In this document: positions 1-38,442 of the stretch, piece by piece
Numbering within the stretch: the stretch's first letter is position 1
How the letters are laid out: the number at the start of each line of letters is the position of its first letter
DNA from: Rhodospirillaceae bacterium
Lineage (GTDB): Bacteria; Pseudomonadota; Alphaproteobacteria; Rhodospirillales; Casp-alpha2
NCBI GenBank assembly: GCA_018665815.1
Contig: JABJBP010000150.1
Span: forward strand, 1 to 38,442
Direction: 5' to 3'
Length of the DNA: 38,442 nt
Position numbers and translations under genes: made by a program
Notes under the pieces: model-generated
Told to the model about the DNA's origin: nothing
Databases searched by the model: none
Seen by the model: the letters and a program-made list of their open reading frames with translations, nothing else

Positions 1-327
1 GAATTACCGGGTTGGAAGATGGCCAACATGACCGAGTTCGGCCGCAGCCCGCATTTCACGGCCGAAGAGTTCCAATCCATGGGCTATGACATCGTCATCT
101 GGCCGGCAACGTCGGCACGGGTAGAAGGTTACGCGTGTCGCGATCTGTACACGCATATCAAGGATACCGGCGGCACAGCGGGCTTCGAAGACCGAATGAT
201 GACCCGCGTCGAATTGTATAAAGCCATCGGTTATCACGATTTCGAAAGCCTGGATGAAAGCGTCGCGGCGTCGGTGGTGCCGGAACACACAGGGGATGAC
301 ACAACCGCCCGCCTCGCCGGCGAATGA
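1..327 (+). CDS. prpB: Isocitrate lyase/PEP mutase family protein (methylisocitrate lyase-like), C-terminal part
   Basis: This is the C-terminal part of an isocitrate lyase/PEP mutase superfamily enzyme; the 5' end lies outside the window and the frame is open from base 1. The stretch ANMTEFG followed by FTAEEFQSMGYDIVIWP matches the last strand and helix of the PrpB barrel, where ANMTEFG is very typical of 2-methylisocitrate lyase. The tail (TRVELYKAIGYHDFE) also matches PrpB. PrpB splits 2-methylisocitrate into pyruvate and succinate in the cytoplasm. Its stop overlaps the ATG of the PrpD-like gene (ATGA), so the two are co-translated, supporting a methylcitrate-cycle role. The catalytic KKCGH-type loop is upstream and cannot be checked, so a related C-C lyase specificity is possible. 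Confidence 0.82.
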   Translation, partial: ELPGWKMANMTEFGRSPHFTAEEFQSMGYDIVIWPATSARVEGYACRDLYTHIKDTGGTAGFEDRMMTRVELYKAIGYHDFESLDESVAASVVPEHTGDDTTARLAGE

Positions 328-1844
328 AGAACCACCACGTCCGCGTTTGGCCGGCTGATGAGACCCATGGCCGCGAAGACGAACTGGCCTGGAAGATCGC
401 AGAATACGCGGTGAGCCGGCCCGCCATCGATGACGACGTCGCGAACATGGTGCGCTGTCGTGTCATTGATAACGCGTCCGTGGCGCTGGCCGCCATCAAT
501 CGTCGACCGGTCCGCTCGGCTCGCGCCATGGCCCTGGCGCATCCTCGGCCACATGGGGCACCCCTGTTCGGGATGTCGCCTGACATCACCGTACACGCCG
601 AATGGGCGGCCTGGGCGAACGCCACGGCAGTCCGCGAGCTAGATTTCCACGACACCTTCCTGGCCACCGATTTCAGCCATCCCGGCGACAACATTCCGCC
701 GATGATCGCCACCGCCCAACAGACTGGCAAAGACGGCGCGGCGGTCATCCGAGCCTCCGCCATCGCCTATGAAGTCCATGTGCAATTGATGAAGGCCATG
801 GGGCTTCACGTGCACAAAAAAGACCTCGTCGCGCACCTGTTGCCGGGTGCTGTCGCCGGCCTTGGCGCGCTGTTGGAATTACCGACCGAGGTCGTCTATC
901 ACGCCGTCAATCAGGCCGTGCACCTGGGCTTTTCGACCCGCCAATCGCGGAAGGGTGAAATCACATCGTGGAAAGCCTATGTGCCCAGCTATTCCGGTAA
1001 GACAGCCATCGAGGCCATCGATCGGGCCATGCGCGGCGAGGGCGCACCGAACCCTATTTACGAAGGCGCGGATTCCGTCATCGCCTGGATGCTCGATGGT
1101 ACCGACGGCGAATACACCGTCACCCTGCCCGACCCCACCGAGCCGCCCCGCGCGATCTTGGAGACCTACACCAAAGAGCACTCGGCCGAGTACCAGGCCC
1201 AGGCGATCATTGATCTAGCCCTCGAAATCCGTGGCCAGATCAATGATCTAACGCGCGTCAAAAAAATCAACCTGCACACCTCGCACCATACCCACGTGGT
1301 TATCGACACCGGGTCCAACGACCCACAGAAATTCGCCCCAAACGCCAGCCGCGAAACCCTCGATCATTCCGCCATGTATATTCTGGCCGTCGCCCTGGAA
1401 GATGGCCATTGGCACCACGAAACCAGTTACACGCCGGCACGCGCCGCCCGACCCGAGACCATCGCGCTTTGGCAAAAGATCGAGACCCGTGAAGACGCCG
1501 AATGGGAAAAACGTTATCACCATCCCGACCCGGCCCAGCGGGCCTTCGGCGGCCGGCTGGAAATCATCATGGATGACGGCACGACGCACGAGGCTGCCAA
1601 GGACGTCGCCAACGCACATCCCAATGGTGCCACACCTTGGACCTGGCCCGACTACACAGCCAAGTTCGACCGGTTGATCGGTGATGTCATTGACGTCAGC
1701 GAACGCGACCGCTTCATTGAGGCTGTGGCCGACCTCGGCACATTGGACGCCGATGATGTCCGCCTCCTCAACCCAATTTTGCCGAGAAGCATCGTCCAAG
1801 ACAGCAAAGCCACGGGCGTCGGTATCTTTGATTGGGACAATTAA
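324..1844 (+). CDS. prpD: MmgE/PrpD family protein, probable 2-methylcitrate dehydratase
   Basis: This 506-residue protein belongs to the MmgE/PrpD family; E. coli PrpD has 483 residues. PrpD dehydrates 2-methylcitrate to 2-methyl-cis-aconitate. Family landmarks are the N-terminal helical domain with RVIDNASVALAA (about residues 46-57), the ANATAVRELDFHDTF segment (about 98-112), the DNIPPMIA segment, and the WKAYVPSYSGKTAIEA region (about 217-232). The start ATG overlaps the stop of the PrpB-like gene as ATGA. Together the two genes cover the dehydratase and lyase steps of propionate oxidation; a methylcitrate synthase or regulator would have to lie upstream. No hairpin terminator is clear after the stop, only a short T-rich run. 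Family assignment is firm; the exact substrate is inferred from the neighbour. Confidence 0.88.
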   Translation: MKNHHVRVWPADETHGREDELAWKIAEYAVSRPAIDDDVANMVRCRVIDNASVALAAINRRPVRSARAMALAHPRPHGAPLFGMSPDITVHAEWAAWANATAVRELDFHDTFLATDFSHPGDNIPPMIATAQQTGKDGAAVIRASAIAYEVHVQLMKAMGLHVHKKDLVAHLLPGAVAGLGALLELPTEVVYHAVNQAVHLGFSTRQSRKGEITSWKAYVPSYSGKTAIEAIDRAMRGEGAPNPIYEGADSVIAWMLDGTDGEYTVTLPDPTEPPRAILETYTKEHSAEYQAQAIIDLALEIRGQINDLTRVKKINLHTSHHTHVVIDTGSNDPQKFAPNASRETLDHSAMYILAVALEDGHWHHETSYTPARAARPETIALWQKIETREDAEWEKRYHHPDPAQRAFGGRLEIIMDDGTTHEAAKDVANAHPNGATPWTWPDYTAKFDRLIGDVIDVSERDRFIEAVADLGTLDADDVRLLNPILPRSIVQDSKATGVGIFDWDN

Positions 1845-2340
1845 TTTTTTATTCCGTCAGCAAGCGTCTGCAAAAGTCATCATTTATACGCATTTTCGCA
1901 AATTTTTTTCAGAAAACTCATTTTTAATCAACGACTTAAGTCGGTGTACAAATGTGTATGCGATTTCACCGAAAATCAGCTTTTGTCAGCAATTGTACAC
2001 GCGAAGTCATCATTTCCGTATCGGTGTAGATGCAAGGCGCGACCCCACACACCCGGCATGCTTCCGCGCCCTTTCCACTTATCCACCACCAACAGCACAT
2101 GCGCCATTCCTAGCGGTGCCGCCGACACATCAGCCGACGGCCCTTTTCACAATATAAAACAGCGTGCTTCCCGGATCGTCGCGGACAGCATGCGAAGGAG
2201 ATAGGAGGCTGAAATAGGAATTTAAACTTTTGCGTTGGTTCTATTTCAATATTCATTTTCTCCGCATTTTACCGACTTGTTCTTCAACAACGCCAACCGG
2301 CTGCCAATAGGCGGCATGAAAATTATACTGAACACCGGGG
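1845..2340. other. Non-coding gap with short repeats and a palindrome
   Basis: I see no convincing gene here; the open frames have no ribosome binding site or recognisable composition. The first 170 bases are AT-rich. A perfect 12-bp palindrome CGACTTAAGTCG lies at 1932-1943. The 12-mer AAGTCATCATTT occurs at 1874-1885 and again at 2004-2015, and TCGGTGTA occurs at 1941-1948 and 2021-2028. These could be protein binding sites for control of a neighbour, but both flanking genes end here, so their role is unclear. Confidence 0.4.
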
Positions 2341-2412
2341 CGGGGCGAAGACTTGGAAGCGGCGTGAAGACTTGGAGGCGGCGCAAAACTTGGGGGCGGC
2401 GCGAAAATCAGG
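2341..2412. repeat. Imperfect 19-bp tandem repeat (about 4 copies)
   Basis: Successive copies start at 2341, 2360, 2379 and 2397. Each begins CGGCG or CGGGG and carries a GAAGACTTGG-like core; the third copy is 18 bp and the fourth is partial and diverged. The array lies immediately beyond the stop of the iron-sulfur subunit gene. It encodes nothing recognisable. Confidence 0.7.
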
Positions 2413-2417
2413 CCGAT

Positions 2418-3158
2418 TTACGCCTTTTTGGCCGCCTGCAAAAGCGGCCCGATCACTTGGCCTTTAAGGTCGATACCCACGCCACATTTACACCCGGGAC
2501 AGCCGCGGCAGGCGTCGAGCCCCAGATTGACGGCATGTGCGGTGACTTCGGCCCGGCTCGCATCGGTGGCCAAGGGATCCAGACTAAGGCGTTGCAATTT
2601 CAACAATGAAAACGGATTGCCCCAGCGGTAACCTGCGCCGGGGTCGGGCAGGTTCCCCGCCATGTCGGCCGGCACGCCACCGCCAAAGTTGCGCGCGTGC
2701 ATGGGGCAATTGTCTAAGCAGGCATAGCATTCGATGCACGCCGTGAGATCATGGTAGGCCTTGGGTGCTTCGACGTTGAGTTCATTGCCCTGCCCGCCTG
2801 CTTGCAGTCGGCCGCGCAACTGCCGAGCAACACCATCGCGCCGCACAACCAGATCGGCCAGCACCGGCAGCGTTGCCATGGGGCTCAAGATATCGCCGTC
2901 GCGCACCCGTGCGCGGCAAGCGATGCGAGGTTTGCCGTTAATGTCGATGGTACAGACACCACAGTTGCGCGCCCTGCAACCAAAGCGGAAAGCGAGTTCC
3001 GGCATGGTGGTTGCCTGAGCCTGCAAAAGAACATCCAACGCCATCGGGCGTTCATCCGGCGTTCGGCGGCGATAGCCAAAAGCCGCACGCTGCATTTCGC
3101 CGTCGCGATGAATATCGATTTCAACACGAAGGTTGCCGGGTTCAGTGTCTTCCGTCAT
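2418..3158 (-). CDS. Iron-sulfur subunit of a succinate dehydrogenase/fumarate reductase-like complex
   Basis: This 246-residue protein has the two-domain layout of SdhB/FrdB. The N-terminal plant-type ferredoxin domain carries a [2Fe-2S] set at C61, C66, C69 and C81. The C-terminal helical domain has CIECYACLDNCP (C141, C144, C147, C151) for a [4Fe-4S] cluster and a second set at C217, C220, C223 and C225, in the order CRGCPGCKC. That last set differs from the usual SdhB spacing, where the 3Fe-4S and 4Fe-4S ligands interleave with a CP motif. It would pass electrons from the flavoprotein subunit. Its ATG overlaps the flavoprotein stop (3155-3158), indicating tight coupling. No membrane anchor genes (SdhC/D) are adjacent, so the electron partner is unknown. 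Confidence 0.85.
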   Translation of the reverse strand: MTEDTEPGNLRVEIDIHRDGEMQRAAFGYRRRTPDERPMALDVLLQAQATTMPELAFRFGCRARNCGVCTIDINGKPRIACRARVRDGDILSPMATLPVLADLVVRRDGVARQLRGRLQAGGQGNELNVEAPKAYHDLTACIECYACLDNCPMHARNFGGGVPADMAGNLPDPGAGYRWGNPFSLLKLQRLSLDPLATDASRAEVTAHAVNLGLDACRGCPGCKCGVGIDLKGQVIGPLLQAAKKA

Positions 3159-5131
3159 GCCTTGCCTGCCTCGCCGATAGCGCCTTCAGGTGCCCCGGGC
3201 ATCAGCTCCGGCGCTGCGTCATTATCGCCCATGATCGCCTGGTAGCGTTTCATAAGCGTGCGATCCTGCATGCCCTTCGGCAACCAACGCAAGATCCGCG
3301 CTTCCATAAGTCGCTTCTTTTCCCGCAGTTTATAGGCAAGGATCCGTTTCAACGGCGTTGGCGTTCTCAGCACCCTGCGGACCACCAGATCGCCATCAGA
3401 GTTTTTGTGCATAACGATGGAATAAGGCCGCGAGAACGATGAAATGTCCTTGCCATCAAGGCGCACATGCCCACCGACGCTACCGTCGCGCTCGCGTGCC
3501 GCGCCAATGATCAGCTTGGCGGCATCAATCATGTTTCTGAGTTCCTCGAACTCGATAAACGCCTGATTCCAGATCGCAAACGCGGGGATCGCAATATGGT
3601 CAAGCTTGGCCTCCCATTCCCCGATACGCCGTTCCATCTCGTCCAACCGAGCCACGCTGCGTATTGGGCCGATGTTGCGCCAACTGGCGTCTTGCAATTC
3701 CAGTTTGAGAGTTGCCGCGGCAGTGTCGCCCGGCTGCCCGAAGCGCGCGGTGGCGGCGTCGATCAATGGCTGAAAGGATGTGTCTGAACCGGCATTGACG
3801 TTCGTGCGCAACGCCGCGGCCGCCTGTCCTGCACGTGTGCCAAAAACGACTCCCTCGGTCAGCGAAGTGGAACCCAGGCGATTGGCGCCGAACAACCCGC
3901 CCATCGCCTGGCCGGCAGCGAACAATCCGTGGATTCCGCCTGATCTCTCCCCATCGCCCTCGCCACCGACGCTGGCGCCATGAGCATCAACCCGCAGGCC
4001 GCCCATCATATAGTGCGCACCCGGCCGTACTTCCCAGGGCTCCTCGACACGCCCGGCTTTCTTTCCAAGTGCCTGGCGGGCATTGGCATAGGCTGAAGGC
4101 AAACAAGATTCCAAAAAGCGGATGAAATATGGCCCCGATAATGGCGCCGCCTTGTTCTCGGTCATATCCAAATAGGCACCGCCGTTTGCCGTACCTCGTC
4201 CGTCCTCAACGGCGCGCATAATGGCCGCCGAACATTCGGCCCTTGTTCTCAGGTAAACGCCGTCCAGGATTACCTTGCCGTCTTTGTCCCGCAAGACGCC
4301 GAGGTAACTGGCGGTTACCGGCTCGCCCGCCAGCAATCCTTCATAAGAAGGTGGTGATGCAAGACAGAAAGGTAGGAACTGCAATTGCTCCATATCCACC
4401 ATTTCGGCGCCGGCCCGCACCGCCACGGCATAGCTGTCGCCGGTATTGCCGCGCATGGTGTCGGTTTTGGGGAAATAAAGCGTCGACAAACCGCCGGCCG
4501 CGATCACCACTGCCGGCGCGCGCGCCGCCAGTAATTTGCCCTCGGCTGCGTGATAGATCAGCCCACCAACGACACGCTTGCTCCCGTCCTGATCATCTTC
4601 GGTGGCAAGATCAAGAAACCAGGCATCCTCGATGTAATCAATGCGCGCGCCCCGACCACCTTGCACAAGTATGTTCCAGTTGGCATGACCAAAGGCGACA
4701 CCACAATTGTCGTGTCCGACGGAACGGCGCTTGGTATGACCGCCGAGCGGCAGCGGCAGCGCCTGAGGTCCGTCACCCATTTTGTTGATCCCAGGCCTGA
4801 GCCCTTGCGCCCTGTAACGGTCATAGGCTAGTTGGCTGTCAGCGGCGAAGGCGTTGGTGATGGAATCCAGCGGCAAATCAGCGCCAGCCATCTTGAGATT
4901 CTCGGAAAGAATCCCCTCGCTGTCATCATTGTCCGCTGCACCGGATGCCCTGACGGTCGCGATGCCTTCGGAAATCTTGGTGTCGGAGGCCCCGACCGGA
5001 TCCTTCGAGACAACCAGCACCCGTGCACCTGATTCCGCCGCAGCCCCGGCGGCATGGGCACCGGCGCCACCGGACCCGACCACGATGACGTCGTAATCAA
5101 GCCACTCGGTTTTGATGATCTCTTTTGCCAT
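3155..5131 (-). CDS. FAD-dependent oxidoreductase, fumarate reductase/succinate dehydrogenase flavoprotein-like
   Basis: This 658-residue flavoprotein follows the SdhA/FrdA/AprA plan. The Rossmann motif GSGGAG is at residues 19-24, the FAD loop HGLFAAGQAMGGLFGANRLG at about 401-420 and the C-terminal helical domain after about 480. I place the start at the ATG at 5131 because GGGGAGG lies 9 bases upstream; an in-frame GTG at 5152 has no such site. Key residues are unusual. The covalent-FAD histidine of SHT motifs is replaced (ASDTK, 48-52). The QFHPTG catalytic motif reads QFLPF (251-255). The ESRGAHxR substrate loop is degenerate (GSVGGHVR). R297 and H373 (GAHYMMGG) remain at family positions. 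It therefore probably binds FAD non-covalently and acts on something other than fumarate or succinate. The substrate is unknown. Confidence 0.85.
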   Translation of the reverse strand: MAKEIIKTEWLDYDVIVVGSGGAGAHAAGAAAESGARVLVVSKDPVGASDTKISEGIATVRASGAADNDDSEGILSENLKMAGADLPLDSITNAFAADSQLAYDRYRAQGLRPGINKMGDGPQALPLPLGGHTKRRSVGHDNCGVAFGHANWNILVQGGRGARIDYIEDAWFLDLATEDDQDGSKRVVGGLIYHAAEGKLLAARAPAVVIAAGGLSTLYFPKTDTMRGNTGDSYAVAVRAGAEMVDMEQLQFLPFCLASPPSYEGLLAGEPVTASYLGVLRDKDGKVILDGVYLRTRAECSAAIMRAVEDGRGTANGGAYLDMTENKAAPLSGPYFIRFLESCLPSAYANARQALGKKAGRVEEPWEVRPGAHYMMGGLRVDAHGASVGGEGDGERSGGIHGLFAAGQAMGGLFGANRLGSTSLTEGVVFGTRAGQAAAALRTNVNAGSDTSFQPLIDAATARFGQPGDTAAATLKLELQDASWRNIGPIRSVARLDEMERRIGEWEAKLDHIAIPAFAIWNQAFIEFEELRNMIDAAKLIIGAARERDGSVGGHVRLDGKDISSFSRPYSIVMHKNSDGDLVVRRVLRTPTPLKRILAYKLREKKRLMEARILRWLPKGMQDRTLMKRYQAIMGDNDAAPELMPGAPEGAIGEAGKA

Positions 5132-5188
5132 AACGTTTGGCCTCCCCGCCACTCGCTTGCGCCGAATAATGCCGTCCCCGCAGGCAAC

Positions 5189-5211
5189 TGGTCAATTGGT
5201 CAGACTGGTTT
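5189..5211. promoter_or_regulatory. Possible operator: three TGGT repeats upstream of the flavoprotein gene
   Basis: TGGTCA occurs at 5189-5194 and 5197-5202, and TGGTTT at 5206-5211, giving direct repeats 8-9 bp apart about 60 bases before the flavoprotein start. GntR-family repressors often bind TGGT-containing sites, but here the arrangement is direct rather than inverted, so the assignment is tentative. Confidence 0.25.
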
Positions 5212-5296
5212 TTGCGAAAACACTCAGTGATCAGCGGTTGCGTTACCAGCCACCCGTCTCCAACCATGACTCCAATATCGGCAGCCGGTTCCAGCC

Positions 5297-5570
5297 CTAG
5301 AACGGCTCGCCGATGGCGGTGGCGGTGGTGGTGGCGGCCGACGCCATCATGTCGCGGGCTGGGCCGAAATAGGTAGGGAATGCGGCACGGGCGAAATCGT
5401 GGGCAAGATCCGGAGTATGGTCCTCGACCCAGGAGTAGGCCCGGCTGGCCGGCAAGGCGACGATGGGATGGTTGTCGGGCGAGTGGAATGCCAAGCCTGT
5501 TTGGCGCGATAAGCGGGCCCAGTCGTGGCGCGCGTAGTCGGATTTCGTCGGTATTGAGCTAAGGCGGCGG
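5297..5570 (-). pseudogene. Remnant of a 2-hydroxychromene-2-carboxylate isomerase (DsbA-fold)
   Basis: Reading minus from about 5570 without needing a start codon gives about 90 residues that resemble the middle of 2-hydroxychromene-2-carboxylate isomerases. PTKSDYARHDWARLSRQTG matches the conserved P.K..Y..RD..R.A...G segment. ALPASRAYSWVEDH matches the conserved A-x-R helix, and FARAAFPTYFGPARD matches the FA.A.F.AYF...RD segment. A complete protein has about 200 residues. The N-terminal thioredoxin part with the catalytic Ser/Cys is missing, and the frame stops after GEPF before the family's C-terminus. Recognition is from motif order only. The upstream edge of the similarity coincides with the palindrome at 5568-5629. 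Confidence 0.6.
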
Positions 5571-5629
5571 ATGACGACGGTGTAGACCGGCCTGTTTGGG
5601 CCCGGTCTACACCATCAAATTGTCATCCG
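5568..5629. repeat. Nested inverted repeat (12-bp inner and 8-bp outer arms)
   Basis: The inner arms GGTGTAGACCGG (5579-5590) and its exact complement (5602-5613) flank an 11-base loop. Outer arms CGGATGAC (5568-5575) and GTCATCCG (5622-5629) are also exact complements. No T-run follows on either strand, so a standard terminator is not supported. The element sits between the stop of the cold-shock gene and the broken edge of the isomerase remnant, so it could be a REP-like sequence or the scar of a lost element. Confidence 0.6.
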
Positions 5630-5675
5630 GCTATAGCGCGGCGGCGGTCGTCGGGACGACAACCGGGCCAGCGTG

Positions 5676-5885
5676 TCAGTCGGCGGCTTTCAGATTTTCG
5701 GCGGCGGATTTGCCGTCACGACCGGGCTCAAGATCATAAGAGACCTTCTGGCCTTCGGTTAGCGTGCCCATGCCGGCGCGCTCAACGGCAGAAATATGAA
5801 CGAAGGCGTCCTTCGATCCGTCTTCCGGCTCGATGAATCCAAAGCCTTTGTTCTCATTGAAAAACTTTACTGTACCAATGGTCAT
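5676..5885 (-). CDS. Cold-shock protein, CspA family
   Basis: This 69-residue protein is a single cold-shock domain that binds single-stranded RNA and DNA, normally as an RNA chaperone. It shows [19 protein letters not shown], which contains RNP1 (KGFGFI), followed by DAFVHIS (RNP2). An ATG lies two codons further upstream at 5891, but AGAGGA then abuts it; the ATG at 5885 has proper spacing and gives the family-typical MTIGTVKFF start, so I prefer it. A good sigma-70 promoter lies far upstream and implies a leader of roughly 140 bases, as is usual for cold-shock genes. Alphaproteobacteria carry several copies, so the exact paralogue cannot be named. Confidence 0.95.
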
Positions 5886-5981
5886 TATCATTTCCTCTAA
5901 CAGGAGTATGGTTTCCGCACGTCACATCATGTGATGGGCAGTTCGTTTAACGGCTCACATTGTCAGGGGATAAATAACCTA

Positions 5982-5995
5982 GCCGGCGTGCCGGC
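5982..5995 (-). other. Small hairpin in the cold-shock gene leader
   Basis: GCCGGC copies separated by two bases can form a five-bp GC stem with a four-base loop within the inferred 5' leader of the cold-shock gene. Structured leaders control cspA-type genes in other bacteria; a role here is inference. Confidence 0.3.
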
Positions 5996-6035
5996 AAATC
6001 AAGTAACACACTTCTCATGCAAAACGTACACGCGA

Positions 6036-6063
6036 CGTATAGGCACTATTGCGGCGATGTCAA
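6036..6063 (-). promoter_or_regulatory. Sigma-70-type promoter for the cold-shock gene
   Basis: On the minus strand a perfect -35 TTGACA (6058-6063) is followed after 16 bp by TATACG (6036-6041) as -10. Transcription would start near 6029, leaving a leader of about 144 bases before the ATG at 5885. Confidence 0.6.
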
Positions 6064-6107
6064 TGGCTGACGCACCGTGATGTCCGCTTCTGAAACCGTG
6101 AAATAAC

Positions 6108-6320
6108 CTAGTCTTCGATATCCGTCTCATTGACGGTAATTTCTTCACCGGCTTCCCTTGCCAAACGGAGCGCGCGCAACCGAGCCACTTTATTGGCTGC
6201 GTCTTGTTGTATTTTCTGACGATCCTTGAGGTCCCTATCGTCCTTTTTCTGGGTCGCGGCATATTGTTCCTCAGCCTTCGATCTCGTCGTAGGCTTCGTC
6301 GATTTCACAGGCTGCCGCAT
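6108..6320 (-). CDS. Small charged conserved hypothetical protein
   Basis: This 70-residue, highly charged protein is predicted to be one long helix. The stretch TTRSKAEEQYAATQKKDDR and then VARLRALRLAREAGEE recall a family of small unnamed proteins seen across Alphaproteobacteria, as far as I can recall without a search. The start at 6320 is preceded by GAGG with about 8-base spacing; the frame continues upstream to an ATG at 6383 but without a better ribosome binding site. There is no signal peptide, membrane segment or cysteine. Its function is not known. It reads in the same direction as the cold-shock gene but has its own 5' end in the AT-rich region. Confidence 0.6.
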   Translation of the reverse strand: MRQPVKSTKPTTRSKAEEQYAATQKKDDRDLKDRQKIQQDAANKVARLRALRLAREAGEEITVNETDIED

Positions 6321-6439
6321 TTCAAGGACCTCTTTGGTTTCAATTGTCTTTGTGCAGATTGCAACGTTGGCACCAACTGTCAAACACAGTCTTTAAAAAA
6401 CATCAAATTGATAGCCCAAATCCTGAAAGCTTGGTTCAG

Positions 6440-6582
6440 AAAAGGCAAAATATATGAAAAATAAATAATAATTGGTTTTTAAAAAAATAAATAAAAATAA
6501 TATTTACTAGAAATTCTAATTTCACTAAAAAATACAAACCAAATAAAAATTAAATAATACTTGTTAATTTTTATTATGGGTT
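6440..6582. other. Extremely AT-rich intergenic block
   Basis: Almost all bases here are A or T, in long A and T runs, in sharp contrast to the GC-rich surroundings. It separates two divergently read small genes (6108-6320 minus and 6627-6974 plus) and likely carries their promoters, with several TATAAT-like hexamers so that none can be singled out. Such blocks are also typical targets of xenogeneic silencers. Confidence 0.6.
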
Positions 6583-6626
6583 CATTGTACGGCACTGATT
6601 TTAAATGCCGAGATGGAGATGCTCAG

Positions 6627-6974
6627 ATGGATTGGAGCTCGATCAAACCCAAGCTTTGGAGTGCCGCTGGCGGCGCCGTTGTATTGGCCGTTATTGGCTT
6701 TACTTGGGGCGGTTGGACTGCAGGAAGCAAGGCCCGGAGCATGGCCGCTGAAGCTGCTGAGATCGCGGTGATTGCGCGGCTTGCGCCCATTTGTGTGTCA
6801 CAGTACGGCCAAGATCCGAACAAACAGCAGAAGCTGAAAGACATGAAGGCGATTGATTCTTGGAATCGCGGCGACTACGTCGGCAAACAAGGATGGTCGA
6901 CCATGCTCGGCGAGAAAGCGCCCGACAGTCAGGTTTCCAGGAAATGCGCCGAACTTCTTTCCAAAATGAGCTAA
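6627..6974 (+). CDS. Hypothetical single-pass membrane protein
   Basis: This 115-residue protein has a short cytoplasmic start (MDWSSIKPKLWSA), one transmembrane segment at about residues 14-33 (GGAVVLAVIGFTWGGWTAGS) and a soluble remainder with two cysteines (CVSQYG and RKCAELL). The start at 6627 is supported by GGAG 8 bases upstream; in-frame codons further upstream lack one. Similar short proteins with the WGGWTAGS-type helix occur in Alphaproteobacteria as unnamed proteins, as far as I recall. The topology suggests an inner-membrane protein with a periplasmic domain. No function can be assigned. The gene follows the AT-rich block directly. Confidence 0.65.
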   Translation: MDWSSIKPKLWSAAGGAVVLAVIGFTWGGWTAGSKARSMAAEAAEIAVIARLAPICVSQYGQDPNKQQKLKDMKAIDSWNRGDYVGKQGWSTMLGEKAPDSQVSRKCAELLSKMS

Positions 6975-7223
6975 ACACCGGAATTCGAGACTGCGAAACT
7001 TAAGATATTTCTCGGTCCAGGCCGAATACAGCCGTTGCAAAATGGCGGCATGTCTCAATGCCGCCGACTAAATAATACGCCTATTTTAAATCGCCTGCCG
7101 CGCCTAAGCGCAGCCCCGCCGCCGTCGTGCCTAAATCCAACGTAAGCCGATCGGAGGAGAGCCATACTTTCCTTCGTCCGCCCCTTCAATTCGATGGTAT
7201 GGCCGCAGTTGGAAGGCTGCTCG

Positions 7224-7364
7224 ATGACAGATCGAATTCGTCAGAAAACACTGCTCTTTACGAAGCCCGTCGTCGTGGCCGGGTTCTCGTTTGCGTCATC
7301 CATCATCCGACGCGGCGGGATTGCGACTGCCAGACGCTCGGCGGTGGAGAAATCATCCCCGTGA
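7224..7364 (+). CDS. Possible small ORF (46 codons), uncertain
   Basis: An ATG at 7224 opens a 46-codon frame beginning MTDRIRQKTLLFTKPVVVAGF. Its stop TGA overlaps a GTG (GTGA at 7361-7364) that could start the next gene. The first 20 residues faintly resemble a family of small proteins, but the remainder does not continue the resemblance in this frame, so it may be a decayed gene or chance. Confidence 0.25.
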   Translation: MTDRIRQKTLLFTKPVVVAGFSFASSIIRRGGIATARRSAVEKSSP

Positions 7365-8092
7365 CCGAAAAGCTGGAAACCGACCGCGTGGATTTGACGG
7401 TATTGGGTGGCATGCCGCCCGATATCGCGCCGGACCTGGCGGTCGAAACCGGTGTGTCGCCCATATCATCATCGCCCATTGCAACGCCTATCGTGCGGCT
7501 TGGCATGCTGAACCATCTTGTTGACGCCGCCAACCTGATTACCCTTTTCGGCCTGGCGCTGGCGTTCCTTGCATGCTGGGCGGTTTTGACCGGACAGCCG
7601 GCGGTGGCCTTGGCCTTGGCCGCGCTGGCCATCGTCATCGACAATGTGGACGGATGGATGGCCCGGCGGACGCTAAATCGAAATCCGGCATTTGAACATT
7701 TCGGCAAACATCTGGACTGTTATGCGGACTTCATCTGCAAAGGCGTATTCCCTGTACTTTATCTTTTGACGGCGACCGATATGCAGATTGCATCTTTGCC
7801 GGTGGCGTTGATTTATCTCGCCGCCATCGCGGTGCGATATTGCTACGAGTTCGTGCCGGATCGGGGCCATATCGGTCTGTCGCCGGATTATGTGATCGCC
7901 TTTCTTTGTCTGTTGCAATTGGCGGCGCCACACATGGGTTCGGCGTTCATCCCGACCCTCATGGCTAGCCTGGTGGGGTTCGCCGCGCTCGCCGTCGCAC
8001 CTTTCCCTTCGCCAAAGCTGAAGGGTGGCGCGATTGTCGGTTTTTGTATTTTCCTTCTGGTTTTAGCGGCGGTGCTTTTGACCGTCAGTTAA
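7361..8092 (+). CDS. CDP-alcohol phosphatidyltransferase family membrane protein (PssA-like)
   Basis: This integral membrane enzyme family joins a CDP-diacylglycerol-type donor to an alcohol to make phospholipids. The catalytic signature reads DNVDGWMAR, then 12 residues, then G, three residues, D, three residues, D (GKHLDCYAD). All four aspartates and the AR pair are present. The spacing between AR and G is 12, whereas the classical pattern has 8. About six hydrophobic segments follow the family layout. The frame is open far upstream. I chose the GTG at 7361 because it overlaps the stop of a small frame, but the ATG at 7505 starts just before the first helix and is equally plausible. Similarity suggests a phosphatidylserine-synthase-like substrate, not proven. 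Confidence 0.78.
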   Translation: MTEKLETDRVDLTVLGGMPPDIAPDLAVETGVSPISSSPIATPIVRLGMLNHLVDAANLITLFGLALAFLACWAVLTGQPAVALALAALAIVIDNVDGWMARRTLNRNPAFEHFGKHLDCYADFICKGVFPVLYLLTATDMQIASLPVALIYLAAIAVRYCYEFVPDRGHIGLSPDYVIAFLCLLQLAAPHMGSAFIPTLMASLVGFAALAVAPFPSPKLKGGAIVGFCIFLLVLAAVLLTVS

Positions 8093-8126
8093 TGGATAAA
8101 CGAGGGTTACACTTACGTGTCCCCAT

Positions 8127-9140
8127 TCAAGTCCCGTCCAAAAACGCCTTCAGGTCATCCGCCCAAAGCGCCGCGTCAATCGTCGGCCCGGCGTGGCCGT
8201 AGGCGCTGTCGAGTTCCAAAAACACCGCATCAACGCCGTGGCTTTTGAGAAGCTCAACCGTTGGCGCGCCTAGGGATACCGGGACAACGCTGTCGGTGTT
8301 GCACAAGACGTTCAACAAGGGCGCCTTGATGACGGCGGCGTCCGCGATCGACCCGATGCCGGCTTCGGCGAGCTTGATCAGGACATTGGCGTCAAAATGC
8401 CCGGCCCAGTCCATGGCTTGGGCTGTGATCATCTGGGCGCGCAAGGCCGCGTCATCGACAGTGTCTTCCAGGTGTTTACCGATGCCGTAATTTTTGAGTG
8501 TCTCGGTACGAATTACCACCAACTTATCAAAGACACCACTGTCGCGTTCGTTGTCGAAATAGTGGCCGCCCTTCCAGCCCGGACACTCAGCGAACCGGGC
8601 GCGGAGCGCGTCGATATCGGCGGTAGTGGTCTTGCGCTCAATAACGCCGGCAATAGGCACCAAGGCGCGCATGCGATCCGGGTATGTAGCGCCCCAAAGA
8701 TAAGTCAGGTGGCCGCCGTAGGAATAGCCCATCACGGCTTTCAATTGGTTGATGCCCAGGTGATCGATCAAGGCGTGCTGGGCGGCGATCATGTCTTTTG
8801 TCGAATAGAGCGGAAAATCCGGGCCGTAGGGCACGCCGATGGCCGGGTTGATGCTGGCCGGGCCGGTGGACCCAAACGCCGAGCCCAGCATGTTTGAACA
8901 GACAACGAAGGTGTTGTCCGTATCGACGGCCTTCCCCGGCCCCATCAAATTCTTGAACCAACCGCCGTCATCGCCGGCGTGCGGATGGCTGGTGTAGCCG
9001 TGGCACAACAAGATTGCATTGGAGCCCTCGGCATTGAGCGTACCGAAGGTTTCATAAGCAAGGGTGAGTTCCGCGAGTTCGGCACCGCTACTGAGCGCAA
9101 CATTGTATCGGGTGAAAGTTTCTGACGTCGACAGCAGCAT
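8127..9140 (-). CDS. Alpha/beta hydrolase, homoserine O-acetyltransferase (MetX)-like
   Basis: This 337-residue alpha/beta-hydrolase has the MetX core: GPGKAVDTDNTFVVCSN (about 67-83), GSTGPASINP (90-99) and the nucleophile elbow GYSYGG with S140. D283 (NTDSVVP) and H316 (YGHAGP) complete the triad at the expected places. MetX transfers acetyl from acetyl-CoA to homoserine in methionine synthesis, but many relatives are hydrolases or act on other acceptors. The elbow here is GYSYGG instead of the usual GGSxGG, and no methionine gene is adjacent. The ATG at 9140 is preceded by AAAGG and a plausible promoter. I call it MetX-like without assigning the reaction. Confidence 0.8.
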   Translation of the reverse strand: MLLSTSETFTRYNVALSSGAELAELTLAYETFGTLNAEGSNAILLCHGYTSHPHAGDDGGWFKNLMGPGKAVDTDNTFVVCSNMLGSAFGSTGPASINPAIGVPYGPDFPLYSTKDMIAAQHALIDHLGINQLKAVMGYSYGGHLTYLWGATYPDRMRALVPIAGVIERKTTTADIDALRARFAECPGWKGGHYFDNERDSGVFDKLVVIRTETLKNYGIGKHLEDTVDDAALRAQMITAQAMDWAGHFDANVLIKLAEAGIGSIADAAVIKAPLLNVLCNTDSVVPVSLGAPTVELLKSHGVDAVFLELDSAYGHAGPTIDAALWADDLKAFLDGT

Positions 9141-9172
9141 AACGGGTGCCTTTGGATCAATAGATTTGAGGC

Positions 9173-9202
9173 ATTCTAGCTGCGATGTGGCGCTCCAGAC
9201 AA
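9173..9202 (-). promoter_or_regulatory. Promoter candidate for the MetX-like gene
   Basis: On the minus strand TTGTCT (9197-9202) and TAGAAT (9173-9178) are separated by 18 bp, which would start a transcript about 26 bases before the ATG at 9140. Confidence 0.4.
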
Positions 9203-9377
9203 TGCTAGGGGGTACGGCGAGGATGACACGGTCTCAAAAACCATGAACTTTGGCCGACTGGTGTCACTTAACGCAAGATTCATATTGTGTATTAGCAATA
9301 GTGAATTTGGCCTTCTCGGCAATGCGCTGGGGTCATATGATTGTATTACGGTAACCAAAAACATAGAGGTTTTGCGA

Positions 9378-10623
9378 ATGATGAACATTTAGTGAACACG
9401 CGCTATCGCCGGCGCGGCCTTAGCGGCGGCACTCCTGGCCGCTCCTGCGGCGGAAACCAAACAGATCAAGATGTGTTTCAAGACGGGCAACGGGAAAAAC
9501 TATTTGGCTGTCAATCCGTCCAGCGGATTTCTTGATGCGAAAAGCAAATCATGTGCCGGCAACGCGGTCTTTTCGGTGGACTATTTCACCTTGAACAAGA
9601 ACGCTCCGCCGCGCATTGGGCCGCTCATTGTCATCCGCGCTGCGAACGGCAAGTATGTGCGGTTTTATGGCCGTACGCTGCGCGCCGTCGCTCCGCGCAT
9701 TCGCCCCAATGACCGTTTTTATATGTTTTCGGCCCGCCCATCACACGGTGGCATTCGCGGCGGTGCGGTAATGGCGCCCGGTATGCGGGTCAATCTCTAT
9801 CCGATGACGGCCGGATCCAGTTGATGACGGCGACACAAAAAGGCGGCGGCAGTCGCGTTTTAAATCTCCGCCGCGCCACCCCGCGCCACCCGGTATTTTT
9901 CTACACACTGACGGCAGCGGGCGCGAAAACGAAACCGAATCAAAAGCCTAAACCCTCCGCCTTCCGCCCCAATCATAACTGGGTGAAGATGACCGGTCAT
10001 GCCACCGATGCAGGGGCCAGTGCGGACGGCGCGCTTTAGGTCGTCGGCACCAACAAACAGGCTTATGAATGGGTTAAAGGCAAATGGATCAAACGCCCCG
10101 GCACACCGCCCTTGAAGCGCATTGATGTACGCAATCGCCATGAGATTTGGGCGGTCGCGGAAAACATGCAGATCTGGCGGACAACGCAGGGCAAATGGCG
10201 CCAGATGCCATCGTTCGGTCGCGATATCGGCGTCGCGGCAGACGGCACAGTCACCATGATCGGCCCCGACAATGCGCCCTATCGCTGGGACGGCAAGGGC
10301 AATTGGCGGCGCCTGCCGGGTTCCGGCCAAGCGCACCTTGATGCCGGGCCGAAAGGCACGTTCTGGATTGTCGGCCATAATCAGCAAATTTGGAACTGGA
10401 ACGGCAAGGCCTGGAGCCGGGTCAAAGGTCCGAAGGCACGCGACATCGGCGTCGGCCCAAAGGCCGCGTGTTCATCACCGGTATGGACGGCAAGGGTTAT
10501 GTCATGACGGGCCCCAACAAATGGGCCGTCAACCCGAAATCCGGCGGCCAGATGTCGGTCACTGTGCTCAACGGCATGCCGCTGATTACAAACAGCAACA
10601 CCGAAATCTGGCGCGGAAAATAA
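9378..10623 (+). pseudogene. Broken gene for a secreted beta-trefoil plus tectonin-type beta-propeller protein
   Basis: An ATG at 9378 with AGAGG 8 bases upstream opens MMNI, then hits TAG and TGA (9390-9395). The same frame then continues through a clear signal peptide (AIAGAALAAALLAAPAAET) into about 110 residues resembling a fascin-like beta-trefoil (IVIRAANGKYVRFYG, LRAVAPRIRPNDRF), ending at 9824. In a second frame, from about 9850, comes a beta-propeller of tectonin-like blades with recurring D-I-G-V and W-R/W-K patterns (RDIGVAADGTV, YRWDGKGNWRRLPG, IWNWNGKAWSRVKG). This is interrupted by TAG at 10037-10039, and a frameshift near 10460 moves the last blade (RVFITGMDGKGYVM to EIWRGK) into a third frame, ending at 10623. 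Such proteins bind carbohydrate or lipid surfaces. With at least four lesions it is most likely non-functional. Confidence 0.7.
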
Positions 10624-10637
10624 ACGTACGGGAAGGG

Positions 10638-10665
10638 ACCATCGGGGCTTCTCGGCCCCGGTGGT
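10638..10665 (+). terminator. Strong GC hairpin after the broken propeller gene
   Basis: An 11-bp stem (one G-T pair) with a six-base loop, built on CGGGGC and GCCCCG, lies 14 bases after the stop at 10623. No T-run follows, so intrinsic termination is plausible but not standard. Confidence 0.4.
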
Positions 10666-10828
10666 CGGCCTAGCATATATAACCGTTTCCTCATAAGCAC
10701 ATGTCCTCTTAAGCAAACTGGCCTCTATCGGCACGATGCAAAATCCGCTAAAATGTTCATCGCCTGCCCGAAGCGGTTCACCGCCCGGGTGAATATCGGT
10801 CTCACGCATCTGCAAAGAGGAGACACCG

Positions 10829-11635
10829 ATGCGCGTTTTTCTCATGGCCGGCATGACCGCCGGAATTTTGCTATCCACCCTCAGTTCACCGGCCCTCGCC
10901 GCGCCGCAAATCCTGGCCGCGCTGCCAAACGGCGTCGGCGTGCCGTTTACTTGCGCCGAAGGCCAGTGCCAGGCTGATCTTTCCACCTATTGCCTACAGC
11001 AAAAGCGCCCGGCGCCGAGTCACGGCACAGTCTATACCCCGGCCGCCGCCGGTGATTTCGCCTTGGATATCAGAACCCCCAAAGGCACACGCACTGTCGC
11101 CGCTGCCGATCATGTGCGGTTTGTTGAAAGCCGGGGCTTCATGGCCGTCACCGCGGTCATTGCTCAAGGTGAGCTTAAAAAGCTCGGCGGATTGGATGCA
11201 GTGATCCGGGTCGGCAAGTCGGCATCGCTGTTGCCCGAACCCGTCCCCTATGACCCGAACCCGCTGACCGAGAAAGAAATCGCCTACGTCACCAAATGGC
11301 GCCGCGAACAAGGTGCTGAGATGGTCGACAAAATGCCGAAGGCGAAAGCCGCCCAGGTCTTGGCGTCGATCGCCGGACGGATGCCGCAATCGGGGACCGT
11401 CGCACCGCACACGCTAAACCAAATTTGGGAACAGGCTATTGGTGATGAGATGCAAGGCGTGCCGGCCACCCAGGCCGTCCCGGGCCTGCAGCGCGCACGG
11501 ATGGAGTTTAAAACCTGCCAGGAAGGCCCGGCGCGGTATTCCTTCGGCGGAATCCGGCGCTGCCTGGAATACCGCCACGATGACATAATCCGTGATCTGA
11601 ATATCGATTACTGGAAATCGTCGCCCGGCAGCTAA
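10829..11635 (+). CDS. Secreted protein of unknown function
   Basis: This 268-residue protein begins with a typical signal peptide (MRVFLMAGMTAGILLSTLSSPALAAP) cleaved after ALA. The start is supported by GAGGAG 7 bases upstream. The mature part has six cysteines: C43, C48 and C56 near the N-terminus (TCAEGQCQADLSTYC) and CLQQ, TCQEG and RRCLEY elsewhere suggest disulfides. It has two lysine-rich segments in the middle. I do not recognise the family. It stands alone between the broken propeller gene, which was also secreted, and a strong terminator, so it is a single-gene transcript or the last gene of that unit. Confidence 0.75.
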   Translation: MRVFLMAGMTAGILLSTLSSPALAAPQILAALPNGVGVPFTCAEGQCQADLSTYCLQQKRPAPSHGTVYTPAAAGDFALDIRTPKGTRTVAAADHVRFVESRGFMAVTAVIAQGELKKLGGLDAVIRVGKSASLLPEPVPYDPNPLTEKEIAYVTKWRREQGAEMVDKMPKAKAAQVLASIAGRMPQSGTVAPHTLNQIWEQAIGDEMQGVPATQAVPGLQRARMEFKTCQEGPARYSFGGIRRCLEYRHDDIIRDLNIDYWKSSPGS

Positions 11636-11653
11636 TACCCTTAGTGCATTCTG

Positions 11654-11687
11654 AACGCCGCCGCGGGCACCCTTTCGCGGCGGCGTT
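11654..11687 (+). terminator. Rho-independent terminator after the secreted protein gene
   Basis: A perfect 12-bp stem (AACGCCGCCGCG and its complement) with a ten-base loop ends in TTTC, 18 bases after the stop at 11635. Confidence 0.75.
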
Positions 11688-11802
11688 TCAATGCGTGAAC
11701 AGTTCGTTAGGGGTAGATTGCGGCAACCTTCTGGCATCTCTATAAAAATTGAGTCTGATCAAACGCGCGCCTAGTCAATCGCGCCCAAGGAGTGCCGAGC
11801 CC

Positions 11803-12981
11803 ATGAGTTACGCCGAGCCCTACAAAGGTCTAAAGATTCTGGACGTCTCGCAGGGTTTCGCCGGGCCCTATTGCATCGCGCTATTTTCGCTTTACGGCGC
11901 CGAGGTGACCAAGGTCGAACCCATCGACGGCGACTGGATTCGGGGCATCGGCAAGACTTTCGGCCAACAAACACCATTGGCCTTGGTGGCCAACCCGCAC
12001 AAACGATCCATCGCGCTGAACATGAAATCCGAAGAAGCGCTGGAAATTGTTTTGAAACTGGCGAAAGACGCCGACGTGTTCATGGAGAGCTTCCGCCCCG
12101 GTGTCGCCGAGCGTCTAGGCATCGGTTTTGAAGACATCAAGGCCGTCAATCCAAAGATCATTTACGGCTCCGTCAGTGGCTTCGGCCAAACCGGGCCTTA
12201 CGCCAAGCGACCAGGATCGGATACCGTGTTGCAATCTTTTTCGGGACTGGTGGCGGTCAACAAAGGCAACGACGGGGTGCCGCACCGAGTCGGCATGCTG
12301 GTTCCCGATACGGTCACCGGCGTCTACGCCCACCAGGCCATCGCCGCCGCCATCGCCGGGCGCGGCGATGAGGCCGAAGGCATTCACCTGGACCTCAGTC
12401 TGGCCCAAAGCATGGGCGCCTTCCTGGCGCCAAAGATCATCGAGCGTTACTTGGAAGGCGGCGAGCCGCGTATCCTCAACGCGCCGGCTGGCAGTTATGC
12501 GACCAGCGACGGCTACGTCGGCATGGCGCTGGTCAAGGAACAGCAATACCGCGATATCTGCATCGCCATGGAAATTCCCGACGCCGGAGATGATCCGCGC
12601 TTTGCCGATTTTGATCTGCGCGCTGCCAACTTCGATGCGCTGAAGGAAATTTTCGACAAACGCTTCAAGGAGCGCACCACCGCCGAATGGGTACAGGTGT
12701 TCCGCGACAACGACATCCTAGGCGACAGGATCAACAATTTCGACGAATGGCTGGCCGACGAGCAGACGCAGACCATGGATATGGCGCCGGACGTCGAACA
12801 GCCCGGCCTCGGCGCGTTTCCTTTCCCAACCGTACCCGGCACGACGCCGCGCGACGCCGAAGGCGAACGCCCGTTCCCAGAAATCGGTGAGCACGGCCGC
12901 GATATCCTGACCAAGTTGGGCTACGACGATGCGGCCATGCAAGCCCTGGTCGATGCCGGCGTCACCGCCTTTCCCGATTGA
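11803..12981 (+). CDS. Class III CoA-transferase (CaiB/BaiF family)
   Basis: This 392-residue protein is a class III CoA-transferase, which moves CoA between carboxylic acids through an aspartyl-CoA thioester; some relatives are alpha-methylacyl-CoA racemases. The N-terminal GLKILDVSQGFAGPYC and the GYGAEVTKVE-like segment (YGAEVTKVEP, 31-40) are typical, and the catalytic aspartate is D169 in VPDTVTGVYAH, the same number as in formyl-CoA transferase. The start at 11803 has AAGGAG about 9 bases upstream; an in-frame TTG/GTG-type start further up lacks this. It is the first gene of an acyl-CoA gene set (isomerase and two SDRs downstream, same strand), so it probably activates the acid that the set degrades. 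The acid is unknown. Confidence 0.88.
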   Translation: MSYAEPYKGLKILDVSQGFAGPYCIALFSLYGAEVTKVEPIDGDWIRGIGKTFGQQTPLALVANPHKRSIALNMKSEEALEIVLKLAKDADVFMESFRPGVAERLGIGFEDIKAVNPKIIYGSVSGFGQTGPYAKRPGSDTVLQSFSGLVAVNKGNDGVPHRVGMLVPDTVTGVYAHQAIAAAIAGRGDEAEGIHLDLSLAQSMGAFLAPKIIERYLEGGEPRILNAPAGSYATSDGYVGMALVKEQQYRDICIAMEIPDAGDDPRFADFDLRAANFDALKEIFDKRFKERTTAEWVQVFRDNDILGDRINNFDEWLADEQTQTMDMAPDVEQPGLGAFPFPTVPGTTPRDAEGERPFPEIGEHGRDILTKLGYDDAAMQALVDAGVTAFPD

Positions 12982-13060
12982 CGGCAATTTCAGCGCCATC
13001 AGCTTGCACCCGAGACCTGATCAGGTACCCTAGGCGCCGTTGAGTTCAGGGAGCCCTTTG

Positions 13061-13879
13061 ATGACCATTACGCCCCCCAATCCATCCGTGCGCGTCGACG
13101 TCGATGGCGCCATCTGCCGCATCACGTTCGCGCGCCCGGAAAGCCTGAATGCCATCAATTTGGATGTCGTCGCGGCCCTGGATGGCGTGACCAGCGCGAT
13201 CCGAGTGGACGACACCATCCGCTGCGTGATCTTGAGCGGCGCCGGCGATCACTTCATGGCCGGCGGCGACATCAAACATTTCCAAGACCGCATCGCCGCC
13301 GTCCCCGACAAGGCGGCGCTGCGCGATGAGTTCGAGACCCTGTTGGACGATGTCCACAAGGTCATCACCAATATGCGCGCCATGCCGCAACCGATCATCG
13401 CCAGTGTGCGAGGTGCTGCAGCCGGTGCGGGGGTTAGCGTCATGCTGGCCTGCGATCTGGTGTTGGCATCAGACAATGCGTTTTTCACGTTGGCCTATTC
13501 ACATCTCGGCGCCAGCCCGGACGGCGGCTCGACCTTTCAGTTGCCGCGCACCGCGGGCATGAAGCGCGCCATGGAAATCGCGCTACTGGGCGACCGCTTC
13601 GACGCTGAGACGGCGGAACGCTACGGGCTGATCAACCGGGTTATCGCCGACGCGGATCTCGATGCCGAAACCGAAAAACTGGCCACTCGGCTGGCCGCAG
13701 GTCCGGCCCGTGCATACGCCCACACCAAGGCGCTGTTGAACGCCTCGCTGGGCAACACGCTGCAACAACAATTAGACGCGGAATCCGACAGCTTCGCCGA
13801 TTGCGTCACCGGCCCCGACTTCGCCGAGGGCGTCGCCGCCTTCAATGAAAAACGTAAGCCCGCGTTCAAGGGACAATAG
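13061..13879 (+). CDS. Enoyl-CoA hydratase/isomerase family protein, PaaG-like
   Basis: This 272-residue crotonase-fold protein has ARPESLNAIN near residue 24, the oxyanion-hole segment FMAGGDIKHF (65-74) and GAAAGAGVSVMLACDLVLAS. The two glutamates of hydratases are absent at their usual places (GVSVM for GCELA and YSHLGASPDGG for PEIxxGxxPGAGG). Instead D154 sits in SPDGG, as in PaaG-type isomerases, which shift double bonds or open epoxides in CoA esters. So isomerisation is more likely than hydration. The start at 13061 is preceded by AGGGAG with 7-base spacing. It lies 79 bases after the CoA-transferase and 33 bases before the first SDR, consistent with one operon. Confidence 0.86.
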   Translation: MTITPPNPSVRVDVDGAICRITFARPESLNAINLDVVAALDGVTSAIRVDDTIRCVILSGAGDHFMAGGDIKHFQDRIAAVPDKAALRDEFETLLDDVHKVITNMRAMPQPIIASVRGAAAGAGVSVMLACDLVLASDNAFFTLAYSHLGASPDGGSTFQLPRTAGMKRAMEIALLGDRFDAETAERYGLINRVIADADLDAETEKLATRLAAGPARAYAHTKALLNASLGNTLQQQLDAESDSFADCVTGPDFAEGVAAFNEKRKPAFKGQ

Positions 13880-13912
13880 AAACGGCAACCAATAGCCAAG
13901 GAGCACGAAAGC

Positions 13913-14671
13913 ATGAACGAGACAGAATCCCCCCTAGAGGGCAAGGTCGCCATCGTTACCGGCGGGGCCAGAAATATCGGCCGGTCGATCGCCAAGCGCC
14001 TCGCGTCCTACGGCGTGTCCGTTGTCGTCAACGCTGTGCAAGACCGTGAAGCCGCCGACGCCGTGGCCCACGAAATTTTCGAAGCCGGCGGCCGCGCCTT
14101 GGCCCACATCTGCGACATCACCGATGAAGACGCAGTGAATGAGATGGCGGAGACCGCCGTCAAAGCCTTCGGTTCGGTCGATATTCTGGTCTCCAATGCG
14201 TCAATCCGCGCCCAGAAACCTTTCCTGGAGATCGACACTGAAGAATGGCACCGGACCTTAGCCGTGCCCCTGGACGGCGCATTTTTTTGCGCGCGTGCCT
14301 GCGCGCCGCACATGATCAAAAACAAGTGGGGCCGGATCATTACGATCGGCGGCATCTCGGCCTACATCGGCACCGCCAATCGGGTCGGGCTTTTGGCGGC
14401 GAAATCCGGCCTTGTCGGTTTAACGCGGGGTTTGGCGGTCGAGTTGGCAGATCATGGGATCACCTGCAATGTCGTCTCGCCCGGCCATATCAACACGGTC
14501 CGCCCCGGCACCGCCGGTGCCCGACCGCCCATGAAGGTCGAGCCGCCGATCAAGCGCTTCGGTCATGTCGAGGAGATTGCCGGCATGGTCCATTACCTGT
14601 GCCTGCCGGAAGCTGCCTACATCACCGGCCAGACCATGCACATCAATGGCGGCCTCTATTACGGGGTCTGA
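13913..14671 (+). CDS. SDR-fold protein without the catalytic tyrosine (first of pair)
   Basis: This 252-residue protein has the short-chain dehydrogenase fold with the nucleotide motif TGGARNIG (about 17-24) and the C-terminal ITGQTMHINGG typical of FabG-like members. The catalytic tetrad is eroded. The YxxxK tyrosine is leucine (LLAAK), the asparagine of the usual VNL segment is proline (AVPLDG), and the NNAG motif is SNAS. The lysine remains. Thus it may bind NAD(P) or a CoA ester without standard carbonyl reduction, or use other residues. An SDR subgroup with such replacements exists in Alphaproteobacteria, as I recall. AAGGAG precedes the ATG. The next gene, read 7 bases after its stop, is a paralogue with the same defects. 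Confidence 0.85.
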   Translation: MNETESPLEGKVAIVTGGARNIGRSIAKRLASYGVSVVVNAVQDREAADAVAHEIFEAGGRALAHICDITDEDAVNEMAETAVKAFGSVDILVSNASIRAQKPFLEIDTEEWHRTLAVPLDGAFFCARACAPHMIKNKWGRIITIGGISAYIGTANRVGLLAAKSGLVGLTRGLAVELADHGITCNVVSPGHINTVRPGTAGARPPMKVEPPIKRFGHVEEIAGMVHYLCLPEAAYITGQTMHINGGLYYGV

Positions 14672-14678
14672 GTACGCC

Positions 14679-15452
14679 ATGGAGGACCGTGCCAAACCTT
14701 TGGCAGGGCGTGCCGCCCTGATAACAGGTTCGTCGCGCAATATTGGCCGGGCAACGGCACTGGCACTTGCCGGCGACGGTGCGGATATCCTCATTCACGG
14801 CCAGGCCGATGCGGAGGCAGCAGAACAAACCGCCCAAGATATACGGTCACTTGGCGTCCGCGCCGCTGTGCATCTTGTCGATATCACCGACCCTGATGCC
14901 CCGGAAAGATTGACCAACGCGGCCATGACGGCATTCGGACGGATCGACATTGTCGTCTGCAATGCCGCCATCCGACGCCAGAATCCGTTTTTGGACATTC
15001 CTCTTGAAGAATTCCGCGAGGTTATTAGCACTGATCTCGAAGCCCCGTTCCGGCTTTTACAGACAGCCTTGCCGATGATCATCGAGGCCAATAAACGAGA
15101 TACCTACGGCGGGCGGGTAATCACGCTCGGCGGCACCAGCGCCTATGTGCAAACCCAAGAGCGCGCCCATGTAGTCGCCGCGAAAATGGGATTACTGGGG
15201 ATTACCCGGACCATCGCCACTGAATTCGGCGCCTTGGGGATCACCGCCAACATGGTCGCACCCGGCCATGTCGATACATCACGCGGCACGTCGGCGGGCA
15301 AACGCTCCGCCAGCGGGTCTCACCGGTTGATGGAACGGTTTGCCGATGTCAGCGAGATCGCCGGCATGATCCGCCACCTGTGTGGGCCGGACGGCGCCTA
15401 TATTTCCGGCCAGTGCATTCACATCGACGGCGGCACCTACTTCGGCACCTGA
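14679..15452 (+). CDS. SDR-fold protein without the catalytic tyrosine (second of pair)
   Basis: This 257-residue paralogue starts at 14679, 7 bases after the preceding stop; its ribosome binding site is weak, which fits translational coupling. The nucleotide motif TGSSRNIG and the C-terminal ISGQCIHIDGG are intact. The usual tyrosine is valine (VVAAK) and the tetrad asparagine is aspartate (STDLEA). NAAIRRQNPFLDI parallels NASIRAQKPFLEI in the first SDR, showing that the two arose by duplication. They may form a hetero-oligomer. It is the last intact gene of the acyl-CoA set before a region of broken genes. Confidence 0.84.
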   Translation: MEDRAKPLAGRAALITGSSRNIGRATALALAGDGADILIHGQADAEAAEQTAQDIRSLGVRAAVHLVDITDPDAPERLTNAAMTAFGRIDIVVCNAAIRRQNPFLDIPLEEFREVISTDLEAPFRLLQTALPMIIEANKRDTYGGRVITLGGTSAYVQTQERAHVVAAKMGLLGITRTIATEFGALGITANMVAPGHVDTSRGTSAGKRSASGSHRLMERFADVSEIAGMIRHLCGPDGAYISGQCIHIDGGTYFGT

Positions 15453-15460
15453 TCGCCGAT

Positions 15461-15508
15461 CTCAGTTCCAGGCTCAGCTCCAGGCTCAGCTCCAGGTTCA
15501 GCTCCAGG
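15461..15508. repeat. 12-bp tandem repeat, three full copies plus partial
   Basis: CAGGCTCAGCTC occurs at 15469-15480 and 15481-15492, with a one-base variant (CAGGTTCAGCTC) at 15493-15504 and partial copies at both edges. It lies just after the second SDR stop and runs into the stop codon of the minus-strand oxidoreductase fragment. Confidence 0.85.
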
Positions 15509-15712
15509 GAAACCGGCTGTTTGAAGTCGGGTGCACCTTGCCCTCGGTAAATCGCGACAATCGGAACGGCTCCATCAATGCCGATGGCCCGTCGGTAATT
15601 TCCTCGGCCACCAATTTGCCGACACCCAGCATCTTGAAACCATGATTGGAATCGGCGATCACGTAGCGGTTTTGATGGAACACATCGAAGACCGGGAAAC
15701 TATCGGGCGTGA
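15498..15712 (-). pseudogene. C-terminal fragment of an FAD-dependent oxidoreductase (DAO family)
   Basis: About 70 residues in one minus frame match the C-terminus of DAO-type (sarcosine/amino-acid oxidase-like) flavoproteins: FTPDSFPVFDV, then IADSNHGFKMLGVGKLVAEEI, then LEPFR-like MEPFRLSRF and a natural end at FPWS. The NHGFK-GVGKL pattern is the family's last FAD-contacting loop. The missing 300 or so N-terminal residues, including the Rossmann motif, are replaced abruptly by a DUF1538 gene fragment in a different frame, so the upstream edge near 15712 is a rearrangement junction. The fragment cannot be functional alone. Confidence 0.65.
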
Positions 15713-16161
15713 AACACAATACCAACGATTTCCGGCGGCGCGAAACCGGTAATGATGATGACCAGAAGATAACCACCGATGATGAAATACTGGATCGGCC
15801 AGCCGACCAGAATGCGGAACACGCCCAGAACCAGCGCCGCACCGACCGACAGGGCCACGGTCATCCTGAGCCAAAAGGCATAGGAATCCTGCGCTTCAAC
15901 CTCATTAACGATAGCCCCGGCCTCGCCGGCGACCGTTGTGCCGAAACCGAGCGCGAAGGCAAAGGCCAACAAGATCGCCAAGCTGCCCTTGCGCGCCATC
16001 GCCTGGGCCATGGCTTCACCGATGGGAAACAGGCCCATTTCCAGGCCTTGAACGAACAACGCGAGACCCACAATGACGCAAGCCAATCCGGCGATGACAT
16101 TCACTAAATCGGGAAACGGCTGGCGCAGCAACCGAAGAAAGCCGAGAATGGGCTTCGTCAT
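15700..16161 (-). pseudogene. 5' fragment of a DUF1538 family membrane protein gene
   Basis: This 153-codon reading frame encodes four to five hydrophobic helices with DUF1538 hallmarks: GLALFVQGLEMGLFPIGEAMA, then FALGFGTTVAGEAG, then TGFAPPEIVGI. In intact family members the last motif is followed by a conserved glycine-rich segment and more helices. Here the frame ends five codons later, exactly where similarity to an FAD oxidoreductase tail begins in another frame. It is therefore a truncated gene fused by deletion or recombination to a foreign 3' end. A shortened membrane protein could still be made, but the family's conserved C-terminal half is gone. Confidence 0.6.
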
Positions 16162-16230
16162 AGGCGGTTCCGTGGTGACCCCTGATATTCCCTGGAAGCC
16201 TACTGCGATTAATCCGCTAAGGGAACCGGA

Positions 16231-17118
16231 TTAGGTTTTCGCCTCAATCCGCGCCATCAAGTCCAACGTACGCTGCGCCTGATCGACGATCGGGTAATCA
16301 ACAAAATAACCATCGACCTGAATGGAAGCCAGGCCGTTGGCCTCGGCTTCGGTGAAGGCGGTGACGACGGTTTCGGCGAAGGTGACATCTTCGGCTGTTG
16401 GCGTGAACACGGCGTTGACCGGATCAACCTGATCAGGGTGGATACACAGCTTGCCCTGATAGCCCATATCGCGGACGGCTTCAGCCGAGGCCACGCAGCC
16501 TTCCGTTTCCTTGATGTGGATCCAGACCGTATCGATAGGCGGCTCCAACCCTGCGGCGCGGCTGGCCAGCGCGATCTCGGCGCGGGCCTGGGCGATCTCG
16601 GCTTCGCCTCGGGTCCAACGCATACCCATATCCTTGGTGTAATCGCCGGCACCGAAAGACAGACGCTGAATACGTGTCTCACACGCCGCGATCTCGCGGA
16701 CATTAGCGACGCCCCGGCCGGTCTCAATGATCGGGATCAAATCAATACCGCTGGCTGGTAAATCTTTCTCTCGCTCTAACTGGGCAATCATCCAATCAAC
16801 GGCTTGTAATTGTGCCGCGGTCTCGATTTTCGGCGCGATGATGCCGTCGACACCGGCTGCCACGACAACCAGCAAATCGCCGAAACAAAATTCCGTGTCA
16901 TAGGCGTTGATCCGCACATACCCCAAGCCCGTTCGCGCGCCCTGCAGCGCCGCGACCACGGTTTCGCGGGTCGCGATTTTTTCGGCGACGGCAACGGCAT
17001 CTTCCAAATCCAAAATGACCGCGTCTGCGGCCAGCGTCAGGGCTTTTTCGACGCGTCTTGGGTGATTGCCCGGAGCAAACAGCATGGTTCGGAACGGTCT
17101 GGCGGATGATGTCGTCAT
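16231..17118 (-). CDS. HpcH/HpaI aldolase/citrate lyase family protein (CitE-like)
   Basis: This 295-residue TIM-barrel enzyme belongs to the CitE/malyl-CoA lyase group, which cleaves or forms C-C bonds in beta-hydroxyacyl-CoA esters or hydrolyses malyl-CoA. Landmarks are FAPGNHPRRVEKAL near the N-terminus, ILDLEDAV (35-42), the substrate arginine in VRIN (R69), the metal ligand E131 in IPIIETG and the D159 region GAGDYTKD. The C-terminal KLCIHPDQV is also typical. The start is preceded by AGGA. It is read opposite to the SDR/CoA-transferase genes but probably shares their acyl-CoA theme. A small exported-protein gene lies 28 bases upstream on the same strand. The substrate is not determined. 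Confidence 0.88.
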   Translation of the reverse strand: MTTSSARPFRTMLFAPGNHPRRVEKALTLAADAVILDLEDAVAVAEKIATRETVVAALQGARTGLGYVRINAYDTEFCFGDLLVVVAAGVDGIIAPKIETAAQLQAVDWMIAQLEREKDLPASGIDLIPIIETGRGVANVREIAACETRIQRLSFGAGDYTKDMGMRWTRGEAEIAQARAEIALASRAAGLEPPIDTVWIHIKETEGCVASAEAVRDMGYQGKLCIHPDQVDPVNAVFTPTAEDVTFAETVVTAFTEAEANGLASIQVDGYFVDYPIVDQAQRTLDLMARIEAKT

Positions 17119-17146
17119 AAGTTTTCCTGGTGTTGATTGTTTGAGA

Positions 17147-17386
17147 TCAGACCCCGGGCTGGGTCATGGCGTTGAGAAGATCAAGAATTTCCTTATCGGA
17201 AATCGCATTGCCCTCATTTAGCTCCTTGTCGCTCTCGAAACGGTCACCGAAACACGCGTCGTGATGAACGAAGGGCTCGGACTGGCCGGTTTTCGGCGTC
17301 CCCAAAGACACTTTTGGCGCTTCACTGACAACACCGGTGCCCGCAAAGACACTTAGGCAGACGGCGATGAAAAGACCGCGAAACAT
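17147..17386 (-). CDS. Small exported protein of unknown function
   Basis: This 79-residue protein has a signal peptide (MFRGLFIAVCLSVFAGTGVVSEA) and a mature part of about 55 residues with one cysteine (HHDACFGD) and an acidic C-terminal helix (SDKEILDLLNAM). The start at 17386 is well supported by AGGAG 7 bases upstream; the longer in-frame extension to 17548 is not, and overlaps the divergent lyase gene. It precedes the CitE-like gene by 28 bases. The family is unrecognised. Confidence 0.6.
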   Translation of the reverse strand: MFRGLFIAVCLSVFAGTGVVSEAPKVSLGTPKTGQSEPFVHHDACFGDRFESDKELNEGNAISDKEILDLLNAMTQPGV

Positions 17387-17520
17387 ATCAAGCTCCTCTG
17401 TCCGACATGTAGAATACAATATCAGTTCGGCGCTGTCATCGGGCAGGTCTCCGGATCGGTTGTCCCGCCCAACAAAGGCGTTTATAGCCAACGCAGACCA
17501 CATCAAGGGAAATCCGCGCC

Positions 17521-18678
17521 ATGAGCCTTTTCGCCAACCCGTCGGCAAAGCCCGACAGCCCCTACAGCGCCGCCGAACGCGACGTGATCAGCCTTGCCGG
17601 CGCCGCTGAGGCCCGAGATGCCATCAGCCTTTGCCCAGCCTATGAAGCAACCCCGTTGCATACCATGGCGGCGGAGGCCGAAGCTTGGGGAATTAACGCC
17701 GTTTACTTCAAAGATGAGGGGCCGCGGTTCGGCCTCAACGCGTTTAAATCATTGGGCGGCGCCTATGCGGTGGCGCGGGTACTATCGGCCCACCTGTCGG
17801 AGCAACTGGGACATGAAGTCAGCATCCGGGAACTTGCGCGCGGCGAACATACGGTTCTGACCGCACCAATCACCGTCGCCTGCGCCTCATCAGGCAACCA
17901 TGGCCGCGCTGTCGCCGCCGGTGCCCGGCATTTTGGCTGCCAAGCGGTGATTTATGTGCCGGGTGATACGCTGGAAGCTCGCGCCAAAGCGGTAGAAAGT
18001 GAAGGCGCGAAGGTTGTTCGCCATTCCGGGACTTATGACGATGCCGTCCGTGACGTCGAGACAACAGCGCGCGATGAAGGCTGGGTGGTGATTTCGGATA
18101 CCTCATGGCCGGGTTATGAAGACATCCCAAAGACCGTGATGACCGGCTATACGGTGATGGCCGCCGAGGCGCTGGAGCAGATGATCGCATTGGACGCGCC
18201 CAGGCCAACACATGTGATCATCCAAGGCGGTGTCGGCGGCGTTGCCGCGGCGACTTGCGGCTATCTAGCCGAAACCCTGCCTGACGATTATCCAACCATG
18301 ATTGTCGTCGAGCCCGAAGCCGCGGCTTGTGTGCTTGCCAGTGCCCAGGCCGGCAAACCCAGCCCCGCCACGGGTGATCTGCAAACCATCGTCGGGCCAT
18401 TGAACTGCCAGGAGGTTTCCGCCATTGCCTGGCCGATCTTGGCAAACCGCGTCACCGCCATCGCGACGGTCACGGACGATGAAATTCTCGCCGCCATAAC
18501 TGATCTCGGCGCCCGCGACACAGCGATCGGGACCGGGCCTGCAGGCGCCGCCGGTTATGCAGCAGCGAAACAAATCTTGGCCAATCCGGGCATGCGCGAA
18601 ACCCTAGGGCTGACATCAAATTCCGTGCTACTGCTGTTCGGCACCGAAGGCTCGGTCGCCGGCGTGGGCGGTGGCTAA
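17521..18678 (+). CDS. Diaminopropionate ammonia-lyase-like PLP enzyme
   Basis: This 385-residue fold-type II PLP enzyme closely follows diaminopropionate ammonia-lyase, which converts 2,3-diaminopropionate to pyruvate and ammonia. The PLP lysine is K76 in RFGLNAFKSLGGAY, the phosphate and base loop is SSGNHGRAVA (123-132), and DTSWPGYEDIPKTVMTGY (about 193-210) contains the aspartate said to act on the L-isomer. In the E. coli enzyme the residue before GNHG is an aspartate (D120) used for the D-isomer; here it is S124. That suggests L-only activity or a different beta-substituted amino acid. The C-terminal glycine loop (LLLFGTEGS) is present. It converges on the M81 peptidase gene with a 4-base overlap (CTAA). 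Confidence 0.85.
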   Translation: MSLFANPSAKPDSPYSAAERDVISLAGAAEARDAISLCPAYEATPLHTMAAEAEAWGINAVYFKDEGPRFGLNAFKSLGGAYAVARVLSAHLSEQLGHEVSIRELARGEHTVLTAPITVACASSGNHGRAVAAGARHFGCQAVIYVPGDTLEARAKAVESEGAKVVRHSGTYDDAVRDVETTARDEGWVVISDTSWPGYEDIPKTVMTGYTVMAAEALEQMIALDAPRPTHVIIQGGVGGVAAATCGYLAETLPDDYPTMIVVEPEAAACVLASAQAGKPSPATGDLQTIVGPLNCQEVSAIAWPILANRVTAIATVTDDEILAAITDLGARDTAIGTGPAGAAGYAAAKQILANPGMRETLGLTSNSVLLLFGTEGSVAGVGGG

Positions 18679-20198
18679 CTGGGCATATCCCAGTCCATAT
18701 CCGGATCAAGCGGATAGATAGGTCGGTTGAAGCCATCAAAATCAAAATTATCGAAAACCGGTGAGGTTAGGCCGGGCGCGTCCACTTCGATGACCTGCCC
18801 GGACGGGAACCACGGATCGAACCCGGCGCGGAAATGGCCGCGCGATTTGACGACAATGGTCCGCGCGTCTTCAATTTTCAGCCCGAACATCTGAAAGAAC
18901 ACCGGATCGGCGCACTGTTTGCGCTTTGATACGACGACAATCTTAATGCCGCCGACCTCGAGCAATGCCGTCGGCCCAAGATCGAGGCTTTGATCAGCAT
19001 AGATCCCAAGCGTGCCCACACATTGCCCGTCGTGCAATGCCGCCACGGTCGCCTCGGCTTCAAACCGCTTGGAAAATGTGCTTTCTGTCTCCGCATTGAA
19101 CACGGCCCGGAAAGTGATGCCGATACCTTGGACCGCCGCCGATGCCGCCAATGCCGGATCATGAAAAATCCCGTAATAACAATCAAGTACGCCGGCTTCG
19201 ATCAACGCTTCAAGGATATAGGTTGTATTACCCCGCCCGCCACCGCCGGGGTTATCGGCAACATCGGCCATGATTATCGCCGGATGGGTCAAATTGTTCC
19301 CGCTGGCCTGAGCGCGGATCACCGCGGTCGTGAGTGACGTCAAATTGATTTTGAATTGTCCACGGCTGGCCCATGCGCGCCCAGCGATATCGCGGGCGAG
19401 CGTTTGCGCCGCCGACCCGTCACCCCTCGCGGTAACGATGACCGCAATGCCATTCATGGCCGTATTCCCATAGGCAAAGCCAGCAACGACAGAGACATTG
19501 GCGATGGCGTCGGTGAGCATCGATTGACCGTAATTGATCAAATCGGCGTAAGGGCCCTTTGCACTTAGAAGCGTCACCGTCGGCGCCACCATGGGCAGGC
19601 GGATAAACGCCGTCTCGGGCTTCATGCCGTCAAATATTTCCGACATCAACCGTGCCGCCTCGGCCGCCCGTTCACGCTGATCAACGTGCGGGTTTGTGAT
19701 GTAGGAAACCAAGATGTCGGTCTCAGTGACCATGCGCTCGGAGATATTGGCATGCAAATCCAGGGTCGCGATGACCGGCACGTCCGGGCCGACGACACGG
19801 CGGACCATCTCAAACGCCTCGCCATCCGGATCATCACTCTCAGTGGTCGTCATCGCGCCGTGGGCTGAAAAATACACCCCGTCCAAAGGCATGGCATCTT
19901 CAAGCCGCGTCTGCATTTCATTACGAACGGCTTCAAAAAACGCGTGATCGGCGGGGCCGCCGGGCTCGGCGCCGGTGATCAAGATCGGCACCAATTCCCA
20001 CTCAATACCAATCGCATCCATTTCATCGCGAAATCCCGGCAATTCCGCCGGTGCGCTGGGGTGTGGATGGGCAAGATCGTCAGCCAATGCCTGACCGGCC
20101 AGGTGGCAGCATGACCGGAACGCCGCTTCAGCGGAAACCGGCGCAAAACTGTTGCTTTCCAGGTGCATGCCCATCAGGGCGATACGTTTTTTCGCCAA
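18675..20198 (-). CDS. M81 family metallopeptidase (MlrC-like)
   Basis: This 507-residue zinc enzyme matches the M81 (microcystinase C) family, which hydrolyses amide bonds of small, often non-standard peptides. The N-terminal HLESNSFAP replaces the common HETNTFSP. Zinc ligands D147 and H149 lie in ATLDLHAN and H171 in NPHVDQRERA. The middle contains ADVADNPGGGGRGNTTY (typical DNPGGG motif), and the C-terminal domain has the VVVKSRGHFRAGFDPW segment. There is no signal peptide, so it acts in the cytoplasm on imported substrates. It lies 9 bases after the fused ABC transporter on the same strand and downstream of the Opp-type importer, which makes a peptide-use pathway likely. Confidence 0.9.
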   Translation of the reverse strand: MAKKRIALMGMHLESNSFAPVSAEAAFRSCCHLAGQALADDLAHPHPSAPAELPGFRDEMDAIGIEWELVPILITGAEPGGPADHAFFEAVRNEMQTRLEDAMPLDGVYFSAHGAMTTTESDDPDGEAFEMVRRVVGPDVPVIATLDLHANISERMVTETDILVSYITNPHVDQRERAAEAARLMSEIFDGMKPETAFIRLPMVAPTVTLLSAKGPYADLINYGQSMLTDAIANVSVVAGFAYGNTAMNGIAVIVTARGDGSAAQTLARDIAGRAWASRGQFKINLTSLTTAVIRAQASGNNLTHPAIIMADVADNPGGGGRGNTTYILEALIEAGVLDCYYGIFHDPALAASAAVQGIGITFRAVFNAETESTFSKRFEAEATVAALHDGQCVGTLGIYADQSLDLGPTALLEVGGIKIVVVSKRKQCADPVFFQMFGLKIEDARTIVVKSRGHFRAGFDPWFPSGQVIEVDAPGLTSPVFDNFDFDGFNRPIYPLDPDMDWDMPS

Positions 20199-20207
20199 GC
20201 CGGCCCC

Positions 20208-23200
20208 CTATTCCACCGCCGCGCCGGAAATCTGGCGCTGCACCAAGTGCGCGTAAAGCCCACCGCGCGCCAGTAACTCGGTATGGCGGCCGCTTTCAAT
20301 GATCCGCCCATGGTCCATGGCGACAATCAGATCGGCGTCGCGGACCGTCGATAAGCGGTGCGCAATGACCACCGTCGTGCGCTCCGCCATGAGATCCTCC
20401 AAGGCACTACGGACCATTTGCTCGCTGACCGCATCGAGATGCGACGTTGCCTCGTCCAGGATCAACACCGGCGCATCCTTCAAGAACGCCCGCGCGATGG
20501 CGACCCGCTGGCGCTGACCGCCGGACAGACGCATGCCACGCTCGCCAACCGGCGTCTCCAGGCCGTCCAGCAGACTGGCGGCAAAGTCCCTGAGCGCCGC
20601 ACGCTCTATGGCGTCACTAAGATCGGCTTCGCCGGCGTCGGGTCGCGCCAACATGATGTTGGCCCGGAGCGTGTCGTTGAACAGGTAGGTATCCTGCGCC
20701 ACCAGCGCGATCCGCGCGCGCAGTTCATCTAACCGGTGATTACGAAGGTCGGTGCCATCAAGGGAAATCTGCCCGGTCGCCGGATCCCAGAACCGCAACA
20801 ACAGATGCGCCAGCGTCGTCTTGCCGGCACCCGACGGACCAACCAAGGCAATGGTTTGGCCGCCTTCGATATTCAGGCTGACGTGATCTAGTGCCGGTTC
20901 ACGACGGCTGGGGTAGGTGAAACTGACGTCATCAAGATGCACGCCAGCGGTGTGCTCGCCATCAACTTCGCCGGGACCATCGGTTACTGGCACGACTTCG
21001 TTCTCGACAGCGTTGAGGCGGCGTGCGGAACCTAAGGTATCCGCCAATTGACGCCCAATGTGCGCAATTTCGGAGACGGGCAGGAAGGCCGCCATGGCCA
21101 ACAAGGTCAACATTGGCAGCAAGCCGCTATCAAGATTGCCGGCCTGAACCATCGAGGCGCCGGTCGCCACTACGGCCAAGCCGCCGAGACCCGTAATAGT
21201 TTCCAGCAATGCGGTTTGAACCGTGAGATCGCGGAAGAACGGCAAGCGGATTTCAAGATAATCGCCGACTTTGGCATCAAATTCCTGACCACGCCGGTCG
21301 GACTGCTGAAAGGCCACAATCTCGGCCAGGCCTTGGACCGTATCGACGGCATGAGCGTTCAAATCACCCAGCGCTTCGCGTGTTTTCGAGCCCAGGGTAT
21401 CAAGTCGGTTGCGAACCAGGAATGGGCTCAAAGCCACCAGTCCCAAAAACGGCAGCAGGGCCAGCGCCATGGGCCATCCGGTAAAGCCCAAAAACACCAT
21501 GACGAGGGCCGGCACCAGAATGGCGACAAAAGTTGGTGCGATTGTGTGGGCGAAAAAATACTCAACCGTCTCAACGTCCTGGGTTGCCATCCCAACGAGA
21601 TCCCCGGTGCGGCGGCGCAACAAGTAGGCGGGCGCCAATTTGTCGAGCTTGCGGAACAGATCAATACGCATTTCGGCGAGCATCCGAAACGCCATGTCAT
21701 GCGCGATCCAAGACTCCAACCAATGGAAAACGCCGGCCACCGGCGCGAGGGCGCAAAGCCAGATAATATGGTTCATATACGGCTGACCGGATTTCACCGC
21801 GGCGACGGCGAGCGCGCCGACTACGCCAATGCCGATATAGGCGAACACGCGGGTGATACCGAAAAACAAGGTCAGCATGAGTTTCCCACGCCACGGTTTG
21901 ACGTAACCCAGTAGTGCGCGGAAGGCTTGCGACCATGTCATGCCCTCGGCGCGGATGATGGCATCGGTCGGTTCGGCGTCCTCGGCGGCGTCAAAAAATC
22001 CAAGCTCAGCGTCTTCGTCGCCATCCACCTCGCGCGAAACCAGAACGGGCGGCGCGCCGGTACTAGCGCCTTCTTGGGCCTGGGCCGCCATCAAACGCTG
22101 ATAGGGGCCGGGACGAGAGATCAATTCACGGTGCGACCCAGTATCGGCAATGCGGCCGTCGTCCAATACCAATATCCGGTCGGCATCGATAACGCTGGAA
22201 AGACGATGCGCAAAAATCAATGTCGTGCGGTCCTTCATCAACCGGTCGAGGGCCTCTTGAATAATCCATTCGTTTTCCGCATCAACCGCCGACAAAGCTT
22301 CATCAAGAACCAACACCGGTGCGTCACGAAGCAGCGCGCGGGCAATCGCGATGCGCTGGCGCTGGCCACCCGACAGCTTGACGCCGCGCTCGCCGATTAC
22401 CGTCCCGTAGCCTTCCGGCAGGGCGGCGATAAATTCGTGGGCGTTTGCATGCCGGGCCGCTTGTTCCAACTCGGCTTGCGTGGCGTCCGGCTTGCCGAAA
22501 CGCAGGTTTTCCCCAACGCTGCCGTGAAACAAATAAGTGTCCTGGCTGACCACGGCGAGATGGCTGCGGAGCGTGGAGAAATCAAGTTCCGCCAAATCGA
22601 CGCCACCAAGCTTGATGGAACCGGTGCTTGGCTCATAAAGCTTCAACAATAATTTCAGGATCGTTGATTTCCCCGAGCCACTCGGGCCGACCACACCAAT
22701 TCTTTCACCGGCATCAACGGCAAAGGAAACGCCGTCGTGGGCGGCGGTCGGACTGGCCGGGTAGCGGAAGACGACATCTTCGAAGGCGATCGTCGGTGCC
22801 AGGACACGCGGATCGCCCGGCGCGTCATTGTCGGGAACCAAGGGCTCGGCATCGAGAATTTCATAGATCCCAAGTGCCGCCGACAATCCGACCATCCCAT
22901 TATGCAAAAGCGCACGGAGATCGCGCAGGGGCCGAAAAACTTCGGTGCCCAGCATCAAGACAATGACCAAAACCTCGAGCGTTGTCTCGCCGTGGGTTAC
23001 TCGCCACGCGCCGGCCCCCAGTGCGGCGGCAGCACCCACCGCAATGCCGGTGTCGGTGATCCCGCGGGCGGCTGCGTTGGTGGCCAGCACCCACATGGTC
23101 GTGCGGAACAAATCGCGCGCGCGGGTCGCAAGCTGTTCAATCTTCGCCGTCGATTGTCCGAACGCCTTCAGGGTTCCAAGGCCTTGGATGGAATCGAGAA

Positions 23201-23792
23201 AATCCGCCGCGAACGCCTTATAGGACTTGGACCGTGCCAAACTGTTGCGGTGGTCGATGGAATGAAACGCCATCGGCGCGATCAGCGTAAACAGAGCCGA
23301 GGCGGTCAGCACGCAAGCCACGACCCAATCGAGATATACCGCAAAAGCGAAAATGATCACCGGTGTCAACGCGGCGACGAACAATTGCGGCAGGTATCGG
23401 CCGAAATAGGTTTCCAGCTGCTCAACCCCATCGACCATGGAAACGATCACATCGCCGGTGCGTTGCAAGCCAAAATGGGCCGGACCCAGATCGATGATTT
23501 TCGCATATATGAGTTTGCGGATATGGCGCTGCACCCGGGCTGCCGTTTCGTGCGCGACCATAGCGCGCCAGTATTCCAAGCCACCACGCACCAGCATGGC
23601 GGCGGCGACGATCAATGCCGGCAAAGCGATTTCACTCAGCCCGGCGCCATTGAACACCTTGGCGATCAGCCAGCCCAGCAAGGCCAACCGCGCGATGCCG
23701 ACGCACGTCGCCAATAGGCCGACGGCGACCGCGTAAGCGATTCGGCCACGCACACCTTCAGTAAAAGCCCAGAGCCGGGGGTCGAAATACAT
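20208..23792 (-). CDS. Fused full-length ABC transporter (TMD-NBD-TMD-NBD)
   Basis: This 1194-residue protein contains two complete ABC half-transporters. The first membrane domain spans about residues 15-300, followed by an NBD with GPSGSGKST (369-377), LSGGQRQR (473-480) and VLVLDEALSAVD. An acidic linker (about 575-610) leads to the second membrane domain (about 625-910) and an NBD with GPSGAGKTT (985-993), LSGGQRQR (1089-1096) and VLILDEATSHLD. Both sites look competent for ATP hydrolysis. The first half resembles CydD-type exporters (GRYLPQLFVAALTPVI, LDSIQGLGTLKAFG). Bacterial exporters are usually separate half-subunits, so the fusion is notable. Substrate unknown; exporter type is likely. 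It lies between the Opp genes and the M81 gene, separated from Opp by a terminator-like hairpin. Confidence 0.88.
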   Translation of the reverse strand: MYFDPRLWAFTEGVRGRIAYAVAVGLLATCVGIARLALLGWLIAKVFNGAGLSEIALPALIVAAAMLVRGGLEYWRAMVAHETAARVQRHIRKLIYAKIIDLGPAHFGLQRTGDVIVSMVDGVEQLETYFGRYLPQLFVAALTPVIIFAFAVYLDWVVACVLTASALFTLIAPMAFHSIDHRNSLARSKSYKAFAADFLDSIQGLGTLKAFGQSTAKIEQLATRARDLFRTTMWVLATNAAARGITDTGIAVGAAAALGAGAWRVTHGETTLEVLVIVLMLGTEVFRPLRDLRALLHNGMVGLSAALGIYEILDAEPLVPDNDAPGDPRVLAPTIAFEDVVFRYPASPTAAHDGVSFAVDAGERIGVVGPSGSGKSTILKLLLKLYEPSTGSIKLGGVDLAELDFSTLRSHLAVVSQDTYLFHGSVGENLRFGKPDATQAELEQAARHANAHEFIAALPEGYGTVIGERGVKLSGGQRQRIAIARALLRDAPVLVLDEALSAVDAENEWIIQEALDRLMKDRTTLIFAHRLSSVIDADRILVLDDGRIADTGSHRELISRPGPYQRLMAAQAQEGASTGAPPVLVSREVDGDEDAELGFFDAAEDAEPTDAIIRAEGMTWSQAFRALLGYVKPWRGKLMLTLFFGITRVFAYIGIGVVGALAVAAVKSGQPYMNHIIWLCALAPVAGVFHWLESWIAHDMAFRMLAEMRIDLFRKLDKLAPAYLLRRRTGDLVGMATQDVETVEYFFAHTIAPTFVAILVPALVMVFLGFTGWPMALALLPFLGLVALSPFLVRNRLDTLGSKTREALGDLNAHAVDTVQGLAEIVAFQQSDRRGQEFDAKVGDYLEIRLPFFRDLTVQTALLETITGLGGLAVVATGASMVQAGNLDSGLLPMLTLLAMAAFLPVSEIAHIGRQLADTLGSARRLNAVENEVVPVTDGPGEVDGEHTAGVHLDDVSFTYPSRREPALDHVSLNIEGGQTIALVGPSGAGKTTLAHLLLRFWDPATGQISLDGTDLRNHRLDELRARIALVAQDTYLFNDTLRANIMLARPDAGEADLSDAIERAALRDFAASLLDGLETPVGERGMRLSGGQRQRVAIARAFLKDAPVLILDEATSHLDAVSEQMVRSALEDLMAERTTVVIAHRLSTVRDADLIVAMDHGRIIESGRHTELLARGGLYAHLVQRQISGAAVE

Positions 23793-23866
23793 GGCCTTAC
23801 CTATAACAAATTTCGGGTGCAGATTTCATCGACGATTTCGAATACACACCATACATAAATGCGAAA

Positions 23867-23887
23867 CCCCGGTCGCAAGGACCAGGG
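23867..23887 (-). terminator. Probable terminator after the Opp genes
   Basis: On the minus strand an 8-bp stem (one G-T pair, five-base loop CTTGC) is followed by TTTCGCATTTAT, located 28 bases beyond the OppC stop. It would end the Opp transcript before the fused ABC gene. Confidence 0.5.
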
Positions 23888-23915
23888 CCGCATCACAAAC
23901 TATATTCGGCGATGC

Positions 23916-24818
23916 TTAGCGCGAGCGCAGCTTCGGATCGAGCGTGTCGCGAACGCCATCGCCAAACAGGTTAAATCCAAACACTGCCAAGCTGATAGCC
24001 ACGCCGGGCCAAATGGCGACCCAAGGGGCGGACTCGGCAAATTCCTCGGCACCACCCTGCAGCATCAAACCCCACGCCGGTGTCGGCTCCTGGACACCCA
24101 TGCCCAGATAACTCAATGAGGCTTCCAACAAGATCGCCTGACCCAGAAATGAAGTCAGCATGATCAGGAACGGCGCCATGACGTTCGGTGCCATATGCCG
24201 AAGGATGATCCGAGCATCACTGAAGCCCAGGGCTCGGGCAGCATCCACATAAGGAATTTCTCGAATAGCCAAAGCGTTTGAGCGGACCACGCGGGCGCAC
24301 TGTGGGATGAACGGAATGGTAATAGCGATAATCACATTAACCGTCCCCGGTCCCAATGTGGCGACAACGGCCAGCGCCAGGATAATCAGCGGGAACGCCA
24401 TGATGACGTCAACCAAGCGCTGGACAATCAAGTCGAACGTGCCGCCGAAGTAGGCACTGGCAACGCCAAGAACCATACCGCAGGTCGCGCCGACAATGGC
24501 GCAGGTGAAACCGACGAACAGGGCCGTCCGCGCGCCGAAAACGATCCTGGTCAGAAGATCGCGGCCGAATTGATCGGCACCCAATATATATACGTCGTTC
24601 GGGGCTTCCAGCATGTGTTCGAGGTCGTTGTCCTCGGGCGGGAAGAAGGTCAGGAACTCGGCGAAAATGGCCATCAAGACCATCATGACGACGATCGCGA
24701 ACCCGCCCGCAGCCAATGGCTGCTTGCGAACCAAATCTATGGCGACCTGATGCCATGCCTTCTTCTCGGCAAGTTCAGCGAAGTCGTCGTCGACTTGAAT
24801 TTCAGATGCAGTGGCCAT
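23916..24818 (-). CDS. ABC transporter permease, OppC/DppC family
   Basis: This 300-residue inner-membrane permease matches the DppC/OppC type of peptide importers. It has an N-terminal soluble tail, a first helix (about 35-57), a periplasmic segment with LGADQFGRDLLTRIVFGAR (the family's DxxGRDxLSR motif) and five further helices. The coupling EAA loop lies near DAARALGFSDARIILRHMAPN. The start at 24818 has AAGGA upstream; a longer in-frame start at 24860 would overlap the OppB gene. It pairs with OppB (24830-25801), 11 bases upstream. Confidence 0.92.
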   Translation of the reverse strand: MATASEIQVDDDFAELAEKKAWHQVAIDLVRKQPLAAGGFAIVVMMVLMAIFAEFLTFFPPEDNDLEHMLEAPNDVYILGADQFGRDLLTRIVFGARTALFVGFTCAIVGATCGMVLGVASAYFGGTFDLIVQRLVDVIMAFPLIILALAVVATLGPGTVNVIIAITIPFIPQCARVVRSNALAIREIPYVDAARALGFSDARIILRHMAPNVMAPFLIMLTSFLGQAILLEASLSYLGMGVQEPTPAWGLMLQGGAEEFAESAPWVAIWPGVAISLAVFGFNLFGDGVRDTLDPKLRSR

Positions 24819-24829
24819 ACCAAATGTCC

Positions 24830-25801
24830 TTAGCTGTAACGGATGCGCGGATCGAGCCACGCATAAAGGATATCAACGAAAAGATTGGTGAAGACGAAGA
24901 TCACGACCACCAACATGACCAATTGCTGGGTCATATTGAAATCTTGATTTTCGACCGATTCGACGAACAACTTGCCCAATCCGTTCAGATTGAAGACCTG
25001 TTCGGTGACCACGAGGCCGCCCATCAAGAAGGCGAATTCAATGGCGATAATGGTGACCACCGGCAACAGAGAGTTCTTCAACGCGTGCCGGTTGATGATT
25101 ACCTTCTCAATCAAACCCTTGGCCCGTGCGGTCCGCACATAGTCTTCACGCAGCACTTCCAAAAGCGCCGAGCGTGTCATCCGCGTGGCAACGGCGGAAT
25201 AGCGGTATCCCGTGGCGACGGCAGGCCAGATCAACTGGGCCAAGTTCTCCATCGGGTCTATCCAAATGGGCACATAGGTAATCGGCGGCATCCAAGGCTC
25301 GCCGAAGAAGTGCTGCGAGCCGATCAATAGGCCCAGAATAATCAAAATGCCAAGCCAGAACGACGGCATGGCGATGCCCGCGATTGAAAACGTGCGGACG
25401 ACATAATCGATCCAAGTGTTCTGCTTAACGGCGGAAATGATGCCCAAGGGAATGGCGATGGCAACGGCAACGACGGTCGCCATAATTGCGACCTGCAGGG
25501 ACAACTCAAAGCGAATGGCAATTTCGTGGACAACGGGAAAGCCCGTCCACATGGAATCGCCCAAATCAAAAATCACATAACCCCAGAGGAAATCCAGGAA
25601 CTGGACGAACAGCGGTTGATCCAGGCCGAGGTTTTTCTGGCAGAGTAATATCTCTGCCGGGTCGGCATAAAGACCGGTGCCGGCCAGGCGCAATTCGCAG
25701 ACGTCACCAGGGATCAGACGTAATAGGAAAAAAACAAATATCGCCGCACCGATCAACGTCGGTATCAGCATCAGTATTCGCTTCAAAATATACTTCGACA
25801 T
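24830..25801 (-). CDS. ABC transporter permease, OppB/DppB family
   Basis: This 323-residue permease starts with MSKYILKRILMLIPTLIGAAIFVFFLLRLIPGD, the canonical OppB/DppB N-terminus. It has about six transmembrane helices and an EAA-type coupling loop (REDYVRTARAKGLIEKVIINRHALKNSLLPV). It forms the heterodimeric channel with OppC for peptide or related solute uptake. A strong hairpin in the 98-base gap before it separates it from the binding-protein gene, which may set different expression levels within the operon. Confidence 0.93.
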   Translation of the reverse strand: MSKYILKRILMLIPTLIGAAIFVFFLLRLIPGDVCELRLAGTGLYADPAEILLCQKNLGLDQPLFVQFLDFLWGYVIFDLGDSMWTGFPVVHEIAIRFELSLQVAIMATVVAVAIAIPLGIISAVKQNTWIDYVVRTFSIAGIAMPSFWLGILIILGLLIGSQHFFGEPWMPPITYVPIWIDPMENLAQLIWPAVATGYRYSAVATRMTRSALLEVLREDYVRTARAKGLIEKVIINRHALKNSLLPVVTIIAIEFAFLMGGLVVTEQVFNLNGLGKLFVESVENQDFNMTQQLVMLVVVIFVFTNLFVDILYAWLDPRIRYS

Positions 25802-25843
25802 AAAAGTACCTAATCCCTTGAAAACTTAACGCTTAAGGATGCC

Positions 25844-25876
25844 ACCCACCGCCCGGAATATTTCCGAGCGGTGGGC
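25844..25876 (-). other. Intercistronic stem-loop between binding-protein and permease genes
   Basis: In the minus-strand RNA, CCCACCGC-containing arms form about 15 pairs (two G-U) around a three-base loop. No T-run follows directly. Such hairpins commonly protect or partly terminate mRNA so that the binding protein is made in excess over the permeases. Confidence 0.6.
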
Positions 25877-25899
25877 GTACCCAATTCCGACAATGTCGG

Positions 25900-27504
25900 T
25901 TACTTGTCCAGCCAGATGTTATCCAAGTGCTGGTTCAAGTAATGGCTCGGTGCGATCTTCCAGCCCTTCACGTAGGAACGGTGCGGGTTGATCTTGTACC
26001 ACCACAACGTAATGGCCGCGACCATCGCGTCGTCGATCACCCGTTTTTCGTACTGACGGATCATCGCGCGTTGCTCCTTCGGATCGGCGGAGCGCAGCAG
26101 CTTCTCGTAGATGGCATCGGCTTTCGCGTCGCCACCGGCGGAGTAGTTGTTGCCGGCCGTCGTCAGGAACTTCGTAATATCGGCAATCGGGTTAATAACC
26201 GACTGACAGTTGAAATCGATGGAAACATCGAAATCTTTCTTTTTACGAAGCGTCGCATAGAACGGCGGTGAAGGCTGCACGCGCTGCGTCACCTTCATAC
26301 CGACTTTCTTCCATTGGTCGATCAACCAGGTGCCGACAACCTTATAAGGCTGGTCGACGCCGCGGTTGTTGAGCACGAACTTCAAGTTCGGGACGCCCGC
26401 AGCAGCCAACAATTTTTTGGCTTCGGCGCGGCTGGCACCGATGTCTTTAGAGTAACCGGCCAGCTTGCTCAGTTCAGCTTCGTTCGCCGCGAACGGATGG
26501 TTCGGGAAAACGATACCGCCAACGGTTTTCACGATGGCGATACGGCTGAGGTATTTGGATCCGCCATGACGATCAACGGCATACGTCAGCGCACGACGGA
26601 CGCGAGGATCATCGAAAGGCTTAACCTTGTGGTTCGGTGCGAACATCAAGACACAGTTCCAGTCACTTTCCTGGACCGTGATCTTGTTGCCCAGCGCCTT
26701 GACGAGATCGTCACGGTGCTTCGGCGGGAACCCACGGAACTCGATGGATGCGCGGTCACCACGAATGGCTTGCACGCGAACGGCGAGTTTCGGCGCTGAA
26801 ATGGCTTTAATGCCATCCAGGTAAGGCTTGCCTTTATGGTGGTAGCTGGCATTACGGACACCTTCAACGAAGGAACCTTTTTGGTGCTGCACGAACTTGA
26901 AAGCACCGGTGCCATTAACGTTTTTCTGGTGCCATGTGTAACCGTGCGTGTCCAAATCCTTCTTCGAGTAGATGAAGTTGAACGGCAAGGCGAGCGCCGG
27001 AATGAACGTACCCGTCGGGAACGCCAGCTTGAAGATGACAGTTTCATCATCCGGTGCCGTGATTGACGCAACGGCCTTAAAGAACGCTTTCCGCGCGCTG
27101 GGAATACCCTTCGGCGGGAAAATGATCTTGTCCATGGTGGCTTTGACGTCTTGTGCCGTCATCGGCGTGCCGTCATGGAACTCAACGTCCTTGCGGATTT
27201 TGAAGGTGAACTTGGTGCCACCTTCTTCACCCTTCGGCACGTCGCCCACGCAGACGTCGCAAACGAAGTCTGTCGGTGAGGCCGGATTGTCCGGATTCAC
27301 GCGAATGAGGGTTGAGTAGTACGGCCGGATCGGGTGGATCATGCCGAACGTCGTTTCCTTATGCCCGTCATAAGACGGGATCTTCGAGCCGACGACGTAG
27401 TTGAGAATGCCACCCTTTTTGGGTGCCGCCTCAACCGTACCGCCAACGACGAGACCGGCCCCAATAAGGGTGGCCAACGCCAGTTTAGTGGTCAGGTTAG
27501 TCAT
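25900..27504 (-). CDS. Peptide ABC transporter substrate-binding protein (family 5, DppA/OppA type)
   Basis: This 534-residue exported protein starts at the ATG at 27504, preceded by AAGGAG about 6 bases upstream; a longer in-frame frame reaches 27567 without support. The signal peptide MTNLTTKLALATLIGAGLVVGGTVEAAP ends in AxA; the absence of a lipobox cysteine indicates a soluble periplasmic protein. The family 5 signature is visible as FKIRKDVEFHDGTPMTAQDV (about 100-120), and FDDPRVRRALTYAVDR is the typical later motif. A CVCDVCVGD segment (three cysteines) near residue 80 is unusual and could form a disulfide or bind metal. It delivers peptides or similar solutes to OppB/C. The neighbouring M81 peptidase suggests that peptides are the cargo. 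Confidence 0.92.
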   Translation of the reverse strand: MTNLTTKLALATLIGAGLVVGGTVEAAPKKGGILNYVVGSKIPSYDGHKETTFGMIHPIRPYYSTLIRVNPDNPASPTDFVCDVCVGDVPKGEEGGTKFTFKIRKDVEFHDGTPMTAQDVKATMDKIIFPPKGIPSARKAFFKAVASITAPDDETVIFKLAFPTGTFIPALALPFNFIYSKKDLDTHGYTWHQKNVNGTGAFKFVQHQKGSFVEGVRNASYHHKGKPYLDGIKAISAPKLAVRVQAIRGDRASIEFRGFPPKHRDDLVKALGNKITVQESDWNCVLMFAPNHKVKPFDDPRVRRALTYAVDRHGGSKYLSRIAIVKTVGGIVFPNHPFAANEAELSKLAGYSKDIGASRAEAKKLLAAAGVPNLKFVLNNRGVDQPYKVVGTWLIDQWKKVGMKVTQRVQPSPPFYATLRKKKDFDVSIDFNCQSVINPIADITKFLTTAGNNYSAGGDAKADAIYEKLLRSADPKEQRAMIRQYEKRVIDDAMVAAITLWWYKINPHRSYVKGWKIAPSHYLNQHLDNIWLDK

Positions 27505-27560
27505 TGTAGTCTCCTTCCCAGTGAAATTCGGAGCCTTCCAGCTCCGTTTTCGTATGCGCC

Positions 27561-27576
27561 GCCCCAACAGTGGGGC
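27561..27576 (-). other. Small hairpin between OppF and binding-protein genes
   Basis: GCCCCA and TGGGGC form a 6-bp stem with a four-base loop just after the OppF stop and before the binding-protein start. No T-run follows. Confidence 0.35.
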
Positions 27577-27579
27577 TGA

Positions 27580-28614
27580 TCACACCTCTGTGCAGGCCAC
27601 CCAGTGGCCCGGCTTTACTTCCCGAAATTCGGGAAACTCTTTAGAACAACTATCAACGGCCATCGGGCAACGCGGATGAAACACGCATCCGGACGGCGGA
27701 TTGATAGGGCTCGGAATTTCGCCCTTGATGATCTTATGACCCCGGCTGTTTTCCAAATCAGGATCAGGGATCGGCACCGCTTCGAGCAGTGCACGCGTAT
27801 AAGGATGTAGGGGGGTGTCGAACAATTCGTCACAATCGGCCAGCTCGACCATATGGCCGAGATACATCACTGCAACGCGGTGTGAAATATGCCGGACAAC
27901 GCTTAAGTCGTGCGAGATAAACAAATAGGTCAGGCCCAGTTGCTCGCGCAAGTCTTCCAGCAGATTAACCACTTGCGCCTGGATCGACACATCCAATGCC
28001 GAAACCGCCTCATCGCAAATGATGAATTCCGGGTCCATCGCCAAGGCTCGGGCAATACCGACACGTTGGCGCTGGCCGCCCGACATCTCATGCGGATAGC
28101 GGTCGGCGAAATTGGCTTTAAGGCCACAAGTCGTCAACAATTCGACAACCCGTTTCTGGCGGTCGCCCTCGTCGGGAATAATATTGTGGACGCGCATCGG
28201 TTCGGAAATGATATCCCCGATCTTCATGCGCGGGTTCAATGAACTGAACGGATCCTGGAAGATCACCTGGATCTTCTTGCGGATGTCGATCATTTCATTG
28301 CCGTCCAAAGGCATCAGATCCTGGCCGCGGTAGATGATTTCACCGGCGGTGGGGTCTTCCAGCTTCAGAATGCAGCGCCCGGTCGTCGTCTTGCCGCAAC
28401 CGGACTCGCCGACCAACCCCAGGGTTTCCCCCTTCATAATCTTAAAATCGATGCCGTCCACGGCCTTGACGTGGGCGATGACGCGCTGAACGAAAACACC
28501 TTCCGTCACCGGGAAGTGCATCTTCAGGCCCTTGACGTCGATCAGGACTTCGTCTGTCGGCTTGCCGCGGAACTGGGCGTCGTCGCGGAGTGCCGCGTCG
28601 TTGGGCGCGTTCAT
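27580..28614 (-). CDS. Oligopeptide ABC transporter ATP-binding protein, OppF/DppF type
   Basis: This 344-residue cytoplasmic ATPase has the Walker [10 protein letters not shown] (about 70-78), a Q-loop ([14 protein letters not shown]), the signature MSGGQRQRV and Walker [13 protein letters not shown]. The C-terminal oligopeptide-transporter extension with CVFHPRCP and later cysteines is present and binds an iron-sulfur cluster in some relatives. The start overlaps the OppD stop as ATGA. It forms the ATPase dimer with OppD and powers OppB/C. Confidence 0.93.
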
Positions 28615-29609
28615 GACGCCTCCTTCATGGTCGCACCTACTTTTTCTTTATGGAAACACGCGGTCGTATGGCCGTCCGCAACCTCATCCAAAGATGGGAA
28701 GCCTGTCGCGCATTCGTCGGTGGCGAACCGGCAACGCGGCCGGAAGGCGCATCCGTCATCCAGCATGGTCAAATCCGGCGGCTGTCCTTCAACCGGGTCA
28801 AGCTTCGCTTGGCGCTGCTGATCCATGCGCGGCACGGACTTCAGAAGCGCCAGCGTATAGGGATGATGGGGCCGATAGTAGATATCGGCAGCGGTGCCGC
28901 TTTCGATAATTTTGCCCGCATACATGACGTTAACACGGTCCGCATAGCGCGCGACCACCCCCAGATTATGGGTGATGACAATCATCGCAACGCCCAGATC
29001 GCGGGTCAGGTTTTTCATCAATTCAAGAATCTGCGCCTGGATAGTCACGTCCAGCGCTGTCGTCGGCTCGTCGGCGATAATCAGCTTCGGCTCGCAACTC
29101 AGCGCCATGGCGATCATCACGCGTTGGCGCATGCCGCCGGAAAGATGGTGCGGAAACTGGACTAAGCGCCGTTCGGGCTCGGAAATACCAACCATCCCCA
29201 GCAACTCAACGGCCCGCTTATGGGCGTCCGCCTCCGAGATATCGGTGTGCGCGAGCATCGTCTCAGTCAATTGTAACCCGATGGTCAAAACCGGATTCAA
29301 AGACGTCATCGGTTCTTGGAAGATGATAGAAATGTCCTTGCCACGGACATTGCGCATCTCTTCTTCTTCAAGATCCAACAGGTTCTTGCCGTCAAAACGG
29401 ATTTCTCCGTCGACGATCTTGCCTGGCGGCCAGGGGATTAATCTCAAGATAGACATGGCGGTAACGGATTTACCGCAGCCGGATTCACCGACTACCGCGA
29501 CCGTCTCACCTTCATCCACCGTGTAAGAAACGCCGTCCACTGCTTTCACAACGCCTGCGGACGTAAAAAATTGCGTTTTAAGATTGTCGATCTCTAACAG
29601 AGTCGCCAA
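28611..29609 (-). CDS. Oligopeptide ABC transporter ATP-binding protein, OppD/DppD type
   Basis: This 332-residue ATPase has Walker [10 protein letters not shown], the Q-loop [10 protein letters not shown], the signature LSGGMRQRV and Walker [13 protein letters not shown], plus the C-terminal oligopeptide extension ([14 protein letters not shown]). I place the start at a TTG (29607-29609) because GGGAGG lies a few bases upstream and the protein then begins [14 protein letters not shown] as in the family; an ATG at 29648 has no ribosome binding site. It is the first gene of the Opp operon, with a TTGACA promoter about 60-90 bases upstream. Confidence 0.92.
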
Positions 29610-29668
29610 TGGTCCTCCCTTTCGCGCTTCGCCCGATTTTTCGAGCATTATTCGAACGCATTTCCGAA

Positions 29669-29697
29669 ACCGTAGTGTTCGGGTTGTGCCTTGTCAA
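29669..29697 (-). promoter_or_regulatory. Promoter candidate for the Opp operon
   Basis: On the minus strand a perfect -35 TTGACA (29692-29697) is followed after 17 bp by TACGGT (29669-29674), a weak -10. A transcript would start near 29662, about 53 bases before the TTG start of the OppD gene. Confidence 0.45.
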
Positions 29698-29901
29698 ATG
29701 GTTACCGATGGCATTTTCGCAAGCGTTTTTGTGATTAAATCTGGGCTGACTGATAATTTCGTTTGATGAAATGCCCGTGGCTTTCAATACGTTTGATAAA
29801 GCGCTAGGAATCCCAGAGTTCCGCGTCATTCGGGTGGACTGGAATTCGCCCGTTGAAACGTCGAATATTAGTTATTTTGAGTTCACAGGGAGAAATTCGA
29901 C

Positions 29902-30309
29902 ATGGCAAGCGACCAATACCAAGCCGGCCTCAAGTGCCGCACCGAGGTCCTCGGCCCTGAATACGTAGAAAAGGCGCTGGCGGGCGCGGATGATTTCAAC
30001 CGAGATTTCCAAGAAATGGTCACCGAATATTGCTGGGGCGGCACCTGGGGGCGTGGTGTCCTCAACAAGCGCGCGCGCAGCATTCTCAATTTGGGCATGC
30101 TTGCCGGATTGGCGAAATCACAGGAATTCAAATTGCATTTCCGGGGCGCCATCAACAATGGACTGACACTCGATGAACTGCGTGAAATTCTGATCCAGAT
30201 TTCCGTCTACTGCGGCATTCCAGCGGGTATCGAAGCCTATCGCAACGCCCGCGAGGTCTTGGCCGATATGGACATTGATCCCTCGAATATGGACAGCGAC
30301 AAATCATGA
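29902..30309 (+). CDS. Carboxymuconolactone decarboxylase family protein (PcaC-like)
   Basis: This 135-residue all-helical protein resembles PcaC-type carboxymuconolactone decarboxylases: an N-terminal GLKCRTEVLGPEYVEKAL (PcaC-like G...R..VLG..YV), WGRGVLNKRARSILNLGMLAGL in the middle and HFRGAINNGLTLDELREILIQISVYCGIPAG at the end. The CxxC pair of AhpD-type peroxidases is absent, which favours a decarboxylase or lactone role. Relatives occur with many catabolic clusters and need not act on protocatechuate products. AGGGAG precedes the start. The stop overlaps the next ATG (ATGA), linking it to a beta-hydroxyacid dehydrogenase. Confidence 0.87.
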   Translation: MASDQYQAGLKCRTEVLGPEYVEKALAGADDFNRDFQEMVTEYCWGGTWGRGVLNKRARSILNLGMLAGLAKSQEFKLHFRGAINNGLTLDELREILIQISVYCGIPAGIEAYRNAREVLADMDIDPSNMDSDKS

Positions 30310-31181
30310 AGCCGGAAGAGTATGGATTTATCGGGCTCGGCCAAATGGGCGGCCCGATGGCCGGCAACATCGCTGCCAACGGCTTTGCGCTGACGGTCTT
30401 TGATAAAGCCGGCACTCAGGGATTGGCCCCTGAGGCCGCGAAATTGGCGGCTGATACGCCCGGCGTCGCGCAAGCTGCGGACACAGTGTTTCTGTCGGTG
30501 CCCGACGGCAACATTTCGCTGTCCGTTATTGATGAGATTATCGCGTGTGCGGACCGCCGCGCCGGCGTCATCATTGATTTGTCTACCATCGGGCCGGCAG
30601 CGGCCCGCGAAGCAGACGCGCGTTGCCGGGCGGCGGGACTGATCTATATCGATGCGCCGGTCAGTGGCGGCCAGGCCGGCGCCAGGGCCGGCACCATCAC
30701 GGTCATGCTGGCCGGGCCGAAAGATGTCGTCGATGCCCATCATAATGTTCTCATGGGTTTCGCCAAAAATCCATTTCATGTTGGTGACGAACCCGGTCAG
30801 GGCCAGGCGGTCAAAATTCTCAATAACTTCCTCTCCGGCACTGCAATGCTGGCCTCAACGGAAGCCATGCTTTACGGCCTTTCGCAGGGCGTCGATATGA
30901 AAACTATGCTCGACGTGGTCAATGTCTCGACGGGTCAAAACACCGCAACCTTGGAGAAATTTCCGAACCGAATACTCACCGAAACATTTGATGCAGGGTT
31001 CGCCACGGCGCTGTTGACCAAGGATATCAAACTGTTCCTGGAAAACGCCCAGGCCGCCGGCACGCCGACCCGCGTCGGCCAGGTGATTGCCGACATCTGG
31101 GACGAAACCAACGAAACCCTCCCAGGGTCGGACTTCACCCTGGTCTACAAATTGTTGCGCGACGGCAAGGTCGAGGATTGA
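30306..31181 (+). CDS. NAD(P)-dependent beta-hydroxyacid dehydrogenase (HIBADH/tartronate semialdehyde reductase family)
   Basis: This 291-residue protein has the Rossmann motif GLGQMG (10-15), the substrate-binding DAPVSGGQAGARAGT (116-130) and the catalytic lysine K170 in GQAVKILNN. The family interconverts beta-hydroxyacids such as 3-hydroxyisobutyrate or glycerate with their semialdehydes. The N-terminus is a few residues longer than usual (MKPEEYGFIG). It is translationally coupled to the PcaC-like gene, which suggests that they act on the same compound. Its stop lies 15 bases from that of the converging FMN dehydrogenase gene. The specific substrate is unknown. Confidence 0.9.
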   Translation: MKPEEYGFIGLGQMGGPMAGNIAANGFALTVFDKAGTQGLAPEAAKLAADTPGVAQAADTVFLSVPDGNISLSVIDEIIACADRRAGVIIDLSTIGPAAAREADARCRAAGLIYIDAPVSGGQAGARAGTITVMLAGPKDVVDAHHNVLMGFAKNPFHVGDEPGQGQAVKILNNFLSGTAMLASTEAMLYGLSQGVDMKTMLDVVNVSTGQNTATLEKFPNRILTETFDAGFATALLTKDIKLFLENAQAAGTPTRVGQVIADIWDETNETLPGSDFTLVYKLLRDGKVED

Positions 31182-31196
31182 AAGCGAGGGTTAGTC

Positions 31197-32300
31197 TCAC
31201 TCTTCGTTCAAATAATCCTCATACAACAACGGGAACGCGCTCAGTGGATGTGGCAATTCGACGGCCGGCACTTGATGCAGATGGTCGACGGTCAACTCGT
31301 CGTATGACGTGACGCCCAACAAGCCCATGCAGATGCGGATTTCGATCTCCAGAATTTCCAGCATCCGAACCACGGCCGCCCGTCCACCGGCACCCAGCGC
31401 CAACCCCTGCAACCGGCCCAGGCCAACCGCGTCGGCACCCAGCGCCATGGCTTTGACGATATCGCCACCCCGCATGAACCCACCGTCGATCATGACGTCG
31501 GCATTGTCGCCGGCGGCATCGACGATTTCCGGCAGCGTATCGATGCCGCCGCGACCATGATCCAATTGGCGCCCGCCGTGGTTCGACGCATAAATCACAT
31601 CGATGCCGTGCTCAACGGCCATCTGCGCATCCTCGGCCGTGGCAATCCCTTTGAGGATCAACGGAATGTCGAACTTTGAACGAATCCGTTCGATATCTTT
31701 CCAACTAAACCGGTACTGCCATTCGATGGCGGACGCCGTCTGACGCGACGTGGTCCGGTAGCGCTTCGCTAAATCGCGTTCGCGCCGCCCGTAGTAATCA
31801 AGATCAACCGTAAACGCGAAACCGATATAGCCTTTGTCGATGGCGCGGCTGATGTGGTCGTCGACCCAATCGGTGTCGCCGCGGACATAAAGCTGAAAAA
31901 TTTTCGGATAATCGACCGCGTCGGCAACGGCTTCGAGCCCCGGATCGGAGCGCGAGCTCAGCATGTGCAGGCAGCCGAAATCGGCAGCCGCCAAGGTCGG
32001 CTCCAGAGCGCCGGTTTCAACAAAATCCTGCAGCGAGCCGATCGGCGCCAATACAACGGGCAAGCGCAGATCTTGACCCAGGAACCGGGCGCCGCAATTG
32101 ATGTCCTCGACATCGTTGAGGACGCGCGGACGGAACCCGATCATGTCGAGGGCTTGGCGGTTGCGCTTTAAGGTCGTCTCCGTGTCAGCACCGCCCATCA
32201 GGTAGTCCCAAGTATTCACCGAAAGCTTCTGCTTCGCCGTCTTGGCGAATTCGTGCAGTGCCTCGAACTCGTGGAAATCGCCGGTCGAATCGATACTCAT
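31197..32300 (-). CDS. FMN-dependent alpha-hydroxyacid dehydrogenase/oxidase
   Basis: This 367-residue TIM-barrel flavoprotein oxidises 2-hydroxyacids to 2-oxoacids. Typical motifs are YLMGGADTETTLKRN (33-47), PVVLAPIGS (81-89), the FMN-binding lysine in ILKGI (K217), the active base H241 with R244 in ASNHGGRQLD, and DGGFMRGGDIVKAMALGADAVGLGR near 272-296. The start at 32300 has GGTGAGG upstream; a longer in-frame start at 32330 would intrude on the RraA gene. It lies 7 bases after the RraA-type gene on the same strand. Lactate, glycolate and mandelate enzymes share this fold and cannot be told apart here. Confidence 0.9.
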   Translation of the reverse strand: MSIDSTGDFHEFEALHEFAKTAKQKLSVNTWDYLMGGADTETTLKRNRQALDMIGFRPRVLNDVEDINCGARFLGQDLRLPVVLAPIGSLQDFVETGALEPTLAAADFGCLHMLSSRSDPGLEAVADAVDYPKIFQLYVRGDTDWVDDHISRAIDKGYIGFAFTVDLDYYGRRERDLAKRYRTTSRQTASAIEWQYRFSWKDIERIRSKFDIPLILKGIATAEDAQMAVEHGIDVIYASNHGGRQLDHGRGGIDTLPEIVDAAGDNADVMIDGGFMRGGDIVKAMALGADAVGLGRLQGLALGAGGRAAVVRMLEILEIEIRICMGLLGVTSYDELTVDHLHQVPAVELPHPLSAFPLLYEDYLNEE

Positions 32301-32307
32301 ATGCGCC

Positions 32308-32808
32308 TCACCTGTGGACCGGTTTATCAAGGATGATCACGCAATCGCGGTCGGCGTAACAATACTCGCCCGGTTTGATGGTGATCCCGCCGATATTCAA
32401 GACGACGTTCGTATGCCCCTTGTCTTCGCCCCGGAACGGCCGCATGGCGGTGACGTGGGTCGACTTAACGCCGAAATCCAACTCCGTGAATTCGTGGCTA
32501 TCGCGGATGGCGCCATGGAAGATTAAGCCTTCCCAACCCTGCTCTTGGGCTTCGGCGGCGATATTGCCGCCACAAAGCGCCCGCCTGGACGAGCCCCGCC
32601 CGTCAACGATCAGCACACGGCCCTTGCCGCCCTCACGGATGACATCAAGGATACCCTTGTTCGATTCATAGGCCGAAAATGTCACGACCTCACCGTGGAA
32701 ATCTTCGCGCCCGGCATAATCATTAAACTGCAATTCGCAGACCCGGATCTCAAATTCATAGTCGTCACAGATGTCCGCGGTGCGGATAATGGTGCGCTCT
32801 TCACTCAT
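32308..32808 (-). CDS. RraA family protein (possible 2-oxoacid aldolase)
   Basis: This 166-residue protein has the RraA fold: VLIVDGRGSSRRALCGGNIAAEAQEQGWEGLIFHGAIRDSHEFTELDFGVKS (about 80-131). The GGNIA loop, the arginine-aspartate pair in GAIRD and the IKPGEYCYADRDCVIIL C-terminus are family features. Members either bind RNase E as regulators or act as aldolases on 4-hydroxy-4-methyl-2-oxoglutarate and oxaloacetate. The catabolic neighbours favour an aldolase/decarboxylase role. The start at 32808 has a strong AGGAGG; a longer frame to 32865 would have none. It heads a two-gene unit with the FMN dehydrogenase and diverges from the MDR dehydrogenase. Confidence 0.85.
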   Translation of the reverse strand: MSEERTIIRTADICDDYEFEIRVCELQFNDYAGREDFHGEVVTFSAYESNKGILDVIREGGKGRVLIVDGRGSSRRALCGGNIAAEAQEQGWEGLIFHGAIRDSHEFTELDFGVKSTHVTAMRPFRGEDKGHTNVVLNIGGITIKPGEYCYADRDCVIILDKPVHR

Positions 32809-32886
32809 GTGCTGGTCCTCCTGGAAACGGCGGCACACATTAAGGGGCTTTCTGAGAGAGGGCAAATCCCGCTAAAAGGAACGACC

Positions 32887-33942
32887 ATGACTATTCCGAA
32901 AACCATGTCCGGCGTTTTGCTTGAAGGTCACGGCGATCTCGATCAGTTACGCTACCGCGACGACCTCGCGGTTCCAACCCCGGCTGAGGGCGAGGTTCTA
33001 GTCCGTGTCGGGGCGTGTGCCATCAACAACACGGACATCAACACACGCACCGGCTGGTATGGCGACGATGGCGGTGATGTCGAGCACACGGGCGAGACCT
33101 GGGCCGGCCAGGCCATGGCATTCCCGCGCATCCAAGGCGCCGATGTTTGCGGAGAGATTGTTGCGGTGGGCAGTAGCATTGATGCAGAACGGATTGGCGA
33201 ACGCATTTTGGTTGAGCCCTGCATGCCCAAGCCGGGTGTGACCGACCGCTTCGACGTGCACTACTTCGGCTCAGAATTGGACGGCGGGTTCGCGCAGTTT
33301 GTCTGCGTGCCGGAAATCTATGCGCACAAAATCGACAGCCCCTTGAACGACGCCGAGTTGGCATCGTTTCCCTGTTCCTATTCGACGGCCGAGAACATGT
33401 TGACCAGGGCCGGCGTGAAAGCCGGCGAGAAAGTATTGGTGACAGGCGCGTCCGGTGGTGTCGGTTCGGCGGCGGTGCAATTGGCCAGGCGGCGCGGCGC
33501 ACGGGTGACCGCCGTTGCCGGCGCATCGAAAAGTCATGCAGTGTTTAATCTGGGCGCCGACAGCGTGATTCCGCGCGGCAGCCAGCTGGCCGAAGCGTTG
33601 GGCTTGCAAAGCATTGATGTGGTCATTGATCTGGTTGTCGGCACGGACTGGCCCGATTTAATAGACGTACTCAAGCGCGGTGGACGGTATGCCACCGCCG
33701 GTGCCATTGCCGGGCCGTTGGTGGTGCTGGATGTCCGCAAGCTGTATCTCAAGGATCTGAGTTTTTACGGCGGCACGGTTCTTGACCCGGGCGTGTTTGC
33801 GAACCTTGTCACTTATATTGAGGCCGGCGAGATCAAACCGCTGGTCGCCAAAACTTTTCCGCTAGCTGAGATCGCCGACGCCCAAGATTTATTTTTGGAG
33901 AAAAAGCACACCGGCAAAATCGTCCTGATACCACCGTCTTAA
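32887..33942 (+). CDS. Medium-chain dehydrogenase/reductase (zinc-independent, quinone-oxidoreductase-like)
   Basis: This 351-residue MDR protein starts at 32887, preceded by AAAGGAA; the open frame extends upstream but overlaps the divergent RraA gene. It has a GroES-like N-terminal domain (VLVRVGACAINNTDINTRTG) and the NAD(P) motif TGASGGVGSAAVQLA (about 184-198). The zinc-ligand pattern GHE of zinc ADHs reads GADVCGE, and the four-cysteine structural zinc lobe is absent, so it is likely a zinc-free alcohol/quinone-type reductase. An ABM-domain gene follows by 37 bases. A long insert (about 50-70, DDGGDVEHTGETWAG) is unusual for quinone reductases. Confidence 0.87.
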   Translation: MTIPKTMSGVLLEGHGDLDQLRYRDDLAVPTPAEGEVLVRVGACAINNTDINTRTGWYGDDGGDVEHTGETWAGQAMAFPRIQGADVCGEIVAVGSSIDAERIGERILVEPCMPKPGVTDRFDVHYFGSELDGGFAQFVCVPEIYAHKIDSPLNDAELASFPCSYSTAENMLTRAGVKAGEKVLVTGASGGVGSAAVQLARRRGARVTAVAGASKSHAVFNLGADSVIPRGSQLAEALGLQSIDVVIDLVVGTDWPDLIDVLKRGGRYATAGAIAGPLVVLDVRKLYLKDLSFYGGTVLDPGVFANLVTYIEAGEIKPLVAKTFPLAEIADAQDLFLEKKHTGKIVLIPPS

Positions 33943-33979
33943 ATTCAACCTGTAGATCACCAAATCGAAGGAGATACCC

Positions 33980-34306
33980 ATGACCCGCTTTGCCATCTTC
34001 GTGACCATCAAGCTAAAACCCGGTTCGGCCGAGGCCTTCAAACCAATCATCTTGGAGAACGCAACGGCAGCCGTTCGCGATGAGGATGAATGCCACCAAT
34101 TCCACGTTCTGCAGTCCGAAGACGACCCAGACACATTTCATTTCTATGAAATCTACACGGAAGCCGCGTCACTGGATGTCCATCGCGAACAGCCGCACTA
34201 CAAAAAGTTCTTCGAGGTCGGAAATGAATACGTCGAGGACCGCACAATCCAGAAAGTCACCGTCCTCAATCCAGGCAATGTCGCCGATACTCTCGGCGCG
34301 GACTAA
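33980..34306 (+). CDS. ABM-domain protein (putative quinol monooxygenase)
   Basis: This 108-residue protein is a single dimeric alpha-beta barrel of the antibiotic biosynthesis monooxygenase type (YgiN/LsrG-like). The landmarks are FAIFVTIKLKPGSAEAFKPIILENA, ECHQFHVLQSEDDPDTFHFYEIYTEAASLDVHREQPHYKKF with the conserved H in EQPHY, and the following helix. Relatives oxidise quinols or handle small reactive aldehydes and need no cofactor. AAGGAG precedes the start with proper spacing. It is co-oriented with the MDR gene and converges on the first MFS gene 23 bases later. Confidence 0.88.
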   Translation: MTRFAIFVTIKLKPGSAEAFKPIILENATAAVRDEDECHQFHVLQSEDDPDTFHFYEIYTEAASLDVHREQPHYKKFFEVGNEYVEDRTIQKVTVLNPGNVADTLGAD

Positions 34307-34329
34307 TACTCCGGCTCGCTCGGCGCCGT

Positions 34330-35550
34330 TTAATCTGTGCGGACTTCCCGAAATTGAACCGCGAACAAAATTACACCCGCCGCTAGTACGCCGGCAGTGA
34401 CCAGCCACGCCGGCGTATAGCTGCCGGTGGCATCGACAGTGGCGCCGAACACGATGGGGCCGATGGTGCCGCCGATGGACGTTGCAAATAAGTTCGATCC
34501 AATCGCCGCGCCGGCCAGTTTCGGCGCCACGGTCTCGGCGCAGATCGTGTGCAACAATGCCGCATAGGCCAGCACCGTGCCGCCCAGCAGCAACGCCAGA
34601 AGGGCCAGATAGATTTCTGGCCATGATGCATCGACAGCGGCGGCTAACGCCATTGCCAGAGCCGCGGTCCCGGCGGTACCGACCATGATGCCCTTGCGTC
34701 GCCCGCCGGTGAAGCGGTCGCTGACGAACGCCCAGAACACCCGGCCCGTAGCGCCCGACACCTGCGCCAAGCCCATGCATAGGGCCGCGAACGGCTGGCT
34801 GGCGCCGGCCACGTCACGCAGGAACAAGGTCAGATAAGTGGAAAAGCTCTGCTGGCCGAAGTTAAAAGTCACACTGGCTAGGTTCATAATGCCCAGGCGG
34901 CGGTTGGTGTAGACGGCACGAAGATCAATAAGCACCGCGCCTAGCCCGCCGCGCACGGCCTTGGGCCGCACTTGGCGACGCCACCAGAACAGGCCAACGA
35001 TAATCGTGAGTGCGGCAGTGATCCACATCACATTGCGCCATGGCATGAACACCACAATCGCGCCGAAAGCCGACGCCACCAGGCCGCCGATAGGCACACC
35101 CATTTGCTTGACCCCCATGGCGGTAGCCCGATGCTCGGGCTTGAACCATTCCAGTACGCCCTTGGCTGTCGCGGGATTGACCAGCGAATACCCAAGCCCC
35201 ATGACCAGCGTTGCCGTGACGGCTGGCGGATAACTGCCCGCACTGGCGAAGATCGCCGCCCCGGCGGCCAGCATGGCCGTCGCTGCCACCAACGACGTGC
35301 CGACGCCCAGCCGATCAACCAACACGCCACCAGGAATTGCGCCAATTGTCAGCCCTAGATAATAGGCCGACATGAGCGAGCCAACCTGGGTTGCATTGAG
35401 CCCAAGTTCGCCACGGATGACCGGCGCCATGGTCATCACCGAGAGATAGCCGATAGTGCCGACCACATGCGCCAGCGTCAGCAAAGTGATCTGGGTCCGC
35501 CAGGGGTTTGCCGTCGCGTCCGTGGACCCTGGACTGATTTCGCTATTCAT
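34330..35550 (-). CDS. MFS transporter (second of a tandem pair)
   Basis: This 406-residue major facilitator has about 12 hydrophobic helices and the loop motif VDRLGVGTSLV after helix 2. GVKQMGVPIGG in helix 5 corresponds to GIKQVGVPLGG in its neighbour, showing that the two arose by duplication. It is a 12-helix solute transporter of unknown substrate, likely for an organic acid or related small molecule. Its ATG overlaps the stop of the upstream MFS gene (ATGA at 35547-35550), so both are made from one message. It ends the operon facing the ABM gene. Confidence 0.88.
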   Translation of the reverse strand: MNSEISPGSTDATANPWRTQITLLTLAHVVGTIGYLSVMTMAPVIRGELGLNATQVGSLMSAYYLGLTIGAIPGGVLVDRLGVGTSLVAATAMLAAGAAIFASAGSYPPAVTATLVMGLGYSLVNPATAKGVLEWFKPEHRATAMGVKQMGVPIGGLVASAFGAIVVFMPWRNVMWITAALTIIVGLFWWRRQVRPKAVRGGLGAVLIDLRAVYTNRRLGIMNLASVTFNFGQQSFSTYLTLFLRDVAGASQPFAALCMGLAQVSGATGRVFWAFVSDRFTGGRRKGIMVGTAGTAALAMALAAAVDASWPEIYLALLALLLGGTVLAYAALLHTICAETVAPKLAGAAIGSNLFATSIGGTIGPIVFGATVDATGSYTPAWLVTAGVLAAGVILFAVQFREVRTD

Positions 35551-36767
35551 TCCCGGGGTGGCCCTTCGCGAAACCAGAACACCAGCATGGCAACACCGAT
35601 GGCGACCAGGGCGGCGGTGACCAGCCAGGCGCTTTCATAGCCGCCCCAATGGTCAACGGCGAAACCGAAGATCACCGGGCCAATCATCCCGCCGACGTGG
35701 ATTGCGGACATGGAATAACCCATCGACGATGCCGCCAACCGGGGCTCGACCATTTCGACCGCGATGGCTTGGCTGACCGGCGCGAATGATGCAATGGTGA
35801 TCCCCAAGGCCAACACAAGGGCCATGCCAAACCATAGTCCCCAGCCAGGCCCCACCAAGGCCATGCCCGCCAAAAACACGACAGCGACACCGCAAATCCA
35901 ATTGTTCAGCACTTTGCGCCGGCCGACGAACTTGTCACTCAATGCCCCCCAGCCGATACGGGCGAAGAAACTGGCGGTCTGCGCAATGCCCATGGCGAGC
36001 CCGGCGATAGGCTGACTGGCCCGTGCCGCCTCGGTGAGGAACAACGTCAGAAACCCAAAGAAATTCGTCTGGCCGATGTTCAATAATCCGTTGGCAAAGG
36101 AAAAACAGTGGTTGTTGCGGCTCCGCAGGACTTCCCCAATATGGGCCATCGGGTTTTTGCGCTCGGCTGGCGGTACCGGCCGATGAAACCGAACAAGATA
36201 CAGGCAGAACAGCCCGTTCATAGCGATCAGCGCGCTGATCCAGAACATGATGGTCTGCCAATGAACAAGGGTCACCAGCGCGCCATTTCCGGCTGCGATG
36301 ATCCCTCCCAGGGGCACACCCACTTGCTTGATCCCCATAGCCATGCCGCGGCGCTTGGATGGGAACCAATCGAAGACACCACGTGCCGTCGATGGATTGT
36401 TCATGGAATAGCCAATACCCATCAAGAACATCGCCGCCAGACAGGCCGCGTAACTACCGACAAGGCTGATCACCACCGCCGATGCCGCCATAATGATATG
36501 GCCTATGAACAACGAACGCCCGACGCCGTAGCGGTCGGTCATGGCGCCGGCGGGCAACGAGCCGATGGCCTGCGCGCCGTAGTACGCGGTCACGAACAGG
36601 CCAAACTGCGTGGCGCTCAGATCCAACTCGGCGCTGATCACCGGGGCCATGGCAAGGACGGAGACAACGTTCGCCGTACCGACCGTGTGCGCGCCGACAA
36701 GGATCGGCAATCTGGTCAACCAGGGATTGGCGCCGGCTCCCTTGGACGGCGGCGCGGCGTCGGTCAT
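35547..36767 (-). CDS. MFS transporter (first of a tandem pair)
   Basis: This paralogue is also 406 residues long with 12 helices, TDRYGVGRSLF after helix 2 and GIKQVGVPLGG in helix 5. The central loop is shorter and basic (HRPVPPAERKNP). Its ATG overlaps the stop of the phosphatase-type gene (36764-36767) and its stop overlaps the next MFS start. Two coupled paralogues can work as a heterodimer or transport substrate and product separately; neither is shown here. Confidence 0.88.
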   Translation of the reverse strand: MTDAAPPSKGAGANPWLTRLPILVGAHTVGTANVVSVLAMAPVISAELDLSATQFGLFVTAYYGAQAIGSLPAGAMTDRYGVGRSLFIGHIIMAASAVVISLVGSYAACLAAMFLMGIGYSMNNPSTARGVFDWFPSKRRGMAMGIKQVGVPLGGIIAAGNGALVTLVHWQTIMFWISALIAMNGLFCLYLVRFHRPVPPAERKNPMAHIGEVLRSRNNHCFSFANGLLNIGQTNFFGFLTLFLTEAARASQPIAGLAMGIAQTASFFARIGWGALSDKFVGRRKVLNNWICGVAVVFLAGMALVGPGWGLWFGMALVLALGITIASFAPVSQAIAVEMVEPRLAASSMGYSMSAIHVGGMIGPVIFGFAVDHWGGYESAWLVTAALVAIGVAMLVFWFREGPPRE

Positions 36768-38029
36768 TCCCGCTCCAGCGGACGGCCATCCATGCCGCCC
36801 GTGGGCAAATCGAAATGGGCAAGAACCGTCGGCGCAATATCAACTGCGGAACTCTCAACGTCACACATTGAACCCGCCGCAAAACCACCGTCTCGGACAA
36901 TCAAAAACGGGCTTTGTTCATAGCGCCCCAAGCCGCCGTGGTCGCCGTGGCCGTCTTTCAAGGTCATGCTGAAGCGGTTGGCAAAAGCGGTACTCAAACC
37001 CGGAATTCCATAAGCGTTTTTGGCATCGCTGTTTTCGGCATCGACGGCGATGGCCAAAGCGCCGCCGGGGCGCTGACCAACGGCGGTTAGGCCGTTACCC
37101 ACATGCACGTTGCCGACGCCATCGACACTTTCCAGCCAAGTGGCGATTTCATCGGCCCGACCGCGATGGTCGGCGTCCAGGTAAATAAATGCGCTGAAGC
37201 CTTGCGACGTCACGACGCAATCGGTCGAGTCGGGACCTGCTTTGAAGCCCGCCTCCATCAGCAACGCATCAAGATCGACGATGCCATCAACCGTTTGATG
37301 GCCGTGATCGGACGCCATAATCAACAAAATATTCTCGCCATCGGCGTTCAACGCGTCGACCGTATCGGCAACGGACTGTGCATTCCTATCAGCCGCAGCC
37401 ATGGCATCCAGATGCGCCGGCGAACCCAACGGAAATGCATGCTGCGAATGGTCCGGCTCACATTGCCATAGCACTGCCAGTGCCGGTTTGCGTTGGCGCA
37501 AGACTTCATCGCAGAACCGTTCGGTCATCGCCGTATCACCAGCGGCGCCATGGGTCGCTTTTAGGCTTTCCGAACCATCAATCGGCGCTAATCCAGGGCC
37601 AAACGATCCGGCACGGTGATAGACATAGCCATACCCATCAGGGTCTTGAAAAAACGCCGCGCCCGGCGAGACGTTTGAAAACACGATGCTGCCGCCGTGA
37701 TCGACCAGCCGCTCGGCCAGTGTCGGCTCACGCAACGTTTTGCCCGTCGCCGCGCGCAATCGGTCGCGAAAATCCGGCGCGCCGACGGAAAGTGGTATCA
37801 AGCCATTGCCCTCATCAAGCGCCACGGCGTTGCCTTCCAGGCCATGGCGCGCCGGCAGGCACCCGGTGGCGATGGACGCCGACGTGGTGCGCGTGGTCGA
37901 CGGGAACACGCCCCGGTGGCGGTTGAATATTCGCGACCTGGCCCCCAGGCGGCAAAGATGGGGCGTCCACTGAGGCCGCACCATATCCGCCCTGAGCCCG
38001 TCACATATGACGAGAACGGCGCGCTTCAT
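36764..38029 (-). CDS. Alkaline phosphatase superfamily hydrolase (phosphodiesterase/phosphonoacetate-hydrolase type)
   Basis: This 421-residue two-metal hydrolase has the nucleotide pyrophosphatase/phosphodiesterase layout. D10 lies in CDGLRAD and the nucleophile threonine T46 in FPSTTRTT. D193 and H197 lie in EPDHSQH, D241 and H242 in SDHGH, and H364 in GHGDHGG. All expected metal ligands are present, so it should be active. Length and spacing of ligands fit phosphonoacetate hydrolase (PhnA) and small phosphodiesterases alike. It has no signal peptide, so it acts in the cytoplasm. It overlaps the first MFS gene by ATGA, which suggests that the transporters bring in its substrate or export its product. 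Confidence 0.85.
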   Translation of the reverse strand: MKRAVLVICDGLRADMVRPQWTPHLCRLGARSRIFNRHRGVFPSTTRTTSASIATGCLPARHGLEGNAVALDEGNGLIPLSVGAPDFRDRLRAATGKTLREPTLAERLVDHGGSIVFSNVSPGAAFFQDPDGYGYVYHRAGSFGPGLAPIDGSESLKATHGAAGDTAMTERFCDEVLRQRKPALAVLWQCEPDHSQHAFPLGSPAHLDAMAAADRNAQSVADTVDALNADGENILLIMASDHGHQTVDGIVDLDALLMEAGFKAGPDSTDCVVTSQGFSAFIYLDADHRGRADEIATWLESVDGVGNVHVGNGLTAVGQRPGGALAIAVDAENSDAKNAYGIPGLSTAFANRFSMTLKDGHGDHGGLGRYEQSPFLIVRDGGFAAGSMCDVESSAVDIAPTVLAHFDLPTGGMDGRPLERE

Positions 38030-38066
38030 TGTTGAATGATCTCCCTGCCCTACGCGGGCTCAGCCA

Positions 38067-38442
38067 TTATGCGTCAAGGCGGACAAGCGCGTCCACTGCA
38101 ACAACGCCTTCACCATCCCGACCGACGCATAGTGGGTTGATCTCTGCCTCCAAAACCACCCGATCCTTGAGGTGTGCCAAATTCGAGACGCAAACAATGG
38201 CTTCAGCCAGCGCGTCCAAATCACCCAACGGCATGTTCCGGTAGCCCCTGATTGGCGCGAGCCCCCGGACCTCATTGATCATGTCGCCAGCGCCTGACCG
38301 ATCCACGGGTGCCGGGCGGACCGCAGCGTCGCCGTATATTTCTGCCAACACGCCACCGATACCCAGGACGACAACCGCGCCGGCTTCGGCGTCGCGGCGA
38401 AATCCGACCAGAACCTCGGCCAGTCCCGTGATCATGGGTTGA
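38067..38442 (-). CDS. ADP-forming acyl-CoA synthetase, C-terminal ATP-grasp part (partial)
   Basis: This is the C-terminal end of a protein whose start lies beyond the window; the frame is open to the edge. GLAEVLVGFRRDAEAGAVVVLGIGGVLAEIYGD matches the ATP-grasp domain of ADP-forming acetyl/acyl-CoA synthetases, and VVLEAEINPLCVGRDG is the typical EINPL metal-binding motif. The family activates acids with CoA while making or using ATP. It reads into the phosphatase-type gene 37 bases downstream, so the genes probably form one operon with the two MFS genes. Confidence 0.85.
   Translation of the reverse strand, partial: QPMITGLAEVLVGFRRDAEAGAVVVLGIGGVLAEIYGDAAVRPAPVDRSGAGDMINEVRGLAPIRGYRNMPLGDLDALAEAIVCVSNLAHLKDRVVLEAEINPLCVGRDGEGVVAVDALVRLDA

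Follow-up and report, generated by a model that had tools for sequence, protein, structure and literature searches.

Two adjacent tyrosine-less SDR genes of a Rhodospirillaceae bacterium belong to an apparently unstudied SDR subfamily with a seemingly rebuilt active site

In the textbook definition, SDRs are recognized by a Tyr-Lys pair. In the FabI type the motif takes the form Y-x6-K, and a Tyr-less case is reportedly represented by eugenol synthase, another SDR-type enzyme. (R)-3-hydroxybutyrate dehydrogenase has Ser-Tyr-Lys, and the substrate carboxylate is presumably bound there by polar residues, which we take to be Gln94 and Lys152, at the columns that correspond to positions 90 and 148 of E. 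coli FabG (FabG numbering is used for all residue columns below). BbsCD (7pcs), a (hydroxybenzyl)succinyl-CoA dehydrogenase organized as a heterotetramer with pseudoenzyme subunits, needs both of its genes. For toluene degradation, a published account places the CoA-transferase BbsEF, the hydratase BbsH and the two-SDR BbsCD in one pathway (PMC10818641).

The window analysed here is the whole 38,442-nucleotide stretch of contig JABJBP010000150.1 from a Rhodospirillaceae bacterium (assembly GCA_018665815.1). It carries two adjacent SDR genes, SDR-A and SDR-B (A and B), whose coordinates and frames had been given in an earlier note made from the sequence alone and proved correct on re-reading:

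13913..14671, + strand: SDR-A, 252 aa, open reading frame and translation
14679..15452, + strand: SDR-B, 257 aa, start at ATG 14679

Seven bases separate the SDR-A stop from the SDR-B start. The two proteins are 45% identical, and among the 37 SDR-like places in the genome SDR-B is the best other match to SDR-A. Affiliation of both with the SDR superfamily fold is evident from Pfam scores far above cut-off (PF13561/PF00106), and the structures were predicted with pLDDT 92.7 and pTM 0.92 for SDR-A, and with 89.7 and 0.90 for SDR-B. A fold search run with the SDR-A model gave FabG-type SDRs as top structural matches (Z about 36; 2uvd, 4dmm and others), and a similar fold is found in (R)-3-hydroxybutyrate dehydrogenase (6zzs and 4trr, Z 34.4 and 33.6). 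BbsD is present among both sequence and structure matches. Just past the SDR-B stop, four near-identical 12-base repeats (ctcagctccagg-like) are arranged in tandem (15461-15508).

The best-scoring NCBIfam models are NF009466 and TIGR01830, and each protein is below the curated cut-off in 25 of the 25 NCBIfam models listed for it. With 221.5 of 222 bits, SDR-A falls half a bit short of the broad NF009466. Its score against TIGR01963 is far under the cut-off (190.6 of 307.05 bits), which sets it apart from (R)-3-hydroxybutyrate dehydrogenase in spite of the shared fold; SDR-B reaches 181.7 bits with NF009466 and 147.8 bits with TIGR01963. No solved member of the subfamily described below stood out among the 60 best PDB profile matches, the names of which are those of other SDRs. 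The best single-domain score in this search (259.6 bits) belongs to a FabG, and the five matches displayed as alignments are all canonical SDRs.

Residues at the active-site columns are as follows:

14207-14209, + strand: SDR-A R99 (FabG 90)
14267-14269, + strand: SDR-A P119 (FabG Asn110)
14351-14353, + strand: SDR-A G147 (FabG Ser138)
14363-14365, + strand: SDR-A Y151 (FabG 142)
14381-14383, + strand: SDR-A R157 (FabG 148)
14387-14389, + strand: SDR-A G159 (FabG 150; His in relatives)
14390-14392, + strand: SDR-A L160 (FabG Tyr151)
14402-14404, + strand: SDR-A K164 (FabG Lys155)
14501-14503, + strand: SDR-A R197 (FabG 188)
14973-14975, + strand: SDR-B R99 (FabG 90)
15033-15035, + strand: SDR-B D119 (FabG Asn110)
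15132-15134, + strand: SDR-B G152 (FabG Ser138)
15144-15146, + strand: SDR-B Y156 (FabG 142)
15162-15164, + strand: SDR-B R162 (FabG 148)
15168-15170, + strand: SDR-B H164 (FabG 150)
15171-15173, + strand: SDR-B V165 (FabG Tyr151)
15183-15185, + strand: SDR-B K169 (FabG Lys155)
15282-15284, + strand: SDR-B R202 (FabG 188)

These readings agree with the earlier note in that the YxxxK tyrosine is replaced (Leu in A, Val in B), as is the tetrad Asn (Pro in A, Asp in B). To this they add the catalytic Ser138, absent from that note, which is Gly in both proteins. Lys is consequently all that remains of the classical Asn-Ser-Tyr-Lys tetrad in A and B. The note had also described the cofactor motif and the Lys as kept. 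Lys155 is indeed present, but TGxxxGxG is retained only in a modified form because its middle Gly is Asn in both proteins (TGGARNIG in A and TGSSRNIG in B, i.e. TGxxxNIG). Like FabI-type proteins, the pair is without Tyr at the YxxxK place; unlike them, it is also without Tyr seven residues before the Lys, where R157 (A) and R162 (B) are found. With FabG-type SDRs (3-oxoacyl-ACP reductase) the pair shares the whole fold, the best-scoring family models, Lys155 and the NAG-motif Asn, whereas Ser138, Tyr151 and Asn110 are replaced, and Arg90, Arg148 and Arg188 are gained, together with His150 in B. The set R90-R148-H150-K155-R188 in the absence of Tyr151 is thus complete in B (5/5), while A lacks one of the five, having Gly in place of H150.

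Loss of Tyr alone is not rare, since 11 of the 37 SDR-like places of the genome have none at the YxxxK column. Lys is kept in seven of the 11, and two of the 11 are presumably FabI-like by motif. A third Tyr-less SDR of the same genome, L159 (G000:C4:5253-5972; FAGMNAIHGYNGRAHVSASK), belongs to a sister group, and lower-scoring second matches of similar extent were seen in many of 20 genomes compared.

Relatives were collected at the order level (matches at E ≤ 1e-70 in 17 of 150 genomes), at the class level (8 of 385 genomes, E up to 1e-60), and in named genomes, where the best 80 of 576 related stretches were taken. A sequence was accepted as a member if it scored better against SDR-A than against E. 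coli FabG, and residue signature was not used for picking. Among the best 80 of 576 stretches, 64 loci hold a subfamily member and 16 are canonical FabG-type. The 97 sequences comprise 96 distinct members, one being identical to another (locus L115 repeats L034); because the best 80 of 576 stretches were taken, they are biased toward SDR-A relatives and represent no census.

The earlier note treated active-site loss as a property of the pair, and this view was not borne out, as the loss is common to the whole subfamily. Tyr151 is missing in 95 of the 96 members, and so is Ser/Thr at position 138 (95/96), while K155 is present in every one (96/96). L103, counted as a member, has Tyr151. The other columns are occupied by R90 (91/96), R148 (85/96), H150 (85/96) and R188 (92/96), with His or Tyr at 142 in 71 members and Asn110 kept in 11. 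All five of R90, R148, H150, K155 and R188 are combined in 76 members, and at least one is missing in 20. On the cofactor side, the NAG-motif Asn is found in 94 of 96 members and N21-I22-G23 is invariant in a 38-row alignment. Seventeen canonical FabG-like ORFs, a fair control for the residue signature, without exception carry T90, S138, Q148, N150, Y151, K155 and M188 (17/17), with N (15), C (1) or D (1) at column 110; R90, R148, H150 and R188 are absent from all 17. The difference between members and canonical ORFs at these four columns shows that the active site was not simply lost, and that a fixed set of basic residues replaced the former site. The subfamily-wide replacement also lends support to the non-classical active site that had been proposed for the pair. 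A sequencing error behind the missing Tyr was rejected because the frames are intact and the same change is seen in 95 of 96 members.

In a tree of 43 rows, 38 subfamily rows are split from 5 FabG-type rows at 100/100, and a quick tree of 101 rows gives the subfamily a support of 99. In both trees SDR-A and SDR-B group inside the Tyr-less subfamily. Since the two are relatives within one such subfamily, at the identity given above, their Tyr losses look like one ancestral event and not like two coincidences. Member records come from Alpha-, Beta- and Gammaproteobacteria, Chloroflexi, Acidobacteria, Rokubacteria and others, and many are metagenome bins. Two betaproteobacterial loci, L071 (4163-4975 and 10862-11788) and L072 (4575-5684 and 9977-10732), each contain two different members about 4-6 kb apart. 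In annotated records, members are named just "SDR family oxidoreductase". A search of open-licence papers retrieved no description of the subfamily or of an MmgE/PrpD-linked Tyr-less SDR, and to our knowledge no activity, substrate or cofactor has been reported for any member. The subfamily is, apparently, unstudied.

A missing classical tetrad could also mark decaying or inactive proteins, and window SDR-A, unlike the other 40 A and B genes compared, is changed at position 150 too. We regard this explanation as very improbable, given the intact frames, the replacement signature across the subfamily, and dN/dS ratios between genomes of 0.03-0.30 over 14 comparisons (Nei-Gojobori; the six with dS above 1 are indicative only). 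The ratios are 0.03-0.22 in seven comparisons of the A group and 0.28 in the eighth (G095 vs G119), 0.10-0.30 in four comparisons of B, and 0.15 and 0.21 in two comparisons of the related single genes L120-L122. The suggestion that the pair is not in decay therefore stands, on the signature and on these ratios. Within genomes, A vs B gave 0.44 and 0.64, higher, as for old paralogues.

Grouping of sequences indicates that A and B are two old, separate orthologous groups. The A group (14 rows) is supported at 93/82 in the 43-row tree and at 99 in the quick tree, and the B group (6 rows) at 100/99 and 99, respectively. A recent tandem duplication in the window was rejected because A and B group separately with genes of other genomes. 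An A-type match was found in 38 of 48 genomes of the window's family, including one in G548 that is 49% identical and without the locus context. B is present in 7 of the 48, directly behind A in all seven, and an eighth A-B pair occurs outside this family, in the genome G114. Of the five genomes in the window's genus, four have A and two have B. The B genes uniformly have Asp at position 110 (8/8). No B was found in 31 of the 38 A-bearing family genomes, which are mostly drafts (the G547 contig ends 173 bases past A). Because A is so much more widespread, and B when present is always behind it, A usually seems to do without B.

Among the 41 A and B genes that were fetched, counting G548, His150 is kept in 40, window SDR-A being the sole exception. 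Its codon at 14387-14389 is GGG (Gly), three base differences from the CAT of three A relatives that were read, and represents either a lineage-specific further loss or a sequence or assembly error in a single genome. Arg188 was read in 38 of the 41 genes; the search pattern did not fit the other three.

The surroundings of the pair were compared in 33 loci, comprising 32 of the 38 family loci and G114 (G532, G537, G538, G552, G553 and G554 were left out). The 33 stretches are of unequal length, and distances were taken between stop-to-stop frames. Neighbours in the window are:

10829..11635, + strand: protein with a signal-like N-terminus (c7), no Pfam match; recurs upstream of the crotonase
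11803..12981, + strand: class III CoA-transferase, ATG 11803, open from TTG 11749
13061..13879, + strand: crotonase of the enoyl-CoA hydratase/isomerase family, PaaG/oxepin-CoA hydrolase-like, directly upstream of SDR-A, conserved
16231..17118, - strand: HpcH/HpaI (CitE-like) C-C lyase, divergent; 15/33 loci
18675..20198, - strand: MlrC / M81 metallohydrolase, divergent downstream of A; 26/33 loci
23916..29648, - strand: Dpp/Opp-type ABC importer with two permeases, two ATPases and a substrate-binding protein (25900-27567)

The conserved locus is composed of the crotonase and SDR-A, followed by the divergent CitE-like lyase, MlrC and the Dpp importer. Upstream of A and in the same orientation, a crotonase is found no more than 35 bp away in 26 of the 33 loci, and 30 have one if the limit is set at 3 kb. 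MlrC is missing from seven loci; for six of them the sequence stops within about 3.1 kb, and in the remaining one, G531, it is the Dpp permease that comes at once. A Dpp-type permease (DppC) was found in 25 loci and B in 8. The earlier note put the pair behind a CoA-transferase and a PaaG-like isomerase, which holds for the window, but against the PaaG model the crotonase gets 217.8 bits, with the curated cut-off at 345.15. Conserved co-occurrence with the CoA-transferase, which would have pointed to a defined pathway, was not observed: the gene is within 1 kb of A in 6 of the 33 loci (G000, G557, G558, G559, G549 and G550), with B (G000, G558) and without it, and is thus a local feature of some loci.

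Some further features of this region can be listed. In several relatives the protein at 10829-11635 has two copies upstream of the crotonase. An ORF of 1194 aa (20208-23792), located between the MlrC and Dpp permease genes, joins two ABC transmembrane stretches and two ABC ATPase stretches in a single chain. A PLP enzyme at 17521-18678 is above the cut-off of the diaminopropionate ammonia-lyase model NF006058, and among the 33 stretches, which differ in length, this gene was seen in the window only. Naming a substrate from the MlrC, diaminopropionate-ammonia-lyase-like and CitE-like neighbours was considered, and nothing tested supports one.

The arrangement in the window invites comparison with BbsCD, as two SDR genes stand alongside a CoA-transferase and a hydratase, and the order CoA-transferase, crotonase, two SDRs recalls BbsEF, BbsH and BbsCD in the account cited above (PMC10818641). 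According to this explanation, A and B would form an obligate heteromer with one degenerate subunit, acting on a CoA ester supplied through the adjacent CoA-transferase and crotonase. Constant placement of B directly behind A (7/7 in the family, one more outside) is consistent with it, and so is the additional loss of H150 in window A, while B keeps it. However, in the other seven pairs A retains R90, R148, H150, K155 and R188, and the CoA-transferase is within 1 kb in just 2 of the 8 pairs. Both members here are without Ser and Tyr, so that neither gene has the tetrad we take active BbsD to possess, and no thiolase gene was recognized among the subset of window ORFs scanned. The second SDR gene is optional and was not found in most genomes with the first one (31 of 38, drafts), which is not the pattern of an obligate two-gene unit. 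We therefore consider an obligate heteromer unlikely. In the window, where A has lost His150, B is the better-equipped protein, and a BbsCD-like division of labour may exist in this organism alone.

The idea of a conserved pair in a conserved locus is accordingly upheld by the eight A-B pairs, and the idea that A and B need each other is not. The pair order is conserved, but the residue changes belong to the subfamily and are not linked to the pair. Solitary occurrence with no shared context had been named as evidence against the proposal; solitary A is common, but its shared context is kept.

We have also addressed the wider gene context of the subfamily. Neighbours were counted with profiles from single seeds, after removal of ORFs overlapping SDR genes. 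Of the 96 members, 19 have an MmgE/PrpD-family gene no more than 300 bp away on their own strand; the corresponding figures are 8 for a crotonase and 5 each for TctC and TctA. In many members, L037, L039 and L041 among them, no MmgE/PrpD gene is present up to 2.5 kb away. The 17 canonical ORFs have no gene of the tested families within 5 kb; for context they are a weak control, since taxon was not matched and several of the records are from Firmicutes or Desulfobulbales. On a Pacificitalea plasmid the member gene is situated amid TctABC and several annotated MmgE/PrpD genes. On a Paracoccus versutus plasmid, the member lies between TctABC and, two genes off, the tricarballylate dehydrogenase gene TcuA, at a locus that also has MmgE/PrpD genes. 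The signature (Arg, R-x-H-x4-K, Arg) is present in the proteins of both plasmids. In one relative, L136, an RraA-type aldolase gene directly adjoins A. Typical substrates of MmgE/PrpD, CitE-like, RraA and PEP-mutase/isocitrate-lyase proteins are branched di- or tricarboxylates or their CoA esters. The substrate of the window clade may differ from that of TctABC-linked members, since a Dpp importer, not TctABC, is found there.

Building on the fold, the retained Lys, the cofactor-side residues, the replacement signature and the conserved context, all of them shown above, we tentatively favour, at somewhat short of an even chance, the view that A and B are NAD(P)-dependent oxidoreductases for a polycarboxylate or its CoA ester, with a site rebuilt once at the base of the subfamily. 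The sequences show that Ser138 changed there to Gly and Tyr151 to a residue without evident acid-base function, that Asn110 was released, and that Arg90, Arg148, His150 and Arg188 were gained, while the fold, the cofactor-side residues and Lys155 were retained. By analogy with (R)-3-hydroxybutyrate dehydrogenase, positions 90, 148 and 188 probably face the substrate. As Arg90 and Arg148 occupy the columns we take to be Gln94 and Lys152 of that enzyme, the substrate should bear more than one carboxylate, which the arginines would hold. Lys155 would hold the ribose of the nicotinamide, and proton transfer, normally the task of Tyr151, would fall to an imidazole or phenol at a new place (His150, or His/Tyr142), the likely acid-base group. 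A bound dinucleotide fits the conservation of K155, the NAG Asn and N21-I22-G23, and the reaction is most likely NAD(P)-dependent. It would belong to a pathway that breaks down a polycarboxylic acid or the CoA ester of one.

The main alternative is that these proteins are non-redox enzymes on an SDR scaffold that act on a polycarboxylate or CoA ester by dehydration, epimerisation, decarboxylation or ester/thioester chemistry, with NAD(P) structural or absent. Joint loss of Ser138 and Tyr151 (each in 95/96) removes the classical proton donor, and frequent neighbours are of dehydratase, lyase and hydratase type. Retention of Lys155 and the cofactor-side residues, needless for non-redox use, makes this alternative rather doubtful, if less so than an obligate heteromer.

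With the oxidoreductase reading, A would be the core gene of the crotonase-SDR locus, and B an additional, accessory SDR from a sister orthologous group, with Asp for Asn110. That A so often occurs with no B beside it speaks for activity of A by itself. The two may be separate enzymes for successive or stereoisomeric steps, or may form a mixed oligomer. In its full form, to which we give slightly less credence, the proposal describes monophyletic NAD(P)-enzymes without Ser138 and Tyr151 that would use His150 (or His/Tyr142) and three arginines on polycarboxylates or CoA esters, with an optional B (Asp110) that alters or extends the activity.

In place of an odd pair of genes, the explanation now centres on an SDR subfamily, apparently unstudied and with a rebuilt site, whose members A and B lie in a conserved locus. 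A conserved branch in which Lys is kept, and Tyr and Ser have given way to a fixed Arg/His set, would point to another way to run, or to leave, hydride transfer, and the label "SDR family oxidoreductase" on its members may mislead. Gene context supplies concrete candidate substrates. If true, the proposed mechanism would be a new catalytic solution within the SDR superfamily.
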